From: Daejeonella sp.
GTDB lineage: Bacteria; Bacteroidota; Bacteroidia; Sphingobacteriales; Sphingobacteriaceae
Assembly (NCBI RefSeq): GCF_030695525.1
Contig: NZ_JAUYSS010000046.1
Span: 1 to 64,000 of the forward strand
Direction of reading: 5' to 3'
Length of the DNA: 64,000 nucleotides
Part shown: positions 1 to 64,000 of the stretch, one piece after another
Layout: each line of letters begins with the position of its first letter
Position numbering within the stretch: the first letter of the stretch is position 1
Made by a program: the position numbers and the translations under genes
Notes under the pieces: generated by a model
The model's input: only the letters and a program-made list of their open reading frames with translations
The model's database searches: none
What the model was told of the DNA's origin: nothing

Positions 1-225
1 GGAACAGCGGATGAAAGCTGGAAATTTAAGAAGAGCTTTTCCTGATATTTTTTCTTGCCTTGCATGAACTAATTTCCACAAAATCAACTTTCTTTAAAAA
101 TTATAGTTATCAACCATTGTGAGTTGTGCAACAGCCACCTGAAGAAAAAGGACTAGGCCTCCGCGGCCATGTGCGGGATAAACTAAGCTATTTCAGGACG
201 AGGCACAAGGGAATAATTTAGAAAC

Positions 226-246
226 GAGTCTGAAGACTCTTTTTTA
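226..246 (+). terminator. Weak terminator-like hairpin
   Basis: GAGTCTGAAGACTC is a perfect 14-base palindrome followed directly by seven T residues. Because the centre is tight, the usable stem is only 4-5 bp, so this may be a weak terminator for a gene entering from the left edge. Confidence 0.35.
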
Positions 247-301
247 TTGACTAATCCGTAGATCCGCTGCGCTGAACGCTACGGACAGGGGTGTTAGAAT
301 T

Positions 302-386
302 TTGTCTGAACTATGATTTTTTTGATTAGCTTGATTGTCATGATTCATAATAATCAAATATATCATCTGAATCATGGTTCAGACAA
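302..386. repeat. Inverted repeat with 16-base arms
   Basis: Arms at 302-317 (TTGTCTGAACTATGAT) and 371-386 (ATCATGGTTCAGACAA) are complementary at 15 of 16 positions and enclose an AT-rich loop that itself contains GATTA/TAATC-like pairs. Hairpins with a GTCTGAAC outer arm recur in intergenic DNA of Sphingobacteriales genomes; that comparison is from memory and was not searched. Confidence 0.6.
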
Positions 387-563
387 TAGCGTAGGCGGGG
401 CTCTTTATCATTCGATAATCCGGAGGCGCTGCTCTGAAACTTTACAACAGCTAAATACTGTATACCGGACAATCAATTATGGTAACCGATGGAAACCTTA
501 CGGACAGAAGATTAATTGTGGTACCTCCTAAATTTAACCCGATATTAAGTAATCATCTCCCCC

Positions 564-2909
564 TTACTTCACCACAATCTGATCAGTATAAATAGAAAGC
601 GGTTGCCCAGAACGGATATGCCAGGATGGAGTTTTAAGTAAACTTTCTGCATGGACTTTAATGTAACGGGCTCTCGTGTCTGCTGTTAGTTCTGCCAGAA
701 AGGGCAGGTATGAGATTTTAATGATTCCCGGGTTTTCAAGCGGGTTGGGATTGTGAGGGTTGCTGATTGTGATGTCTTCGCTGTATTCTTTACCATCCGA
801 AGAAAGGGAATAGATTACATGTTTTGGTAGAGCAAACAAATGCCAGTCGGGTTGTGCCTGCGGGTTCAGGAAATCCATGTTTACAGAATTTACAGGCATG
901 ACTTCTCCCAGATCAAGAATAAAACCCATGTGTTCGGCGGTACAATAAACCCAGTTCTGATCGGCTTCCTGCCAGGATTCATAAGAGGCAAAAATGCCAT
1001 CTGTCAGGCTCTCTAAAGCTTTTGATTTAGGGTTCGCTTTGCTGACAGGGATGATCTTTTTCCGGAATGATATAGCAGTGCTGATTCCTTCCATATTGTT
1101 GAATACCCGCATGTAGGATGTACGATAATGTTCAGGTGTTCCGCTTCTTTCCCGCACCAGTTTGACTTTATTCAGGGTACAGCCATCCGCAAAATTATTG
1201 ACCAGGTTTTTAAATTCAGGTTTAGGTAAAACCCGCTCATTGCTGTCTTTTCGGAACATGCTTCGCTCTGTATTGATTTCTGTCCGGCCAATCTGTATTT
1301 CGGCATACATGAGGGGGAGGCGGGCAGTTTTGACGCGCTTTAATAATTCAGGGGTTGAAGCTACGGCATTTTCAGCTTTGTCGAAAAGCTGCTTGTATTG
1401 CTGCATCATTGCTGCCGACAAATAGGTATTTTTAGCGTGGATAGGATCTCCGAAAATACTCAGCACCATGCCGCTTTTTACGAGTGATTCCTGCATGCTT
1501 TCAATATACTGCCGGATAAAGGGAGCTGCCGCTTCGAAATATCCGTTGAGGAATTCATTGATAATGGCTTTATCATCAGCATCCGGATCCCACATTAATT
1601 TGCTGATCAGGTAGGAGCGGAGCAGGGCCATTTCGGCTGCTGCTTCGTTGTTTGCCTGCATGAACAAAGCATTCACGCGATTATCTGTGTAGAATTTAAT
1701 ATTGGGTTTTAAGGTGTGCAGATTTGGGAAAGGGGAAATATAATTGGTGAACTGTATATTATAATCCCATATGATGATATCTTTTGAGAGTGCACCCCAA
1801 TCTTTCAGGTCCTGGGAAAAAGCAGGGTCTGTGACATAAACCGGAGCCTGTCTTGAACTTTCAATATTGCAAAGCATAATATTCACATTGGGCTCAATTT
1901 CGATATTTTTTGGAGCCTTGCGCGAATACCAGTATGCCAGGGTTGAAATGATCTTATCAGGAATTTCGCGTGCGACCTGATTTACAAAATAAATAATCGA
2001 ACCACTTGGAACATTGCCGTATTTCTCATTCAATGCTTTACAGCCAGCACATTGGCAATACCTGTCATTATCGTCCTGGCTAACCGACCAATAACTGGCA
2101 GTCGGCTTTTCCTTAATTTTGTTTTTAAGACTGGCAACAAGAAGTCTTAACACTTCTGGATTCGACAAACATAACTGGGTTCCCGGCCGTCTTACACCAT
2201 CGATCAATGAATAATATTCGGGATGGGTTTTGGCATATTCCTGTTGCGGGACCAGCGTATTGAAGGTATGTACGAATAATCCCCAGTCATCCCTCGACGA
2301 AAGTTTATGCCAGTCTGAATACTCCTGATCAGCCATCTGGCTGTATGAGGTAGTTCTGTATTTGATTTTCGGCTCCACAAGCTTTTCAGCCCGGGGCGGA
2401 TGGAAAGTCTTAGCTTTTGGACTAGTCGCAATCTCCGGTGAATATTTCCTGAAACCCAATCCCTCAAGCAGATCAAAAACTCCAAAAAGTAAACCTCTTT
2501 TCGCACCACCGGCTATGATAATATTGTTTCCTTCCACTTTGCGGATAAAACCGGCTTCAGGTAGTTGGGTAAAATTGATTTGTCCGGCTTTCGCATACTC
2601 TGTTTCACCAAGGTAAATACCGTTCTTAACTACTGATTTCCCTTCTTCTGAAACGGGAACCGTCTTAACCGATAATTTCGATAAATACTTCTGCAAAGCC
2701 AGAGCCGCTTCCTTTTCAATTGCGTTCGCCTGGGCCGGAATAATGATCTGGTAATCTAAGATCCCATCCCCGGTCATTTGCCTGCCCAATAGACTATCCT
2801 TCAATTCAGCACTCAACATATCCGGCAGAAAAGTTAGCCCCGCTGCAACTATACCGGTGTTCTTTAAAAAACTTAACCTTGATAAATTTTTAACTTTATC
2901 GCTTCCCAT
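564..2909 (-). CDS. DUF4838 domain secreted protein, glycoside-hydrolase-like
   Basis: The 781-residue protein begins with a Tat/Sec-like leader (about residues 10-35, hydrophobic stretch after SRLSFLKN). A GH67 alpha-glucuronidase N-terminal-like region follows (about 50-160). A DUF4838 core (about 190-480) shows the conserved YWSVSQDDND patch and a CQCAGC cysteine cluster. The last 160 residues resemble a discoidin (F5/8 type C) carbohydrate-binding fold, with LTDGIFASYESW and a DLGEV segment. The family is known from Bacteroidota polysaccharide loci and is thought to act on complex glycans outside the cytoplasm; the substrate cannot be read from sequence. It stands alone, with repeats on its upstream side. 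Family assignment is good; catalytic activity is inferred. Confidence 0.8.
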   Translation of the reverse strand: MGSDKVKNLSRLSFLKNTGIVAAGLTFLPDMLSAELKDSLLGRQMTGDGILDYQIIIPAQANAIEKEAALALQKYLSKLSVKTVPVSEEGKSVVKNGIYLGETEYAKAGQINFTQLPEAGFIRKVEGNNIIIAGGAKRGLLFGVFDLLEGLGFRKYSPEIATSPKAKTFHPPRAEKLVEPKIKYRTTSYSQMADQEYSDWHKLSSRDDWGLFVHTFNTLVPQQEYAKTHPEYYSLIDGVRRPGTQLCLSNPEVLRLLVASLKNKIKEKPTASYWSVSQDDNDRYCQCAGCKALNEKYGNVPSGSIIYFVNQVAREIPDKIISTLAYWYSRKAPKNIEIEPNVNIMLCNIESSRQAPVYVTDPAFSQDLKDWGALSKDIIIWDYNIQFTNYISPFPNLHTLKPNIKFYTDNRVNALFMQANNEAAAEMALLRSYLISKLMWDPDADDKAIINEFLNGYFEAAAPFIRQYIESMQESLVKSGMVLSIFGDPIHAKNTYLSAAMMQQYKQLFDKAENAVASTPELLKRVKTARLPLMYAEIQIGRTEINTERSMFRKDSNERVLPKPEFKNLVNNFADGCTLNKVKLVRERSGTPEHYRTSYMRVFNNMEGISTAISFRKKIIPVSKANPKSKALESLTDGIFASYESWQEADQNWVYCTAEHMGFILDLGEVMPVNSVNMDFLNPQAQPDWHLFALPKHVIYSLSSDGKEYSEDITISNPHNPNPLENPGIIKISYLPFLAELTADTRARYIKVHAESLLKTPSWHIRSGQPLSIYTDQIVVK

Positions 2910-2920
2910 GTATATAATTT

Positions 2921-2959
2921 AGTTGTCAGTTGTCAGTTGTCAGTTGCCTGTTGTCAGTA
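2921..2959. repeat. Tandem heptamer AGTTGTC repeat
   Basis: About five imperfect copies of the heptamer AGTTGTC lie just upstream of the DUF4838 gene start. It looks like a slippage-prone microsatellite. A similar ACAACAG unit (its complement) recurs at 29986-30009, at the 5' end of a Crp-family gene. Confidence 0.6.
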
Positions 2960-3047
2960 ATTAGTTGGTTCATTTCAAACACTTAGCTATTTCCCTACCA
3001 ACTCTCCACTCTCAATTCAATTTCTAAGTTCCCTAAGCGTCGGCCTT

Positions 3048-3061
3048 GCCTGCCGGCAGGC
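3048..3061. repeat. Perfect 14-base palindrome GCCTGCCGGCAGGC
   Basis: This GC-rich self-complementary sequence stands out in AT-rich intergenic DNA. The same kind of GC palindrome is commonly scattered through intergenic regions in this order (from memory). A related GC hairpin, GCCCG/CGGGC, lies inside the composite repeat at 15295-15481. Confidence 0.6.
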
Positions 3062-3093
3062 AGGGATGACATACCGCTGAGTAATATTATCTG

Positions 3094-3153
3094 TACTCAA
3101 TACCCAATACTCAATACCCATTACTCAATACTCAATACCCATTACTCAATACT
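3094..3153. repeat. Tandem repeat of TACTCAATACCCAT-type units
   Basis: Alternating copies of TACTCAATACCC and ATTACTCAA form a short tandem array. The array runs into the stop codon region of the neighbouring lipoprotein gene (stop at 3142-3144), so the 3' end of that gene is set within repeat DNA. Units are too short and unspaced for CRISPR. Confidence 0.65.
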
Positions 3154-3669
3154 CCCTAACTCAATCTTGAATTCCGGATTATCAAACACATTCTTTGAAA
3201 ACTTATAATTACTGTAATTGTCTATGTCAATAAATCCCTCTTTTTCAATAAAATTTCCACTGATTTTTACATGATCACCCGTTTTAAATCCCTGAATCAT
3301 CTCCTTTTTGCTATTATCAAGAATACAGTTAAAAATAATTGATTTCTGGGCGGATTTATTTGAAGGATCCAGAATAATACTGAAATTAATTTCAATAGAA
3401 GCCGGTTTTTCGATAATCTCAACTACTGTTGCCTGCCAGAAATCAAATTTTAGTGACAGACTGTCTTTGATATAGGCTTTTGTAGAAATTACCCCATTGT
3501 CGAGCAGAATACTCCGATTGGCTTTATCCTGTTCTGAGACATTTACAGCATCCCGGATTGATTTTACGTAATTCACAAATCTGACCTGATCATCCGGTCC
3601 TTGTAATTCGGCATTTTGTCCGCAGGAAGCTAAAAGGAACAAAATGCCTGCAATAATTAAATTTTTCAT
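3142..3669 (-). CDS. Putative lipoprotein with OB-fold-like domain
   Basis: The 175-residue protein has a clear lipoprotein signal: MKNLIIAGILFLLASC gives a lipobox ending at Cys16. The rest is a beta-rich domain; the pattern around KTGDHVKISGNFI resembles tRNA_anti-like OB folds found in Bacteroidota lipoproteins. No enzymatic motif is visible. It is the last of three minus-strand genes (RidA-like, small membrane protein, this one) with gaps of about 40-60 bases, so co-transcription is possible. Function unknown; the OB-fold call is an inference from pattern only. Confidence 0.6.
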   Translation of the reverse strand: MKNLIIAGILFLLASCGQNAELQGPDDQVRFVNYVKSIRDAVNVSEQDKANRSILLDNGVISTKAYIKDSLSLKFDFWQATVVEIIEKPASIEINFSIILDPSNKSAQKSIIFNCILDNSKKEMIQGFKTGDHVKISGNFIEKEGFIDIDNYSNYKFSKNVFDNPEFKIELGSIE

Positions 3670-3727
3670 GTTCTTTTAATTGTTCAATTCCTAAACAAGC
3701 TATTTATCAGGTCTATATCAGGTTAAA

Positions 3728-3982
3728 CTAAATGTAGCCAATGGCTCTCAAAATTCCAATAATCCCAACAAGAATCCAGAACACATTTAACAGGGTGTAG
3801 GCTCGGTCTTTTTTAAGAATAGCACACCAGGAAAGCAGAATGGCATCCAAGGTATTGAAAACCCATACAAAAAGGAATGGGCTATCGGGACCTAGCCAGC
3901 TAACGAGGGTAAAGCTGAAAATTCGCATGATGACCCCGATCATTTCAAAGGCCTTTATATTTTGCAGAATAAACTGATTCAT
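3728..3982 (-). CDS. Small integral membrane protein
   Basis: The 84-residue protein appears to have two to three hydrophobic segments (about residues 15-35, 38-55 and 62-82), with a charged KKDRA turn between the last two. It is not recognised as a named family. It sits 43 bases downstream of the RidA-like gene on the same strand. The N-terminus, with an early Gln/Asn/Lys stretch, suggests no cleaved signal peptide. Likely inner-membrane location; role unknown. Confidence 0.5.
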   Translation of the reverse strand: MNQFILQNIKAFEMIGVIMRIFSFTLVSWLGPDSPFLFVWVFNTLDAILLSWCAILKKDRAYTLLNVFWILVGIIGILRAIGYI

Positions 3983-4025
3983 AGAGCCCCGAGACTTAGT
4001 GTTTGTTCTGTATAGGATGCGGACA

Positions 4026-4487
4026 CTATTTCGATTTTAAAGTGAACGAACTGGTTATTGAAATGCAGGAATTTCTTGAAAGTGAATGCACCCCGATTAT
4101 TGTGCGGGTATGTTTTCCGGCCTCTCCGAGTACCTCATTAAAGAGATCAGAAGCTCCGTTGGCAACTGCCGGACCATCATTCCAGTTTTCCGTATTTTGA
4201 AAATAAATATCCAGATGATTAAGGCCTTCAACATTTTCAAATCCAATGAATTTTTGGATCTGTCCGATGATATTCCTTGCACAGATGCCCGCAGCTTCAT
4301 AACCCTGTTCTGTGCTGATCTGATCACCCAAACGGCCGGCATGTTGAAGCTGACCATTCTTTATCGGAAACTGAATTGCAACATAAGCAATATTGCCGCG
4401 GTTATTGACTGCGGTATAAGAACCGCCCGGTTTTGGTAAATTTTCAAGATCTATCTTTAGTAAATTGACATTTTGTAGGATATCCAT
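4026..4487 (-). CDS. RidA/YjgF family protein
   Basis: The 153-residue protein has the YjgF/YER057c/UK114 layout: N-terminal GNIAYVAIQFPIKNGQ strand, a helix with AGICARNIIGQIQKF, and HLDIYFQNTENW in the centre. RidA proteins deaminate reactive enamine/imine intermediates, using an Arg near the C-terminus. Here that region reads AGKHTRTIIGVHSLSRN, so an Arg is present in the expected strand. The chain is slightly longer than the usual 125-130 residues. It is cytoplasmic, with no signal. The upstream neighbour (acylase) is closed off by a strong terminator, so this gene should have its own promoter in 4488-4552. Confidence 0.75.
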   Translation of the reverse strand: MDILQNVNLLKIDLENLPKPGGSYTAVNNRGNIAYVAIQFPIKNGQLQHAGRLGDQISTEQGYEAAGICARNIIGQIQKFIGFENVEGLNHLDIYFQNTENWNDGPAVANGASDLFNEVLGEAGKHTRTIIGVHSLSRNSCISITSSFTLKSK

Positions 4488-4552
4488 AGGTTATTTAATT
4501 TTTCAGGACGCAAATTAAGCATATGGCAGTAAATGACATTAATTTCATGCAA

Positions 4553-4587
4553 AAAGGACAAGCTCAGGGTCTGAGAGCTTGTCCTTT
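4553..4587 (-). terminator. Strong intrinsic terminator for the acylase gene
   Basis: The arms AAAGGACAAGCTC (4553-4565) and GAGCTTGTCCTTT (4575-4587) are a perfect 13-bp inverted repeat. In the minus direction it follows the acylase stop by about 20 bases and ends in a T-rich tract (complement of AAAAAGG). Confidence 0.85.
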
Positions 4588-4606
4588 GAAGCTGGTCTAG
4601 AGTGGA

Positions 4607-7045
4607 TTATTCAGGCTTCAGCAGTGTCTTACTTACGCTTACCTGCTCAATCTTATCTCTGGAATAATAGATCGGGAAATGCTGATCTTTGGTCCATGGC
4701 TCAAAAAGGTTTCTGTAAAAGGGACTCGCAGGATCACCCGATTGCCCCGGGCCATTGGTCGCAACTGCGGCATCCCAATCGCCGGTATTGACAATAATCC
4801 GGAAAGATGCGCCTGCACTCTGGCGTAAATTTCCGCTGGTTGAACCCGGAGTATCCCCGTAACCGCCGCGGGGCAGGGGGCCGAGGTCTAAGCCGGCTTT
4901 TATACTGTCCTTTACGAGATGCCCCAATGCATGAGCCATATAGCTGTGTTTATATTTTTCCTGTCCGTACTGCCATTTGCTCTTGTCGGGGCCCAGCTTT
5001 TCTTCAAGGTCTTTTAATCCGGCGCTAAAGGTTTCAGCTAAAAAGCGATCGCGGCCGGCAATAGGATCTGAACCGAATTTTTTATCCGGACTCATGATCC
5101 AGTCGATTATTTTCTTGGTCTGCAGACTGATCAGACCTTTGACTGATTCCGGAATAAATCGTTCGCTTGCTTTTGATTTGATTTGATTCTCCCAGGAAAC
5201 ATAGATTGCAGCTTCAATGGAGTTCGGATTGAGTTTAAAATCCCAGCCCTTGAGTTGTTCTCTGGCATCTGCCTCTTTTCCGGTTAAGGATAAATTATTC
5301 AGCAGGGGAGTGATTGTTCTGGCCGGGATAGACAGATAATCAACCTGCAGGGCTTTCATATCATCCATTGTTAATTTTTTATCCGTGCCTAAGACCTCAT
5401 TAATGCGGTTTCCGCGGTAGGGATCTGCCCAGGCGAATCCCGTTGCATCCCAGCGATTGAAATTCTCAGGGGTCAGATTCTGGTTAGCGGTTGCAAAAAA
5501 GCCTTTTTCCGGATTAAAGGTATTCGGACGTTCCTTAATTGGCAAACGGCCTTCCCATTCATATCGACCATCTCCCGGGACAGGAACCAGGCCGCTAGAT
5601 TTTTGTCTAATTGGCTGATAACCAACAACCTGCCAGCCAATATTTCCTTGTTTATCAGCCCAAACCATATTCAGACTTGGAATGTGACTGTAAGAGCAGG
5701 CTTCACGGAATTCTTCCCAGGTTTTGGCCTGATCCATTCTCAAAGATGCCAGATAAGGCGCTGCACCCGGTTCCAGCCATCCGCAGCGAACTGCATAGGC
5801 CTTTTTATTCAGACTGTCGACATAGCTTACCGGGCCATGACGGGTATAAAGCAAATCAACTGGTTTATCAGACTTCCCTTTTACTTTAATTGTTTCCTGA
5901 ATGACTTTCATATCCTCCCATTTCCCCTGGTATTGGTATTGGCGGAGATTTTTGGGATTGAGCTCATAAACATACAGATCCTCACTATCGGTGCCGAAAA
6001 TGGTTAAACCCCATGCAACGTATTCATTATGACCTATTGAGATACCTGGAATTTCCGGCTCTCCGCCACCCACTACATTCCATCCCGGTGCAACCAGGTG
6101 ACTCATGTAACGAAGTGATGGAACAGAAATCGTACGATGTGGATCATTGGCCATGAAAGCAGCTCCATCTGCCATTTTATTGGCTCCCACTACCCAGTTA
6201 TTACTGCCAATCGAAAGTTTATCTTCTTTTGATTCATCAGCAGGTAGCATATCCAGACTGGCGGTCAGTTTCTTATCTCCGCGATACTCCGCCTGAACAT
6301 CTTCCGGTTCAAATTTTACGGTCGCCCGAAAAGCATCATACAATTCCAGGATATCATCAAATAATAATTCCTTATTGATCGCAGGATCAAGATCTATATC
6401 AGGATCCTGTGGATGAAATGACGAAAGCTCCTTCACTTTTTCAGATCCCAGCCGGGCTACGGCACGGCCAGTCTTTAATTCTACTCCAATATTTCCCAAT
6501 AAACCCTGATGCCTGGATATCACTACTTCAGGTGTCCATTTGCCGGGTTTTATGTTTAAGAGTTTGAATTCTATGGGCAGTTTTTCGGGTGTTTTAAGGA
6601 TTTCTTCAATGTAGGCATTCACGCCCTCGCTATAGGCAGTAATGATCTCTTCACCATCCTGATGATAATGATTCATTTCCTGTTTCATATCCCCTCTGAA
6701 TTTAAATAGACGGGAACCAATATCCCGTTTGATTTCCCTTTCGCCAAGAATCTCTGCGACGGTCCCGGTAGCCTGTCTTCTCCAAATTTCGAATTGAAAC
6801 AGACGGTCTTTGGCTGCGGCATAGCCTTGGGCAAAGAACAGATCATGCTGATTTTTTGCATAAATATGATTCACTCCCCACTCATCCCGGATAATTTCAA
6901 CAGGTTCTTTCAGGCCTTTAACAGATAAATTATCAAAGCCTGATTTGCCGCAGGAAATAAGAAAAGTTCCCAGGAGAATGATTAGTGTAAACCTCAGCGA
7001 TTTTTGGTTAAACTGTTTGAATGAAATTTGGGTATGAATTGCCAT
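4607..7045 (-). CDS. Penicillin acylase family lipoprotein (Ntn hydrolase)
   Basis: The 812-residue precursor has the penicillin amidase layout: alpha-chain region (about 45-275), linker, and a beta-chain starting at the autocatalytic Ser281 in the IGSNNWVVG motif, where cleavage exposes the nucleophile. ANDPHRTISVPS and the GHNEYVAWGLT segment are typical of the family's beta chain. The N-terminus ends in a lipobox (FLISC, Cys32), so the mature enzyme is probably membrane-anchored on the periplasmic side. Family members cleave beta-lactam side chains, acyl-homoserine lactones or cyclic peptides; the natural substrate cannot be assigned. A terminator follows directly at 4553-4587. Confidence 0.9.
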   Translation of the reverse strand: MAIHTQISFKQFNQKSLRFTLIILLGTFLISCGKSGFDNLSVKGLKEPVEIIRDEWGVNHIYAKNQHDLFFAQGYAAAKDRLFQFEIWRRQATGTVAEILGEREIKRDIGSRLFKFRGDMKQEMNHYHQDGEEIITAYSEGVNAYIEEILKTPEKLPIEFKLLNIKPGKWTPEVVISRHQGLLGNIGVELKTGRAVARLGSEKVKELSSFHPQDPDIDLDPAINKELLFDDILELYDAFRATVKFEPEDVQAEYRGDKKLTASLDMLPADESKEDKLSIGSNNWVVGANKMADGAAFMANDPHRTISVPSLRYMSHLVAPGWNVVGGGEPEIPGISIGHNEYVAWGLTIFGTDSEDLYVYELNPKNLRQYQYQGKWEDMKVIQETIKVKGKSDKPVDLLYTRHGPVSYVDSLNKKAYAVRCGWLEPGAAPYLASLRMDQAKTWEEFREACSYSHIPSLNMVWADKQGNIGWQVVGYQPIRQKSSGLVPVPGDGRYEWEGRLPIKERPNTFNPEKGFFATANQNLTPENFNRWDATGFAWADPYRGNRINEVLGTDKKLTMDDMKALQVDYLSIPARTITPLLNNLSLTGKEADAREQLKGWDFKLNPNSIEAAIYVSWENQIKSKASERFIPESVKGLISLQTKKIIDWIMSPDKKFGSDPIAGRDRFLAETFSAGLKDLEEKLGPDKSKWQYGQEKYKHSYMAHALGHLVKDSIKAGLDLGPLPRGGYGDTPGSTSGNLRQSAGASFRIIVNTGDWDAAVATNGPGQSGDPASPFYRNLFEPWTKDQHFPIYYSRDKIEQVSVSKTLLKPE

Positions 7046-7502
7046 AGATGTAAGTTTAGGTATGAATCAGATTTGCAATCTTTTTCTGAATATCAGTATT
7101 TTAGGGGATAGAAGCAAACCGATATAATCATAAATGATTTCAATAAGTAGAATGATGAGTTTTGGGGATGGGGGATTATTGATTTGTTTAGCAACCTTCC
7201 AGCCTATCATCCTGAACGCAGCGAGGAAGTTCGTGCTTATGAATCAATATTTGATCTAAAATCACTGAGTTCCCTCAACTGCTGAAGGGCAGCTTTCGGG
7301 ATTTGGCACCTTATTTCTTCTAAGGAGCCTTCCAGCCTGTCATCCTGAACGAAGAGAAGGAACTTAGCGCTCTTGAAAAAAATTTGTCCTTAAAGAAAGT
7401 TCAACAAACATTTCCTCTTTCTTTTTATTAATTTGTTCTCTGAACAAATCGTGTCTCCTCAAAATGGCTGGTGGAGATAGTTCTCTTTTCCAATCCTTTT
7501 TT
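7046..7502. other. Divergent intergenic region with two copies of a repeat
   Basis: This is the promoter region between the acylase (minus) and the sialidase family gene (plus). Two similar copies of CCTTCCAGCCTRTCATCCTG begin at 7195 and 7328, extend about 34 bases, and contain the CATCCTGAACG core of a widespread Sphingobacteriales intergenic repeat. No further gene is visible. Confidence 0.6.
7195..7363. repeat. Pair of direct repeats with CATCCTGAACG core
   Basis: Copy 1 spans about 7195-7228 and copy 2 about 7328-7363. The first 20 bases match at 19 positions; the copies then diverge (GCAGCGAGGAA versus GAAGAGAAGGAA). Confidence 0.7.
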
Positions 7503-8699
7503 ATGAAAAAATTAAGATTATTGACGGCATTTGTAATTTGTGTTTTTGCCCTGGGTTTCGTCAACAATAGCATAGCGAATTTTCAGGATCAGGCACTCAG
7601 GAAGGACAGCATCCCCGGAGTTCAGAAGATCAAGGACATCATGATTTATGAAGACCCTCAGTTCTATTCCTCATTTCCATCCATTGTAAACCGTCCTAAT
7701 GGAGAATTTTTCTTGGCTTTCAGACGTGCACCCGATCGAAAGGTATTTGGGGAAAGCCATACTAATCATGTTGATCCTAACAGTTACCTTGTTTCACTGA
7801 GGTCAAAAGATGGGGAGAACTGGACGAAAAATCCGGAACTGATTTATGCACACCCATTTGGCGGATCTCAGGATCCTTGTTTGCTTCAACTGCGAGACGG
7901 CACTTTATTGTGTACAAGTTATGGATGGGCCTTTGTCAGACCCGATGGCATGTCAAAGCTCAAAAAGCCTCATTTTCTGGCAGGAGGGGCTGTATTTTTA
8001 GGAGGTTATCTGCTACGTTCAAAAGATGGCGGAGAGAGCTGGGAGCATCCAATCTATCCACCTCATATTCAGCCTGAGATAAATATTAATCCGATGGGTG
8101 ATCCTGTCCCTGCTTACAACCGTGGTGCGCTGTATGAAGGCAAGAGCGGAAGAATTTTCTGGGCGGTGGCAGCAAGTCATGCCCCCGGTAAAACTTCTGT
8201 TCATCTGATTAATTCGGATGATAAGGGTCAGACCTGGAGCTATTCGGCTCCTGTGGCTGTTGACGATAAAATTTCTTTCAATGAGACCTCGGTTTATGAA
8301 ACTCCCAAAGGGGATATTCTCGCATTCCTCAGGACTGCAGGCTTTGAAGATCAGGCCTGCATAGCCCGTTCCACTGACGGTGGCAAAACTTTTAGCAAAT
8401 GGGAGGGAATGGGATTTCAAGGACATCCTTTAAATGCCCTCCGCCTTCCGGATAAACGGGTGCTGATTACCTATGGTTACCGGCATAAGCCTTTTGGCAT
8501 CCGTGCCCGGATTTTGAATGAAGAGTGTACTGACTTTAAAACAGCTCCTGAGATTATTCTGCGGGAGGATGCTGGGAGTGGGGATATTGGCTATACCTGG
8601 CCGGTTCAGTTGGATAAAAAGCGGGTTCTGGTAGTTTATTATTTCAATAAGGATAGCGGAACGAGGTCGATTCAGGGAACTATCATAAAAGTAGATTGA
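7503..8699 (+). CDS. Sialidase/BNR-repeat family exported protein
   Basis: The frame opens earlier at 7464, but the ATG at 7503 is preferred because it gives a standard signal peptide (MKKLRLLTAFVICVFALGFV) and 398 residues. BNR/Asp-box motifs are visible: SKDGENWTKN, SKDGGESWEH, SDDKGQTWSY and STDGGKTFSKW, marking a six-bladed sialidase-like propeller. SxDxGxTW boxes are structural and not proof of sialidase activity; related Bacteroidota proteins are exo-sialidases or other glycan-active enzymes. An FRRAP segment near the N-terminus may supply one of the arginine-triad residues. It is monocistronic, with a hairpin terminator at 8725-8755. Confidence 0.8.
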   Translation: MKKLRLLTAFVICVFALGFVNNSIANFQDQALRKDSIPGVQKIKDIMIYEDPQFYSSFPSIVNRPNGEFFLAFRRAPDRKVFGESHTNHVDPNSYLVSLRSKDGENWTKNPELIYAHPFGGSQDPCLLQLRDGTLLCTSYGWAFVRPDGMSKLKKPHFLAGGAVFLGGYLLRSKDGGESWEHPIYPPHIQPEININPMGDPVPAYNRGALYEGKSGRIFWAVAASHAPGKTSVHLINSDDKGQTWSYSAPVAVDDKISFNETSVYETPKGDILAFLRTAGFEDQACIARSTDGGKTFSKWEGMGFQGHPLNALRLPDKRVLITYGYRHKPFGIRARILNEECTDFKTAPEIILREDAGSGDIGYTWPVQLDKKRVLVVYYFNKDSGTRSIQGTIIKVD

Positions 8700-8724
8700 T
8701 TGTAAGCTTTCTTCTTATAGTAAA

Positions 8725-8755
8725 TGAGCCTGTCCCTCAATGCGGGACAGGTTCA
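8725..8755 (+). terminator. Hairpin terminator after sialidase family gene
   Basis: TGAGCCTGTCCC (8725-8736) pairs with GGGACAGGTTCA (8744-8755) over 12 bp including one G-U pair, with a 7-base loop. No long T-tract follows, so it may work in either direction or be part of a repeat. Confidence 0.6.
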
Positions 8756-9000
8756 TCAGAATTTTCAAATCATAAGTCCATTTTTAATTGGGACTGATTA
8801 GGTTTTTTTGTAATGGCTTTGGTTCTTAAACCCGATTGTAGCGGATACCGGCCTGTGTTTAAGGCTTGTGTAGTATGAGCGCAAAGCGGGGCTACCATTA
8901 AATATTGCAGAATAGCTGTTTTTCAATTAATAAAACCTTAGCAGCATAAAGGAAAAGCCTCTCTATATCTTACCCTTTAAGATTTAAAATCCAAATCAGA
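8756..9000. other. Convergent intergenic region, no gene
   Basis: Nothing coding is seen. A stretch at about 8830-8900 (CCCGATTGTAGCGG and AGCGCAAAGCGGGGCTACC) resembles a degraded intergenic repeat of the kind common in this order. Confidence 0.4.
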
Positions 9001-9918
9001 TTATTTAAACTTATCAGCTTCCCGATAAGCTTTGATCAGTGCCAGCTCTCCTTCTTTACCCGGCATTGCATTTCCATGTTCCATTCCAAGGACTCCCTTA
9101 AAGCCTTTACCATCAATGTATTTGAAAACATTCCGATAATTGATTTCACCGGTTCCGGGTTCTTTTCTTCCCGGATTATCGCCGATCTGAATGTACGCGA
9201 TTTCATCCCAGCATTTCTCCATGTTTGTGATCAGATTGCCTTCATTTTTCTGCATATGGTAAATATCATACAGGATTTTACAGGAAGGACTATTTACACC
9301 TTTACAAATCAGATGGGTCTGGTCGGAATGGCGCAGGAACAGGTCAGGGGTATCACTGAGCGGTTCAAGTACCATGATCAATCCATGCGGCTCCAGAATT
9401 TCGGCACCGCGTCTTAATGCTTCGATCACATTTCCGGTTTGTATGCCAATGGGAAGGGAGCGCTCAAAATCACCCGGGACTACCGTTGCCCATTTCGCGT
9501 TTACCCGCTTGGCCACGTCCACAGCCTGACGGCATCCGTTTAAAAAGATGTCGATGTGTTCTTTTTTGCCTGCTGCGAGGGTATTAGCACCGTTTCCGCC
9601 TTTATCGACAACAAATACTCCCATGGTCATGTTAAGCTTAGCCAGGGTATTGCCTATTTCTTCCTGTAAAGCTAGCGGACGCTTCATTAAACCATTGTCC
9701 TCAATGCTTCTAAAACCCTGATCATGCATGAATTTAATCTGATCAATAAAATTATTTCCGGCATGTGCAGCAAACATGCCAGCATGCGGTGCATAATCTA
9801 AATTGAAAGTTTTTTCTGCCTTTTTACCGGAAGAAATACCCGCAGCAAGGACTGAACTACCTGCAGTAGCACCTAAACCGAGCATCAGGCTGCTTTTTAT
9901 GAATTCACTTCGTTTCAT
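9001..9918 (-). CDS. Hydroxypyruvate isomerase-like TIM-barrel protein
   Basis: The 305-residue protein is a xylose-isomerase-like TIM barrel (AP endonuclease 2 superfamily) of the Hyi type. Metal and substrate residues are visible in VLEPLSD (Glu), LYDIYHMQ (Asp/His), QIGDNPGRKEPGTGEINY and the terminal GMEHGN. It starts with a Tat-type leader (MKRSEFIKSSLMLGLGATAG), so it is exported folded, like the Gfo/Idh protein 21 bases upstream. The two probably handle the same carbohydrate-derived substrate in the periplasm. Last gene of a three-gene minus-strand unit. Confidence 0.85.
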   Translation of the reverse strand: MKRSEFIKSSLMLGLGATAGSSVLAAGISSGKKAEKTFNLDYAPHAGMFAAHAGNNFIDQIKFMHDQGFRSIEDNGLMKRPLALQEEIGNTLAKLNMTMGVFVVDKGGNGANTLAAGKKEHIDIFLNGCRQAVDVAKRVNAKWATVVPGDFERSLPIGIQTGNVIEALRRGAEILEPHGLIMVLEPLSDTPDLFLRHSDQTHLICKGVNSPSCKILYDIYHMQKNEGNLITNMEKCWDEIAYIQIGDNPGRKEPGTGEINYRNVFKYIDGKGFKGVLGMEHGNAMPGKEGELALIKAYREADKFK

Positions 9919-9939
9919 CGTTTTTATTTTTTAAGCTTC

Positions 9940-11265
9940 TCAGACTACTTTTGTTATTCCCGGAATAGCATAGGGATAGGTGCCATCAAAATTTGGTAAA
10001 ACTTTTGGAAGAGCATCCCAGGCAAGGCGTTTAGGCATCAGGCTGATTTCCGAATTCAGTGCCTCATCCCATTTAACCACATTGCCGGAATAGGAGGCGT
10101 AACGTCCCAGAATTGCCGTCATTGTACTTTTTGCAGCATTTTCAGCATCCGAAAATTTGAACTGATTGGCAGTGATAGCTGCAAATAGTTCATCATGTTC
10201 AGTCTGATATGGATTGGCATCGCCCTTTCCTTCATAATTTAACAGCACCTTGCCTTTATGATCCCAAATATTCCCCTTGTTACTCGAATCGAGATAAATC
10301 TTGCCTTTAGTACCCTGAAATGATTCATCAATCCTGTTTGCACCTCCGGTATAATGCCGGCATTGGCTGGAGATTACGCTGCCATCGTCGTATACAAATT
10401 CAACAGAGTGGCTGTCATAAATTTCTCCATAATCTTTTCCGGTCCTTAAAAAGCGACCACCAGCTCCATAGGCTGAAACGGGATATTTATTTTTCACCCA
10501 GTTGGCTACGTCGATGTTATGAACATGCTGTTCAACGATATGATCACCGCATAGCCAGTTGAAATAATACCAGTTTCTCATTTGATATTCCATTTCAGTT
10601 TGGTTTGGCTGACGTGGATTTACCCATACCCCGCCGCTATTCCAGTATACCTGTCCGGATAACACATCTCCGATTCCTCCCTGATGTACTCTGTCAATGA
10701 TTTCACGGTAATTTTTTTGGTAATGACGCTGAAGGCCAACCACCACATTCAACTTTTTACGCTTAGCTTCTTCAGCAGTCGCCAATACACTTCGGATTCC
10801 CGGCGAATCAGTGGCAACCGGTTTTTCCATGAAGATTTGTTTATTCTGCTTTACTGCTTCGGCAAAATGAGCAGGTCTGAATCCCGGAGGCGTACAAAGC
10901 ATCACTACATCAGCATCCTGCATTGCTGCGATATAACCTTCGAAGCCAACAAACTTTTTATCATCAGGTACACTGATTTTCTCAGCGCCGAATTTTGTCA
11001 GAAGGGCCTGGTAGCTTTTGTCAAGTTTATCGGGAAAAGCATCAGCCATGGCTACAAGTTTTAGGTTGAACTTCGTACTCAATGCCTGGAATGCAGCTCC
11101 TGTTCCGCGGCTACCGCTGCCAATCAGGGCAATTTTAATGACGTCAGAGCCGCTTGCATAGGCGCCTGCCAGAGGAATTCCACTTAGTAATGCACCACCT
11201 GTAAGGATGGCTGAGGTTTTTAGAAAACTCCTCCTTTGTTTAGTTTCAAAAATTTCGTTCTTCAT
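9940..11265 (-). CDS. Gfo/Idh/MocA family oxidoreductase, Tat-exported
   Basis: The 441-residue protein has a twin-arginine leader (KQRRSFLKTSAILTGGALL). An N-terminal Rossmann fold follows (IALIGSGSRGTGAAF, dinucleotide loop), then the family's EKP motif (IFMEKPVATDSPG). The catalytic-domain segment reads DHIVEQHVHNIDVANW. Family members oxidise or reduce sugars and inositols with tightly bound NAD(P). Export with a Tat signal is common for Bacteroidota members, where the cofactor must be loaded before export. It lies between the SUMF1-like gene (17-base gap) and the TIM barrel (21-base gap). Substrate unknown. Confidence 0.88.
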   Translation of the reverse strand: MKNEIFETKQRRSFLKTSAILTGGALLSGIPLAGAYASGSDVIKIALIGSGSRGTGAAFQALSTKFNLKLVAMADAFPDKLDKSYQALLTKFGAEKISVPDDKKFVGFEGYIAAMQDADVVMLCTPPGFRPAHFAEAVKQNKQIFMEKPVATDSPGIRSVLATAEEAKRKKLNVVVGLQRHYQKNYREIIDRVHQGGIGDVLSGQVYWNSGGVWVNPRQPNQTEMEYQMRNWYYFNWLCGDHIVEQHVHNIDVANWVKNKYPVSAYGAGGRFLRTGKDYGEIYDSHSVEFVYDDGSVISSQCRHYTGGANRIDESFQGTKGKIYLDSSNKGNIWDHKGKVLLNYEGKGDANPYQTEHDELFAAITANQFKFSDAENAAKSTMTAILGRYASYSGNVVKWDEALNSEISLMPKRLAWDALPKVLPNFDGTYPYAIPGITKVV

Positions 11266-11282
11266 GTTATGAATAATTTGAA

Positions 11283-12272
11283 TTAAAAGTCAGCTATGGG
11301 TTCACGATTGTAGTATGCTTCAATTTCTTCCTTTGAAGGTTTTATAAGTGGCCGCACCACGCGTATCCCAACAAATGTACCTCCGGTTAACCACCAGTTA
11401 CTTTTTGGGATCTGGGGGTCTATTTGCTTCCACTCAGCTACTGATCCCCTGCGGCTTGCCGAGCGCAAATCTGTGGCAGAGTCTTCATATGATCCTCCGC
11501 GGACAGAATTTGGATATAAAGTCTCAAAAGGAACTACCGGATCCTGAGCGATTGTACCGGCGAATTTAGAATAACTATCAGGCTTGTACTGGTCATAAGT
11601 CCATTCGGTAACGTTTCCATGCATATCATACAAACCCCATGGATTAGGCTTTTTTTCACCTACCGGATGTGTTTTATTCTCGCTATTTGCTTTGTACCAG
11701 GCGAAGTCGTCCAGTTTTGATCCCTCAGGGTATGAGTAAGCACCGCTGGTTCCTGCCCTGCATGCATATTCCCACTCAGCCTCTGTTGGAAGCCGGTAAA
11801 ATTCACCAGTTCTTGCATAGAGCCATTTGCAGAATTGTATTGCAGCGTACTGAGTCATACCTATCGCCGGGAAACCTTCTTTCCCCATGCCCCAGGTCAT
11901 ATCTACATAGGGTTTCGTTGGACGGGTTAAGGCATCAACCTGCTGTTTAAGAGGTGCTTTGCTGCGACTTATTTCCTGGTTTTTGTAAACGAAAGGTTCA
12001 AAAAAGTCCCAGGTAACTTCATGTTTCCCGATCCAGAAAGGACTGATCTTTACCTGATGCTGCGGACCTTCATCCGGGCGCCGCCCTGCTTCAGTTAGCG
12101 GACTGCCCATCGTATAACTTCCCCCCGGAATCGCGATCATATCAAATTTCAGATCTGTTCCTTCAAGGCTCTGAGTATATGTTTCAAAATCATTCTCCTG
12201 GGCTAATGTGAGTAAAGGGAATAAAATTAAGCAAAGGAATAATGATTTGAAAAGAAGGGTAAATGCTCTCAT
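11283..12272 (-). CDS. SUMF1/FGE-domain protein lacking FGE cysteines
   Basis: The frame opens at 12338, but the Met at 12272 is chosen because it starts a clean signal peptide (MRAFTLLFKSLFLCLILFPL). The product is 329 residues. The FGE-sulfatase (SUMF1) domain is clear: IPGGSYTMGS, GRRPDEGPQHQVKISPFWIGKHEVT, LPTEAEWEYACRAG, GLYDMHGNVTEW and the VRGGSY signature. True formylglycine-generating enzymes carry two catalytic Cys after this signature; here the segment reads GGSYEDSATDLRSASR with none, so sulfatase activation is unlikely. No sulfatase gene is nearby. It is probably exported, with an unknown role, as first gene of the unit with the Gfo/Idh and TIM-barrel genes. Confidence 0.82.
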   Translation of the reverse strand: MRAFTLLFKSLFLCLILFPLLTLAQENDFETYTQSLEGTDLKFDMIAIPGGSYTMGSPLTEAGRRPDEGPQHQVKISPFWIGKHEVTWDFFEPFVYKNQEISRSKAPLKQQVDALTRPTKPYVDMTWGMGKEGFPAIGMTQYAAIQFCKWLYARTGEFYRLPTEAEWEYACRAGTSGAYSYPEGSKLDDFAWYKANSENKTHPVGEKKPNPWGLYDMHGNVTEWTYDQYKPDSYSKFAGTIAQDPVVPFETLYPNSVRGGSYEDSATDLRSASRRGSVAEWKQIDPQIPKSNWWLTGGTFVGIRVVRPLIKPSKEEIEAYYNREPIADF

Positions 12273-12674
12273 GAACGGTGTATGCAATTGAAAAATAAAT
12301 ATGCTCAATTTTATTTTAAAAATTAAGGTTTGGAACATAATGAATTAAAAGAAGCAGGGTGAAAAGGTAAAAATCAGCGATAGAAAACTAGTTTGAATAT
12401 TTATTTAAACCTGAGTTCGATATAAGGACGAGTGAAATGATAAGGTTTTAATTGGTCATATAAGGCTTTGGACTCATAATGATTTGATTTTGGAAATCAA
12501 TACCTGTGTGTTATAGGTAGGTTCAGCCCTTTCCTCCGGTTAGTTCCGGCACGAAATCGTCTTCTCTTTCAAATTACTACCAGCCGGAAGCTACCTCCTC
12601 CGGCAAGGTTTATTTTACCCAGGTTTGTATTACATTGGGACGGGCAGTCCGGCAAAAGGACCACCTAATGTATC

Positions 12675-12698
12675 TTTTTGGCTTCAAAAAGCCAAAAA
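12675..12698. repeat. Palindromic hairpin TTTTTGGCTT/AAGCCAAAAA
   Basis: Perfect 10-bp arms with a 4-base CAAA loop. In either direction it ends in an A- or T-run, so it could act as a weak bidirectional terminator. Confidence 0.6.
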
Positions 12699-12769
12699 TG
12701 ATGTCGTTCCCATCGTTAACGCAGCCACAACAATTAAATGCACCTGTGCTTGGATTTGGCCTGAATGAT

Positions 12770-12802
12770 AAACGGCAATTTTCAAATAGAAAATTGCCGT
12801 TT
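12770..12802 (-). terminator. Perfect 14-bp stem terminator
   Basis: AAACGGCAATTTTC (12770-12783) and GAAAATTGCCGTTT (12789-12802) pair perfectly around an AAATA loop. It lies 31 bases beyond the stop of the minus-strand sugar dehydrogenase gene and is placed to end that transcript. Confidence 0.8.
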
Positions 12803-12833
12803 AGTACTGATTATTTCTGAGCCGCTATTCTTT

Positions 12834-14066
12834 TTACTTTTTAGCTATTCTATAAAGTCTACCTTCATCAGTAATCGCATAAAGTGCTCCATCTTTTCCT
12901 GTCATTGTTGATCTGAACCGCTGGTTTTGATCAGCCAGTAATCTTTCTTCTCCAACAACTTTATTGTCTTTCAGTACCAATCTCAATATGTGTTTGCCAC
13001 TCAATGCCCCAATAAACAGGTTATTTTTCCATTCAGGAATCATGTTGCCAGTGTAAAAAGACATTCCGCTTGGAGAGATTGATGGATTCCAGTAGTAGAC
13101 AGGTTGTTCCATACCTTCTTTTTGATATAAACCTTCACCTACCTTGGCTCCACTGTATTCCATACCATAGGTGATTGTTGGCCAGCCATAGTCTTTGCCC
13201 GGTTTTACCAGATTTAGTTCATCGCCGCCCAGAGGACCAAACTCAGCGGTCCAGATGTCACCTGTTACCGGGTGGAATGCAAGATTCTGAACGTTTCTGT
13301 GACCATAAGAATAAATTTCAGGTTTTGCGCCAGCGCTCCATACCGGGTTGCCTGGTGCAGGTTTGCCATCTTTGGTTATACGTAATACTTTACCATTCGC
13401 AGATGTTAGATATTGTGCCTGTGGTCTGGTTTCCAATGAAGAACGTTCTCCGGTGGTAACTAATAGATTGCCTGTTTTGTCCACTAGGATTCTGCCTCCA
13501 TAATGTCCCATACTTGGGTGTGCAGGATCAGCTCTGTAAATGACGCTAACATTTTCCATCTTTTTCTCATCAGCAGAAAGAGTTCCTTTCGCAACAGCAG
13601 TCAGGTTACCAGTGCTGGTTTTTTCAGAGAACACCCAATAGACAATTCTGTTTTTTGAAAAAGCCGGATCAAGGGTTAAGCCAAGTAAACCTCCCTGACC
13701 TCCTGAATTTACTTCGGGCAAACCTGTGATGGGCTCACTTACTTTTCCTGCAGTGGTGATAATTTTCATGGCACCGATTTTTTCGGTAATCAGAAGACGT
13801 CCGTCAGGTAAAATGGTAATTCCCCAGGGTCTTTTCAATCCTTCTGCAAGTATTTTTATATCCAATGCAGTTTTGGTTTTTATTCCTGCAATTCTGGTTT
13901 GACCTGCGAATGCAGGGGAATAATTATTGTTTGGAGCTAATTTCTCAACAGGTGCTTTTGTAGTGTCCTGAATAGGGCGATATTTTGCAAATGCATTGGC
14001 ATTATTGCTGTAAGAAGTAAAAATTATTGCTGTACTTACAGCAAAAACATGGAATTTCTTTGTCAT
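12834..14066 (-). CDS. PQQ-dependent sugar dehydrogenase (soluble GDH-like)
   Basis: The 410-residue protein is a six-bladed glucose/sorbosone dehydrogenase-type propeller. It shows LAEGLKRPWGITILPDGRLLITEK at the first blade, GQGGLLGLTLDPAF, and the active-site patch YSYGHRNVQNLAFHP followed by WTAEFGPLGGDELN. In the family the His and Arg of the GHRN patch bind PQQ and polarise the substrate hydroxyl. A signal peptide is likely (about residues 1-26), so it acts in the periplasm using environmental or endogenous PQQ. It follows the alcohol dehydrogenase gene by 59 bases on the same strand and ends at a strong terminator. Substrate sugar unknown. Confidence 0.87.
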   Translation of the reverse strand: MTKKFHVFAVSTAIIFTSYSNNANAFAKYRPIQDTTKAPVEKLAPNNNYSPAFAGQTRIAGIKTKTALDIKILAEGLKRPWGITILPDGRLLITEKIGAMKIITTAGKVSEPITGLPEVNSGGQGGLLGLTLDPAFSKNRIVYWVFSEKTSTGNLTAVAKGTLSADEKKMENVSVIYRADPAHPSMGHYGGRILVDKTGNLLVTTGERSSLETRPQAQYLTSANGKVLRITKDGKPAPGNPVWSAGAKPEIYSYGHRNVQNLAFHPVTGDIWTAEFGPLGGDELNLVKPGKDYGWPTITYGMEYSGAKVGEGLYQKEGMEQPVYYWNPSISPSGMSFYTGNMIPEWKNNLFIGALSGKHILRLVLKDNKVVGEERLLADQNQRFRSTMTGKDGALYAITDEGRLYRIAKK

Positions 14067-14125
14067 TTTAATGGTTTTTTTAAGATAATTTTACAAATTA
14101 ATTAAATATCTGCATTAATCATGCC

Positions 14126-15172
14126 TTATTTCAATGATTTCATGTCAATCACAAATCGATAGTGAACATCTCCCTTGAGTGTGCGTTCATAGGCTTCATT
14201 GATCTGGTCAATATTAATCAGTTCGATGTCTGATGTAATATTGTGTTCGGCACAGTAATCCAGCATTTCCTGAGTTTCTTTGGTGCCCCCGACCAGAGAT
14301 CCAACAAGACTCCGGCGGCCACCTATCAGTTGAAAGGCAGATACATCCGCAGGATTTGGTGGTGCCCCCAGAAGAATCATTACTCCGTTTGAACGCAAGA
14401 GTGCCAGGTATTCATTATAATCATGATCTGCAGAAACTGTATCAATGATGAAATTGAAGCTTGAGGCGAGTGATTTCATTACTTCAGGATCTGATGTAAG
14501 TTTAAAATGTGTCGCACCCAGACGTTTAGCATCCTTTTCTTTGCTTTTTGAACGACTCAACACTGTAACTTCAGCACCCATTGATGAGGCTATTTTAACA
14601 GCCATGTGCCCTAATCCACCAAGACCAAGAACCGCCAGTTTATCGCCCTTTTTTACATTCCAGTGTTTGATGGGAGAGTAGGTTGTAATTCCGGCACAAA
14701 GCAGGGGGGCAACGTTTTCCAATGGGAGTTTATCGGATACATTCAGAACAAATCGTTCCCTAACCACGATATGAGTAGAATATCCGCCAAGGGTAATCGA
14801 TTTTTTGTCCTGTGTTAAGGAGTTATAGGTTTGGGTATGTCCGTTTTCGCAATACTGTTCCAGATAGTCATTGCAATTACTGCAATGTCCGCAGGAGTCG
14901 ACAAAGCAACCTACACCAACAGTGTCGCCAGCTTTGAAGCGTTTAACTGAATCACCTACACGGGTTACTTTTCCAACGATCTCATGACCGGGAACGGCCG
15001 GGTAAACTGTACCTCTCCATTCGTTTCTCGCGGTATGTATGTCTGAGTGACAAACACCACAGAAAAGGATCTCGATTTCAACATCGTCTGCACCGGGTTC
15101 ACGGCGGTCTAATTGCCAGGGTGCCAGTGGACTTTCCGCACTTTGGGCGGCATATGCTTTTACTGCTTTCAT
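14126..15172 (-). CDS. Zinc-dependent NADP(H) alcohol dehydrogenase (YahK/CAD type)
   Basis: The 348-residue medium-chain dehydrogenase has catalytic zinc ligands in FCGVCHSDIHTARNEW and the PGHEIVG motif. The structural-zinc lobe CGHCSNCNDYLEQYC is complete with four Cys. The Rossmann loop is LAVLGLGGLGHMAVK, followed by a SRSKSK stretch that favours NADP(H). It resembles E. coli YahK, a broad-range aldehyde reductase. Cytoplasmic. The start at 15172 is preceded by repeat-rich DNA, so its promoter should lie in 15173-15290. Confidence 0.9.
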   Translation of the reverse strand: MKAVKAYAAQSAESPLAPWQLDRREPGADDVEIEILFCGVCHSDIHTARNEWRGTVYPAVPGHEIVGKVTRVGDSVKRFKAGDTVGVGCFVDSCGHCSNCNDYLEQYCENGHTQTYNSLTQDKKSITLGGYSTHIVVRERFVLNVSDKLPLENVAPLLCAGITTYSPIKHWNVKKGDKLAVLGLGGLGHMAVKIASSMGAEVTVLSRSKSKEKDAKRLGATHFKLTSDPEVMKSLASSFNFIIDTVSADHDYNEYLALLRSNGVMILLGAPPNPADVSAFQLIGGRRSLVGSLVGGTKETQEMLDYCAEHNITSDIELINIDQINEAYERTLKGDVHYRFVIDMKSLK

Positions 15173-15294
15173 AGTTTTATTTGAAGATTTAAAGTTAAAT
15201 AAGATTTGATTAATCTATGGTATTTGTCTGTAAAATAGAGGTGACTGAGGGGAGGACGGAATGTGGTATTACTCGCAATAACACTTCACATTGA

Positions 15295-15481
15295 CCGTCA
15301 TTTTCGAGGGAGGCCCGCCTGACCGGACGGGCAGGTACGACCGAGAAATCTGTTGCTTGGAGCAATACTGTTGCCTTTAGGATAATTCTCAAATTCAAGG
15401 CAATGCAAATTGGAACAGATTTCTCCACGCATTTTAATTGTTGGAAATAGAAGAATATTGCTCGCGTGTTCGAAATGACGG
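15295..15481. repeat. Composite nested inverted repeat (about 190 bases)
   Basis: Outer arms CCGTCATTTTCG (15295-15306) and CGAAATGACGG (15471-15481) enclose inner arms GAGAAATCTGTT (15343-15354) and AACAGATTTCTC (15414-15425). GC-rich GCCCG/CGGGC arms lie at about 15313-15332. The outer arm plus GAGAAATCTG core matches a repeat commonly found between genes in Sphingobacteriales (from memory). Confidence 0.75.
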
Positions 15482-15500
15482 GCTAATTTGTTTAGGGGAT

Positions 15501-15627
15501 TTCGTAAGTCTTAGGATTCAGACTTACGAATTTACTTAGGCGCCTTGCAAGATAAATTCGTCAGTCACCCTTTTAGCAAGCGACTGACGAAATCTACTTT
15601 CCGCTCGGCTAAGTGATTTCGCAAGTC
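15501..15627. repeat. Series of related hairpins with TTCGYMAGTC arms
   Basis: Hairpin 1 has arms TTCGTAAGTCT (15501-15511) and AGACTTACGAA (15520-15530), perfect. Hairpin 2 has arms TTCGTCAGTC (15557-15566) and GACTGACGAA (15582-15591), perfect. A third single arm, TTCGCAAGTC, lies at 15618-15627. The stems differ by compensating changes. Confidence 0.75.
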
Positions 15628-15663
15628 TTAAAATTTTCGAGTTTGACATACATTATGTAAATT

Positions 15664-15672
15664 GGGTACGTA
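15664..15672 (+). promoter_or_regulatory. Candidate operator GGGTACGTA
   Basis: GGGTACGTA ends 9 bases before the amidohydrolase ATG. The same nine bases occur on the minus strand at 23669-23677, immediately upstream of the beta-propeller gene that heads the heparinase unit. Shared placement at two starts in one locus suggests a common regulator; not proven. Confidence 0.4.
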
Positions 15673-15681
15673 AACGTTATT

Positions 15682-16635
15682 ATGGAAACAAAAAATACAA
15701 TCAAACGCCGCCATTTTATAGCAGGAACAGGTTTGCTGCTCGCGGGCTATAGTTTGAGACTCAATGGAGCTGTACTACAGCCTGCTGAACCGATCATTGA
15801 TATTCACCAGCATACCGATTATGCCGGGAGAACACAGGATAAAATGCTCGCACATCAGCGGATGATGGGGATTACTACTACGATTCTCCTGCCCGGTGGT
15901 AGGCCATTGAATTATGGCTCGACACATTATGGAGTAAGTAATGGCCTTCAGGTCAAAGCAGGAGGGAATGAGGTATGTTATCAATATGCGAAAGACCGTG
16001 CTCCCGAAATGCTTTTCGGGGCCTGTGAGGTGCCTGATTTTCCCGGGGCGATTCCTGAAATTGAAAAGTACCTGAAATTGGGTGCAAAAATGATTGGGGA
16101 GTTAAAATTCAATGTGGATTGCGATTCCCCAGAAATGCAAAAGATCTATCAGTTAGCTCAGGAATATGATGTGCCTGTATTGATGCACTGGCAATACAAT
16201 ATGTATAACCGTGGCTTTGAGCGTTTCCATAAAATGCTCGAAAAGTTTCCTGAAGTGAATTTTTTAGGACATTCACAAACCTTCTGGGCCAATATCGATA
16301 AGAACCATCCTGATCAGAATATTTTATATCCCCGGGGCAAGGTAACACCGGGTGGCTTAACTGATCGATTAATGAGCGATTATGCAAATATGTATGGTGA
16401 CATTTCAGGAGGCTCCGGACTGAGTTCCATGACAAGGGATGAAGATCATGCACGTGCATTTTTAAGTAAGCATCAGGACAAACTGTTGTATGGCAGTGAT
16501 TGCGATGACTATGCAGGTCACGGCCCGGCTTGCCAGGGTGCTGGAACTATTGAAGCAATCAAAAAACTCTCAGCGAGTAAAGCCATTGAGCGAAAAATCC
16601 TGTACAATAATGCTAAAAAGATGTTCCGCCTCTAA
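15682..16635 (+). CDS. Tat-exported amidohydrolase family protein
   Basis: The 317-residue protein belongs to the amidohydrolase 2 (PF04909-like) TIM-barrel group. Metal and active-site residues are visible as DIHQHTDY near residue 40, LMHWQYN, LGHSQTF and the late YGSDCDDY aspartate. The leader (KRRHFIAGTGLLLAGY) has a twin-arginine look. Family members hydrolyse lactones or decarboxylate; the substrate is not evident. Its stop lies only 2 bases from the convergent SGNH hydrolase stop, with no room for a conventional terminator. A GGGTACGTA motif upstream links it to the heparinase unit. Confidence 0.83.
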   Translation: METKNTIKRRHFIAGTGLLLAGYSLRLNGAVLQPAEPIIDIHQHTDYAGRTQDKMLAHQRMMGITTTILLPGGRPLNYGSTHYGVSNGLQVKAGGNEVCYQYAKDRAPEMLFGACEVPDFPGAIPEIEKYLKLGAKMIGELKFNVDCDSPEMQKIYQLAQEYDVPVLMHWQYNMYNRGFERFHKMLEKFPEVNFLGHSQTFWANIDKNHPDQNILYPRGKVTPGGLTDRLMSDYANMYGDISGGSGLSSMTRDEDHARAFLSKHQDKLLYGSDCDDYAGHGPACQGAGTIEAIKKLSASKAIERKILYNNAKKMFRL

Positions 16636-16637
16636 AT

Positions 16638-17363
16638 TTAGCGGTTCCTTTTTTTAATGATTTTCACTATTTCATCAGCAATAAGCCGGTGCCCGGTATC
16701 CATCGGATGGGTGCCGTCCGGTAATAGCCCCTCCATTCCGGCAGGGTCTTTTCTGGCATATTTTCCAAATACTTTCCAGGAATTGATCAGCTCAACACGC
16801 TCTGATTTTGCCAGTTTGATTACCGCATTCCTGTAAAGTTTCAGGCGCTTATGCCTGAATGGTTCCAGTTTAGAGCTAAGCGGATTCGGGGTCAGAAGTA
16901 TGACTCTGCCATTGATTTTTTTGATCTCAGTAATGAAATGATTCAGATTGGCAATATAGGCTTCCAGGGGAATGCGAGATGCGCTGCCTTCTCCCTTATC
17001 CTGATAAGCATCATTGAGACCAAAATTAAGAGTTACCCAATCAGGGTGATGGCTTAATACAGCTTTTTCAAACCTGTCCATCGCATGTTCGATTTTAGGA
17101 CTATCATTATCCTTCACCGATCCGCTGTGATTGCTTCCAACACCTGAATTAATTACGTTATTTGCTATCCCGGCTTCATTCAGGTCTTCATGTATACGAA
17201 CTGCATAAACCTTCTCAATTCCTTTTCTTGGTGCTGTTGTGGAATTACCGAAAGTGACGATTAAGAGCTTCTTTTTCTCTTGTGCTGAAGAAAAGGTACT
17301 TAACAGGACAATCAATAGTACTATTGATACCCTTAATAGGAAGTGCATATATTTTGTTCTCAT
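16638..17363 (-). CDS. SGNH/GDSL hydrolase family protein
   Basis: The 241-residue protein has a signal peptide (about residues 1-27) and the SGNH blocks: VTFGNSTTAP (block I, with the nucleophile Ser likely in this motif although GDS is replaced by GNS), NSGVGSNHSG (block II Gly), NFGLND (block III Asn), and DGTHPMDTGH (block V Asp-His). Such enzymes deacetylate or de-esterify glycans in polysaccharide loci. It is separated from the upstream beta-helix gene by a terminator at 17427-17455, so it probably has its own promoter. Confidence 0.82.
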   Translation of the reverse strand: MRTKYMHFLLRVSIVLLIVLLSTFSSAQEKKKLLIVTFGNSTTAPRKGIEKVYAVRIHEDLNEAGIANNVINSGVGSNHSGSVKDNDSPKIEHAMDRFEKAVLSHHPDWVTLNFGLNDAYQDKGEGSASRIPLEAYIANLNHFITEIKKINGRVILLTPNPLSSKLEPFRHKRLKLYRNAVIKLAKSERVELINSWKVFGKYARKDPAGMEGLLPDGTHPMDTGHRLIADEIVKIIKKRNR

Positions 17364-17426
17364 TAGTCAGGCTTTGCAAAAAATCAATTTAGTAATTATT
17401 TAATTTCCGGCGAATGCTGGAATAAA

Positions 17427-17455
17427 AAAGCTCCTTCATGTTTTGAAAGAGCTTT
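17427..17455 (-). terminator. Terminator after beta-helix gene
   Basis: AAAGCTCCTTCA (17427-17438) pairs with TGAAAGAGCTTT (17444-17455) at 11 of 12 positions. In the minus direction it is followed by a T-rich tract (complement of AATAAAA). Confidence 0.75.
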
Positions 17456-17474
17456 CATTTTATTTTAAAGCAAA

Positions 17475-18617
17475 TCAGGAAACCTTTCCATCTGCATAAA
17501 GGTTATTTGTGGTATACGTTTTTTCCTCAGCCCTTACCGCTGATGCCGCATCTTTATGGGTCGGCATCCAGTTATGGTGCACATCACATTTGTCCTGCGG
17601 AACTCCCCGGATAACTACCGCTCTTTGTGGCCCCAAAAAGGTATTGTTGTACATTTCCATGGTTGTACCGGCGATTGTTGTATTGTCTTTACGATCGCGG
17701 CCTCCGTGCATATCAAAGTTATGGCTGAGCGAAATTCCTAATTCCACATTATGACGTGCAATATACCCACAGCCAGGCCTGCCTGTTCCGGCTAATGAAT
17801 GACGGTTCTCATTGAACTGATTGAACTCAATCAGCGAGCTGGCTTCATCATGACTTACACCATAACCAAGTCCGTTATACTGGCATTTATGAATCAGATT
17901 ATGATGAATATGACTTCCTGTGCCTTTTTGTAAACTGACACCTGCATTGGCGAAAGCCGAAATCTCACAATTATCTATCTCCAGGTTTCCAAATTTGGTG
18001 ATGATTCCTCTTGAAGTAGGAAATTTATAGTAATAGGTATGACCCGGGCCTCCCGGACCAAAAGATCTTTTATGATGGTCGAGGTAACGTTTTGAATTTG
18101 GTCCCTGCAGCCTGATACCGCTAAGCCGTACACCCGGACCTTCAATAGAGATCATTCCCGGGGTATCCAGACTATCACTTGTAATTTGTGCACCTGCTGA
18201 ACCATTATGTCCTCTGTCGCTCGCCAGAGTTACTCCGCCGGGGATTTTTAGCATGATTTTATCAATATAAATGAAGGTCGTCATGTCGATAATCAAATCG
18301 CCAGGAATAAAAACAACCTGCCCTGATTTTACTTTGCCAAGGGCATCAATCAGTGATTCGAGGCTGTCGACAGTGTAATCGCCACTTGTAATGATTTTTG
18401 TATACCCTTTACCACCACCAATAGGTCCGCCTTCATCTGCCTTAGCCCCGTAAATAGCATTGCCTATTTTTTTCCAGGTAGGTTTTTCTTTTTTGGCATA
18501 CTCCGGAGCTGAATTTATATCATTTGCGATTGCCGGAGTAATTGAGCTGAATGCAGCCAGCGAGCCTAATGATGCCGCAGTTACAAATTGTCTTCTGTTA
18601 AAATTTTTTATTCCCAT
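17475..18617 (-). CDS. Secreted right-handed beta-helix (pectate lyase-like) protein
   Basis: The 380-residue protein has a Tat-like leader (NRRQFVTAASLGSLAAFSS) and then a parallel beta-helix. Repeated coils are visible as GIITKFGNLEIDNCEIS, GVSLQKGTGSHIHHNLIHKC, LIEFNQFNEN and YIARHNVELGISLSHNFDMHGGRDR. The last segments resemble pectate lyase family 1 folds, with Asp/His clusters that could bind calcium. Polysaccharide-lyase activity is an inference from fold and from the heparinase neighbour 3 bases upstream, with which it is almost certainly co-transcribed. Confidence 0.75.
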   Translation of the reverse strand: MGIKNFNRRQFVTAASLGSLAAFSSITPAIANDINSAPEYAKKEKPTWKKIGNAIYGAKADEGGPIGGGKGYTKIITSGDYTVDSLESLIDALGKVKSGQVVFIPGDLIIDMTTFIYIDKIMLKIPGGVTLASDRGHNGSAGAQITSDSLDTPGMISIEGPGVRLSGIRLQGPNSKRYLDHHKRSFGPGGPGHTYYYKFPTSRGIITKFGNLEIDNCEISAFANAGVSLQKGTGSHIHHNLIHKCQYNGLGYGVSHDEASSLIEFNQFNENRHSLAGTGRPGCGYIARHNVELGISLSHNFDMHGGRDRKDNTTIAGTTMEMYNNTFLGPQRAVVIRGVPQDKCDVHHNWMPTHKDAASAVRAEEKTYTTNNLYADGKVS

Positions 18618-18620
18618 GTT

Positions 18621-21600
18621 TTATTTTTTAGATAACCATTCTGTATGTGTAGGAATGCTGAATGCAGCCCCTTCTTCAAATTCGTAGATATAATTGCTAT
18701 AGGGATCTCTCGGATCCGCTGATGGATTTTTCTTTAATCCCATTGCAAAAGTGATTGGCCCACAATCTATTCTGGTATATTTCCCTTCTCTTTTCACACT
18801 TTTAATCGTGTAAGTAGCATCTCTTTCTCCTGCAGTGGATATAATTAGTTGTTCACCGATCAAACTGCCGTTTTCAGGAAGAAGCTGATCGACCAGCACC
18901 CAGCCACTTCCCGAAGGATTTTTATTCATTTTAACGATCTTGCCTTTTATTTGTCCTTCGGATTTCAGATTCAATTCCCCATAACTTAATGCACGCCCAT
19001 TTATAAGTACAGCCTTGCTTAGCTGATTATTTTGCATCCTTACATAGCCAATATTTCCATTCATAGAGATATTATTTGGTAGTTTCATCAGTTTGTCTGA
19101 ATCCGGATTATATAAAACATGATCAATACTGCCATTGGTATGTTCTATTTGCAATGCGATCTGTGATTCATCGCCATTGTCGATGCGTTTCACAGATTTA
19201 ATGAAAGGATTTAGACGATAAGGTTCGAATACTGAGATGAAAGTACTGTTGAGATTCTCACCTTTTCTATGCATCAACACATAACCCAATTTTTTTGGAT
19301 TCCCGGCTTTGTTCTGCGGGGGATCCCCATCCGCAAGGGCAACATCATTTGCCTGACTAAGGGCATGCATTCTTAAATGTATGTTATCATCTGCTTTCGT
19401 ACCGCGATAGCCGGTTTCAGTTTTCCAGTCGATCATGAACACTGAGGCAGGATTTGGATCTCTTTTTACGTTGTAAAAAAATGAATAACCCTGCGGAAAA
19501 CCGTTGGCAGCAATTCCTTTCTCAATATTTTCTCCGGCATAGGTTCCTGCTTTTTGGGCCGTTAACTTCAGTCCTGAAGTGCTAATTTCTCCCGGAGGGC
19601 CGTGAAAACTGTATAAATGGTCCTTTCCGCCATCTACCTTAAAAATATCAATGACATAGGAATTGTTCTCACCAGACCCGGCATCTACGAGAAACATCGT
19701 TCTTTGATAGGTTTTTGTCTCAGGATAGGCTTTTTGTCCATCGATTTCGAATACACCGAAACCTTTCAATTGTTTAAATAATCGGGTATGTCCACCCCAG
19801 ATTTCCTTCTGAGGCTTTTCATTCACAAAAACGAGGTTATGCGAAACCGTACTTCCTGTCCAGTCGCGATTGCTTGGAATATTTGTAGCAAATTCAGGAT
19901 ACCCATGATCAGGTGCAAGCCATTTGCCAAAAGCAAAGAGATCAAAATTCATTAGGTCAGGATGCGCGTGCATGATGGTTCTTCCAAAATTATTCGCAAT
20001 AGCAACTCCGCTGTTTCCACTCCCATTTTCCAGTAAGGCTAATCCGAAACCACTCATAAGATATCCACCCTCAGGTCTTGTGCCTGAACGTTCACCTATT
20101 TTTTGTATTTCCCTGCTGATTGCATCCGGATCTTTTGAAAAGATATCCCTGCCAAGTTTATCTGCCGAATTTTTATTGGAGATGTAAGCAGCTTTAGCAA
20201 ATTCAGGATCTTTGGTGAAGATATAACCCTTGGCTATAAACCTGGGATCAGCATATCCATTGCTCACAGTTCCGGTTGAGCCGCTATCACCCATATTTGG
20301 TATGGCTAAACCCAGTGCTGCCATCCTGTAAGCTGCAAGAAATGTGGTATTGAATTGAGGGAATTCTTTAATTATATTGTGCTTAGTATATGCCGGATAA
20401 CCCTGAAGGCGTTCAGCAACCTGAGTAATCAGACGGCCCCACATCAGCGTATAACCCGGCGCACCTTCATTGGAGGTGCCATCCCTGTCGAAAGTGGAAA
20501 TCATCAGGCCGGGGATATTTCCGCCATCCGCTGCAAAGATCCAGTCGATCCATAAATTACTTTCGGGTTGCGAATCGAGAGCAATTGCGCAGGTTGCAAG
20601 GGTTAATTGATGCATTCCCTGATTACCTCTTATTTGCGTTGAGAGAACAGCTTTGTAAGCGGTTCGCAAAAGCCCGTCATCTATATTTTGCATTAACAAA
20701 GCCCGGGTTCCTTTTGTTCCAATTTTGTATTTTTCGGATTGTTTTTTCAGGAAGCTGTATAATTCACTATTGTCAACTGTACCGCTTATAATTTTATCAT
20801 ACGAATCAGCAAAAGATGTGATGATTTGGGTTTCCCAGATCGATCCATGTATTTTGCCCATATTGCGCCCTCCGTCAGAATGATACCATCCCTTGTCGGC
20901 ATAAGGTTTCCAGTCCATCTCCGGATAAACATCTGCAATACGGTCTAAAATGATTGCAGCTTTGCGTGCATACATTTTATCGCCTGTATATAAATAAGCT
21001 TCAGCTAAATCCGCCAGCCCTTTGCTGATGTAATCCCATTTCTTCCAGACGAAGTAGCCAATAAAGCGATGGGCCCGGCCGTTCTGGTCAATGAATCCAT
21101 ATCCATCATCAACTCCATACTTATGCAGCGGATCGGATGGGTTAGGATGGGCTGTATTGAATAGCAGGCTTTTGTCGCCTTTTGTTACATCAAACTGACC
21201 CCGTTCATCTAATGCACTCGCATAAAATTTACCGAAATCATTGCTTGGGAATACGCTTTTGCAGGATGGACAAGTTAATTTCCATGGTTTATCTTCAAAT
21301 TCGGGCTCATAGGGGTAATTGCCGAATTTAAGTACATCCAGACCGCATTTTAAACAACCTAAAACTTTAGGGCCTTTCGCCAGGCGGTCGAGTGTAACAT
21401 CAATAACGCGCGGAGTATTCTGTCCGGGAACCAAAGACCATATATCATCATCACTTTTATTGGCAAAGTTTTTCGCATTATTAATTACAGACTTTTTCAA
21501 TTCCTTAGCCCAGTCGAATGTATTGCAATTGTTTCTGAGGTTTTGAATCTTTTCCCGGGTGTAGAAACCACCATATTGACGCTGGGCAAAACTGAACTGT

Positions 21601-21653
21601 GAAAGTGCACTGAGTGTCAGAATGGCTAAACAGCAGCGGATTATATGTTTCAT
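18621..21653 (-). CDS. Heparinase II/III family protein
   Basis: The 1010-residue exported protein (signal peptide about 1-24) has an N-terminal alpha/alpha toroid. Its Cys pairs CLKCG and CPSC (about residues 98-130) may hold a structural zinc. The family hallmark lies in the middle (TIMHAHPDLMNFDLFAFG), followed by beta-sandwich domains. Heparinase II/III-type lyases and hydrolases act on uronic-acid-containing polysaccharides such as heparan, alginate or ulvan-like polymers; the substrate is not assignable here. It is the middle gene of propeller - heparinase - beta-helix, with gaps of 38 and 3 bases. The length is above the 650-850 typical of the family, because of extra C-terminal beta domains. 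Confidence 0.85.
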   Translation of the reverse strand: MKHIIRCCLAILTLSALSQFSFAQRQYGGFYTREKIQNLRNNCNTFDWAKELKKSVINNAKNFANKSDDDIWSLVPGQNTPRVIDVTLDRLAKGPKVLGCLKCGLDVLKFGNYPYEPEFEDKPWKLTCPSCKSVFPSNDFGKFYASALDERGQFDVTKGDKSLLFNTAHPNPSDPLHKYGVDDGYGFIDQNGRAHRFIGYFVWKKWDYISKGLADLAEAYLYTGDKMYARKAAIILDRIADVYPEMDWKPYADKGWYHSDGGRNMGKIHGSIWETQIITSFADSYDKIISGTVDNSELYSFLKKQSEKYKIGTKGTRALLMQNIDDGLLRTAYKAVLSTQIRGNQGMHQLTLATCAIALDSQPESNLWIDWIFAADGGNIPGLMISTFDRDGTSNEGAPGYTLMWGRLITQVAERLQGYPAYTKHNIIKEFPQFNTTFLAAYRMAALGLAIPNMGDSGSTGTVSNGYADPRFIAKGYIFTKDPEFAKAAYISNKNSADKLGRDIFSKDPDAISREIQKIGERSGTRPEGGYLMSGFGLALLENGSGNSGVAIANNFGRTIMHAHPDLMNFDLFAFGKWLAPDHGYPEFATNIPSNRDWTGSTVSHNLVFVNEKPQKEIWGGHTRLFKQLKGFGVFEIDGQKAYPETKTYQRTMFLVDAGSGENNSYVIDIFKVDGGKDHLYSFHGPPGEISTSGLKLTAQKAGTYAGENIEKGIAANGFPQGYSFFYNVKRDPNPASVFMIDWKTETGYRGTKADDNIHLRMHALSQANDVALADGDPPQNKAGNPKKLGYVLMHRKGENLNSTFISVFEPYRLNPFIKSVKRIDNGDESQIALQIEHTNGSIDHVLYNPDSDKLMKLPNNISMNGNIGYVRMQNNQLSKAVLINGRALSYGELNLKSEGQIKGKIVKMNKNPSGSGWVLVDQLLPENGSLIGEQLIISTAGERDATYTIKSVKREGKYTRIDCGPITFAMGLKKNPSADPRDPYSNYIYEFEEGAAFSIPTHTEWLSKK

Positions 21654-21691
21654 AGATTGGATAATTGTTTTTTTCTGATGATTTGTAATTA

Positions 21692-23656
21692 TTATAGTTT
21701 ATAACTCATTAAATGTGAGCCTGATACGAAGAATATTCGGCCATGGGCAAAATCCCCTCCTGCTTTTATTGGTCCCGGAGCGGTAGCTATCAGCTTCATT
21801 TCGTAGGTTTTTGGTAAAACCTCAACGATTGCACCTTTCGCAAAGAGGATGTATACTTCGCCCTTTGGCCCGGTAACAAATATCCTCGGACTTTGCTCCG
21901 CAGTTGTAGGTCCGAATTCAGAAAAAATATCTTTCTTATAGACTACCTGTTTATTTGCCGGATCGAAAACGAAGAATTGCCTCTTATCGGTAATCCCGTA
22001 TACCATTCCACCTGGCATCATACGCATCTCACTGTATTCCTGAACTCCCGGAAATACAGCTTGCTGCCATTCAATCTTTTTGCTGGCCATGTCCATGATG
22101 TACATTTGAGCTTCTTTCGCCTTTTTTTCACCACCGCTTCCAGGGGTGGTAGTTGTCCCGGCCAGTAATTTGCCATTTTTTAGAGGTACAAGACTCATAC
22201 TGCTTTGATCCTTCACCACCATGCTGTCAGTTAGAAGTATTCTGTTATTTGTCTGATTGTCATAAAGCAATAATCCACCGCCGGTAGCGCCATATTGCGG
22301 GGTGCCTCCCATGATTATGGTTTTTCCATCGGGGTGTGCAATAATGCGAAATGGGCGGATTAATTCAGGAGAAACTGTAGTAAGATGAAGCGGATTTGAA
22401 CTTTTATCATTCAGTTTTGTTTGTATCCATGGTTTGTACGGATCCCATTCTATCAGATGCCCACCGGAGTAGACCCCAAAATAAACTTTATTGTTCTGGT
22501 TAACCAATGCATTGAACTGCCCTAAAGCATATCGGTTTACCCATTTGTCCTTTTTCAGGTCATAATTAAAGAAACGCATAGGAAATGCAGTACCACCAAC
22601 AATAGTACCGTCAGGCGCAGTGCCAATACCCATTACGATTGCTCCGTCGCTGGTGTAATCAAAGGAGACCTCTTTTGTAGTATTTGTTTTCGGATTTTCT
22701 GTGATGAGGATGCGGTTAACAAGATCAAGATCCTTTAGAACAGTGCCATCAGGAAAATTTCTATGAAACAGACTTTGTGAGCCTGTTATGATTTTTACCG
22801 GTTTCAGGTCATTATATTCACCAATTTTTCTGGCTTCCCCTTTATATAGCTCGTACCACTGATCTTTGATTGATTCTAATGCGCGACCGTAAACTTTGCC
22901 GTTTTCATCCCGATAAACTGCCGCAGTTCCGAGTTTTCGTTCATTTTGAGGAAGAATTCCATTGGCCTTTCCTGTATTTGGGTCGAAAGCAATAATCTGA
23001 CTGGAGGCATTTCCCAATCCAAAATAGATCCAGCCTGCATTATCTGCAACTAGTGATCGCTGATACTGACGCCAGTTCTCTTTGTGTACAAAGCCATAAT
23101 CTTTCAGTTCCCTGTTATTTGGATCAAATGAAACCATTCCGCTATTGGGGTATGTAATTGCCCAGATCTTGCCCTTATCATCTTCTGTCATTGCCATCGC
23201 CATCTGAGGCATAGTTTTTTGGGTGAAGGTAAAAGCCCGTTTAACCGGATCAAATTCAGTAAAGTGATCGCTGAAATGGGTATAGAATTTATTGCTGGTC
23301 GATAATATTGATGAGTAAGGCGTATCCTGTTTAGGATTAAATGGAATAGTAAACTCTTCACTTTTTCCTGTTTCTGCATCGATCATTAATAGGGAGTACC
23401 CTCCGCGATGATCAAAAAGCCATACCAGAACAATATTTTTTCCATTGCCGTCAACCGTGGTAACTACTCCACGATGATTACTGATTGGAGAAGCGACACC
23501 ATGGTCAAAGAAACCATTACCCAAATCCTTTGTAGAGCTTTCTACTGTAAAACCTGTTTTGTCGGGTAGCGGTATAACCCTGACCTGCTTTTGGGAGAAA
23601 GACTCAAGCCCAAGGGTCACAAAGATAAAAAGCAAAGAGCTGAATTTTGTTCTCAT
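21692..23656 (-). CDS. Exported beta-propeller protein of unknown function
   Basis: The 654-residue protein has a signal peptide (about 1-21). Recurring blade-like units follow, such as NGKNIVLVWLFDHRGG, DKGKIWAITYPNSGMVSFDP, DNAGWIYFGLGNASSQIIAFDP, TNNRILLTDS and GMVYGITDKRQFFVFDP. These suggest a seven- or more-bladed propeller related to streptogramin-lyase/NHL-like or PQQ-like proteins. No catalytic set is recognisable. It heads the operon with the heparinase and beta-helix genes and carries GGGTACGTA just upstream of its start, so a glycan-binding or lyase-accessory role is plausible. Confidence 0.65.
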   Translation of the reverse strand: MRTKFSSLLFIFVTLGLESFSQKQVRVIPLPDKTGFTVESSTKDLGNGFFDHGVASPISNHRGVVTTVDGNGKNIVLVWLFDHRGGYSLLMIDAETGKSEEFTIPFNPKQDTPYSSILSTSNKFYTHFSDHFTEFDPVKRAFTFTQKTMPQMAMAMTEDDKGKIWAITYPNSGMVSFDPNNRELKDYGFVHKENWRQYQRSLVADNAGWIYFGLGNASSQIIAFDPNTGKANGILPQNERKLGTAAVYRDENGKVYGRALESIKDQWYELYKGEARKIGEYNDLKPVKIITGSQSLFHRNFPDGTVLKDLDLVNRILITENPKTNTTKEVSFDYTSDGAIVMGIGTAPDGTIVGGTAFPMRFFNYDLKKDKWVNRYALGQFNALVNQNNKVYFGVYSGGHLIEWDPYKPWIQTKLNDKSSNPLHLTTVSPELIRPFRIIAHPDGKTIIMGGTPQYGATGGGLLLYDNQTNNRILLTDSMVVKDQSSMSLVPLKNGKLLAGTTTTPGSGGEKKAKEAQMYIMDMASKKIEWQQAVFPGVQEYSEMRMMPGGMVYGITDKRQFFVFDPANKQVVYKKDIFSEFGPTTAEQSPRIFVTGPKGEVYILFAKGAIVEVLPKTYEMKLIATAPGPIKAGGDFAHGRIFFVSGSHLMSYKL

Positions 23657-23668
23657 AGATAGATTGTG

Positions 23669-23677
23669 TACGTACCC
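23669..23677 (-). promoter_or_regulatory. Candidate operator GGGTACGTA (minus strand)
   Basis: Read on the minus strand, GGGTACGTA lies 12 bases before the propeller ATG and overlaps the 8-base palindrome GTACGTAC. It is an exact match to the motif at 15664-15672. Confidence 0.4.
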
Positions 23678-23928
23678 ATAAATATAAAGTAATTTAATTC
23701 ATATCAAAAAATGAAAGACATTATTTGTTTTGTAAGGATTTTACTGGATTTAATCTCATGATTTTTATCTATCAGTCTATAATGCTTTAATCGGATATTT
23801 TTCCCTGATTTTCACATGAATACGCTTATTGATTGAAATATTTTTTCTAATAGCGATAATTTTTTAAAACTATTTTCTGAGAACGGAGTATAAATACCCT
23901 GTAACTATTATTAAACAAAACACCAATC

Positions 23929-24933
23929 ATGAAAAAGCTAATATATTTGGGTCTTTCTTTTTTATTGATTCTGTCTTCCTGTAAGAAAGTTGAGACTGAC
24001 CTTTTAATAGATGCCATAAAGAATGGGCATGGAAAGAAAGTAAAAGTTTGTCATCAGGCTGGGAAAGGCAAAATAACTGTGATTGAAATAAAAGTGAGTG
24101 CACTGGAAGCGCATTTGGCTCATGGTGATTTTGTGCTGGATGCTGATGGTGATGGTTTTACAGCTGTTGGAGCTTGTTACGGCTCAAAGGATGATTGTGA
24201 TGATAATGATGCAACAATCTATCCCGGAGCTGCTGAAATTTGCGGTGATGAGAAAGACAATAACTGCAATGGAATTATTGATGAAAATTGCGGTCCCGAT
24301 TTCGTCATATTTAATATTCGAAATAATGCGGGTACGATTGTTGCGCCCTGGGATTCGGATGTTCTCCTGACTGAAAATGCTGCAGGAGATGGCTTTTTAT
24401 ACAGCACTCCGCGCGCCGGACAAAAAGTAGGCTATGGTACAGATTTTTTTGACGGGCAGAAACTTAAGACAATTCAAGATGTGAACTGGACTTTGCTATC
24501 AGGAAATTCGGGCATTGTGCCTTATCTGAATATATGGGTAACCGATGGATTAGGAAATTATGCTGTCATATCTTCTGAAAACAATTATGTCGGAACTAAT
24601 TTTGGCACACGTACGGAATGGAAGATTTTCGAATACGGCCCTTCAAAAACTAATTTTGACTGGTTATTTGACAGCGGTATCGGTGCAAGGGACGGAGCGC
24701 AATATTTAACCTTGAATGGTAGCCGGATTAATTTGTCTCAATTGAGTGACCGTATTGTGATTGGTGATCCTGGCAATTATCCTGCTACAAATGTTGGGAC
24801 AGGAGCGCCACGCGGGGGCTATGGTTTCAATTTGATATGGGGTGATACACAAGCAAATTTTGTTTTGAAAAGCGGGCAGATTGGAGGTTTGACAATTACA
24901 GCCTCCGGTGTGACACATACCGTACAGAACTAA
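23929..24933 (+). CDS. Lipoprotein with MopE-like metal-binding motif
   Basis: The 334-residue lipoprotein has its lipobox Cys at residue 18 (LILSSC). Residues about 65-123 form a MopE-type putative metal-binding segment: DADGDGFT, then DDCDDND, YPGAAEICGD and DNNCNGIIDENC, rich in Asp and paired Cys. MopE of methanotrophs binds copper through kynurenine; the Asp-rich repeat can equally bind calcium as in thrombospondin type 3 repeats. The C-terminal 200 residues are beta-rich and unassigned. It stands alone, with a strong terminator at 24971-25016. Surface exposure is likely. Confidence 0.7.
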   Translation: MKKLIYLGLSFLLILSSCKKVETDLLIDAIKNGHGKKVKVCHQAGKGKITVIEIKVSALEAHLAHGDFVLDADGDGFTAVGACYGSKDDCDDNDATIYPGAAEICGDEKDNNCNGIIDENCGPDFVIFNIRNNAGTIVAPWDSDVLLTENAAGDGFLYSTPRAGQKVGYGTDFFDGQKLKTIQDVNWTLLSGNSGIVPYLNIWVTDGLGNYAVISSENNYVGTNFGTRTEWKIFEYGPSKTNFDWLFDSGIGARDGAQYLTLNGSRINLSQLSDRIVIGDPGNYPATNVGTGAPRGGYGFNLIWGDTQANFVLKSGQIGGLTITASGVTHTVQN

Positions 24934-24970
24934 GGTTTATGATCTCCGGGAATTTCTTCCGGAGAATATT

Positions 24971-25016
24971 AAAAAAGGGGAGAATCTGTTCTATGCAGAT
25001 TTCTCCCCTTTTTTTT
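24971..25016 (+). terminator. Strong intrinsic terminator
   Basis: The left arm AAAGGGGAGAATCTG pairs with the right arm CAGATTTCTCCCCTTT (one-base bulge), around a TTCTATG loop, followed by an uninterrupted T-run. It ends the MopE-like lipoprotein transcript only about 30 bases before the next gene starts. Confidence 0.9.
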
Positions 25017-25018
25017 AA

Positions 25019-25026
25019 TATTTTTG
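25019..25026 (+). promoter_or_regulatory. Candidate -7 element TATTTTTG
   Basis: TATTTTTG fits the Bacteroidota -7 consensus TAnnTTTG exactly and lies 21 bases before the lactonase ATG, directly behind the terminator T-run. No good TTTG -33 element is visible at the usual distance because the terminator stem occupies that place. Confidence 0.35.
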
Positions 25027-25047
25027 AAACCAACAAAAAAAATAATT

Positions 25048-26169
25048 ATGCCTACAACAAAGATTACCCTACTTTTTGCTTTAGTGCTTTTTACTTCAAG
25101 CTTAATGGCTCAGAGTACAAAATACCACTTACTAATTGGTACCTATACTTCTCCGGGGAAAAGTGAAGGAATCTATGTGTATGAATTTGACAGTCAGAAT
25201 GGTTCTATGACTTATAAGTCGAAGGCATTAATAGAAAGCCCTTCCTATTTTGCTTTGACAAAGGACAGGAAATTTGTATATGCTGTAACAGAAGGAAGAG
25301 GAAGTAAAATTAGTTCCTTTGCATTTGATGCCCAAACCGGGGAATTGAAATATTTAAACAGTCAGCCTTCAGGCAGCAACGGGCCGACTTATATATCTGT
25401 TGATGCGAAAGGGAAATATGTATTTGCCGCCAATTATGGGGGAGGGTCTATCACAGCATTGCCAGTGGAGGCTGATGGTACTCTGGGGGCGGATATTCAG
25501 GATATTAAGCATGAAGGAGGCAGTATTGCAAGGAAAAAGCCATTTGTTCATTCAGCGGTAGTATCTCCGGATAACAAATTTGTTTTAACTGCAGATCTGG
25601 GGACTGATAAGATTAATATTTACAGGTTCCGTGCCAAAAGCAGGCCTGCGGCATTATCAGAAGCAGCTCAGCCATTTGTTACGCTGGATCCTGGCGCGGG
25701 CCCCCGACACCTAAGTTTTCATCCTAATAAAAAATTTCTCTATTCAGTTACAGAAATTAACTCCAAAGTATATGCCTTTCAATATAAAAAGGGAAATCTA
25801 AACCAGATTCAATCTGTTTCTATGGTACCTGAAGGGTTTACCGGGCCGGGGCATGGTGCAGACATTCATGTTTCTGCCGATGGGAAGTTTCTCTATGCAA
25901 GTACCAGAAGTACTCTGAATGAAATAGCTATCTTTTCAATTGATCAGAAAACAGGAATGCTTAGTCTGATTGATAGGCAACCTTCAATGGGTAGAAGTTC
26001 CCGCACATTTGATATTGACCCGAGTGGCAACTGGCTTCTCTCTACAGGTCAGGCAAGTAATGAAATCATTGTATTTAAGCGTGATCAGGAAACAGGGAAA
26101 CTAAGTCCCACAGGTGAAAAATTGCAAATTGACAAACCATCTCTGGTCAAGTTTGTGCCGATTGATTAA
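25048..26169 (+). CDS. 6-phosphogluconolactonase-type lactonase (YbhE family)
   Basis: The frame is open from a TTG at 25024, but the ATG at 25048 is preferred because it gives a standard signal peptide (MPTTKITLLFALVLFTSSLMAQ) and 373 residues. The rest is the seven-bladed lactonase propeller (PF10282): LIGTYTSPGKSEGIYVYEFD, NGPTYISVDAKGKYVFAANYGGG, VVSPDNKFVLTADLGTD, GPRHLSFHPNKKFLYSVTE and a C-terminal SLVKFVP. In E. coli the family member Pgl hydrolyses 6-phosphogluconolactone in the cytoplasm; an exported copy like this one more likely acts on periplasmic sugar lactones, perhaps from the PQQ dehydrogenase. No pentose phosphate genes are near. Confidence 0.85.
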   Translation: MPTTKITLLFALVLFTSSLMAQSTKYHLLIGTYTSPGKSEGIYVYEFDSQNGSMTYKSKALIESPSYFALTKDRKFVYAVTEGRGSKISSFAFDAQTGELKYLNSQPSGSNGPTYISVDAKGKYVFAANYGGGSITALPVEADGTLGADIQDIKHEGGSIARKKPFVHSAVVSPDNKFVLTADLGTDKINIYRFRAKSRPAALSEAAQPFVTLDPGAGPRHLSFHPNKKFLYSVTEINSKVYAFQYKKGNLNQIQSVSMVPEGFTGPGHGADIHVSADGKFLYASTRSTLNEIAIFSIDQKTGMLSLIDRQPSMGRSSRTFDIDPSGNWLLSTGQASNEIIVFKRDQETGKLSPTGEKLQIDKPSLVKFVPID

Positions 26170-26301
26170 GCAGATTTATTTTGTTGATCTCAATTTTAAA
26201 CTAACTGAATTTTTAAATGTCCAACATCAAATCAAAAGTTTACGTAGTTTTAAAAGCGGATTTTTTCTGATTAATCATCTTCATAGAATTTTAAAATAAC
26301 T

Positions 26302-29300
26302 TTGAAACATATACCAGGAATAGTACTAATTGTTTTTGGCTTGTTTGCCGGTTTATTCCAAACTGCTTCTGCACAAAGTACTTCAAACAAAGGGACTGAT
26401 TTCTGGCTTGCCTATGGCAATCATGTTGCAGGGTATACCGCTGTAATAGGTCAGGAAATGGTTGTTTACATTACATCTGATGTGAGTACTTCAGGAGTAT
26501 TGGAGGTGGGGGGAACAAGTATCCCATTTCAGGTTACTGCCAATGCAATTACCAATGTTACCGTGCCTCAAACTGCCTATATTGGTAACGCTGATGGTAT
26601 AGTTAAGGACAAAGGCATTCATATAACTTCGCTTTTGCCAATCGTTGTTTACGCTCATATTTATGATCAGGCCGTTTCTGGCGCCACATTGGTATTGCCA
26701 ACTAATACTCTTGGGAAAGACTATTATTCTCTCAACTATCAGCAAATTTCGAATAGCCCAAATTCCCATTCATTCTTTTTTGTTGTGGCTACTGAAGATA
26801 ATACGGAGATTGTGATTACCCCATCTGTTGATACTCAGGGGGGCTTAAAGGCTGGAATTCCTTCGGCTACAATTAAATTAAATAAGGGGGAAGTTTATCA
26901 GGTCTTAGGAGTTCAGACTTCATCTAAGTCCAGAATAGTAAGGAATATTCAAGGACAAAATGTTACCCAGTATACAACTGAAGGAGGTGATCTTACAGGA
27001 ACAAGGATTCAGTCGGTCTCAACAAGTAATACCGAATCCTGTAAAAAAATTGCAGTATTTTCAGGAAGTGGTAAGATGGCTATTGGTTGTTTGGATAATA
27101 CCGGCTATGCAGGCTCAGCAGATAATCTTTTTCAACAGGCATATCCTACCTCCAGCTGGGGGAAAACATTCATTACAGTGCCTTCAAAAGACAGGAATTA
27201 TGATGTCTATCGAATTTTTAAAAGTGACCCGAATGCTGAAGTCAGATTGAATGGTACTGTAATTCCATCTGCAAGTTTTACAAATAATTTTTACTACGAG
27301 TTTGCTGGGCAGACCGTCAATAATATAGAATCAGACAAAGCCATTCAGGTTGTTCTTTACGCTGTTACTCAGGGTAAATCTATTAATTGTACCAACGTGC
27401 CTGGTGATGTAGGTGATCCTGAAATGATATTTTTAAATCCTTTGGAACAGACCCTTTCACAGATTACGATGTATTCTACTCAGCTTCACATGATTATTAA
27501 GCATTTTATCAATGTAGTGATTCCTCAGAGTGCAGTTTCCAGTTTTACAATTGATGGGGTTTCACAGGCTTCTTATTTCCAGTCAGTAACAGGAAAACCC
27601 GAATATGCATACGCACAAATACCAGTATCGGCCGGCACACATAATTTACAGGCAAATGCTGGGTTTAATGCTATTGCATATGGTTTTGGGAATGCAGAGT
27701 CTTATGGTTATGCTGCGGGGGCTAATGTAAAGGGTCTTGGTGTTGAAATCAGAAAGGCCACCAGTAAAAAACAGGTCTCTACTGTTTGTGTGAAAGAAGA
27801 GCTGAATTTGAGTGTAAAATTATTTTCAACAACAAACAAGTTACTTTGGGATTTAGGGGATGGATCTGCACCATTCGAAATTTTGAACCCGGTTCCGGTT
27901 GATTCGAACCCTATTGATGGCATATTTGAATATTTATTCCCTAATAAAGTAATCTATAATGAGCTTAAGGATTATAAAATAGTTGTCACATCCAATAAAA
28001 CTTCATCAGATGGTTGCGGCAGTATAGAGATAACGGAACTGCAGTTTTCTGCTGTTAATCCTCCAAGCTCCGTAATCACAGTTGTAGGGCAGACTTGTGT
28101 GAATGCAGCAACAACCTTCACTGATGCCAGTATGGGGAATGGTAAAAATATTACGAAGTGGCTTTGGGATTTTGGAGACAATGAATTCTCAACAGACCAA
28201 AACCCTGTTCATACTTATGCTAAAAGCGGCGATTATACAGTTAAGTTGATGGTTGAAGGTGAAACCGGATGTCAATCTGATGTGATTACCCAAATTGTTC
28301 ATGTTGTAGCGCTTCCTGTCGTAAATTTCAATTCAAGTATCCCCGTCTGCGCAAGTCAGGATGTTACATTCTCAGATATATCTTCAACTTCGGAAGGCAA
28401 GATAATCAAATGGACCTGGGATTTTGGAGATGGTAAAGCCATTGAAGAAAGGAATTCAGCGGTTCCCTTTACCCATAACTTTAGCGCCAGTGGCACTTAT
28501 AAGGTTATTCTAAAAGTGCTGACAGATAAAGGCTGTGAGAGCGTTGCATTTGAAAAATCTATACTGATTAATCCAACTCCATTGGTCAATTTCGGGGTAC
28601 CTGAAGTTTGTATCAAAGATGTATTTGCTCAATTCACTGATTCTACAACAATCTCAGATGGCTCTGAGCTGACTTATCTTTGGAATTTCGGTAATGCAGC
28701 AGCGGCACCTGGCACAAATACATCAACACTGAAAAATCCGACACACAGATATACTGTGGCCGGTAATTATCAGGTTAGTCTAACTGTAACGTCAAAAACA
28801 GGCTGTGTAAGCACACTGGTCAAGACATTTACTGTAAACGGAGCCATCCCAAAGGCAGATTTTGTTGTTTTGAATGCTGAAGGGCTTTGCAGCAATAAAG
28901 AAGTAGTATTTCGCAATAAATCCTTTGCTGATTTTGGAAGTATTGGTAAAATAGAATGGTATTTTGATTATGATAAAGATCCCGCGAATAAAGTGGTGGA
29001 TGAGAACCCAGTTCCAGACAAGGAATATCGCTTTACCTATCCTGTTTTTAGTTCACAGGCTACAAAGCCAATCAGGGTAAGAAAGGTAGCTTATTCAGGA
29101 GGTATATGTTTTGATGATGATATTCAAACCATTACGCTGTTGGCAGCTCCATCCGTAAGTTTTTCTCCAATGGCTAATATTTGTCAGGAAGTCGCTCCTT
29201 TTCGTATTACTCAGGCAAGCGAATTGTCAGGACAGATGGGAGTTGGAACATATTCTGGTCCCGGACTTTCTTCAACGGGGATATTTAATCCTGCTCAGGC

Positions 29301-29895
29301 AGGAGTTGGTACGCATACTCTGCAATATCTCTTTACTTCAACTAATGGTTGTTCTGAATCAATTACTCAGACTATAACAGTTATGCCAACTCCTTCGGTC
29401 AATGCCGGTAAGGACACCCTAATTCTTGAGGGCGGTGAAACTAAACTGAATGCAGTGGCAAGTGGTACTAACCTGACCTATAAATGGTTTCCTTCCACCG
29501 GTTTAAGCCGGGATGATATCCCAGATCCGGTGGCAAGCCCTGTAGAAGATATTACCTATACTTTGACTGTCACTTCCGATCAGGCTTGTGTTTCCAGGGA
29601 TAATATCCTTGTTAAGGTATTGAAACAACCTGAAGTGCCAAATGCTTTTAGTCCCAATAATGATGGGATGAATGACCTTTGGAATGTGAAATACCTTGAG
29701 AGTTATGCCAATGCCACAGTTAAGGTATTCAGCAGGTATGGTGGAATAGTTTATCAAAGCAATAAAGGTTATGCTATACCCTGGAACGGACAGTTTAATG
29801 GTATAGATTTACCGGTGGGTACTTATTACTATATTATTGATCCTAAAACTAAAGGGCGGAAGGTTATTTCGGGGGCGGTGACGATATTGAGATAG
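26302..29895 (+). CDS. Giant surface protein: IgGFc-binding, PKD repeats, T9SS type B tail
   Basis: The 1197-residue protein starts at TTG 26302; an in-frame TAG at 26284-26286 and the signal peptide that begins here leave no other start. Residues 25-480 resemble the IgGFc-binding N-terminal domain (SNKGTDFWLAYGNH opening). At least four PKD-like repeats follow, recognisable by LWDLGDGSAP, WLWDFGDNEF, WTWDFGDGKA and LWNFGNAAAA. An Ig-like region precedes the C-terminal gliding-motility type B sorting domain: FSPNNDGMNDLWNV, VFSRYGGIVYQS, WNG, and PVGTYYYII. The protein is therefore predicted to be secreted by the type IX system and held at the cell surface, probably for adhesion. Monocistronic. 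Confidence 0.9.
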   Translation: MKHIPGIVLIVFGLFAGLFQTASAQSTSNKGTDFWLAYGNHVAGYTAVIGQEMVVYITSDVSTSGVLEVGGTSIPFQVTANAITNVTVPQTAYIGNADGIVKDKGIHITSLLPIVVYAHIYDQAVSGATLVLPTNTLGKDYYSLNYQQISNSPNSHSFFFVVATEDNTEIVITPSVDTQGGLKAGIPSATIKLNKGEVYQVLGVQTSSKSRIVRNIQGQNVTQYTTEGGDLTGTRIQSVSTSNTESCKKIAVFSGSGKMAIGCLDNTGYAGSADNLFQQAYPTSSWGKTFITVPSKDRNYDVYRIFKSDPNAEVRLNGTVIPSASFTNNFYYEFAGQTVNNIESDKAIQVVLYAVTQGKSINCTNVPGDVGDPEMIFLNPLEQTLSQITMYSTQLHMIIKHFINVVIPQSAVSSFTIDGVSQASYFQSVTGKPEYAYAQIPVSAGTHNLQANAGFNAIAYGFGNAESYGYAAGANVKGLGVEIRKATSKKQVSTVCVKEELNLSVKLFSTTNKLLWDLGDGSAPFEILNPVPVDSNPIDGIFEYLFPNKVIYNELKDYKIVVTSNKTSSDGCGSIEITELQFSAVNPPSSVITVVGQTCVNAATTFTDASMGNGKNITKWLWDFGDNEFSTDQNPVHTYAKSGDYTVKLMVEGETGCQSDVITQIVHVVALPVVNFNSSIPVCASQDVTFSDISSTSEGKIIKWTWDFGDGKAIEERNSAVPFTHNFSASGTYKVILKVLTDKGCESVAFEKSILINPTPLVNFGVPEVCIKDVFAQFTDSTTISDGSELTYLWNFGNAAAAPGTNTSTLKNPTHRYTVAGNYQVSLTVTSKTGCVSTLVKTFTVNGAIPKADFVVLNAEGLCSNKEVVFRNKSFADFGSIGKIEWYFDYDKDPANKVVDENPVPDKEYRFTYPVFSSQATKPIRVRKVAYSGGICFDDDIQTITLLAAPSVSFSPMANICQEVAPFRITQASELSGQMGVGTYSGPGLSSTGIFNPAQAGVGTHTLQYLFTSTNGCSESITQTITVMPTPSVNAGKDTLILEGGETKLNAVASGTNLTYKWFPSTGLSRDDIPDPVASPVEDITYTLTVTSDQACVSRDNILVKVLKQPEVPNAFSPNNDGMNDLWNVKYLESYANATVKVFSRYGGIVYQSNKGYAIPWNGQFNGIDLPVGTYYYIIDPKTKGRKVISGAVTILR

Positions 29896-29976
29896 ACGCG
29901 GTTGTTAATTCGTGAATTAGCAAATGTGTAAATTAGCAGATTAGTAAATGTGCTGTTTGGCTTCAACTCATAATCC

Positions 29977-30585
29977 ATGACTGGTAACAGACAACAGACA
30001 ACAGAAAACTCATTAAGCCAGTTAAAACTCCTTAGTGATCAGATACATAAATTGAATCAGGAGGAATGGGAAGCTTTTTCTTCGATATGGACTCCTTTTA
30101 CTGCAAAAAGAAAGGAAATTATTACCCGTTCAGGTGAAAGGGAAAGGTATCTTTATTTTGTTCTGGAAGGTGTTCAGCGGGTTTACTACCATGATGAATA
30201 TGGAAGGGAAGCAACCCTGGTATTTACGTATTCACCTTCATTTGGTGGAGTTCTCGATTCCATGCTGAATGAGCAGGTTTCGAAATATAATTATGAAACC
30301 CTAAGCAGGTCTGAATTTTTAAGGGTTTCCTTTTCCGATCTGAAAGATCTCATGTTCAGATATCAGGGAGTAAGATCCATTATAATGACCGGGGTTTCTG
30401 GAGCATTGGCCGGAGTGCTTGAGCGATTGGCAGAATTGCAATGTTTTTCATCAGAAGAGAAGTTCAAAAAATTAATGAGCCGCAGTCCGCACATTCTCAA
30501 TATCGTGCCACATAAATACCTTGCAAATTATTTGGGGATCGACCCCAGTAACTTCAGTAAGCTGATTAACAGGGTTATTATTTAA
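29977..30585 (+). CDS. Crp/Fnr family transcriptional regulator
   Basis: The 202-residue protein has a cNMP-binding-like jelly roll (about 45-135: ITRSGERERYLYFVLEGVQRVYY) and a C-terminal winged helix with PHKYLANYLGIDPSNFSKLINR. The helix is the Bacteroidota-type variant (DPSNFSKL) without the E-x-x-S-R contact set of Fnr. The first eleven codons coincide with a tandem ACAACAG repeat (29986-30009), so the true start may be internal. It precedes the DinB gene by 66 bases in the same direction. Ligand and targets unknown. Confidence 0.78.
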   Translation: MTGNRQQTTENSLSQLKLLSDQIHKLNQEEWEAFSSIWTPFTAKRKEIITRSGERERYLYFVLEGVQRVYYHDEYGREATLVFTYSPSFGGVLDSMLNEQVSKYNYETLSRSEFLRVSFSDLKDLMFRYQGVRSIIMTGVSGALAGVLERLAELQCFSSEEKFKKLMSRSPHILNIVPHKYLANYLGIDPSNFSKLINRVII

Positions 30586-30651
30586 AAATATTGGTAAAAA
30601 CCATTATTTTTTATCTAAAAACTGCATTATTTTGCTGTTTCAAATCCTATC

Positions 30652-31206
30652 ATGAAACTCGACAAATACAAGCTGATAGAAGAGCTTGAAACTGAGATCA
30701 GAAGTCAGATCGATCAGGTTAAAACATGTTTTGAAAATGCTTCTGAAACTGAATTGCAGAGCCCTTCTGCTTCCGGAGGATGGAGCATTGTACAATGTCT
30801 CGATCATTTAAACAGCTATGGACTGTATTATCTGCCGCAGATCAGTGATGCACTAAAAAAAGCTGAGAGATCGGAAACCTCAATCTACCATAGCGGCTGG
30901 CTGGGGGATTATTTTACAAAGATTATGTCGCCTGAAACCGGTACTAAAAAGTTTAAAGCATTCAAAGATCATCAGCCCAAGGGAATGCTGGATTCAAAAA
31001 GGGTTATCAGCGAATTCCTTCGACAGGAAGAATTATTACTGGTGTATCTGGGTGATGCCAAACACATAGATATGGCCTCGGTAAAGGTACCTGTTTCCAT
31101 TTCACGCTGGATCGGTATCAGGCTGGGGGATACTTTCAGGTTCCTTCTGGCGCATAATAAAAGACATTTGCTCCAGGCCTTACGAATTTTAAATATTGAA
31201 TTTTAA
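30652..31206 (+). CDS. DinB family protein
   Basis: The 184-residue protein has the four-helix DinB/YfiT fold with three metal-ligand histidines recognisable in GWSIVQCLDHLNSYG, in the central segment around IYHSG, and in the C-terminal LAHNKRHLLQALRIL. Bacteroidota DinB proteins are metal-dependent transferases that often use bacillithiol-like thiols; the exact activity here is unknown. Cytoplasmic. It may be co-transcribed with the Crp-family gene upstream, and converges with the membrane protein gene 25 bases downstream. Confidence 0.78.
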   Translation: MKLDKYKLIEELETEIRSQIDQVKTCFENASETELQSPSASGGWSIVQCLDHLNSYGLYYLPQISDALKKAERSETSIYHSGWLGDYFTKIMSPETGTKKFKAFKDHQPKGMLDSKRVISEFLRQEELLLVYLGDAKHIDMASVKVPVSISRWIGIRLGDTFRFLLAHNKRHLLQALRILNIEF

Positions 31207-31231
31207 CGAAAATTTCAAGCCTCGCGGGGTT

Positions 31232-32455
31232 TTAATCCTGTAGCCGATATTTGAAACAGCTAATCAGCATGATCAGAATACCACTAAACAGTATAATTGC
31301 GGCAACAAGAAGGAGTTCGTTGATATAAGGTATTCCGGTATAGCTCAAAGCCCCTACGCCCTGAATCATCAGCAGCAGCTCATTGATAATTACTCCGGCT
31401 ACAAATATAAATATGCCCGTTATAAATCGATTGTTGATTGGGATCAGCTTAAGGGAAACACTATATCCCAAAAGAAATATGCTTGTTACTCCCAATAGCA
31501 CAAGATGGAGATAACCGATTATAATAGGCCTGAATCCATAAGAAATATGGCTGAGCTCAGGATGTATGGATCCTGTTTGCAGGATTAATTTAATTGTAAA
31601 GGCTAAACCCGACAAGATTAGCAGGATTTTACCGTAATGTGTAATTTTAGGGCTGATTTCTGTCCTGAACTTAACGCAAATCTTCATTAGAATTACCCAT
31701 GCAACTAGTTGTGCAATAACCGCAACAATGAGCAAAATATAAATATTGCTTATAAATTTCATCCAAAGGATTGAAAGAAAATAGACGGGTATGCAGGCAA
31801 AGCAAAAAAGCTGGAATACCCTGTATAGTTTCTTTTGTTCACCTGTAATGATCTCCAGTCTGTCGCTGAGCAGGCCCAGGCATGCAAAGAGGAACCAACC
31901 ATTGTATTGAAAATGCAGAAAAAAGTAAATTGAACTCAGGTACCAGTCTTGATTACTCATTTTGTTTACCATCATATAGGCCAGATTAAACGCTCCGAAT
32001 GATGAAATGACGCCAAAGATCAAAGCCGCCCTGAACCACAGGATACTTGTGCTTTTCGTCTTTATACGATTAAGATCCTGCCAGAAATAGATTGCAAAGG
32101 CGTATAAAGCAAAAATATTAAGTGTTGAAAAACTTATGGAATACAAACCATACCCCTGTATGATGAATGTAATCATCATACCATAGGAACTGATCAGATT
32201 AGCTAATAATAGCCAGCTATACTGCTTATTGATTTCTTTTCCCAATGTTGTGCCAAGGTAAAATATCATCAGAATCATCAGCGTTTGGGTGATCCAACCT
32301 GAAAATGCGAAATGTGAATGACTATGAAGTAAATGTTTCTGATCGAGAAAGGGAAGTGAATAGGCAATTTTGTAACGTAGAATTAAACCCAGGGCTGCAA
32401 CAAATAGCAGATTAAGAATTGATATGCTGAGCCATCCCGAAATAAATCTATTCAT
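31232..32455 (-). CDS. Heme-copper-oxidase-like polytopic membrane protein, function unknown
   Basis: The 407-residue protein has about eleven or twelve hydrophobic helices. Histidine-containing segments resemble cytochrome oxidase subunit I: HLLHSHSHFAFSGWITQ at the second helix, HFQYNGWFLFACLGLL mid-protein, and ELSHISYGFRPIIIGYLHLVLLG near the end. HxHxHF...GW echoes the HVHVGALGW heme-ligand motif of the CcoN in this same window. The chain lacks a full CcoN-like length (about 480), and a complete copper-site histidine set could not be confirmed. It is preceded by the Crp/Fnr gene (28-base gap), beside the nos cluster, so a role in low-oxygen or nitrogen-oxide metabolism is inferred. Confidence 0.6.
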   Translation of the reverse strand: MNRFISGWLSISILNLLFVAALGLILRYKIAYSLPFLDQKHLLHSHSHFAFSGWITQTLMILMIFYLGTTLGKEINKQYSWLLLANLISSYGMMITFIIQGYGLYSISFSTLNIFALYAFAIYFWQDLNRIKTKSTSILWFRAALIFGVISSFGAFNLAYMMVNKMSNQDWYLSSIYFFLHFQYNGWFLFACLGLLSDRLEIITGEQKKLYRVFQLFCFACIPVYFLSILWMKFISNIYILLIVAVIAQLVAWVILMKICVKFRTEISPKITHYGKILLILSGLAFTIKLILQTGSIHPELSHISYGFRPIIIGYLHLVLLGVTSIFLLGYSVSLKLIPINNRFITGIFIFVAGVIINELLLMIQGVGALSYTGIPYINELLLVAAIILFSGILIMLISCFKYRLQD

Positions 32456-32483
32456 GTTTAAAACAAAAATAGCCCGGAATTAT

Positions 32484-33128
32484 TTATACCTCTATGACTT
32501 CAATCATATCCTTGCAATACACCTTCCCTTTATTGATAACCAGTTCTCCCTTTTCATGCATGATGCGCATGGTTCGGATGACGGTTTCTACTCTCATACC
32601 GGTCATGAAAGCGATCTGTTGCCTGGTTAATTTTAATTGATTACATTCTTTACAGAAATTCTTGTTTTCTGCTTTTAAATGATTAATCAGATTAATTATT
32701 CTTGTTTCAGGGTTATGACAGGCAAATGATTGAATTACAGAATACCGGAATCTCAATCTTTTGGTTAATAATCTGGTAAAGTCAAAAAGTAAACTTGTGT
32801 TTTCTTTAAGCAGGTTAATAAATGTTGGTTTATAAAGCCTGATCAGAATACAGTCAGTTTCCGCAATCGCTGATGCAGCATAGGGTCCATCATCAAATAG
32901 TGGAAACTCGCCAAAGGATTCGCCCGGTTCAATAATGCTGTGAATACATTCCCTGCCCTCAGCATCCATATTTATCCATCTCACATTTCCACTTATTAAT
33001 TGAAAATAGTAGGTGCAAACCTGCCCTTCGTGGAAGATAGTTTCGCCTGAACTTATTTTTTTATAAGTAGCACCCCAAGCCAGTAATAAGTTAATATCAA
33101 TCATTTGTTTTGATGTTATGAGCGACAA
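32484..33128 (-). CDS. Crp/Fnr family regulator adjacent to nos cluster
   Basis: The 214-residue protein has an N-terminal cyclic-nucleotide-like domain (about 20-120, with GESFGEFPLFDDGPYAASA) and a C-terminal HTH (LTRQQIAFMTGMRVETVIRTMRIM). The recognition helix keeps Glu and Arg of the Fnr VETISR set, but the Ser is Ile (VETVIR). This fits recognition of a TGA core with an altered outer base. No Fnr-type N-terminal four-cysteine cluster is present, so if it senses O2 or NO it is not by that route; a Dnr-like heme is possible but unproven. It is transcribed divergently from the nos cytochrome gene across a palindrome-containing region and leads the oxidase-like gene. Confidence 0.82.
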   Translation of the reverse strand: MSLITSKQMIDINLLLAWGATYKKISSGETIFHEGQVCTYYFQLISGNVRWINMDAEGRECIHSIIEPGESFGEFPLFDDGPYAASAIAETDCILIRLYKPTFINLLKENTSLLFDFTRLLTKRLRFRYSVIQSFACHNPETRIINLINHLKAENKNFCKECNQLKLTRQQIAFMTGMRVETVIRTMRIMHEKGELVINKGKVYCKDMIEVIEV

Positions 33129-33180
33129 ACAAAATTAATACAGGAGGCTCTCCCAATTGTGACCCTGCTTATCCAAATAT

Positions 33181-33240
33181 ATGATATTTATCATTTATGA
33201 TTGAACGCATAAGAAGATCCTCCACTCTTAGGTAAAATTG
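33181..33240 (+). promoter_or_regulatory. nos promoter region with two Fnr-like boxes
   Basis: Box A is ATGATATTTATCAT at 33181-33194 (perfect half-sites ATGAT/ATCAT, 4-base spacer). Box B is ATGATTGAACGCAT at 33197-33210 (left half-site good, right half degenerate). A -7-like element TAAAATTG lies at 33233-33240. Box B is centred 29.5 bases before the first T of that element, the same distance as at ldhA and the fasciclin gene. The region also serves as the upstream region of the divergent Crp/Fnr gene, so autoregulation is possible. Confidence 0.6.
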
Positions 33241-33277
33241 TACAAGCAAATTATTCTTAAAAATTAAATTCTGAAAT

Positions 33278-33763
33278 ATGAAAAAACTTCTTTCACTAAG
33301 CATTATTACTTTGGTTATTGTTGCTGCAGCTTCTTGCGGTGGTAGCGGTGATTCGAAGAAAACTACTGAGGTGGGCACAGAATCTACAGCCGCATCAGAT
33401 GGGGATAACCCTTCTTATGATCCACACAGAGGTGAAGGTAAATTTACCAACGTAGAACTTTCCCCGACCTTAGATGTCGCAAAAGCGGAGCTAGGAAACC
33501 AGGTTTCTCAGGTTAAGTGCAACAGTTGCCATAAAATGACGGATGAGAGGCTGGTTGGACCGGGCTGGGCGGGAGTAACAACACGCCGCAAGCCGGAATG
33601 GATTATGAATTTCATTACCAATACGGATGTCATGATAGATAAAGATCCTGAGGTACAAGCGCAGCTTGAACTCTGTCTGGTTCGAATGCCTAATCAGAAT
33701 CTTTCAGATGATGATGCAAGAAATCTGCTTGAATACATGCGGCAGAATGATGGGGTAAAATAG
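33278..33763 (+). CDS. Monoheme cytochrome c lipoprotein preceding nosZ
   Basis: The 161-residue lipoprotein has its lipobox Cys at residue 20 (VAAASC), then a low-complexity linker. A single class I heme site follows, CNSCHK (Cys81, Cys84, His85), with a probable axial Met137 in VRMP. It is anchored in the periplasm and is well placed to donate electrons to NosZ, which is encoded 135 bases downstream. Analogous small cytochromes occur in clade II nos clusters; the donor role is inferred. It is expressed from a promoter with Fnr-like boxes (33181-33240). Confidence 0.85.
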   Translation: MKKLLSLSIITLVIVAAASCGGSGDSKKTTEVGTESTAASDGDNPSYDPHRGEGKFTNVELSPTLDVAKAELGNQVSQVKCNSCHKMTDERLVGPGWAGVTTRRKPEWIMNFITNTDVMIDKDPEVQAQLELCLVRMPNQNLSDDDARNLLEYMRQNDGVK

Positions 33764-33898
33764 GCTCAAATCAGGCTTTAAATTTCTAAAAAGAGATTAA
33801 TGGCATTCATTTCAATGCTTAACAGGGATGCTTTGCCCTAATTATTTCAAGATAAGAGGATTACACTAAAAATTATTAATTACCAAATCATTAAAAAA

Positions 33899-35908
33899 AT
33901 GAAGATAAATTCCAGATATGTACAGGGGATGGCTGCCCTTGCATTATTAGCAAGCATGAATGCTTGTAAGCCTAAAGATGCGGGCTCCGTTGTAAGCGGG
34001 GATGCTGCCTCAAAAGTGTATGTTGCCCCCGGGAAATATGATGAATATTACAATTTCGTATCAGGGGGTTTTAGCGGTCAGCTTTCCGTTTATGGACTTC
34101 CCAGCGGTAGATTACTCCGGGTAATACCTGTTTTTTCAGTAGATCCGGAGAAAGGCTGGGGCTATTCAGAAGAAACAAAGCCAATGTTAAATACCTCTCA
34201 TGGCAATGTTCCATGGGATGATCTTCACCACGTATCCATGTCTCAGACCAATGGTGAGATAGATGGTCGCTGGGTATTTGCGAACGGAAATAACACGCCG
34301 CGTGTTGCCAGAATTGATTTGAAAACATTTCGTACAGCAGAGATTCTGGAACTTCCAAACAGCGGAGGTAACCACTCTTCACCTTTTATTACAGAGAATT
34401 CAGAATATATTGTTGCAGGTACCAGATTTAGTGTTCCACCGGATGATAAAAATGGAGATGTTCCCATCAATACTTATAAAGAAAATTTTAAAGGTACCAT
34501 CAGCTTTATTAGTGTAGATAAGGAGCATGGAAACATGGATGTTGCTTTCCAATTGCAGGGTCCGGGGGTTAATTTTGACCTGAGTCATGCCGGAAAAGGA
34601 AAATCCAATGGCTGGTTTTTCTTTAGTACTTATAATACTGAGCAGGCTAATACCTTATTGGAAGTGAATGCATCCAAACGTGATAAGGATTTTATTATGG
34701 CAGTGAACTGGAAGTTGGCTGAACAATTAATCAAAGATGGTAAAGGACGCAAGCAGGCTGTAAAATATGCCAGTAACCGTTTTGATGAAAGCACTCATAC
34801 TGCAACTTCAACGATCAAGAATCAGGTAACCGTTCTGGATATGAAAGATCATCCCGGTTTGGTTTATATGATTCCATGTCCTAAATCCCCGCATGGTTGT
34901 GACGTTGATCCAACCGGTGAATATATCGTTGGTAGCGGTAAACTCGCAGCATTAATTCCTGTATTTAGTTTTGATAAAATTCAGAAAGCTATTGCGGATA
35001 AGGCTTTTGATGGCGAGTATGATGGTATTCCAGTCATTAAGTACGAAGCTGCTTTATATGGGGAAGTTAAAAAGCCAGGGCTAGGGCCTTTGCACACAGA
35101 GTTTGACGATAAAGGGAATGCGTATACTTCCATGTTCGTTTCAAGTGAAGTTGTAAAATGGAACGTAAAGGATCTTAAAGTTTTAGACAGGGTTCCAACT
35201 TACTATTCTGTGGGTCACCTGATGATCCCGGGAGGAGACTCTAGAAAGCCAACTGGAAAATACCTTGTAGCGTATAATAAAATTACCAAAGACCGTTATT
35301 TGCCAACCGGGCCTGAGCTATCTCAGAGTGCTCAGTTGTATGATATCAGCGGTGATAAAATGCAATTATTATTAGATTTCCCAACCATTGGTGAGCCACA
35401 CTATGCTCAGGCAGTTGCGGCTGATGTGATCAAAAATAATTCAGTTAAATTCTTTAAGATCGAAGAAAATAAACACCCTTATGTTGCTAAAGGTGAGAAA
35501 GAGGCAAAAGTATGGCGTGAAGGCAATAAAGTGCATATTAACATGACATTGATGCGCTCACACCTTACCCCTGATAATATTGAAGGTGTTCGGGTAGGAG
35601 ATGAAGTTTACTTCCATACCACTAACCTCGAACAAGATTGGGATGTTCCACATGGTTTTGCAATAAAAGGGGCTTTAAATGGCGAACTTTTAGTTATGCC
35701 GGGTGAAACCACAACATTGAAGTGGATTCCATTAAAAGCCGGTATGTATCCTATGTATTGTACCGACTTCTGTAGCGCATTACACCAGGAAATGTCAGGA
35801 TATGTACGGGTTTCTCCTGCAGGAAGTAATGTGCCGATAAGTTTTAGTACCGGTACTAATATCCCTGAAAAGGATAAGCCAGCAGGGCAGGGTACTGCTA
35901 AAAAATAA
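33899..35908 (+). CDS. nosZ: Nitrous oxide reductase, clade II (Sec/lipoprotein type)
   Basis: The 669-residue enzyme reduces N2O to N2 in the periplasm. The N-terminal propeller carries CuZ ligands (DLHHVSMSQTNGEIDGRW, His110 and His111; HGCDVDPTGEY; GPLHTEFDDKGNAYTS). The C-terminal cupredoxin domain binds CuA via CTDFCSALHQEM (Cys621, Cys625, His629, Met632) plus an upstream His in VPHGFAI. The leader (MKINSRYVQGMAALALLASMNAC) has no twin-arginine motif and ends in a Cys at residue 23, so this is a Sec-dependent, probably lipid-anchored form diagnostic of clade II. A terminator-like hairpin follows at 35919-35966, before the accessory genes. Confidence 0.97.
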   Translation: MKINSRYVQGMAALALLASMNACKPKDAGSVVSGDAASKVYVAPGKYDEYYNFVSGGFSGQLSVYGLPSGRLLRVIPVFSVDPEKGWGYSEETKPMLNTSHGNVPWDDLHHVSMSQTNGEIDGRWVFANGNNTPRVARIDLKTFRTAEILELPNSGGNHSSPFITENSEYIVAGTRFSVPPDDKNGDVPINTYKENFKGTISFISVDKEHGNMDVAFQLQGPGVNFDLSHAGKGKSNGWFFFSTYNTEQANTLLEVNASKRDKDFIMAVNWKLAEQLIKDGKGRKQAVKYASNRFDESTHTATSTIKNQVTVLDMKDHPGLVYMIPCPKSPHGCDVDPTGEYIVGSGKLAALIPVFSFDKIQKAIADKAFDGEYDGIPVIKYEAALYGEVKKPGLGPLHTEFDDKGNAYTSMFVSSEVVKWNVKDLKVLDRVPTYYSVGHLMIPGGDSRKPTGKYLVAYNKITKDRYLPTGPELSQSAQLYDISGDKMQLLLDFPTIGEPHYAQAVAADVIKNNSVKFFKIEENKHPYVAKGEKEAKVWREGNKVHINMTLMRSHLTPDNIEGVRVGDEVYFHTTNLEQDWDVPHGFAIKGALNGELLVMPGETTTLKWIPLKAGMYPMYCTDFCSALHQEMSGYVRVSPAGSNVPISFSTGTNIPEKDKPAGQGTAKK

Positions 35909-35918
35909 TTTCATCCAG

Positions 35919-35966
35919 GAGAGGTATAAAATATGCTTACAGCAATTTTATATCTCTCTTTTTTTA
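35919..35966 (+). terminator. Hairpin with T-run between nosZ and nosL (candidate attenuator)
   Basis: GAGAGGTATAAAAT (35919-35932) pairs with ATTTTATATCTCTC (35945-35958) over 14 bp with one G-U pair, followed by eight T residues. It starts 10 bases after the nosZ stop and ends only 10 bases before the nosL start. Confidence 0.8.
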
Positions 35967-35976
35967 ACAATTTATT

Positions 35977-36999
35977 ATGAATAATAATAAAATTGCCAAA
36001 ACAAGCAGTATTGCGTTAATTGTTTGTGGTCTTTCTTTAGTTCTGGTACTCTTTACTCCAATCTGGAGAATCGAACTGGACGCCCCTCAATATCCAGAAG
36101 GATTAAGTCTATTAATCCATGCAAATAAACTAGCCGGGAATGTGGAAATCATAAACGGATTGAATCATTACATTGGAATGAAGACCCTTCATGCAGATGA
36201 TTTTGTTGAATTTAAGGTGCTTCCGGGCATCATATTGTTTTTTGCTGCTTTTTTTGTTCTTGCCGGACTGCTTGCAAGAAGGAAGCTTATTAAAGTCCTG
36301 CTAGGATTATTTGTTCTCTTTGGAGTATTGGCTATGGTTGATTTCTGGAGATGGGAATACGACTACGGGCACAATTTGGATCCCAATGCAGCAATCATAG
36401 TGCCGGGTATGGCTTATCAGCCACCTTTGATTGGATTTAAACAGTTACTAAATTTCGGAGCCTATTCTATTCCTGATACCGGTGGATGGATCTTTATAGG
36501 TGCTGGTATTGTCCTATTGGGAGTGGTTATTTTAGAGTGGAAAAGAAAAAACAAAAGCCTGCATCCTAAAAGTGCTTTAAATTTGGTGTTTGTCGGACTA
36601 CTTTCTCTGTTTTTCAGTTCATGCAGCACTGAACCTGATCCAATTCGAATTGGGAAGGATAATTGTGAGTTTTGTAAAATGACCATTAGTGATTCCAGAT
36701 TTGGAGCTCAAATCGTAACAAACAAGGGGAAAAAGCATAAGTTCGATGACCAGCATTGCCTTTCACAGTTTTTATATGAGGATAAAGTTAAAGATGAGGA
36801 TATTGCAGGTGTTTATTTTGTCGACTTTAATGCACCGCATGATCTTATAAATGTGGAAAATGCATTCTTTCTGCAAAGTCCTGCCTTAAAAAGTCCGATG
36901 AATGGAAATATTGCAGCTTTCAGTCATAATGATAGTCTGGAAAATGCTGTTCAAACTTATTACGGCAATAAAATTACCTGGAAGGAGATATTGAAGTGA
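35977..36999 (+). CDS. nosL: Membrane module fused to NosL copper chaperone
   Basis: The 340-residue protein has two parts. The N-terminal part (about 1-190) contains some four membrane helices (11-30, 82-100, 105-122, 170-187) with a periplasmic loop. The C-terminal part (about 200-340) is a NosL domain, with a lipobox-like FFSSC (Cys216) after a hydrophobic stretch and then CEFCKM (Cys230, Cys233, Met235). NosL delivers Cu(I) to the NosZ apoenzyme; CxxCxM is the metal site in this family. Here the lipoprotein signal is internal, suggesting the chaperone arose from fusion with an upstream membrane protein, possibly a NosB-like one. The stop overlaps the nosD GTG by 4 bases. Confidence 0.88.
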   Translation: MNNNKIAKTSSIALIVCGLSLVLVLFTPIWRIELDAPQYPEGLSLLIHANKLAGNVEIINGLNHYIGMKTLHADDFVEFKVLPGIILFFAAFFVLAGLLARRKLIKVLLGLFVLFGVLAMVDFWRWEYDYGHNLDPNAAIIVPGMAYQPPLIGFKQLLNFGAYSIPDTGGWIFIGAGIVLLGVVILEWKRKNKSLHPKSALNLVFVGLLSLFFSSCSTEPDPIRIGKDNCEFCKMTISDSRFGAQIVTNKGKKHKFDDQHCLSQFLYEDKVKDEDIAGVYFVDFNAPHDLINVENAFFLQSPALKSPMNGNIAAFSHNDSLENAVQTYYGNKITWKEILK

Positions 37000-38225
37000 G
37001 ATTGGTTCCCTTCATATTTTTAACCCTTTTGTATTGCAGTGCTACAGCAGCTAATATATATGTTGGAGCAAAGCGTAGCCATAAGACGGTAAGCTCAGCC
37101 ATATTATCTGCCCGGGACGGAGATACAATTTTCGTTGATGCCGGCCATTACAGAGAAAAGAATCTGATTATTGATAAAAGCATTATCCTGAAAGGGATTG
37201 ATTTCCCGGTACTTGATGGTGAAAAAAAATATGAGATTATTTCAATAACAGCAAATGGAGCTGTTGTGGACGGATTTAAATTAATACACAGTGGTGTTTC
37301 AAGCCTTGAAGATTTAAGTGGAATTAAGGTTTATGACAGCAGGGATGTTGTTATCAGGAATAATATTCTTGAAGATACTTTTTTTGGTATATATATCCAG
37401 AATGGTATAAACTGCAGTATAGAAAACAACCAACTTATTGCAGTAGGTTTTGAAGAGCAGCAGAGTGGAAATGGAATTCATTGCTGGAAAGGGGATAGCC
37501 TGAAAGTAATCGGTAATCAAATATCCGGTCACCGGGATGGAATATACTTTGAGTTTGTAAAAAATTCTGTCATCTGGCGAAATGTATCAAAAAACAATCT
37601 TCGGTATGGATTGCATTTTATGTTCTCCAATGATGATATGTATGTGAACAATGTGTTCAGAAACAACGGTTCAGGAGTATCGGTCATGTACTCTAACCGG
37701 ATCAAGATGTTCAGTAATTATTTTGAAGAGAACTGGGGTGATGCGGCTCATGGGATTTTGCTCAAAGAAATTTCTGATGGTTTTATGGAAGGTAATTATT
37801 TCACCAGGAATACCAGTGGAATTTATATGGAAGGAGCCAACAGGATCTATATGAAACGGAATGTTTTTGAGAACAATGGATGGGCATTAAAAATTCAGGC
37901 AAGTTGTATGGATGTAGTGCTGGAACTCAATAATTTCATTGGAAATACTTTTGATGTGGGTACCAATGGCTCATTGGTTCTCAATAAGTTCAAAAACAAT
38001 TACTGGGATAAATATGAAGGATATGATCTTGATAAGGATAAGATTGGAGATATTCCTTACCGTCCGGTAAGTATGTATTCAATGATCGTTGAAAAATATC
38101 CTCCGGCAATGATCCTTTTCAGAAGTTTTATAACAAGTCTGCTCGATAAAACAGAGAAGCTAATACCAAGTCTCACTCCTGAAAACCTCAAAGATACCGC
38201 TCCAATGATGAAGAGAGCCTTTTAA
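36996..38225 (+). CDS. nosD: Nitrous oxide reductase maturation protein NosD
   Basis: The 409-residue periplasmic beta-helix protein has CASH repeats, for example GIKVYDSRDVVIRNNILED, GIYIQNGINCSIENNQ, GVSVMYSNRIKMFSNYF and GIYMEGANRIYMKRNVF. NosD works with the NosFY ABC transporter to supply sulfur and assemble the CuZ [4Cu:2S] centre. The signal peptide spans about residues 1-19. It starts with GTG at 36996, overlapping the nosL stop in GTGA. An unusually good Shine-Dalgarno for this phylum (AAGGAGA, about 36983-36989) sits 7 bases upstream and supports this start. Confidence 0.95.
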   Translation: MRLVPFIFLTLLYCSATAANIYVGAKRSHKTVSSAILSARDGDTIFVDAGHYREKNLIIDKSIILKGIDFPVLDGEKKYEIISITANGAVVDGFKLIHSGVSSLEDLSGIKVYDSRDVVIRNNILEDTFFGIYIQNGINCSIENNQLIAVGFEEQQSGNGIHCWKGDSLKVIGNQISGHRDGIYFEFVKNSVIWRNVSKNNLRYGLHFMFSNDDMYVNNVFRNNGSGVSVMYSNRIKMFSNYFEENWGDAAHGILLKEISDGFMEGNYFTRNTSGIYMEGANRIYMKRNVFENNGWALKIQASCMDVVLELNNFIGNTFDVGTNGSLVLNKFKNNYWDKYEGYDLDKDKIGDIPYRPVSMYSMIVEKYPPAMILFRSFITSLLDKTEKLIPSLTPENLKDTAPMMKRAF

Positions 38226-38275
38226 GAGGGCTTATTCCCTGATAAATAGCTTGGACTGAGATCAAATAAAAAATT

Positions 38276-38986
38276 ATGATTCAATTAAAAAATATCAGTA
38301 AGCACTTTGGGAAACTAAGAGCACTGGACAGTGTAACAACAATCTGTGAGAAATCAGAATGTATTGCCCTGATTGGTCCCAACGGTTGCGGAAAGACTAC
38401 GCTGATTAAAACTATTCTGGGGATGGTAGTTCCGGATAGTGGTGCTATCACATTCCAGGGTAATAACATTATTAACCATTGGCAGTACAGGGATCAGATT
38501 GGCTATATGCCGCAAATGGGCCGCTATCCTGATAATATGACTATCGGACAGGTGCTGGGGATGATGAAAGACATCCGTGGCAAATCCGAAGGTCTGGATG
38601 AGGACCTGATAAAGGCTTTTTCTGTTCAGAATTTATTGAACAAGCGTATGGGGACTTTGTCTGGCGGTACAATACAGAAAGTAAGTGCAGCGCTCGCATT
38701 TTTGTTCAATCCTTCCGTACTTATTCTTGATGAACCAACTGCAGGGCTTGATCCGGTAGCATCCGAACTTTTTAAAGAAAAGATCCTGGCTGAAAGGGAT
38801 AAAGGAAAACTAGTACTGATCACTTCGCATATCCTGAGTGATTTGGATGATCTGGTCACCCGGATCATATACATGCAGGAAGGAAAGCTAATTTTCCATA
38901 AGAGTATCGAAGAATTAAGACAGGATACAGGGGAAGAAAGATTGGTAAAATCAATCGCACAAGTAATGATCAGCAATTATGAATAA
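38276..38986 (+). CDS. nosF: NosF ABC transporter ATP-binding protein
   Basis: The 236-residue ATPase has Walker A GPNGCGKTT (residues 34-42), signature LSGGTIQKVSAA, Walker B VLILDEPTAGLDP and the H-loop ITSHIL. It powers NosY and pairs with NosD for CuZ maturation. Its 3' end overlaps nosY by 8 bases, implying translational coupling. The start at 38276 follows nosD by 50 bases with no visible terminator. Confidence 0.95.
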   Translation: MIQLKNISKHFGKLRALDSVTTICEKSECIALIGPNGCGKTTLIKTILGMVVPDSGAITFQGNNIINHWQYRDQIGYMPQMGRYPDNMTIGQVLGMMKDIRGKSEGLDEDLIKAFSVQNLLNKRMGTLSGGTIQKVSAALAFLFNPSVLILDEPTAGLDPVASELFKEKILAERDKGKLVLITSHILSDLDDLVTRIIYMQEGKLIFHKSIEELRQDTGEERLVKSIAQVMISNYE

Positions 38987-39746
38987 GATTATAAAATATG
39001 TAATTACAGATATTCTGCGCAATAAAATTGTGCTTATCTATACCGGTTTTTTACTTGCTGCATCATTAAGTGTATTCAGCCTGGAAGATAACAGCAGTAA
39101 AGGTCTGTTAAGTTTATTGAATATAATTCTGATTATTGTTCCATTGGTTAGCATCATATTTTCGACCATTTACATGTACAATTCCGCAGAGTTCATAGAA
39201 CTCCTGGTTAGTCAGCCTTTGAAAAGAAACGCAATCTGGCTCAGTTTGTTTACCGGACTGGCCTCTTCACTCTCCATAGCATTTTTAATAGGTGCAGGTA
39301 TTCCGGTCCTGATTTATCAGGCCAACTTAGTCGGACTCACCATGATTTTAACCGGGGTGTTGCTCAGTGTCATTTTTGCGGCTATTGCATTTCTTGCTAC
39401 AGTAAAAACACGGGACAAGGCTAAGGGAATAGGGGCTGCTATCATGCTGTGGTTGTACTTTTCACTCTTGTTCGACGGATTGGTTTTATTTATCTTATTT
39501 CAATTTGCGGACTATCCGATGGAAAATGCAATGATAGCTTTAAGCGCATTAAATCCAATCGATTTAAGCCGTATTCTTATTTTGCTCCAATTGGATGTTT
39601 CGGCGATGATGGGTTATACAGGTGCAGTGTTCAAAGACTTTTTCGGAGCAAGTAATGGCCTGATATTTTCTTTTTTTGTGCTGCTTTCCTGGATTGTAAT
39701 TCCAGTTTGGTATTCTACCTTAAAGTTTAATTCAAAAGATCTGTAA
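38979..39746 (+). CDS. nosY: NosY ABC transporter permease
   Basis: The 255-residue protein has six predicted membrane helices (first at about 15-33, last at about 232-248) and the ABC-2-type EFIELLVSQPLKR coupling region between helices 2 and 3. It forms the membrane part of the NosFY complex with NosD. It overlaps nosF by 8 bases and is followed after a single base by the hemerythrin gene. Confidence 0.93.
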   Translation: MNKIIKYVITDILRNKIVLIYTGFLLAASLSVFSLEDNSSKGLLSLLNIILIIVPLVSIIFSTIYMYNSAEFIELLVSQPLKRNAIWLSLFTGLASSLSIAFLIGAGIPVLIYQANLVGLTMILTGVLLSVIFAAIAFLATVKTRDKAKGIGAAIMLWLYFSLLFDGLVLFILFQFADYPMENAMIALSALNPIDLSRILILLQLDVSAMMGYTGAVFKDFFGASNGLIFSFFVLLSWIVIPVWYSTLKFNSKDL

Positions 39747-39747
39747 T

Positions 39748-40188
39748 ATGAAAAGACATGAAGCACTTATCCCCCTATCAAGAGACCATCACGGCACTCT
39801 GATACTTGCCAGGTTGTTACGTTCAGATGCTCCTCCTTACAAAGGGCTTCCGCTTGATTCAATAGGGAAGGCAGAATATGCGATGAAACACTACCGGGAA
39901 GAACTGCTGGAACATTTTGAACAGGAAGAGAAAATGATACCCATGTTAAAGGGGATAAATGTTACGTTGGATAATTTACTTGCCTCTATGAAAGCAGAGC
40001 ATCAGGAGTTACATTCCCTGTTTAATTCCATAAATATAAATCAGGAACTTTCTTCTCAGCTGGATAGGCTTGGACGGACAATCGAAAGCCATGTGCGTAA
40101 GGAAGATCGGGAGATATTTCCGCTGATTCAGGAATGCTGTACAGAGGAAGTATTAAATAAGCTTGCAGATATTTTTACAGAAAAATAA
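39748..40188 (+). CDS. Hemerythrin domain protein
   Basis: The 146-residue four-helix protein has diiron ligands visible as SRDHHGTL (His13/His14), LEHFEQEEKMIP (His/Glu), MKAEHQELH and SHVRKEDREIFP. Hemerythrin-like proteins bind O2 or NO or store iron. It begins one base after the nosY stop and ends one base before the hemoglobin start, so it is a bona fide member of the nos operon. A role in removing O2 or NO to protect the NosZ assembly is inferred from context. Cytoplasmic. Confidence 0.85.
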   Translation: MKRHEALIPLSRDHHGTLILARLLRSDAPPYKGLPLDSIGKAEYAMKHYREELLEHFEQEEKMIPMLKGINVTLDNLLASMKAEHQELHSLFNSININQELSSQLDRLGRTIESHVRKEDREIFPLIQECCTEEVLNKLADIFTEK

Positions 40189-40189
40189 G

Positions 40190-40639
40190 TTGAAAAGGGA
40201 TATTGAAAATAGATCTGACATTGAACTTATGGTTGATGCTTTCTACAAAAAAGTATTAGCAGATAAACAACTTGGGTTTATTTTTCAGGATGTTGCTAAG
40301 GTTAATTGGTTAACACATATTCCACTCTTATATGATTTCTGGGAAAATGTAATCCTGTTTACAGGATCTTATGAAGGTAATCCGGTACATTTGCACAAAC
40401 ACTTACACGCTATTGAACCACTTAGTAAAACTCATTTTGATCGGTGGAATAAGCTTTTCGTTTTAACTGTAGATCAATTGTTTGAAGGTTCAAAGGCTGA
40501 ACTCGCTAAGGAGAGGGCTATTAATATTTCAGGTATTATAAGAGATAAGGTTTTGGAATATCAGAAAACAACCAAAGATATTAAAGCCGGATTGCCCGGA
40601 AATAATATTAAAAAGAACCGAAAGCGGTCACAGGCTTGA
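40190..40639 (+). CDS. Group III truncated hemoglobin
   Basis: An upstream in-frame ATG at 40163 would overlap the hemerythrin gene. The TTG at 40190, one base after the hemerythrin stop, gives the usual family start (KRDIENRSDIELMVDAFY) and 149 residues. Group III features are visible: FYKKVLADKQLGFIF helices A-B, the WLTHIPLLYDFWENVIL block, and the proximal His candidate in LSKTHFDRWNKLF. Such globins are linked to NO or peroxide handling in microaerobic bacteria. Last gene of the nos operon. A long Lys/Arg-rich tail (NNIKKNRKRSQA) extends beyond the globin fold. Confidence 0.85.
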   Translation: MKRDIENRSDIELMVDAFYKKVLADKQLGFIFQDVAKVNWLTHIPLLYDFWENVILFTGSYEGNPVHLHKHLHAIEPLSKTHFDRWNKLFVLTVDQLFEGSKAELAKERAINISGIIRDKVLEYQKTTKDIKAGLPGNNIKKNRKRSQA

Positions 40640-40644
40640 ATTAA

Positions 40645-40850
40645 TTAACGTGAACTCGAAATACTATTTTAAAAACCACATAGAAACATAGCATTTTATA
40701 GCTTCTACCTAAATTTTAGACAAAGATAGCCTTGAAGCTTCGCTTCAATCTATATGATTTACAATCTATGTTTCCTTTAAAGCATATTAAAGTCAATCTA
40801 TGTGGTTAAATATTAATCTTTAGATTGTTTAATATCGAACTCACGTAAAT
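40645..40850. repeat. Large nested inverted repeat (AACCACATAGA arms)
   Basis: Perfect arms AACCACATAGA (40674-40684) and TCTATGTGGTT (40797-40807) lie inside weaker outer arms ACGTGAACTCGA/TCGAACTCACGT (about 40648-40660 and 40835-40846, 10 of 12). A central hairpin TTGAAGC/GCTTCAA is at 40732-40748. It is a typical intergenic repeat of this order and holds no gene. Together with the terminator at 40854-40885 it fills the gap between the nos operon and the fasciclin gene. Confidence 0.75.
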
Positions 40851-40853
40851 TAA

Positions 40854-40885
40854 GAAAGGGGATTACTTTTAATTAATCCCCTTTC
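40854..40885 (-). terminator. Terminator of fasciclin gene
   Basis: GAAAGGGGATTA (40854-40865) and TAATCCCCTTTC (40874-40885) are perfect 12-bp arms. They lie about 30 bases past the minus-strand stop and may also stop transcripts from the nos side. Confidence 0.85.
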
Positions 40886-40914
40886 ATTTAAAAAAACTCT
40901 TTCTTCGGTTTATT

Positions 40915-41478
40915 TTAATTAGCAGCAGGTGGTAATAATACAGTATCAATAATATGAATAATGCCATTTGATGCCGGTACAGATGCAACAATAATTGCAG
41001 TTTCGTTGATCATCACTTTCCCATCAGAAATACTTATTTTGATATCATTTCCGTTCACCTGGCCAATTATCTGTCCTTCGGTTAAATTCTCTGCTTTAAA
41101 TACACCCAGCGAAACATGGTACTGGAGAATATTAGTCAGGTCGTCAATACTTTCCGGTTTTAAAAGATTGTCGACCGTTCCTGCAGGTAATTTATCAAAA
41201 GCTGCGTTTGTAGGGGCAAATACGGTAAATGGCCCTGCATTACTCAATGCATCTACCAGTTTAGCTGCCTGTATAGCCGCTACAAGGGTAGTGTGGTCTT
41301 TACTTCCAATTGCAACCTGCACAACATTTTTTTGCGACAAGTCATCCTGAACACCTGACTGTCCCACAGCCTGGCTTTCATCACTGGTTTGTGTACCGGC
41401 ACCTTGCTCGGTTCCGCTATTGCAGCTAATCAACACGCTAATGCCAACCATAGTTGTAATTAATAAGATCTTTCTCAT
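40915..41478 (-). CDS. Fasciclin domain lipoprotein
   Basis: The 187-residue lipoprotein (lipobox VLISC, Cys19) has one FAS1 domain. It shows H1 (GPFTVFAPTNAAFDKLPAGTV), the YH-like motif (ILQYHVSLGVFKAENL) and a C-terminal NGIIHIIDTVLLPP. FAS1 domains mediate adhesion or matrix binding; some bind heme-like or lipid ligands. A perfect Fnr-like palindrome centred about 42 bases before the predicted start of transcription suggests oxygen-linked control. Monocistronic, with a terminator at 40854-40885. Confidence 0.9.
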   Translation of the reverse strand: MRKILLITTMVGISVLISCNSGTEQGAGTQTSDESQAVGQSGVQDDLSQKNVVQVAIGSKDHTTLVAAIQAAKLVDALSNAGPFTVFAPTNAAFDKLPAGTVDNLLKPESIDDLTNILQYHVSLGVFKAENLTEGQIIGQVNGNDIKISISDGKVMINETAIIVASVPASNGIIHIIDTVLLPPAAN

Positions 41479-41503
41479 GATTTTTTATTTAGTTTTCTTA
41501 CAT

Positions 41504-41547
41504 CCAATTTATTTATTATTATTCCTTAATACTATGACTTTGGTCAT
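41504..41547 (-). promoter_or_regulatory. Fnr-like box and -7 element of fasciclin gene
   Basis: ATGACTTTGGTCAT (41534-41547) is a perfect interrupted palindrome (ATGAC/GTCAT). On the minus strand, TAAATTGG at 41511-41504 resembles TAnnTTTG. The box centre (41540.5) is 29.5 bases before its first T, giving a class II activator geometry and a leader of about 20 bases to the ATG at 41478. Confidence 0.65.
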
Positions 41548-41690
41548 ATTTAAATAAGTTTTTAATCATATTTTTTGATTGTTAAATATCTGAAATTCAA
41601 TATTTTATGTAATTATTTTTTGATAGAAAAGATTTTAAAGGCTTTGTTTTTTTGAATAATTAAACCGAATAGAATTTTTTAGGATTCCAT

Positions 41691-41717
41691 AAAAAAACCG
41701 GCCCTGTATAGAGCCGG
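41691..41717 (-). terminator. Terminator of the 595-residue unknown gene
   Basis: On the minus strand, CCGGCTCT pairs with AGGGCCGG (one mismatch), followed by seven T residues (complement of 41691-41697). It lies 16 bases beyond the stop at 41734. Confidence 0.8.
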
Positions 41718-41733
41718 CTGATTGTTCGGTCGC

Positions 41734-43521
41734 TTAGACCTTCTGCTCAACAACAGGATTTAAATGCTGTAATTTCTCTTCAATTTCCAGGAGTTCATTC
41801 ATCATCTTCTTCCTGTAGATCTCGGTTTGGTCAGTAATTTTGGGGATCAGTTGTTTGTAGTATTCGATTCCGATTTCTAACTGCTCTTTAAATTTTATGA
41901 AATACTTTGCTTTTTTGTCGTTCATTTCCTGAATCTGCTTGCTGATATCTTTTTTGAGGTATTCCACATAAAGATTGAGCTCATTGACAAAGAGATTAGG
42001 ACGATCAGAGTCATTCAGTAAATTTAGTTTACCATAGATATGGCTCACCATTTCATCCAATGAGAATTTACCGCTAAAATAAGCAATATTGGGGCCCGGA
42101 CAAATGACTGTAGCTTGACTCTCTTTGGGTTTAAGAATGTTGTTTTTCAAGTATGCAGGTGCTGCCAGTCCTTCACAGAGGCATAGCTTCTCAGTTATCG
42201 ATTCAAATTTTGTCTGAAATTCATCAGGCTGCAATCCTTCTGCCTCCAGTTGCTTGATTTTCAGATTCTGATACTCTCTGGACGCGGTGCAGATTGGCTG
42301 TTCAGTAAATTCAGTATTCGACGATAGGAATTTTTTAACACATGGACTTCCGGGCCTTCCTTTGGCAATGCGTTCAAGACGCTGTTTCTCGGCAGTGCTT
42401 TTTCTGAAATTGTTAAAGGGTATTCCAAGTGGTGATGAGCCACTGATATAAAAATCATTATGTGTAGCCGTGGAAAGTAGTTCAAGTGTTTCAGCATCCA
42501 CATTTGTTGCTTCAGGTACCAGTAAAAAGGGGCTTCCCCAGCCGGTTGCATCAAGCTGATAATGATTCATAAGGAAATCGTTTTCATCTGATGTCCCAAT
42601 CCCACCCTGAACACTGATCTTTAATTTGGGAACACTTGAAAGCTGAATGCCTTTTTCTTCGATCGCCCTACTATATATCTGGTATAATTCATCAATCATT
42701 TCCTGCTTTCTGGTTTTGAATTCCTCTAAAATAGGACCTAAAAGATAACCCTCAGTTGCGAAGGCATGTCCACCGCAGTTCAAACCTGATTCAACACGAA
42801 ATTCTGAAACCCAAAGACCTTTTTTAGCAAGAAATTTTGCCTGTATCAATGCAGACCTGAAGTCACTTACTTTTAGGATGATACTTTTCCTGAAATTGCT
42901 GAACTGATCAGGTAAGAATTCAGAAAAATTTTCCAGGTAACTGTAAAGACGTGGATTCATTCCTGCTGAAAGGACTACAGGGGTATTTAATTCACTCTCT
43001 GCAAATCCCTTTAGGGCAGATAATGCATCCGAAATCTGCTCACCGCTGGTATTTGGGTTCATGCGGTCGACCTTTGCCATAATGTTGACCTGAATCTCGC
43101 CCTTCTCAATTTCATTGCGCAACTCATTCTGCAAGGCAGTACGCTTTACTGAGTCCTGCTCATTGAGCATATGCTGATACTTTATTTTTAGCGGAGAACT
43201 TTCCGGAAGGAGGTTGAAATATCTTGTTAGGTCAGTGCCCTCTGCAAATGCTTCCTGACGCAGTGTTTCGAACTGTTTGTCAACGATCTTTTTAACAAGA
43301 TTAAGGTAAGCTCTGATTCTTTTACTTCTGGAATCAGTTTCCTTAGGATCGATAGGAACAAATTTCTCATTGATTTTTTCGGTATATAATTGACGCATTC
43401 GTTCAATTAAAATATCATCTACAATCGACACCACCGAGCTGATGCCATAGCGTGCTACTTTTATTGGTGTGTCTACTGAATAGGCAAGGCCAAGTACAGG
43501 AATATGAAATGTATGACTCAT
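41734..43521 (-). CDS. Uncharacterised 595-residue protein with TIM-barrel-like motifs and Cys cluster
   Basis: This protein is not recognised as a named family. It has no signal or membrane segment, so it is cytoplasmic. The middle section contains short glycine motifs reminiscent of flavin- or phosphate-binding TIM barrels: GLNCGGHAF (247-254), VQGGIGT (304-310) and ATGWGSPFLLVPEA (325-338). A cysteine-rich segment follows, with Cys394, Cys411, Cys447, Cys449 (CLC) and Cys474, which could bind an iron-sulfur cluster. The last 90 residues are Lys/Glu-rich and probably coiled coil. It stands alone, with a strong terminator and an Fnr-like box upstream at 43584-43597. A redox role under low oxygen is a guess from these signs. 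Confidence 0.75.
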   Translation of the reverse strand: MSHTFHIPVLGLAYSVDTPIKVARYGISSVVSIVDDILIERMRQLYTEKINEKFVPIDPKETDSRSKRIRAYLNLVKKIVDKQFETLRQEAFAEGTDLTRYFNLLPESSPLKIKYQHMLNEQDSVKRTALQNELRNEIEKGEIQVNIMAKVDRMNPNTSGEQISDALSALKGFAESELNTPVVLSAGMNPRLYSYLENFSEFLPDQFSNFRKSIILKVSDFRSALIQAKFLAKKGLWVSEFRVESGLNCGGHAFATEGYLLGPILEEFKTRKQEMIDELYQIYSRAIEEKGIQLSSVPKLKISVQGGIGTSDENDFLMNHYQLDATGWGSPFLLVPEATNVDAETLELLSTATHNDFYISGSSPLGIPFNNFRKSTAEKQRLERIAKGRPGSPCVKKFLSSNTEFTEQPICTASREYQNLKIKQLEAEGLQPDEFQTKFESITEKLCLCEGLAAPAYLKNNILKPKESQATVICPGPNIAYFSGKFSLDEMVSHIYGKLNLLNDSDRPNLFVNELNLYVEYLKKDISKQIQEMNDKKAKYFIKFKEQLEIGIEYYKQLIPKITDQTEIYRKKMMNELLEIEEKLQHLNPVVEQKV

Positions 43522-43553
43522 GAAAAGAATTAAAAAGGGTTAATCCACGAGTA

Positions 43554-43597
43554 CAAATAAGGGTATTATAGAGTTCTTAAAATATGATAGCGGTCAC
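43554..43597 (-). promoter_or_regulatory. Fnr-like box upstream of the 595-residue unknown gene
   Basis: The box ATGATAGCGGTCAC (43584-43597) has half-sites ATGAT and GTCAC. On the minus strand the octamer CTTATTTG (43561-43554) has the TTTG of the -7 consensus, although TA is replaced by CT. The box centre is 29.5 bases before the octamer, as at the other promoters. Confidence 0.45.
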
Positions 43598-43674
43598 ATA
43601 TTAATGAAATTACAATGTGATTTTATTATATACATTAATAAATATCCTGAATCAGGGTATTGAAGGCATTATTC

Positions 43675-44934
43675 CTATTCCATTTCAAGTTTTCTGATCA
43701 GCTCTGCACTCTGGGCCCGGCCCTGATCAAGTCTTCCTGCAAAGAATGTTTTTACCTGATCAAAGTGCTGTTTATAGCCCTCCATGTCACCGTAAACAAT
43801 GAGTGAGGTCCATTCCCTCACCGCTGAATGGAATTCCAGATCATCACCCCGAATGGTCTTGTCAAATAAAGCGGTATTGATTGACTCTTCAAGTAATTCT
43901 TCATTCTTGAAAAGGTATTCTGCGATACCAAGCCGCAATCTGAATGGGGGAGTCTGACAGATCAGGTTATCGTAGGGGTTAATACCCAGATGGTACCATG
44001 CATCAACCATGCTTAGCAGACTGAGGTGAGAATTTGGCTTGCGGCTCTCTGATCCCGCCGATAAGGAGAATTCCTGCATCACTTTTTCATCCAGCATCAC
44101 CGGTTTATGGTCCTGGCCAAAAATAAAGTCCCTTGCCTGATATAAGCGCTTTCTGAATGCTGCTTCTTCCTCTTTGATCATCAGTTTAAATAACTCTGAT
44201 TCAGAAATAGCATAGCGCTTGATCTGATGACGGGCATAGGGATTCAAAATTGCGAGTCCGCCATAAATATGAGCCTTATAACTAAAGATTCTAAGGGTAA
44301 TCAAAATTTTAACGTTGTCAATCCCACCTAAATATGAAGCGTTTTCCCAGGGGAAGAAACCTGCTTCTTTCCATGCAGTTCCCATGCTTTCGAAACCCAT
44401 ATGTGTCACAGCCTGCGTATCGGCAACAATTTTATCATGTTCATGAAAATCAGCTATTTCTACCAGCACCGAACCTAATGCCGACAGAAGATCTGTCATA
44501 CGTTGATAGGCTTCCTTTGTAGTTCTGTGAGGAATTACAATCATTTTTTGCCCCTTTGGATCAAATCCTGGACCATGGAGGGAGTGACAGCTTATAATAT
44601 GGGCATCTTTTGGAAGGTATTTTTCAAAGGCCTCTATTTCCGGATGTTTAACAGAAGTTTGTCCGGCAACTATTGCTCCGTATTTGGTATAAGAACCATA
44701 CAAACTCAGCACTTCGGCAATTCGTTCAGCTTCAACAGAATAAATGATTACATCAGAAATTCGGGAAACAGCTTTACCATCCTCCATGATTTCTATACCA
44801 TATGGGCTTAACTCATTTTCCAGTATTTCCCTACGATTTGGCAGGTCGCATCCGTAAACCCTGTATCCGGCTTTGGCAAAAGACTTAGCGTAGATACAGC
44901 CCATGTCGCCAAGGCCTATGATTCCTATATTCAT
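43675..44934 (-). CDS. Prephenate dehydrogenase-like protein (TYR1 type)
   Basis: The 419-residue protein has an N-terminal Rossmann fold (IGIIGLGDMGCIYAKSFAKAGY). The prephenate-dehydrogenase region carries SVKHPEIEAFEKYLP and the CHSLHGPGFDPKGQKMIVIPHR block, which matches the yeast TYR1 pattern (SLHGP) more than the typical bacterial TyrA HPMFGP. Helical C-terminal half. The reaction would be NAD(P)-dependent oxidative decarboxylation of prephenate to 4-hydroxyphenylpyruvate for tyrosine. It is not next to other aromatic genes. It diverges from glpK across 122 bases. Confidence 0.8.
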   Translation of the reverse strand: MNIGIIGLGDMGCIYAKSFAKAGYRVYGCDLPNRREILENELSPYGIEIMEDGKAVSRISDVIIYSVEAERIAEVLSLYGSYTKYGAIVAGQTSVKHPEIEAFEKYLPKDAHIISCHSLHGPGFDPKGQKMIVIPHRTTKEAYQRMTDLLSALGSVLVEIADFHEHDKIVADTQAVTHMGFESMGTAWKEAGFFPWENASYLGGIDNVKILITLRIFSYKAHIYGGLAILNPYARHQIKRYAISESELFKLMIKEEEAAFRKRLYQARDFIFGQDHKPVMLDEKVMQEFSLSAGSESRKPNSHLSLLSMVDAWYHLGINPYDNLICQTPPFRLRLGIAEYLFKNEELLEESINTALFDKTIRGDDLEFHSAVREWTSLIVYGDMEGYKQHFDQVKTFFAGRLDQGRAQSAELIRKLEME

Positions 44935-45006
44935 GTTTAAAGGGGTGATGTATTTATGGATAAAAATTAATCTATTTTTTATCTTGTTTCAATATTACAT
45001 ATTTTT

Positions 45007-45021
45007 CTCATATTTAATGAG
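45007..45021. promoter_or_regulatory. Palindrome CTCATATTTAATGAG between tyrA-like gene and glpK
   Basis: A 15-base interrupted palindrome (CTCAT/ATGAG, 5-base spacer) lies 35 bases before the glpK start. Its half-site orientation differs from the Fnr-like boxes, so it may be the site of another regulator of the glycerol genes. Inference only. Confidence 0.3.
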
Positions 45022-45056
45022 GCCTTATCAATCCGGCCAAGTAAATTAGGTTCAAT

Positions 45057-46544
45057 ATGCCAGATTATATTTTAGCACTCGATCAGGGTACAACAAGTTC
45101 CAGAGCCATTTTATTTAACCGTAAGGGCAGTATAGTTGCCGTTTCTCAAAAAGAATTTGCACAGATCTATCCTAAACCCGGATGGGTGGAACATGATCCC
45201 GTAGAAATCTGGTCAACGCAGGTAGCAGTAGCTACCGAGGCCATGGTTAAAGCGGGAATCAATCCCCGGGATATCCATGCCATTGGAATAACCAACCAAA
45301 GGGAAACAACCATTGTCTGGGATAAAGAAACCGGGCTTCCGGTTTATAATGCAATTGTTTGGCAGGATCGCAGAACCTCAGATTATTGTGATTCAATCCG
45401 TAAGGAATATGGTGAAGGAATCCAGAAAAAGACCGGTCTGATTATTGATTCATATTTTTCAGCAAGCAAAGTGAGGTGGATTCTTGAAAATGTAAAAGGA
45501 GCAAGAGAAAAAGCTGAGCAGGGGAAGCTCCTTTTTGGTACTGTGGATAGCTGGCTGATCTGGAAATTGTCGGGAGGTAAATGCCATGTAACTGATGTGA
45601 GTAATGCATCCCGAACGATGCTTTTTGACATCAATACACTTGTGTGGGATAAGGAATTGCTCCGGATATTTGATATTCCTGAGGCCATGTTGCCCGGGGT
45701 CAAATCATCAAGCGAAGTATTCTGCGAAACTGCAGGGGATATTCTTGCTTCGAAAATTCCGATCGCAGGAATTGCAGGCGATCAGCAGGCAGCGCTTTTT
45801 GGTCAGATGTGTACCAAAGTTGGCATGGTAAAAAATACTTATGGTACCGGATGCTTCATGCTGATGAACATAGGCAAAAAGCCAAAAATATCCTCAAATA
45901 ATCTGTTGACTACAATTGCCTGGAAGATAAATGGGGAAGTGACATATGCTTTGGAGGGAGGAATTTTTATTGGTGGAGCCGTAGTTCAATGGCTGAGGGA
46001 TGAGCTGGGCCTGATCAGAACATCATCAGAGGTGGAAGAACTGGCAGCAAAAGTGGAAGATACCGGCGGTGTTTATATAGTCCCGGCTTTTGCCGGATTG
46101 GGTGCTCCGCACTGGGATCAGCATGCAAGAGGTACAATAACCGGGATTACCCGGGGCACAAATTCAGGCCATTTTGCAAGGGCAGCTCTGGAAAGTATAG
46201 CTTTTCAAACAATGGACGTACTTAAGGCAATGGAAGCGGATGCGGGTACTCCAATCAGTGAATTACGTGTGGATGGAGGTGCAACAGCCAATAATTTATT
46301 GATGCAGTTTCAGGCTGATATTATGAAATGCAGGGTTATTCGGCCAAAGGTTACTGAGGTAACCGCTCTTGGAGCTGCCTATCTTGCCGGACTAGCAACA
46401 GGTTTCTGGGGAAGTGTTGAGGAAATTGCAGAACAATGGCAGCTTGAAAGAAATTTTGAACCGGAGGAACTGGAAAATTATGATGATCTTGTAAATGGCT
46501 GGAACCGGGCTGTAAGAGCCGCAAAAGCTAATGTAAATCTTTAA
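45057..46544 (+). CDS. glpK: Glycerol kinase
   Basis: The 495-residue FGGY-family kinase has the N-terminal [19 protein letters not shown] phosphate loop, [27 protein letters not shown], and the C-terminal [20 protein letters not shown]. It phosphorylates glycerol to sn-glycerol 3-phosphate at the membrane face, using ATP. glpF follows by 17 bases, a typical uptake-and-trap pair. No glpD is in the window. Confidence 0.97.
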
Positions 46545-46561
46545 AATCTAAATTTTTGGAT

Positions 46562-47290
46562 ATGGCACCTTTTACAGCCGAGTTTTTAGGAACAGCACTA
46601 TTGGTTTTACTGGGGAATGGAGTTGTAGCAAACGTTGTTTTAACCGGAACTAAAGGTAACGGCGGCGGATGGATAGTTATCACTACGGCATGGGCACTCG
46701 GAGTTTTTGTCGGAGTGGTTGTTTCGGCCCCTTACAGCGGTGCGCATCTTAATCCTGCAGTGACATTTGCTTTAGCAATCAGCGGAAAGTTTGATTGGGC
46801 ACATGTCCCGGCTTACATGCTCGCTCAGATGCTTGGAGCAATGCTCGGATCCTCACTGGTTTGGCTCAAATATAAAGATCATTTTGCCGCCACTGAAGAC
46901 AAAGGATTAAAACTTGCAGCATTTTGTACAGGGCCTGCAATAAGAAACACATTTTCCAATCTAACCAGTGAAATTATTGGATCTTTTGTGTTGTTGTTCG
47001 TGATATTCCATTTCACCAGTGCTGAAATTGCTGACACTAAAACACCAGTTGGCCTGGGATCATTGGGTGCTATTCCTGTTATGTTTCTGGTTTGGGCCAT
47101 AGGGCTTTCGCTGGGAGGGACAACTGGATATGCCATTAACCCGGTACGCGATCTGGGTCCACGAATAATGCATGCTATACTTCCGGTTGCCGGTAAAGGA
47201 AAATGCGACTGGTCATATTCCTGGATACCGGTTATGGGGCCTATGATCGGAGCTGGTTTTGCTGCTCTGCTATATTTGGCTTTGAATTAG
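46562..47290 (+). CDS. glpF: Glycerol facilitator (MIP channel)
   Basis: A TTG at 46556 is in frame, but the ATG at 46562 is the likely start (242 residues). Six membrane helices and two half-helices are visible. The first signature is HLNPAVTF (canonical NPA), whereas the second reads YAINPVRDLGPR, with NPV instead of NPA. The Arg and the following Asp of the aquaglyceroporin selectivity region (RD) are kept, consistent with glycerol rather than water transport. Co-transcribed with glpK. Confidence 0.93.
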   Translation: MAPFTAEFLGTALLVLLGNGVVANVVLTGTKGNGGGWIVITTAWALGVFVGVVVSAPYSGAHLNPAVTFALAISGKFDWAHVPAYMLAQMLGAMLGSSLVWLKYKDHFAATEDKGLKLAAFCTGPAIRNTFSNLTSEIIGSFVLLFVIFHFTSAEIADTKTPVGLGSLGAIPVMFLVWAIGLSLGGTTGYAINPVRDLGPRIMHAILPVAGKGKCDWSYSWIPVMGPMIGAGFAALLYLALN

Positions 47291-47407
47291 ACTTTTTTTA
47301 ATCCTATTCTGAATTTTTACAAACTCCGGAGAGAAATCTTCTGAATTTAAATCATTTCTTTCAGGGTCAAATCTTCAAATTTATATTCAAAAGACTATTT
47401 TTACAAT

Positions 47408-48595
47408 ATGACTAATAAAGGCGCATTGTTACATGCTATTATTGAAAATGCAATTGACGGAATCATCACAATAGATGAGCGTGGATTAATTGAATCAATA
47501 AATCCTTCTGCCTGTGCTTTGTTTGGCTATACAATAGAGGAAGTGACCGGCAGGAATGTTTCTATGCTGATGCCACAGCCTGATAGGGGTCAGCATGATG
47601 AATATCTTGCCCGATATCAGCGGACGGGTACCCCTCACATCATTGGTACTGGGCGCGACGTAAAAGGCCTGAAGAAAGATGGTACAATGTTTCCCTTCCG
47701 GCTTGCGGTAAGTGAGGTAAAGTATTCAGGAAGGACAATCTATACCGGATTTATCCATGACCTGACCAGGGAAAAAGAAGCAGAGGCTCAGATATTGCAT
47801 TATGCTTCACAACTTGAAAAATTAGTCGAAGATCGTACAAATTCACTTCAGAAATCGGTTACGGAACTTCAGGTAGCAAAAGAAACAGTAAGTCAATCTC
47901 TCGAAAAGGAAAAAGAGCTCAATCAATTGAAAAGCCGGTTTGTGTCGATGGCTTCTCATGAATTCCGAACGCCACTTAGTTCCATACAATTATCTGCTTC
48001 ATTGATTGAAAAGTATAAACTGCAGGATGATGGGACCAATATATCAAAACATGTCAGTAAGATTAAAAATTCTGTAGGTAATTTAACGACCATTCTGGAT
48101 GATTTTCTCTCTCTCGAGCGACTGGAGGCAGGTAAAATTGAAACAGCTTTTTCGAAATTCGATATTGTCAAGCTTTCTGAAGAGATTACTGAGGAGATGC
48201 AAATGATGGCTAAAAAAGATCAGAATATCATTTATCAGCATACCGGACTCCATAGCACAGTGTTGCTGGATCAGAATCTGCTCCGGAACTGTATCATCAA
48301 TTTAATTTCAAATGCCATCAAATATTCAGGTGAAAATACCTTCATTGAGTTCAATACTGAACTTTCGGATACAGAATGTATTGTTACCGTAAGGGATAAT
48401 GGAATTGGCATACCTGAAGCAGATCATAAGCATTTATTTGAGCCATTTTTCAGGGCTAACAATACCGGCAATATCCCGGGAACAGGTCTTGGGCTGAATA
48501 TTATTATGCGTTATGTTAATTTGATGGGAGGAAAGGTTAATTTTACCAGTCTCCCGAAACAGAAAACTATTTTTAACCTGAATTTCCCACAGTAA
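47408..48595 (+). CDS. FixL-like heme-PAS sensor histidine kinase
   Basis: The 395-residue soluble kinase has no membrane helices. The N-terminal PAS (about 5-120) closely follows FixL: NPSACALFGYTIEEVTGRNV, then LMPQPDRGQHDEYLARY, and PHIIGTGRDVKGLKKDG. His63 corresponds to the heme-ligand His of FixL (BjFixL His200), followed 14 residues later by His77 (His214) and 20 residues later by Arg83 (Arg220, the distal O2-contact residue), with identical spacing. A coiled linker (125-175) follows, then HisKA (MASHEFRTPLSS, phospho-His184) and HATPase (NLISNAIKYS, DNGIGIPE, GTGLGLNI). It should bind heme and sense O2. The partner regulator starts 6 bases downstream. Confidence 0.9.
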   Translation: MTNKGALLHAIIENAIDGIITIDERGLIESINPSACALFGYTIEEVTGRNVSMLMPQPDRGQHDEYLARYQRTGTPHIIGTGRDVKGLKKDGTMFPFRLAVSEVKYSGRTIYTGFIHDLTREKEAEAQILHYASQLEKLVEDRTNSLQKSVTELQVAKETVSQSLEKEKELNQLKSRFVSMASHEFRTPLSSIQLSASLIEKYKLQDDGTNISKHVSKIKNSVGNLTTILDDFLSLERLEAGKIETAFSKFDIVKLSEEITEEMQMMAKKDQNIIYQHTGLHSTVLLDQNLLRNCIINLISNAIKYSGENTFIEFNTELSDTECIVTVRDNGIGIPEADHKHLFEPFFRANNTGNIPGTGLGLNIIMRYVNLMGGKVNFTSLPKQKTIFNLNFPQ

Positions 48596-48601
48596 AATTC
48601 T

Positions 48602-49666
48602 ATGAAGAAGAAGAAGATTCTATTAATTGAAGACAACGCGGATATCAGAGATAGTTCTGTTGAAATTCTGGAACTTGCCGGTTATGAAGTTTTGGAAGCT
48701 GAAAATGGTAAAATAGGTGTTGAACTGGCGCAGCAACATATCCCCGACATGATACTTTGTGATATAATGATGCCTGAACTGGATGGTTATGGCGTTTTAT
48801 ATCTCTTATCAAAAAACATGGAAACCTCAAATATCCCCTTTATTTTCCTCACCGCAAAAGCCGAAAGGGCTGATATGAGGAAAGGTATGGACATGGGTGC
48901 CGACGATTATCTGACCAAGCCTTTTGATGATATGGAATTGCTAAATACCATTGAGTCCCGCTTTCAGAAAAAGGAAAAGATGGAATCTTTTTACAGCAAA
49001 TCGTTTGAGAGTCTTCAACTCCTGACCAATCAGAATCAGGGTCTTGATGAATTGAGAAAAATTATTGCCGACCGTAAGGTTAAACAGGTTAGAAAAAAGC
49101 AGATTATTTATTATGAGAGTGATACAATTACAGGCATATATTTGATTCTGAGCGGGAGAGTAAAAGCCGTTAAATTAAGCGAAGACGGAAGGGAATTGGT
49201 TACGGGAATGTATGGACCAGATGAATATCTGGGAATTCAGGCAATGCTTTCTGGAGATCATTATAATGAAACTACTGAAGCTGTCGATGATACTACGATC
49301 TGTCTTCTCCCAAAAGATACTGTAAAGCAGCTACTCGATACCTATACAGATATTGGTCAGAAATTTATTAAGGTGCTTTCAAGCAACCTGATTGAGAAGG
49401 AGGAACAATTACTTCAGTTGGCCTATCACTCAGTGAGGAAACGAATGGCTGAGATCCTGATCCGCCTGGCAAAGCAACAAAATGCCCATGAAAGTTCTGA
49501 AGCACAAATCCGAATCTCAAGAGAAGACCTTGCCTCGATGGCAGGCATGGCTACAGAAACAGTAAGCAGAACCCTGAGCGATTTTAAAGATGAAGGAATC
49601 ATTGAAAAGAAAGGTAGCGTGATTGATATCATCGATTTTTCCAAGCTCCATAAAATGAAAAACTGA
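48602..49666 (+). CDS. Receiver - cNMP-like - Crp HTH fusion response regulator
   Basis: The 354-residue protein has three parts. The receiver domain (1-125) has acidic pocket EDN (Glu10, Asp11), phospho-acceptor Asp54 (LCDIMMPELDG), Thr84 and Lys106 (LTKPF). A Crp-type effector domain (about 150-270) includes YESDTITGIYLILSGRVKAVK. A C-terminal HTH (about 310-350) contains ISREDLASMAGMATETVSRTLSDF. The recognition helix TETVSR keeps the Glu, Ser and Arg that in Fnr (VETISR) contact TTGAT half-sites. It is therefore predicted to be phosphorylated by the FixL-like kinase upstream and to bind Fnr-like boxes. Two such boxes overlap and follow its own stop codon, ahead of ldhA. Confidence 0.9.
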   Translation: MKKKKILLIEDNADIRDSSVEILELAGYEVLEAENGKIGVELAQQHIPDMILCDIMMPELDGYGVLYLLSKNMETSNIPFIFLTAKAERADMRKGMDMGADDYLTKPFDDMELLNTIESRFQKKEKMESFYSKSFESLQLLTNQNQGLDELRKIIADRKVKQVRKKQIIYYESDTITGIYLILSGRVKAVKLSEDGRELVTGMYGPDEYLGIQAMLSGDHYNETTEAVDDTTICLLPKDTVKQLLDTYTDIGQKFIKVLSSNLIEKEEQLLQLAYHSVRKRMAEILIRLAKQQNAHESSEAQIRISREDLASMAGMATETVSRTLSDFKDEGIIEKKGSVIDIIDFSKLHKMKN

Positions 49667-49728
49667 TAAAGATCATTTTTCTTTATGACCTCACTCATTA
49701 CGCAAACTTATTCCTAAAAGTACTTTTG
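49663..49728 (+). promoter_or_regulatory. ldhA-hemN promoter: two Fnr-like boxes and perfect -7 element
   Basis: Box 1 is CTGATAAAGATCAT (49663-49676), overlapping the stop codon of the regulator gene. Box 2 is ATGACCTCACTCAT (49685-49698). TACTTTTG (49721-49728) is an exact match to TAnnTTTG. Box 2 is centred 29.5 bases before the -7 element, so about -42 from the predicted start of transcription, the class II Crp/Fnr activator position. Confidence 0.7.
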
Positions 49729-49745
49729 GAGTAAATGTTTTATTA

Positions 49746-50750
49746 ATGAAAGTTGTTGCGTATAGTGTCAGAGAGTTTGAGAAGGAATTTGTAGCTCGTG
49801 CAAATCAAAAACAACACGATATTACATTGATATCTAATTCCCTAAGCCTTGAAACTGCTTTATATGCAGAGGGCAAAGAGGCTGTTGTGGTATCAACTCA
49901 GGATGAGCTTTCTGAAGAGGTAATCGAAAAACTGGCTGATTTGGGCATTAAATACATTACCACACGATCAGTGTCGACTGATCATATAGACCGGATAGCT
50001 GCCGGTAGAAGAAACATCAAACTGGCGAATGTGCCGTCTTATTCCCCTGCAGCTGTTTCAGAATACACCCTGATGCTCGCACTTTCTTTAGGCCGAAAGA
50101 TTATTCCTACAGTAAATAGTAGCCGGGAGTTCGATTTCAGAATTGATCAGCATATCGGTTTCAACTTTAAAGAAAAAACAGTAGGAATAGTTGGTCTTGG
50201 AGTGATTGGAAAGGCTACTGCCTCAGTATTCAGGAGCCTGGGTTGTGAAATCCTCGGTCATGATATAAGTGAGGTTCCGAACCTGGATGGGATTGAGAGA
50301 GTAAGTTTTGAGCAGCTTCTGGCTGATTCAGATATTATATCCCTTCATATTCCATTAAGCCCTGAGACAAAACATATTATCAATACGCAAAGCATTTCCA
50401 AAATGAAGCCTGGAGTAATGCTAATCAATACCAGCAGGGGTGGATTAATCAAATCAGGTGATCTGATTAAGGCCTTAAAGACTGGTAAAATCGGATGGCT
50501 GGGTTTGGATGGGTATGAATTTGAAAAGGATATATTCTATTCCGATCACCGGAACGATCGGGTAAAAGATCCGATCATGGAAGAATTATTGTCATACCCA
50601 AATGTAATTATTTCACCGCACCAGGCATTTCTCACTAAAGAAGCACTTCAGGAAATTGCAAATGTGATTATTAAGAATCTGGATAACTGGCAAGCGGGAA
50701 AGTGTTCAGGAAAAGCCTGTGTATGTGTTAATGGCTGCTCTAAACGTTGA
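49746..50750 (+). CDS. ldhA: D-lactate dehydrogenase (2-hydroxyacid dehydrogenase) with Cys-rich tail
   Basis: The 334-residue D-isomer 2-hydroxyacid dehydrogenase shows VGIVGLGVIGKA (NAD loop, about 143-154), LINTSRGGLI and the catalytic His in IISPHQAFLTKEA. It reduces pyruvate to D-lactate to regenerate NAD+ in fermentation. The C-terminus ends in CSGKACVCVNGC, giving Cys320, Cys325, Cys327 and Cys331, which are not part of the catalytic fold and might bind metal or act as a redox switch. hemN follows by 24 bases. Two Fnr-like boxes upstream fit anaerobic induction. Confidence 0.88.
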   Translation: MKVVAYSVREFEKEFVARANQKQHDITLISNSLSLETALYAEGKEAVVVSTQDELSEEVIEKLADLGIKYITTRSVSTDHIDRIAAGRRNIKLANVPSYSPAAVSEYTLMLALSLGRKIIPTVNSSREFDFRIDQHIGFNFKEKTVGIVGLGVIGKATASVFRSLGCEILGHDISEVPNLDGIERVSFEQLLADSDIISLHIPLSPETKHIINTQSISKMKPGVMLINTSRGGLIKSGDLIKALKTGKIGWLGLDGYEFEKDIFYSDHRNDRVKDPIMEELLSYPNVIISPHQAFLTKEALQEIANVIIKNLDNWQAGKCSGKACVCVNGCSKR

Positions 50751-50774
50751 AATCTTAGACTCAATTGACCAATT

Positions 50775-52139
50775 ATGAATACCCGGAATCTAATAAACAA
50801 ATATCACGTGGCAGCACCGCGTTATACCAGCTATCCAACTGTCCCTTATTGGAATACTGAAGCCCCCAATATCAATGAATGGAAAGAATCAGTTAGATTT
50901 TCGTTCGATCAAAGCAATTCAGTTAATGGAATCAGCTTGTATGTGCATTTACCATTCTGTGAAAGTCTTTGTACCTATTGTGGCTGTAATACCCGAATTA
51001 CCCGTAATCATCAGGTAGAAGACCCTTATATTCAGGCAGTTTTGAAAGAATGGGCATTGTACAGAGAGGTGTTTGCTGATAAACCCCTGATCCGGGAAAT
51101 TCATCTGGGAGGAGGTACACCAACTTTTTTTGCTGCAGATAACCTCAGGCTTCTTATCAATGGTCTTACAGCAGATGCCGATTTGCATCCTAATGCGGAG
51201 TTTAGTTTTGAAGCACATCCAAATAATACCAGGGAGGATCATCTAAGAACCTTATATGATTTGGGTTTTCGACGGCTTAGCCTCGGTATCCAGGATTTTG
51301 ATCCAAAGGTTCAGCGGATAATCAATCGTATGCAAAGCTTTGAACAGGTAAAGGCCGTCACTGAACTGGCAAGAGAAATTGGGTACTCGTCTATTAATTT
51401 TGATTTGATCTATGGATTGCCGCTCCAGACATATGAAGGATTGGCAGATACAATTTTTCTGGTTGAGAAATTAATGCCCGATCGTATCGCATTTTATAGC
51501 TATGCCCATGTACCATGGATCAAACCCGGACAAAGGAGTTTTACAGAAGCAGATCTTCCCTCAGTAGATGAAAAGCAACGATTATATGAATTAGGTCGTC
51601 AAATGTTTACCTCAATGGCTTATGAAGAGATTGGCATGGATCATTTCGCGCTTAGTACCGATAGCCTTTTTAAGGCTCAGTATTCAGGAAAACTTCACCG
51701 GAATTTCATGGGTTATACCCACCAATACACACAATTGATGGTCGGACTAGGGGTTTCATCAATCAGTGACAGCTGGTTCGCTTTTACTCAAAATGTGAAA
51801 AGAGTAGAAGATTATCTTGAACTGGTGAATAATGGCCAGTTGCCTGTTTTTAAAGCCCATCATTTAACTGAGGAAGATCTGATTATCAGAAAGCATATCT
51901 TAAATCTGATGTGCAAGGGGAAAACAGACTGGAATATAAATGAGCCACTGATTGATGCAATGAAAACAGGACTGGAACGTGCGAAAACACTTCAGGAAGA
52001 TGGATTGCTAATTATCAAGGAGCACAGTTTAATTGTAACCCCGCTGGGAAAACGATTCCTTAGAAATATTTGTATGGCCTTTGATGCCCGACTTTGGGCC
52101 AGCCAGCCTGAAACGCAGTTGTTTAGTATGGCGGGTTAA
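50775..52139 (+). CDS. hemN: Oxygen-independent coproporphyrinogen III oxidase
   Basis: The 454-residue radical SAM enzyme has the CESLCTYCGC motif (Cys62, Cys66, Cys69, plus Cys71) and the HemN-specific IHLGGGTPTFF and HPNNTR segments. It converts coproporphyrinogen III to protoporphyrinogen IX without O2, supplying heme for the cbb3 oxidase and the nos cytochrome under low oxygen. It shares the Fnr-like-box promoter with ldhA. The stop is followed directly by a GC-rich hairpin repeat (52140-52158). Confidence 0.96.
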   Translation: MNTRNLINKYHVAAPRYTSYPTVPYWNTEAPNINEWKESVRFSFDQSNSVNGISLYVHLPFCESLCTYCGCNTRITRNHQVEDPYIQAVLKEWALYREVFADKPLIREIHLGGGTPTFFAADNLRLLINGLTADADLHPNAEFSFEAHPNNTREDHLRTLYDLGFRRLSLGIQDFDPKVQRIINRMQSFEQVKAVTELAREIGYSSINFDLIYGLPLQTYEGLADTIFLVEKLMPDRIAFYSYAHVPWIKPGQRSFTEADLPSVDEKQRLYELGRQMFTSMAYEEIGMDHFALSTDSLFKAQYSGKLHRNFMGYTHQYTQLMVGLGVSSISDSWFAFTQNVKRVEDYLELVNNGQLPVFKAHHLTEEDLIIRKHILNLMCKGKTDWNINEPLIDAMKTGLERAKTLQEDGLLIIKEHSLIVTPLGKRFLRNICMAFDARLWASQPETQLFSMAG

Positions 52140-52265
52140 TTCCGGGTCAAGCCCGGAATGACAGAATCCTACTGTCATCACAGACTTGATTCCTTGTCAT
52201 TGCTGCGAGCCTGATGCGTTGTCATTGCGGGCTTGCCCCGTCGTTATTGCGGACCTGATCCGCAA
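52140..52265. repeat. GC-rich repeat block with GTCATTGCGG units
   Basis: The hairpin TTCCGGG/CCCGGAA (52140-52158) lies immediately after the hemN stop. Three related units follow, beginning at about 52197 (GTCATTGCTGCGAG), 52221 (GTCATTGCGGGC) and 52243 (GTTATTGCGG). The last contains a perfect hairpin TTGCGGA/TCCGCAA (52247-52265). The block forms the 3' end of the convergent SafE-like gene. Confidence 0.75.
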
Positions 52266-52953
52266 CGGAACAAACCTCAACCCCCGTATCCATTATAGGT
52301 GGACTCAGGTATGGGATATCCAGGTTCATGCCCCTCAGCACAAACCAAACCCCCAGTCCCAGCATAAGAAATGGGATAGTCTTGTTTATCCGCCGGCGAA
52401 ATACAGGGCCGGCAAATCCAGTACTGATCATAGCAGCCATCATCAGGGGCAGGGTACCGATTCCAAACCAGAACATGTATTGGGCAGAAGCTATTACACT
52501 ACCAGTATTTAGTGCGCCAGCCATTGCCAGGTATACAAATCCACAGGGTAAAAAACCGTTCAGTATTCCAACCAAAAGGTGACCTGCTTTATGTCTAAGG
52601 GCATATCCGAGTAATTTGTTGAATGATTGCACAAACCCTGAAAACCATATTCTATTACCTATTGATACTTTAAGAATTCTTGATGATGCAGCAAGTATGA
52701 TGAAAATGCCCGTTAATATGCTGATTGTTTGTTGCATACCTGCCAACCAGAGCTGTTGTCCGGCAAGTCCGATAAGTACACCCAACACTGTATAAGTTAG
52801 TGTACGGCCCAGATTATAGATCAGCTTATCGAAGATAATCATCCAGCGCTGCTGATGAATGCTTGGAACTGCAAAAGCCAGTGGACCGCACATCCCTATG
52901 CAATGAATACTTCCAAATAGTCCGGTGAAAAATGCAAGTTCGTTATAGTTCAT
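52222..52953 (-). CDS. SafE/TauE-like membrane protein of the cbb3 assembly cluster
   Basis: The 243-residue protein has six hydrophobic helices of the sulfite exporter TauE/SafE (DsbD_2-like) type and the characteristic HCIGMCGP motif in the first helix, plus NGFLPCGFVYLAM mid-protein. Genes of this type commonly sit beside ccoG/ccoH in Bacteroidota and are thought to help copper or redox assembly of cbb3 oxidase. It follows ccoH by 42 bases. The last 15-20 residues (ending ADQVRNNDGASPQ) are encoded by the repeat block, which also supplies the stop codon. Confidence 0.8.
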   Translation of the reverse strand: MNYNELAFFTGLFGSIHCIGMCGPLAFAVPSIHQQRWMIIFDKLIYNLGRTLTYTVLGVLIGLAGQQLWLAGMQQTISILTGIFIILAASSRILKVSIGNRIWFSGFVQSFNKLLGYALRHKAGHLLVGILNGFLPCGFVYLAMAGALNTGSVIASAQYMFWFGIGTLPLMMAAMISTGFAGPVFRRRINKTIPFLMLGLGVWFVLRGMNLDIPYLSPPIMDTGVEVCSVADQVRNNDGASPQ

Positions 52954-52995
52954 TTAAGCCAAATTCTCTAAATTAATAGGGATACTGATAGAATA

Positions 52996-53424
52996 TCAAT
53001 TGATTACAATGTTTTTATCGTACATATAAGATTTTCCATTGCTTTTCCATTCAATCGAAACTTTCCAATGTCCCTTTCTGAAGCTATCAAGTCGGAATCC
53101 TACCTGATTCGATGTGCCTGTATTAAGATTAATTGTACTGTCTTTAGTTTTATCTGATGGATGTATAAAACGGATATTGCCTATAGCCGGACTTTTGAAG
53201 ATGATTGTCAGCTGGTCATTGACAATAATTTCCGGCTCTGCTTTGTCATCAATAAGTTGGGTTTTACGTACGTAGTCCTTATCGTACTCAATGCCTTTTT
53301 CATAGTAATCTACATCCACAAGGTCATCTGAATCACTTCGTATCATCAATACTGCCAGCGTTATTATGAATGACATAAAGAGTACCATTCCAATTACAAG
53401 TTTTGTTCCCCAGTTCATCTTCAT
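52996..53424 (-). CDS. ccoH: CcoH/FixH family protein
   Basis: The 142-residue protein has one N-terminal membrane helix (about 8-27) followed by a motif typical of FixH (VDYYEKGIEYDKDY) and a periplasmic beta-sandwich domain. FixH/CcoH is needed for cbb3 oxidase assembly. It overlaps the ccoG stop by 4 bases (ATGA). Confidence 0.88.
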   Translation of the reverse strand: MKMNWGTKLVIGMVLFMSFIITLAVLMIRSDSDDLVDVDYYEKGIEYDKDYVRKTQLIDDKAEPEIIVNDQLTIIFKSPAIGNIRFIHPSDKTKDSTINLNTGTSNQVGFRLDSFRKGHWKVSIEWKSNGKSYMYDKNIVIN

Positions 53425-54812
53425 TCGTTAGGTGGTGCTATAAAATTTGTTTTGATCTTATCAATCAGTTTACCTTCAGACCAAATTTCTATCCCGATCT
53501 CTGATTTGTATTTACTGACACTTTTTTGGGGTCTTAACACAAAAAAGGTAACCTTTATACTGCTTCCTTTTTGGATTTCATCTTCTTTCCTGATATACTG
53601 AATCTTTGTGTCAGGATCGATAGGTCGCATCTCAAATTTAACCAATTTTGTGGTTTTATTGACCAGTTCGGCATTATATAAATTACTAACTGTGCCATTA
53701 TCCCTTAATTGATATAGTGTTCCTCCGGCGCGTAATATAGTAGTTTCAATATCAGTCCTGCTGATGAGCATAAAGCTCAGAACTGAAAATAAAATAAGTA
53801 ATACTACAGAATAAGCATAGACTTTGCTGCTTAGTTTGAAGGGGGATTTGGTTTTAATCTGGTCCTCTGACATAAATCCAATCAAGCGGCTTGGGCGATT
53901 GATCTTTTCCATGACCATATCACATGCATCAATACAGGCAGTGCAGTTGATGCATTCAAGCTGTGTGCCGTTACGGATATCTATACCCGTTGGACACACA
54001 TGTACACAAACCTTACAATCTATACAATCCCCTAAATTCTGTTCGGTGTTCTTAACAATTTTACCCCTTGGCTCGCCGCGTTCATAATCATAAGCCACAA
54101 TAATACTCTGATTGTCAAGTAAAACCCCCTGGAGTCGTCCGTAAGGACAAATTACAGTACAAACCAGTTCTCTCAGGTACGAAAAGACGATGTAAAAGAC
54201 CAGCGTAAAAATCAGGATGGAGATAAAGCCGCTCATGTGCTGCCCGATGGGTTCTGATATGATCTTAATCAGTTCTTCTGAACCAATGATATAGGCGAGG
54301 AAAACATTTGAAATAAGAAAGGAAATTAAAATAAACAGGGAGTGTTTGGCGATTTTTTTTGCTATTTTCTCAAAACTCAGCGCTGCCTGATTCAATTTTT
54401 GCTGATGTATCCAATCTCCTTCAATCCAGTTTTCAATTTTCCGGAAAACCATCTCCATAAAAATTGTTTGTGGACATGCCCAGCCACACCAAACCCTGCC
54501 AAAGATGGCCGTGAACATGACTATAAATACCATAAAAGTCAATAAAGCCAGAACAAACAGATAGAAATCCTGGGGCCAGAAAATGATACCAAAAAAGACG
54601 AATTTACGTTCTATTACGTTTAAAAGAATCATCTGTTCACCATTGATTTTTATAAATGGTGAGCTGAATAGAAGTGCCAGAAGTACATAACTAACCACAT
54701 CCCGATAATGGTAAAGTTTACCTTTAATGATTTGCGGATACATCCATTTCCTTTTATTTCCTGTATCGGTAATAGTTGGTATATGATCTCTGAAATTTTG
54801 TGGTTCGGCCAT
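53421..54812 (-). CDS. ccoG: Cytochrome c oxidase accessory protein CcoG
   Basis: The 463-residue RdxA/FixG-type protein has membrane helices at about 38-58, 84-106, 155-180, 190-212 and 325-345. A polyferredoxin region carries CIDCKVCVHVCPTGIDIRNG and CINCTACIDACD, and an extra CGWACPQT lies near the second helix. The C-terminal Ig-like domain is periplasmic. CcoG reduces Cu(II) for loading into cbb3 oxidase. It is first of the ccoG-ccoH-safE unit and separated from ccoP by a 6-kb plus-strand block. Confidence 0.95.
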   Translation of the reverse strand: MAEPQNFRDHIPTITDTGNKRKWMYPQIIKGKLYHYRDVVSYVLLALLFSSPFIKINGEQMILLNVIERKFVFFGIIFWPQDFYLFVLALLTFMVFIVMFTAIFGRVWCGWACPQTIFMEMVFRKIENWIEGDWIHQQKLNQAALSFEKIAKKIAKHSLFILISFLISNVFLAYIIGSEELIKIISEPIGQHMSGFISILIFTLVFYIVFSYLRELVCTVICPYGRLQGVLLDNQSIIVAYDYERGEPRGKIVKNTEQNLGDCIDCKVCVHVCPTGIDIRNGTQLECINCTACIDACDMVMEKINRPSRLIGFMSEDQIKTKSPFKLSSKVYAYSVVLLILFSVLSFMLISRTDIETTILRAGGTLYQLRDNGTVSNLYNAELVNKTTKLVKFEMRPIDPDTKIQYIRKEDEIQKGSSIKVTFFVLRPQKSVSKYKSEIGIEIWSEGKLIDKIKTNFIAPPNE

Positions 54813-54928
54813 TTTATTTAATTAGGATAATCAGATAGACACGGCAAACTTCGTAAAAGAGGGATTTTGTTGATAACCCTGTCCTTTTGATTACCGTGTA
54901 AAAATTGAATTAATAATGATATTAGAGT

Positions 54929-54942
54929 ATGACTTAGATCAT
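54929..54942. promoter_or_regulatory. Fnr-like box between ccoG and PEP-synthase-like gene
   Basis: ATGACTTAGATCAT has half-sites ATGAC and ATCAT with the 4-base spacer. On the minus side the octamer at the expected distance reads AATTTTTA (weak); on the plus side no -7 element fits. It could serve ccoG, an expected low-oxygen gene, or the divergent gene. Confidence 0.4.
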
Positions 54943-55071
54943 TATAATTGATAACTGCTATCATTAATAGAAAGCTTTAAACCATGCATTTTCGTGTTGT
55001 AAGATTCCTTTTTGTAAATTTATGTAGATTCACTTAATGAAGCCTGAATATTCAACAAATAATTTAAGATT

Positions 55072-56085
55072 ATGAAGGATTATATTCTCAAACTGAAAAA
55101 GATCACAATTGCTGATGCTGACGAGGTTGGGGCAAAAAATGCTTTTCTGGGTGAAATATTTACTCAGAAGGTACTTGGATCTATAAGAGTTCCTGATGGT
55201 TTCGTTATTACAGCTACAGCATATCGTCATTTTATAGCCTATAATAAGCTCGATGGAGTTCATAATCAGTTAATTTCAGGGATTGATAAATCAGACCCTG
55301 CGAGTGTTTCAAAGATTGCAAAACAAGCAAGGGATCTGATTTTGGGTGCCAGAATTCCTGGTGATCTTTATGATAGAATATTAATTGCGTATCATGAACT
55401 TCTAAATGGTACCGATAGCACACTGGCAGTAAGAAGTAGTTCTATTGATCATAATCCATTGTCCATAAATGAGAAAGATAAACATGATACTTTCCTGAAT
55501 GTAAGCGGCGAAAAGGAGTTGATCAGTTCTGTGAAAAAATGTTTTGCATCCTTGTACTCGGATCAGGCTCTGATTGAAGATCCTGATTGGCAGGATAGGG
55601 TGATTTCTGTAGGTGTACAAAAAATGATCAGGGCAGATGAGGCTTGTTCGGGTTATGCCTATACCTGCGATCCGCAGAGCGGTTTTGTGGATGTTATTCA
55701 TGTATCCGGAATTTGGGGAATCGGGCTTCGGGATTATGACCAGTCGCAGGTTCATGATGAGTTCATTGTTTACAAACCAAATCTTCATCTTGGTGTTAAT
55801 TCTATTATTCAGAAGAAACTGGGTAACAAGCACCATATGGTGATTTATAAAGACAGCGGTGATCACAAGAGTCTGATACAAGTGGAAACAAGCGCCGAAA
55901 TGCGGGGAAAGTATATTCTTACTGATGAGGAAATACTTACTATTGCGAATTGGGGTATAGTTCTTGAGAATTATTATAATTGCCCGGTGAGTATAGAATG
56001 GGCAAAGGATAATTCCAGTCAGGATCTGTTCTTACTACAAGCAAAGCCTGAGAATTTAAAAAAAATAAAGAAAAATAGAGTTTAG
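55072..56085 (+). CDS. Stand-alone PEP synthase-type ATP-grasp (pyruvate-binding) domain
   Basis: The 337-residue protein corresponds only to the N-terminal nucleotide domain of phosphoenolpyruvate synthase/PPDK. It shows GAKNAFLGEIF (nucleotide-binding Lys), RVPDGFVITATAYRHFI, LAVRSSSIDH (Arg) and the late VSIEWAKD...LLQAKPE block with Glu and Gln ligands. The central phospho-His domain and the C-terminal PEP-binding barrel of the roughly 800-residue enzyme are missing, and the gene ends in a clean stop after KNRV. It may use ATP to phosphorylate or amidate some other partner. It is coupled to the LOG gene, which starts 1 base after its stop. Confidence 0.8.
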   Translation: MKDYILKLKKITIADADEVGAKNAFLGEIFTQKVLGSIRVPDGFVITATAYRHFIAYNKLDGVHNQLISGIDKSDPASVSKIAKQARDLILGARIPGDLYDRILIAYHELLNGTDSTLAVRSSSIDHNPLSINEKDKHDTFLNVSGEKELISSVKKCFASLYSDQALIEDPDWQDRVISVGVQKMIRADEACSGYAYTCDPQSGFVDVIHVSGIWGIGLRDYDQSQVHDEFIVYKPNLHLGVNSIIQKKLGNKHHMVIYKDSGDHKSLIQVETSAEMRGKYILTDEEILTIANWGIVLENYYNCPVSIEWAKDNSSQDLFLLQAKPENLKKIKKNRV

Positions 56086-56086
56086 T

Positions 56087-56815
56087 ATGACAAAATCCGA
56101 AATTACATTCCTTGGTGGACCGCAATCACGTAGAAAAGAATTTTTATTCACCCTGGATATATTCGCTCAGTTTATCAAAGGATTCAGGGCCTTGCATTTT
56201 ATCGGGCCTTGTGTTACAGTCTTTGGGTCTGCCAGATTTAAAGAAGATCATGAATATTATAAACTGGCAAGAAAAGCTTCTGCAGAATTTGCCAAACTGG
56301 GGTTTACAATTATGACAGGGGGAGGCCCGGGAATAATGGAAGCCGCAAACCGTGGTGCCAAGGATGTTGGCGGGCGTTCAGTTGGCTGTAATATTGAGCT
56401 TCCAATGGAACAGGGAGTTAATCCATATTGTGATAAATGGGTTGAAATCAAGCATTTTTTTGTGAGGAAAGTGTTGCTCATAAAATATTCCTTCGCCTTT
56501 GTGGTGATGCCCGGCGGCTTTGGAACATTGGACGAGTATTTTGAGGCGATCACCCTCATTCAGACAAAAAAGATCAGGGACTTTCCGGTGATCATCTTTT
56601 GTAAGGAATTCCATCAAAAATTGCTGGAGCACAACCAGAAGATGATGGAGATGGGTACAATTTCCGATTCTGATATGAAATTATTCCTGGTGACTGATTC
56701 TATTGAAGAAGCTGTAGAGTTGATAAAGGAAAACAGTATAAAACGACATGGATTGAAACCTGAGGAAAAGATCCGACCATTCGGTTGGTTATTTGAATCA
56801 AGATTCAGGTTCTAA
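56087..56815 (+). CDS. LOG family protein (cytokinin-riboside-phosphate phosphoribohydrolase type)
   Basis: The 242-residue protein has the LOG signatures GGGPGIMEAANRGA and PGGFGTLDEYFEA. LOG proteins cleave nucleoside 5'-monophosphates at the N-glycosidic bond, releasing the base and ribose 5-phosphate; bacterial members of this TIGR00730 group often act on AMP. It starts 1 base after the PEP-synthase-like gene stop, suggesting a common transcript and possibly a common pathway. Cytoplasmic. Confidence 0.87.
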   Translation: MTKSEITFLGGPQSRRKEFLFTLDIFAQFIKGFRALHFIGPCVTVFGSARFKEDHEYYKLARKASAEFAKLGFTIMTGGGPGIMEAANRGAKDVGGRSVGCNIELPMEQGVNPYCDKWVEIKHFFVRKVLLIKYSFAFVVMPGGFGTLDEYFEAITLIQTKKIRDFPVIIFCKEFHQKLLEHNQKMMEMGTISDSDMKLFLVTDSIEEAVELIKENSIKRHGLKPEEKIRPFGWLFESRFRF

Positions 56816-56843
56816 GTATTGTTTTCTATTAAATAGTTATTAG

Positions 56844-56858
56844 TCTGTATTTTACAGA
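56844..56858. promoter_or_regulatory. Palindrome TCTGTATTTTACAGA upstream of YceI gene
   Basis: Arms TCTGTA and TACAGA with a 3-base centre, about 24 bases before the YceI start. It is positioned like an operator near a start of transcription; no regulator is assigned. Confidence 0.3.
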
Positions 56859-56881
56859 TAACTTGTTTTAAAATTACTGAA

Positions 56882-57514
56882 ATGAAGACAATAAACAATT
56901 TTAACGAAAATGGCATAAGAAAGATTTTTCTTAGCTTTTTATTTATGTTGTCTAGTCTGGTTCTCTTTGGGCAACAACAGTCCTATGTTTATCATTCAGG
57001 TGAGATAGAAGTAAGTGGTTATACCAATAATTATAATTGGAAAATGAAAACGGATAGTGTGGAATGCAATGCACTGATCACACTTCAGAACAGACAATTA
57101 AAAGCGATTAATAATTTAAATTTCACGGTCCCTGTACAAAAGTTAAGTAGTCCCAATACCTATATGGATCGGATTGCACACAGAACCCTGAAATCCTATC
57201 CATTTGATAAAATATATTTCAGATATGTCACATCTGAAATCCAACCATGGGATGATAAGGATCAATATCTCGTAAAAGCCACCGGAAACCTTTCTATTGC
57301 CGGGGTAACTCAGGCGATTAATATGGACCTCATCGCTACCGTGATAAAGGATGGAACGATAACCTTCTCCGGAACTCATAAATTGAAACTCAGTACTTAT
57401 CAGGTTGTACCCAAAAAGACATTAATGGGAACTTTAAATACCAGTGATGATGTAACTGTTAATTTTGTTGTAGGGGTCAAGCCGCTGATGTTATCTTCAG
57501 CATCCGATAGATAG
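56882..57514 (+). CDS. YceI family periplasmic protein
   Basis: The 210-residue protein has an N-terminal hydrophobic signal (about 13-33, ending FGQQ) and a YceI lipocalin-like barrel: YVYHSGEIEVSGYTNNYNWKMKTDSVEC, FTVPVQKLSSPN and LSIAGVTQAINMDL. YceI proteins bind polyisoprenoids or amphiphilic ligands in the periplasm and are induced by base or stress. It stands between the LOG and L,D-transpeptidase genes. Confidence 0.85.
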   Translation: MKTINNFNENGIRKIFLSFLFMLSSLVLFGQQQSYVYHSGEIEVSGYTNNYNWKMKTDSVECNALITLQNRQLKAINNLNFTVPVQKLSSPNTYMDRIAHRTLKSYPFDKIYFRYVTSEIQPWDDKDQYLVKATGNLSIAGVTQAINMDLIATVIKDGTITFSGTHKLKLSTYQVVPKKTLMGTLNTSDDVTVNFVVGVKPLMLSSASDR

Positions 57515-57571
57515 CTATTGATTGACTACCATAGACTTTTACTATTAATACTAAAAAGCAGATCAAAATAA

Positions 57572-59221
57572 ATGAATATTAATAACCCAGTGTACCTGTT
57601 TTTATTAATCATGGTCTCACTTCTCCCTTTCCAGGGTTGCAGTCAGGACAAGAAGAACACCTTAATGAATAGTCAAGATTCTTTAAGGAATCATGATATG
57701 AATGAATGGAACAAGAGTATTCCGGGCAGTTTCAGTACTCAATCAAAATCCAAATTCGATAGTCTGGAGATTGGAGTTTTCCTTAGCCAATATCCTAAGT
57801 TAAAAAAGTATGAAAGAAACATCAGTACTTTTTATAGCCGTAGAAATATGGCCTTTGCATGGTTTGATAAGAAAGGTCTGATCGAACATGCCGCCAACCT
57901 GACCGACCGGGTTAGGAACCTGCAATATGATGGAGTAAATAAGGAGTTACCCTACCTGCAATCACTTGATTCACTGATTTTTGAAAATAGTCTGGAGAAG
58001 CTCCCTGATTCAAGTATGTTGAAATTGGAATTAATGCTCACCGCACAGTATTTCGCTTTTGCGGATGTTGTTTGGGAAGGAATGGATGCCAGTATTTCAA
58101 GGAAGGTGGATTGGAATCTACCCAGAAAAAGAGTTTCTTATGAAGTATTCCTTGATAGTATTCTAAAAACTGCTCCTGAGCAAATTAAAGATCTTAAGCG
58201 ACCGGTGAACAGGCAATATGGACTATTGAGGAAATTTCTTCAAAATTACAGTGAACTAGAACAGAAGGGTAAATGGTTCGAAATTAAGGCTTCGGTTAAG
58301 TCATTAAGGCCTGGAGATAGTTCTGATGTGATTGTTTATATCAAGCAGAGGCTGAACGAACTTGGGGATCTTAAAATTGATGATGGCCTCCCATTATATG
58401 ATGAATACCTCAAAACAGCTGTGAGTAGCTTTCAGTTAAGACATGGCTTGAAGGATGATGGGATTATTGGAAAGACTACACTTGCAGAAATGAATGTTCC
58501 GTTTAAGCAAAGAATTAAGCAGTTAATAGTCAACATGGAAAGAAGCCGCTGGGTGCCAGCCAGCCTTAGCAGTGAATATCTGGTTGTAAATATTCCTGAG
58601 TTTAAATTACATGTTAACAGTGGTGATAAATTATTATGGAGCTGTAATATTGTAGTAGGTAAACCAATCCATAAAACAGCGGTATTTAGCGGAGAACTAA
58701 AATACGTAGTCTTTAGTCCGTATTGGAATATTCCAAAAAGCATTGTGATCAATGAGGTGCTCAAGGATATGCGGCGCGACCGAAATTACCTTAATAAAAA
58801 TAACATGGAGATTACAGGCTACCGGGATGGGATTCCGGAGATCAGGCAAAGGCCCGGACCTACCAATTCTTTGGGTCTTGTAAAATTCCTTTTCCCTAAC
58901 AATTACAACATGTATCTGCATGATACTCCTGCCAAATCCCTGTTCAACGAACCCAGCAGGGCTTTCAGCCATGGATGTATGCGTGTTCAGGAACCTTTTA
59001 AACTTGCTCAGTTTCTTCTCAAAAATGATCCTTTCTGGGATGATGAAAAGATTAATGCGGCCATGAATGCAGGAACAGAGCGCACGGTAACCCTGAAGGA
59101 AGGAGTACCAGTATTCATTGTTTATTTTACAGCTTTTGTCGACAGGGATGGCAAGATTAATTTCCGTAAGGATATTTATGAACGTGATGAGCGTATGGCA
59201 GAAATGATGTTGATTAATTAG
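57572..59221 (+). CDS. L,D-transpeptidase (YcbB-like), lipoprotein
   Basis: The 549-residue protein has a lipobox (LLPFQGC, Cys23), a YcbB-type scaffold domain (about 70-240) and a peptidoglycan-binding domain 1 (about 255-310: SDVIVYIKQRLNELGDL and FQLRHGLKDDGIIGKTT). The YkuD catalytic domain (about 335-475) ends in the active site SHGCMRV with Cys469 and His467. Such enzymes make 3-3 crosslinks or attach partners to peptidoglycan. An insertion between the two catalytic strands (MRRDRNYLNKNNM region) is typical of YcbB. Periplasmic. Confidence 0.92.
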   Translation: MNINNPVYLFLLIMVSLLPFQGCSQDKKNTLMNSQDSLRNHDMNEWNKSIPGSFSTQSKSKFDSLEIGVFLSQYPKLKKYERNISTFYSRRNMAFAWFDKKGLIEHAANLTDRVRNLQYDGVNKELPYLQSLDSLIFENSLEKLPDSSMLKLELMLTAQYFAFADVVWEGMDASISRKVDWNLPRKRVSYEVFLDSILKTAPEQIKDLKRPVNRQYGLLRKFLQNYSELEQKGKWFEIKASVKSLRPGDSSDVIVYIKQRLNELGDLKIDDGLPLYDEYLKTAVSSFQLRHGLKDDGIIGKTTLAEMNVPFKQRIKQLIVNMERSRWVPASLSSEYLVVNIPEFKLHVNSGDKLLWSCNIVVGKPIHKTAVFSGELKYVVFSPYWNIPKSIVINEVLKDMRRDRNYLNKNNMEITGYRDGIPEIRQRPGPTNSLGLVKFLFPNNYNMYLHDTPAKSLFNEPSRAFSHGCMRVQEPFKLAQFLLKNDPFWDDEKINAAMNAGTERTVTLKEGVPVFIVYFTAFVDRDGKINFRKDIYERDERMAEMMLIN

Positions 59222-59391
59222 GTCTCTGTATCAAAAGCTTCCCCTCTGTTTTAAATTAATATCGTCCGGGTATAAAATTCGCTGTGCTTGTAACACTTTT
59301 CTGCAAAATTCCGTCTTACTAAATAACGCCTGTATTTCGGGTTTGTGACTCGCGGTGCAGGTGAATTTTTAATTTACTGATTTTTAATGCA

Positions 59392-60009
59392 ATGATTGTT
59401 ATTGATAAAAAGCTTCTTTTAGTTTTATTAACCTGTTTTGTGATTTTTTCAGGCTCCTGTAAAAAGTCAAAAAATAGGGTACCCGAACCTATTGCTGAGA
59501 GCAATGTTCTTTTCAATGAATTTACAGACCCGCTTGTGTTGAGTCAGGCGGGTACAAAACTCTTCGTGGATATGGACAAGGATGGAACAAATGATCTTGC
59601 CTTCAGGCTATCTGTCCTACCTGAAAATTTAATGACCACATTTTTTTATATCGCAGAGCCATTGAACGAAAATGTTCAACTTGTTGCCTGTGGACTTTTG
59701 GATGCTTATGCATTCCCAACAAATGATGTAATATTTGACATTATACCCTCAACAGATTCAAAGCGATGGTCAGGAAGCAATGGTATTCTTTTGGAGAAGT
59801 ATGTTTATCAGTCGGATATAGAGCGGATAGGGATGTTTAATGGCAGCCGAAAATTATACCTTGGTGTAAGAATTAAAAAAGAACGGGTATTTCACTACGG
59901 CTGGGTTGAAATCCGACATGAGGCGAGTTTGGATATTGATAGGATTGTCATTGCTGGAACAGGACTTTTTAAATTGTCTGAACGAGCAATTAAAGCCGGT
60001 ATACATTAA
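59392..60009 (+). CDS. Lipoprotein of unknown function
   Basis: The 205-residue protein has a lipoprotein signal (FVIFSGSC, Cys23) and a beta-rich body without recognised motif. A possible calcium loop (DMDKDGTNDL, about 61-70) is present, and KLYLGVRIKKERVFHYGWVEI suggests an outer-barrel strand pattern seen in Bacteroidota surface lipoproteins. No operon partner is evident; the upstream gap is 170 bases. Function unknown. Confidence 0.6.
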   Translation: MIVIDKKLLLVLLTCFVIFSGSCKKSKNRVPEPIAESNVLFNEFTDPLVLSQAGTKLFVDMDKDGTNDLAFRLSVLPENLMTTFFYIAEPLNENVQLVACGLLDAYAFPTNDVIFDIIPSTDSKRWSGSNGILLEKYVYQSDIERIGMFNGSRKLYLGVRIKKERVFHYGWVEIRHEASLDIDRIVIAGTGLFKLSERAIKAGIH

Positions 60010-60105
60010 TATTATAAGGGAAAAGAGAATTGAATATCATTTTCTTGTAAAGGTTTTTGTTATATCCAAGCATACCTGCCACTGAATCTTTTAGCCAGCT
60101 TTTTA

Positions 60106-60294
60106 ATGCTATATTTGAGATTATCAGAACCATTGGGTTTTATTATGGATGAATCTACAAGTATGTACAATGTTAAAATGCTATGTGTTGCAAACAGCAT
60201 ACATGTGTTATATCTCTCTTACATTCAACATGATAGAGACAATTTTCCAATAGGTTTTACCTTCCAGACAAGTAGTAAAGACTTCATTTCCTAA
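60106..60294 (+). CDS. Possible small protein gene (uncertain)
   Basis: A 62-residue open frame without recognisable motif, low in Lys/Glu compared with neighbours. The only support is that its TAA (60292-60294) abuts a 10-bp terminator stem that starts at 60295. A non-coding transcript ending at that terminator is an equal possibility. Confidence 0.2.
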   Translation: MLYLRLSEPLGFIMDESTSMYNVKMLCVANSIHVLYLSYIQHDRDNFPIGFTFQTSSKDFIS

Positions 60295-60318
60295 GCCCCG
60301 GTCTTTTCAGATCGGGGC
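60295..60318 (+). terminator. GC-rich terminator hairpin
   Basis: GCCCCGGTCT (60295-60304) pairs with CAGATCGGGGC-type right arm GATCGGGGC region (60309-60318) over 10 bp with one G-U pair, 4-base loop. No long T-run follows. Confidence 0.6.
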
Positions 60319-60518
60319 CATTCGGCCTATTCTTAATTTCATTCAGGTTTTTCACATTTGAGTTAACTGATTGATGATTTGTTCCTGATGTTTTTAATCA
60401 GATTCAATTTTCCTTTTTGCGATTTATCATGATCTGGGGCCGAATATTTCAAAGCGATTTTATGATTAAAAATAGCCTTCGCCTAGAATAATTAAATTTT
60501 AACGTAAAGAATATAGTA

Positions 60519-60698
60519 ATGAAACTTATATGTCCAGAGCACGGTGGAACTATCGAGATTGTAGGAGTCCACATTTCTAATACAAAAGATCTGAAAATTG
60601 AGAATTTTGTTACCGAATGTCCTGTTTGTGATGATGAGGTTATAATTAACGGAGTTTTTGATTTCGATGATGATGGGATCCCCAAGCAGATAATCTGA
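60519..60698 (+). CDS. Small Cys-rich (zinc-ribbon-like) protein
   Basis: A 59-residue protein not long enough for common length cut-offs. It reads MKLICPEHGG at the start, ends FDDDGIPKQII, and has CPEH near the N-terminus and CPVC at residues 34-37, giving a plausible Cys/His plus Cys-Cys zinc site. Codon use is normal for the window, and the acidic tail (DFDDDG) is regular coding sequence. It lies just before the shared terminator at 60755-60788. Function unknown; no family was recognised. Confidence 0.6.
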   Translation: MKLICPEHGGTIEIVGVHISNTKDLKIENFVTECPVCDDEVIINGVFDFDDDGIPKQII

Positions 60699-60754
60699 TT
60701 TATGAATCTTAACTTTTGCAAGACAATTAGAAAGATTGGGGTACATGAAAACAT

Positions 60755-60788
60755 AAAAACCCGGATTTCATTAAGAATCCGGGTTTTT
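60755..60788. terminator. Bidirectional terminator between small gene and ccoP
   Basis: AAAAACCCGGATT (60755-60767) and AATCCGGGTTTTT (60776-60788) are perfect 13-bp arms. The A- and T-runs on both sides allow it to stop both the plus-strand small gene and the minus-strand cco transcript (ccoP stop at 60809). Confidence 0.92.
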
Positions 60789-60808
60789 GCTGGATATAAA
60801 TGGGTTGT

Positions 60809-61678
60809 TTATAATTTCACACCTTGTGGAGCTTTAGGATTAGGCGGATTTGTGCCCTGTAAACTCAGTATGTAATTTGATAAGTCGGAGGTTTGTTTCG
60901 GTGTCAGCGTTTTTTCCCAGGCAATCATTCCTTTTTCAGGAACTCCATATTTAATGGTTTTGAAGATATCATTAACTGTTCCTCCATGGATCCATGAATC
61001 ATCTGCCAGGTTTGGTCCCACAGTTCCCTCACCCAATACACCATGGCATGCGATACAATTCTGAGTATAGACCGCCTTGCCTGCCGCAATCACTCCAGCC
61101 TCAGTACTTACCTTGACACTATTCTCGTCAATTAGTTCACCGGAATTTGCAAGAAATGCTGCCTTTTCAACTTCAGCTGCTTTCATTTCTATCGCATATT
61201 CTTCATCCTGGAGCGGGCTCCATTCAAAAACGTGGTAATTAAGCATGTAAACCACTGCAAAAAGAATAGTTGAATAGAATAAACCCATGAACCAGGCGGG
61301 TGTTGGATTATCGAGTTCCACAATACCATCAAATTCGTGATCCATCATGATATCCTTTTCCTCAGAAATCGGTCTCAGACCCATTAATTTTGACCAAATA
61401 CCCGGACTGGATTTTTCTGTAGCCTCCCATTCCGAATATTCAAGCATCCGTTTAGGTTCTTCAAGTGTTACCAATGAAGGATTCTTTATCTCATTGGCCA
61501 TAATTTGCACCGTTTTGAGCAAGACAAGGGAAACAATCAGGAAGAGAAGGGCGATCAGAAATAGTATCACAACTACTTCTGAAAAAGTATTTCCCGTGTT
61601 TCTGCCCGCAGATGTTTCAGCAGCCAATAATGGTCCGGCAGTTAACAGGATTGCAATTGTGTAAATCAAACGTTTCAT
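60809..61678 (-). CDS. ccoP: cbb3 oxidase subunit CcoP, monoheme
   Basis: The Met at 61678 is preferred to one at 61699 because it starts a signal-like segment (MKRLIYTIAILLTAGPLLAA) and avoids overlap with ccoQ; it gives 289 residues. Membrane helices follow at about 30-55 and 125-145. A single cytochrome c site, CIACHG (Cys208, Cys211, His212), is present with a probable axial Met in EKGMIAW. Proteobacterial CcoP is diheme; here only one CxxCH is seen, as is common in Bacteroidota. It passes electrons from periplasmic donors to CcoO/CcoN. Terminator at 60755-60788. Confidence 0.94.
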   Translation of the reverse strand: MKRLIYTIAILLTAGPLLAAETSAGRNTGNTFSEVVVILFLIALLFLIVSLVLLKTVQIMANEIKNPSLVTLEEPKRMLEYSEWEATEKSSPGIWSKLMGLRPISEEKDIMMDHEFDGIVELDNPTPAWFMGLFYSTILFAVVYMLNYHVFEWSPLQDEEYAIEMKAAEVEKAAFLANSGELIDENSVKVSTEAGVIAAGKAVYTQNCIACHGVLGEGTVGPNLADDSWIHGGTVNDIFKTIKYGVPEKGMIAWEKTLTPKQTSDLSNYILSLQGTNPPNPKAPQGVKL

Positions 61679-61682
61679 AATT

Positions 61683-61850
61683 CTATGCTTTATCATCATT
61701 TAAAGGGAGCTCACTCATATAAGTGATGTGTTTTTTTTTCATCGTGAAAAGCATTACAGTAACCACAATAAAAAATACTAAAAATATACCGAGCGAGGTG
61801 ATCAGATAGACATCTGCGCCAAGTGATTGATCTATAAATTGTCTGAACAT
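61683..61850 (-). CDS. ccoQ: Small cbb3 oxidase subunit CcoQ-like
   Basis: This 55-residue protein begins MFRQFIDQSLGADVYL, has one membrane helix (about 15-38) and a charged tail with KKKHITYMSELPLNDD. Its size, its topology and its place between ccoNO (31-base gap) and ccoP (4-base gap) identify it as the CcoQ/FixQ-type small subunit that stabilises the cbb3 complex. Confidence 0.82.
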   Translation of the reverse strand: MFRQFIDQSLGADVYLITSLGIFLVFFIVVTVMLFTMKKKHITYMSELPLNDDKA

Positions 61851-61881
61851 ATCTTTTGAATTAAGTTTCTATGTGTTTTTC

Positions 61882-64000
61882 TTATTGATTTGAACCTGTT
61901 CCACCTGCCTTGATATCAATCCCAAGCCGCTGCAGATAAGCAATGAGCGCTATGATCTCCTTATCGCTCTGAACTTTAATATTATCTGTTGCCAGGTTAG
62001 CTGTAATGGCATCTGCCTGTGTCTTCAGGTCAGCATTTGCTTTTAGCTCATAACCAATTTCATAAGGGACTCCAAGAGTACGCATCGCATTGATCTTTGC
62101 AACAGTAGTAGTAGTGTCAAGGGTTTGGTCAATGAGCCATGGGTAGGCAGGCATGATACTTCCGGGTGACATGGTTGTCGGATCCAGCATGTGGTTGAAT
62201 TGCCATGCATTGGAATATTTACCTCCCTGACGGTGTAAATCCGGACCAGTACGTTTAGATCCCCATAAGAATGGATGATCATATACAAATTCACCGGCTT
62301 TGCTGTATTCGCCATAACGTTCAGTTTCTGAACGGAATGGCCTGACCATTTGTGAGTGACAGCTTACACAACCTTCGCGGATGTAAATATCACGACCTTG
62401 TAATTCGAGCGGACTATAAGGTTTGACACTTGCGATGGTTGGAATATTAGACTGGATCATAAACGTTGGCATCATCTCAACCATACCGCCAATCAGAATC
62501 ACAATCAATGACAGAACCAGGAAATACATTGGTTTGCGCTCGAGAGAACGGTGCCAGGTTTTTTCACCACTACCAGGCGAAAAGGCTGGCTCAAGGGCCA
62601 TAGCTTCGGCTGGCTCATCGGCAACAAGTTGTCCGCTAGCAGCAGTTTTGATCAGGTTATAGCACATCGCTATTACACCAACCAGGTATAATAAACCACC
62701 GATTGCCCTAAACATATGCATTGGGAGAAGCTGAAGGGTAGTTTCCAGGAAATTTGGATATTTTAACATCCCTTCAGGAGTGAACTCTTTCCACATTAAG
62801 CCTTGTAAAAATCCCGACAGATACATCGGAATCGCATAGAAGAGGATACCAAGTGTACCTATCCAGAAGTGGAATGCAACCAATTTTTTAGAGAATATCT
62901 CGGTTTTGTACATGCGGGGGATTAGCCAATACAGAATAGCAAAGGTTAAGAATCCGTTCCATCCCAGTGCGCCTACGTGTACGTGTGCTACTATCCAATC
63001 TGTAAAGTGTGCAATAGCATTTACCTGCTTAAGTGAAAGTAAGGGCCCTTCAAATGTAGCCATACCATAGGCAGTAATACCTACCACCATAAACTTCAGA
63101 TTGGTATCTTCACGCACCTTGTCCCAGGCACCTCGCAGAGTCAAAAGACCGTTAATCATTCCTCCCCAGCTCGGTGCAATCAGCATAATGGAGAATGCAA
63201 CACCAAGGGATTGAGCCCATCCCGGTAAGGATGAATATAAGAGGTGGTGCGGGCCAGCCCAAATGTAAATGAAAATGAGTGACCAGAAGTGCAGAATACT
63301 TAATTTATAAGAATAAACCGGGCGTTGAGCCATTTTAGGAAGGAAATAATACATCATTCCCAGATATGGGGTGGTTAAGAAGAATGCTACAGCATTGTGA
63401 CCATACCACCATTGTACCAGAGCATCCTGAACACCGGCATACAAATAATAACTTTTGAAAGCTGAAATCGGAAGCTGAAATGAATTCACAATGTGAAGCA
63501 CAGCAACGGTTACAAAGGTCGCAATATAGAACCAAATGGCTACGTACATGTGCCTTTCACGGCGCTTGATAATTGTACCGAACATGTTAATCCCGAATAC
63601 CACCCAAATGAGGGTAATTGCAATATCGATTGGCCATTCAAGTTCTGCATATTCATGCGAAGTAGTTAAACCCAGAGGCAGCGTAATGGCTGCGGCAACT
63701 ATGATCAGTTGCCATCCCCAGAAGTGGATGCTGCTCAGTGTATCACTAAACATCCTCGCCTTCAGAAGCCTTTGTAAGGAATAATAAACTCCCATGAAAA
63801 TTCCGTTTCCAACAAATGCAAAGATTACGGCATTGGTGTGTAATGGACGGATACGGCCAAAAGTAGTGTACTGATTGCCAAGGTTCATGTCCGGACTGAA
63901 GAGCTGCAATGCAATCAATAATCCGACAGTCATTCCGATAAGTCCCCATACCACGGTGGCTATCGCGAAATTCCTTACAATCTTGTTGTCATAACTGAAT
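61882..64000 (-). CDS. ccoNO: cbb3 oxidase CcoN-CcoO fusion (5' end outside window)
   Basis: At least 705 residues; the frame continues to the right edge (YDNKIVRNFAIATVVWGL), so the N-terminus lies beyond base 64000. The CcoN part has heme and copper ligands in RIRPLHTNAVIFAFVGN, WWYGHNAVAFFLTTPYLG, AGPHHLLYSSLPGWAQ and the HVHVGALGWNGF motif. The fused CcoO part (about the last 220 residues) has one membrane helix and CVSCHSQMVRPF with heme c, followed by TGPDLHRQGGKYSN and PAYPWL. It reduces O2 to water with high affinity. The N-O fusion is characteristic of Bacteroidota. Confidence 0.97.
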   Translation of the reverse strand, partial: FSYDNKIVRNFAIATVVWGLIGMTVGLLIALQLFSPDMNLGNQYTTFGRIRPLHTNAVIFAFVGNGIFMGVYYSLQRLLKARMFSDTLSSIHFWGWQLIIVAAAITLPLGLTTSHEYAELEWPIDIAITLIWVVFGINMFGTIIKRRERHMYVAIWFYIATFVTVAVLHIVNSFQLPISAFKSYYLYAGVQDALVQWWYGHNAVAFFLTTPYLGMMYYFLPKMAQRPVYSYKLSILHFWSLIFIYIWAGPHHLLYSSLPGWAQSLGVAFSIMLIAPSWGGMINGLLTLRGAWDKVREDTNLKFMVVGITAYGMATFEGPLLSLKQVNAIAHFTDWIVAHVHVGALGWNGFLTFAILYWLIPRMYKTEIFSKKLVAFHFWIGTLGILFYAIPMYLSGFLQGLMWKEFTPEGMLKYPNFLETTLQLLPMHMFRAIGGLLYLVGVIAMCYNLIKTAASGQLVADEPAEAMALEPAFSPGSGEKTWHRSLERKPMYFLVLSLIVILIGGMVEMMPTFMIQSNIPTIASVKPYSPLELQGRDIYIREGCVSCHSQMVRPFRSETERYGEYSKAGEFVYDHPFLWGSKRTGPDLHRQGGKYSNAWQFNHMLDPTTMSPGSIMPAYPWLIDQTLDTTTTVAKINAMRTLGVPYEIGYELKANADLKTQADAITANLATDNIKVQSDKEIIALIAYLQRLGIDIKAGGTGSNQ

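Follow-up and report, generated by a model that had tools for sequence, protein, structure and literature searches.

Shared box-to-promoter spacing in a Daejeonella locus: probable class II docking of CRP/FNR-family activators and a proposed shortened FixL-type oxygen pathway

In rhizobia, FixL is reported to reach the fixK genes by way of FixJ or FxkR (PMC4999443), and in BjFixL, as described in PMC10765370, His200 binds the heme and Arg220 contacts oxygen. The FixK2 box given for nosR in Bradyrhizobium is TTGATCCAGCGCAA (PMC5582078). Among 23 promoters directly activated by Escherichia coli FNR and having known starts, 19 sites are reported at -41.5 ± 4 (PMC3688515), and the mapped starts of Flavobacterium psychrophilum, as presented in PMC9723704, place the octamer TAnnTTTG at -12 to -5. 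Our searches of the openly licensed literature found no report for Bacteroidota of a box held at the spacing described below, nor of a FixL-like kinase accompanied by a receiver-CRP/FNR fusion. For the locus presented here we favor, with a probability of roughly 0.72, a reading in which FixL-type oxygen sensing would be wired directly to a CRP/FNR activator and a second paralog would serve the nos genes.

The window analyzed is the whole stretch of 64,000 nucleotides from Daejeonella sp. (contig NZ_JAUYSS010000046.1). The initial annotation had placed four palindromic boxes 29.5 bases before an octamer resembling TAnnTTTG, and these coordinates and distances check out; in all four pairs 22 bases lie between box and octamer (hereafter N22), which puts the box centre 29.5 bases from the octamer T. 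On the plus strand, the box ATGACCTCACTCAT proximal to ldhA (49685-49698; 9 of 10 positions matched) precedes the octamer TACTTTTG (49721-49728; all 6 fixed bases), and the nos box ATGATTGAACGCAT (33197-33210; 8/10) precedes TAAAATTG (33233-33240; 5/6). On the minus strand, the fasciclin box ATGACCAAAGTCAT (41547-41534; 10/10) is followed by TAAATTGG (41504-41511; 5/6), and the box GTGACCGCTATCAT of a gene for a 595-residue protein (43597-43584; 9/10) by CTTATTTG (43554-43561; 4/6). A fifth pair had been overlooked: the box ATGATTGAAGTCAT (32507-32494, minus strand; 10/10), in the 3'-terminal part of the P0002 gene, and the octamer TATTTTTG (32464-32471; 6/6) stand at N22 ahead of the gene for a 407-residue membrane protein with a heme-copper-oxidase-like fold (31232-32455, minus strand). 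Nowhere else in the genome (4.2 Mb) does an exact match at N22 occur, and several P0002 loci carry an N22 box at the equivalent place. Two further perfect palindromes lie upstream of ccoG/fixG (54929-54942, minus strand), where the octamer at N22 is weak (4/6), and near nos (33181-33194, listed without a strand), offset from the nos box by 16 bases in the upstream direction.

Within the window, pairs matching at least 14 of 16 positions number five at N22. The other 55 gaps average 1.25 such pairs (largest 3), and 40 runs of Markov-1 random sequence gave a mean of 0.4 (largest 4); the nos and 595-residue sites score below this threshold. Taken alone, this excess is modest and only suggestive. 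Boxes with at most one mismatch number 29 in the window where 13.4 are expected, and a tandem-repeat scan of the sequence returned nothing relevant to the boxes. The annotation had proposed a genome-wide scan for enrichment, which in this genome was answered in part, by box counts, an exact-pattern scan over the gaps and a mismatch scan at N22. The genome holds 34 perfect boxes, five of them inside the window, against 22 for the reversed pattern. Exact boxes followed by TAnnTTTG at gaps of 8 to 38 bases occur there only twice, at N22 and at N23, and the comparison of spacings within this genome consists of these two exact matches. With up to two mismatches, N22 gave 37 matches where the reversed pattern gave 18, and many of the 37 are therefore chance. 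Two of the top six N22 matches in the genome fit poorly, one (C64:510) lying inside an ORF and the other (C37:56026) about 0.4 kb ahead of a MacB/FtsX-like gene.

The spacing is much clearer in relatives. Across 61 genomes of the family, including the one studied here, exact boxes followed after 8 to 38 bases (31 gaps) by TAnnTTTG gave 134 pairs, of which 45 were at N22, 15 at N21 and 12 at N23, with every other gap holding at most 6; the reversed pattern totalled 44 in the same genomes. The binomial probability of 45 in 134 at N22 under a uniform spread is 4.5e-33, in a sample of related genomes that are not independent. Among the 150 matches listed in a scan of 118 genomes of the phylum, on which these figures rest, N22 accounted for 57 of 111 in other families of the class and for 1 of 30 in other classes. 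The annotation had reasoned that equal counts at N22 and at other spacings would speak against its proposal; what relatives display is a peak at N22. Judged from sequence, this comparative test is decisive in indicating that the shared spacing is not chance.

What the spacing would mark follows from the position of the octamer. With the octamer T at -12, as in the mapped Flavobacterium promoters, a centre 29.5 bases further upstream would put the box at -41.5, the class II position, with start sites here predicted from the octamer. A fixed spacing to the core promoter, which is characteristic of class II sites, was found. In 42 distinct sequences, the N22 promoters have no enrichment of TTG around -33 and carry a T-tract directly after the box. 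We consider it very probable that the N22 spacing reflects class II docking of CRP/FNR-family activators, the box being their putative binding site; a dimer at -41.5 could contact both sigma and alpha where a -33 TTG is missing.

The genes adjoining N22 sites in relatives bear on the function of these promoters. In 3 of 44 cases the site was flagged as lying within an ORF of 150 codons or more, and the rule used to assign downstream ORFs returned none for 5 of the 44. The genes that follow include the copper ATPase gene ccoI (8), fused ccoNO (4), fasciclin (2) and one nos-type cytochrome, along with DcuA/B, pyruvate formate-lyase, globin and ferrochelatase, as annotated by Pfam on 20 representatives of the genes downstream of N22 and N21 sites. 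For other genes in the set, among them those for PdxH, an SDR enzyme and an AraC regulator, no clear connection with oxygen is apparent. The low-oxygen association that had been proposed for the boxes is upheld by ccoI, ccoNO, DcuA/B and pyruvate formate-lyase.

The most elaborate of the promoters lies between RR-CRP and ldhA. RR-CRP (P0001; 48602-49666, plus strand) combines a receiver, a cNMP-binding domain and a Crp-type HTH and is the gene before ldhA, a D-lactate-dehydrogenase-like gene (49746-50750, plus strand); hemN, encoding oxygen-independent coproporphyrinogen III oxidase (50775-52139, plus strand), starts 24 bases after ldhA. In addition to the proximal box, whose inferred centre is -41.5, a distal box CTGATAAAGATCAT (49663-49676, plus strand) lies 22 bases before it, with an inferred centre at -63.5. 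Tandem boxes 22 bases apart, followed after 22 bases by TAnnTTTG, were found at 23 of 31 RR-CRP loci, this one included, and follow or overlap the RR-CRP stop codon. The distal box is a palindrome across loci, and 21 of its 24 core palindromes in the 23 loci have TAnnTTTG at a gap of 44. Here and in the closest group, the RR-CRP stop codon falls within the left half of this distal box, so the conservation of the box is partly coding; in a more distant group the box lies entirely past the stop codon and the palindrome is retained. The proximal box keeps the left TGAY in 22 of 23 loci, and its right half starts with C in 17 of 23; the mismatch of the ldhA box is thus a conserved feature. The tandem pattern is absent from the remaining eight loci (L100, L103, L115, L116, L119, L124, L126 and L169); in four of these (L100, L115, L116 and L124) no ORF was found directly downstream, and L119 has an unrelated one. 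We propose that RR-CRP would activate ldhA-hemN through the tandem boxes at -63.5 and -41.5.

Immediately before RR-CRP is a PAS histidine kinase (47408-48595, plus strand) whose PAS domain, of the FixL-like heme-PAS kind, matches Bradyrhizobium FixL with an E value of 2.3e-31. All 30 aligned sequences have His63 and Arg83 of the kinase, and alignment with FixL would equate these residues with BjFixL His200 and Arg220, respectively. Both marks of a FixL-type PAS domain, the heme-ligand histidine and the oxygen-contacting arginine, are therefore in place. The equivalent of Arg206, a residue important for inhibition of the kinase by oxygen, is also present in this kinase but is less conserved, being arginine in only 20 of 30 orthologs. 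A separate FixJ-type regulator was not found at the locus, where the kinase gene is followed by one for a single protein with receiver, cNMP-binding domain and Crp HTH. As receiver and CRP/FNR output are joined in a single polypeptide, the pathway appears to be shortened, and the FixL-like kinase would control RR-CRP directly. A search of this genome at E 1e-12 detected no four-cysteine FNR, which leaves the kinase as the best candidate for the oxygen input. Control of ldhA by RR-CRP and the FixL-like kinase together is a likely arrangement.

The nos promoter follows a different pattern. P0002, a single-module CRP/FNR regulator (32484-33128, minus strand), stands beside the nos genes, of which a cytochrome c is the first (33278-33763, plus strand) and a nosZ of the Sec-dependent type comes after it (33899-35908, plus strand); the P0002 product shares 92% and 94% identity with proteins of a Daejeonella and a Sphingobacteriales MAG, so that the window most likely derives from a Daejeonella-like member of Sphingobacteriaceae. 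The nos box has the form RTGAY-N3-ACGCAT, kept at a gap of 22; among the 39 P0002 loci taken from named records, 31 have this variant. In 33 occurrences, the gap to TAnnnTTG was 22 in 28 and 23 in 2. Within the family sample the variant is present at 7 of 8 nos-cytochrome loci in P0002-bearing genomes and at 0 of 19 in genomes without P0002 (Fisher 9e-6). In two genomes without P0002 (L261 and L262), the nos promoter has the plain palindrome, with a full octamer following at N22 or N21. The perfect palindrome at 33181-33194, centred 45.5 bases before the nos octamer and matched at equal offset in a locus of the same genus (L250), was considered as the box that should have been chosen; it was rejected because the alignment of relatives identifies the 33197-33210 box as the conserved N22 element. 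P0002 would activate nos through ATGAY-N3-ACGCAT. Control of nos by P0002 is likely, and activation through recognition of the ACGCAT half would be the simplest reading.

Conservation of the other two promoters was also considered. For the fasciclin-domain protein (40915-41478, minus strand), 10 of 29 loci were scanned, and the N22 box was found in this genome and in 4 of 9 relatives; in the nearest relative of the protein (L350) it was not found. The 595-residue protein (41734-43521, minus strand) has no Pfam or NCBIfam match. A full-core box was found within 300 bases upstream of its gene at 21 of 30 loci, which together hold 24 boxes, and was not found in that interval at the other nine, a same-genus locus (L295) among them. 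For 13 of the 24 boxes TTTG lies at N22, no other gap accounting for more than 2, and the full TAnnTTTG occurs for only 3; the octamer of this gene is weak in relatives too, yet it appears to be correctly placed. The gene lies at most 30 kb from RR-CRP in 18 of 28 genomes having both, and RR-CRP probably activates it as well. All four of the promoters originally singled out are thus backed by relatives, including the nos and 595-residue sites. Half-sites that depart from the consensus are better described as conserved variants, CTCAT at ldhA and ACGCAT at nos.

The annotation had taken the shared geometry as the sign of a single regulon. A single CRP/FNR protein could indeed act on all boxes, with half-site differences tuning affinity only, since the TGAY/TCA core and the spacing are alike at all sites and five of the genome's perfect boxes fall within the window. 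The bases flanking the core argue otherwise. When A, G or T was permitted outside TGAY, N22 matches numbered 110, compared with 9 for the control, and the outer bases were A/G on both halves in 74, T on both in 23 and mixed in 13 where 43 are expected (chi-square 53.7, with related genomes not independent), which points to two specificities on one spacing. The recognition helices also differ, being ETVSR in RR-CRP and VETVIR in P0002, and the pairing of the nos box variant with P0002 weakens the reading of one protein on all boxes further; we regard that reading as unlikely. The spacing would be common to all sites because any class II activator belonging to the family takes up that position; it would mark the docking site of a protein family and not one regulon, and the box types segregate. 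Exact N22 sites occur in none of 14 genomes without RR-CRP, the FNR type and P0002 (4 of these 14 being small, at 1.7-1.8 Mb) and in 23 of 47 with any of them, where the FNR type was counted in 12 genomes, with cysteines read in 8 and the other 4 assigned by homology. RR-CRP alone is a poor predictor of exact ATGAY sites: among genomes without the FNR type the figure is 12 of 34. Altogether, at least two CRP/FNR paralogs probably use one docking position in this genome.

The boxes could alternatively be repressor sites, occupied in air by a CRP/FNR protein that covers the -35 area and blocks polymerase. A site at -41.5 does extend to the -35 area, and the direction of control is not readable from sequence. 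Repression would, however, have no need of exact spacing, and the observed peak is one base wide with one-base shoulders; the tandem boxes are exactly 22 apart; and the promoters have no -33 TTG, so they look activator-dependent. Repression is on these grounds improbable, and activation by at least two class II paralogs is preferred. Chance combined with a reader's selection, which could draw on the preference for a poor nos box over a perfect one, the 4/6 octamer of the 595-residue gene and the small window excess, is ruled out for the spacing as a whole by the family-wide N22 histogram and has next to no likelihood for the individual sites, since those that look chosen are conserved at gap 22 (28 of 33 boxes at nos, 13 of 24 at the 595-residue gene).

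In a broader form of the proposal, to which we give even odds, Bacteroidia would possess a collapsed FixL-FixJ-FixK pathway in which a heme-PAS kinase phosphorylates a receiver-FNR-like fusion and carries oxygen sensing to the promoter in one step; this module would replace the Fe-S FNR in many genera at the same -41.5 layout, and a diverged nos-specific paralog would read the private half-site ACGCAT. Such short FixL-to-FNR wiring is directly testable. Additionally, box, N22 and TAnnTTTG together offer a promoter grammar with which low-oxygen and N2O-reduction regulons could be predicted across a large class, and a fixed spacing can reveal an activator family despite differing boxes.

Among described systems, FixL-FixJ-FixK2 of Bradyrhizobium has in common with the locus a FixL-like heme-PAS kinase, a CRP/FNR output and a nos target; the locus differs in having no distinct FixJ step and in belonging to a different phylum. 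With respect to the [4Fe-4S] FNR, in relatives from two genera (8 genomes) the gene for a four-cysteine FNR is immediately followed by a box and ccoI, whereas RR-CRP and P0002 have no N-terminal cysteine cluster: RR-CRP has cysteines at 53 and 234 only, and the first 37 residues of P0002 include none. The FNR-type sequence TTGAT-N4-ATCAA was likewise not found among the boxes of the window, which are of the ATGAY, GTGAY or CTGAY type. P0002 resembles HcpR, DNR and NnrR as a single-module CRP/FNR regulator beside nitrogen-oxide genes, while the HcpR consensus motifs given in PMC1274295 differ from the boxes here. The class II FNR and CRP promoters of E. coli (PMC3688515) share the -41.5 centre, which in Daejeonella is inferred from the octamer, but here the core promoter is TAnnTTTG without a -33 TTG and the box is RTGAY-N4-RTCAY instead of TTGAT-N4-ATCAA. 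Finally, the right half of the FixK2 box reported for Bradyrhizobium nosR, GCGCAA (PMC5582078), resembles the ACGCAT half of the nos box described here.

In eight genomes from two genera, a four-cysteine FNR gene lies directly ahead of a box (an ATGAY-N4-RTCAT-like palindrome) and ccoI (loci L137, L138, L139, L159, L160, L163, L166 and L188 in relatives' genomes). Sites with 22 bases between the box and a TAnnTTTG-like octamer (N22-type) were also identified outside the window in the organism's own genome, on contig G000:C18 at 66661-66734 and 69369-69412, where the genes that follow encode two P-type ATPases, one of which is ccoI-like. This contig carries four of the six best N22 matches in the genome. 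Within the window, a cbb3 oxidase cluster ends in a row of ccoG/fixG, FixH and DsbD-like genes at 52222-54812. A tandem-repeat scan of the window also revealed two short arrays, with 7- and 21-base periods, at 2919-2967 and 3094-3154.

A perfect palindrome, ATGATATTTATCAT (33181-33194), lies upstream of the box preceding the nos genes, at a distance of 16 bases rather than 22; the same-genus locus L250 also has a palindrome at an equal offset from its nos box. It may serve the promoter of P0002 itself, the CRP/FNR regulator gene beside nos; boxes of the N22 type occur on the P0002 side at several loci from Parapedobacter. When exact boxes followed by 8-38 bases and TAnnTTTG were counted across the family genomes, a small second rise was observed at gaps of 10 and 11 (six matches each versus about two elsewhere). 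At these gaps the box would overlie the core promoter, and the matches are possibly repressor sites, or the rise is possibly due to chance.

Pfam and NCBIfam searches gave no match for either the 595-residue protein (41734-43521) or the 407-residue protein adjoining P0002 and nos (31232-32455). The former shows 50-67% identity among 29 aligned sequences, and its predicted model (pLDDT 88.3) is similar to flavin enoyl reductases of the PfaD/FabK type, with a best E of 1.2e-7 and a TM of just 0.38. The predicted model of the 407-residue protein (mean pLDDT 89.8) has a fold like that of subunit I of heme-copper oxidases, of the cbb3 and NO reductase types; the best match has an E of 1.5e-5 and a TM of 0.71. 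The protein retains just a part of the usual histidines: His46, His48, His181 and His317 do not vary among 22 sequences. It is a possible divergent respiratory or NO-handling protein.
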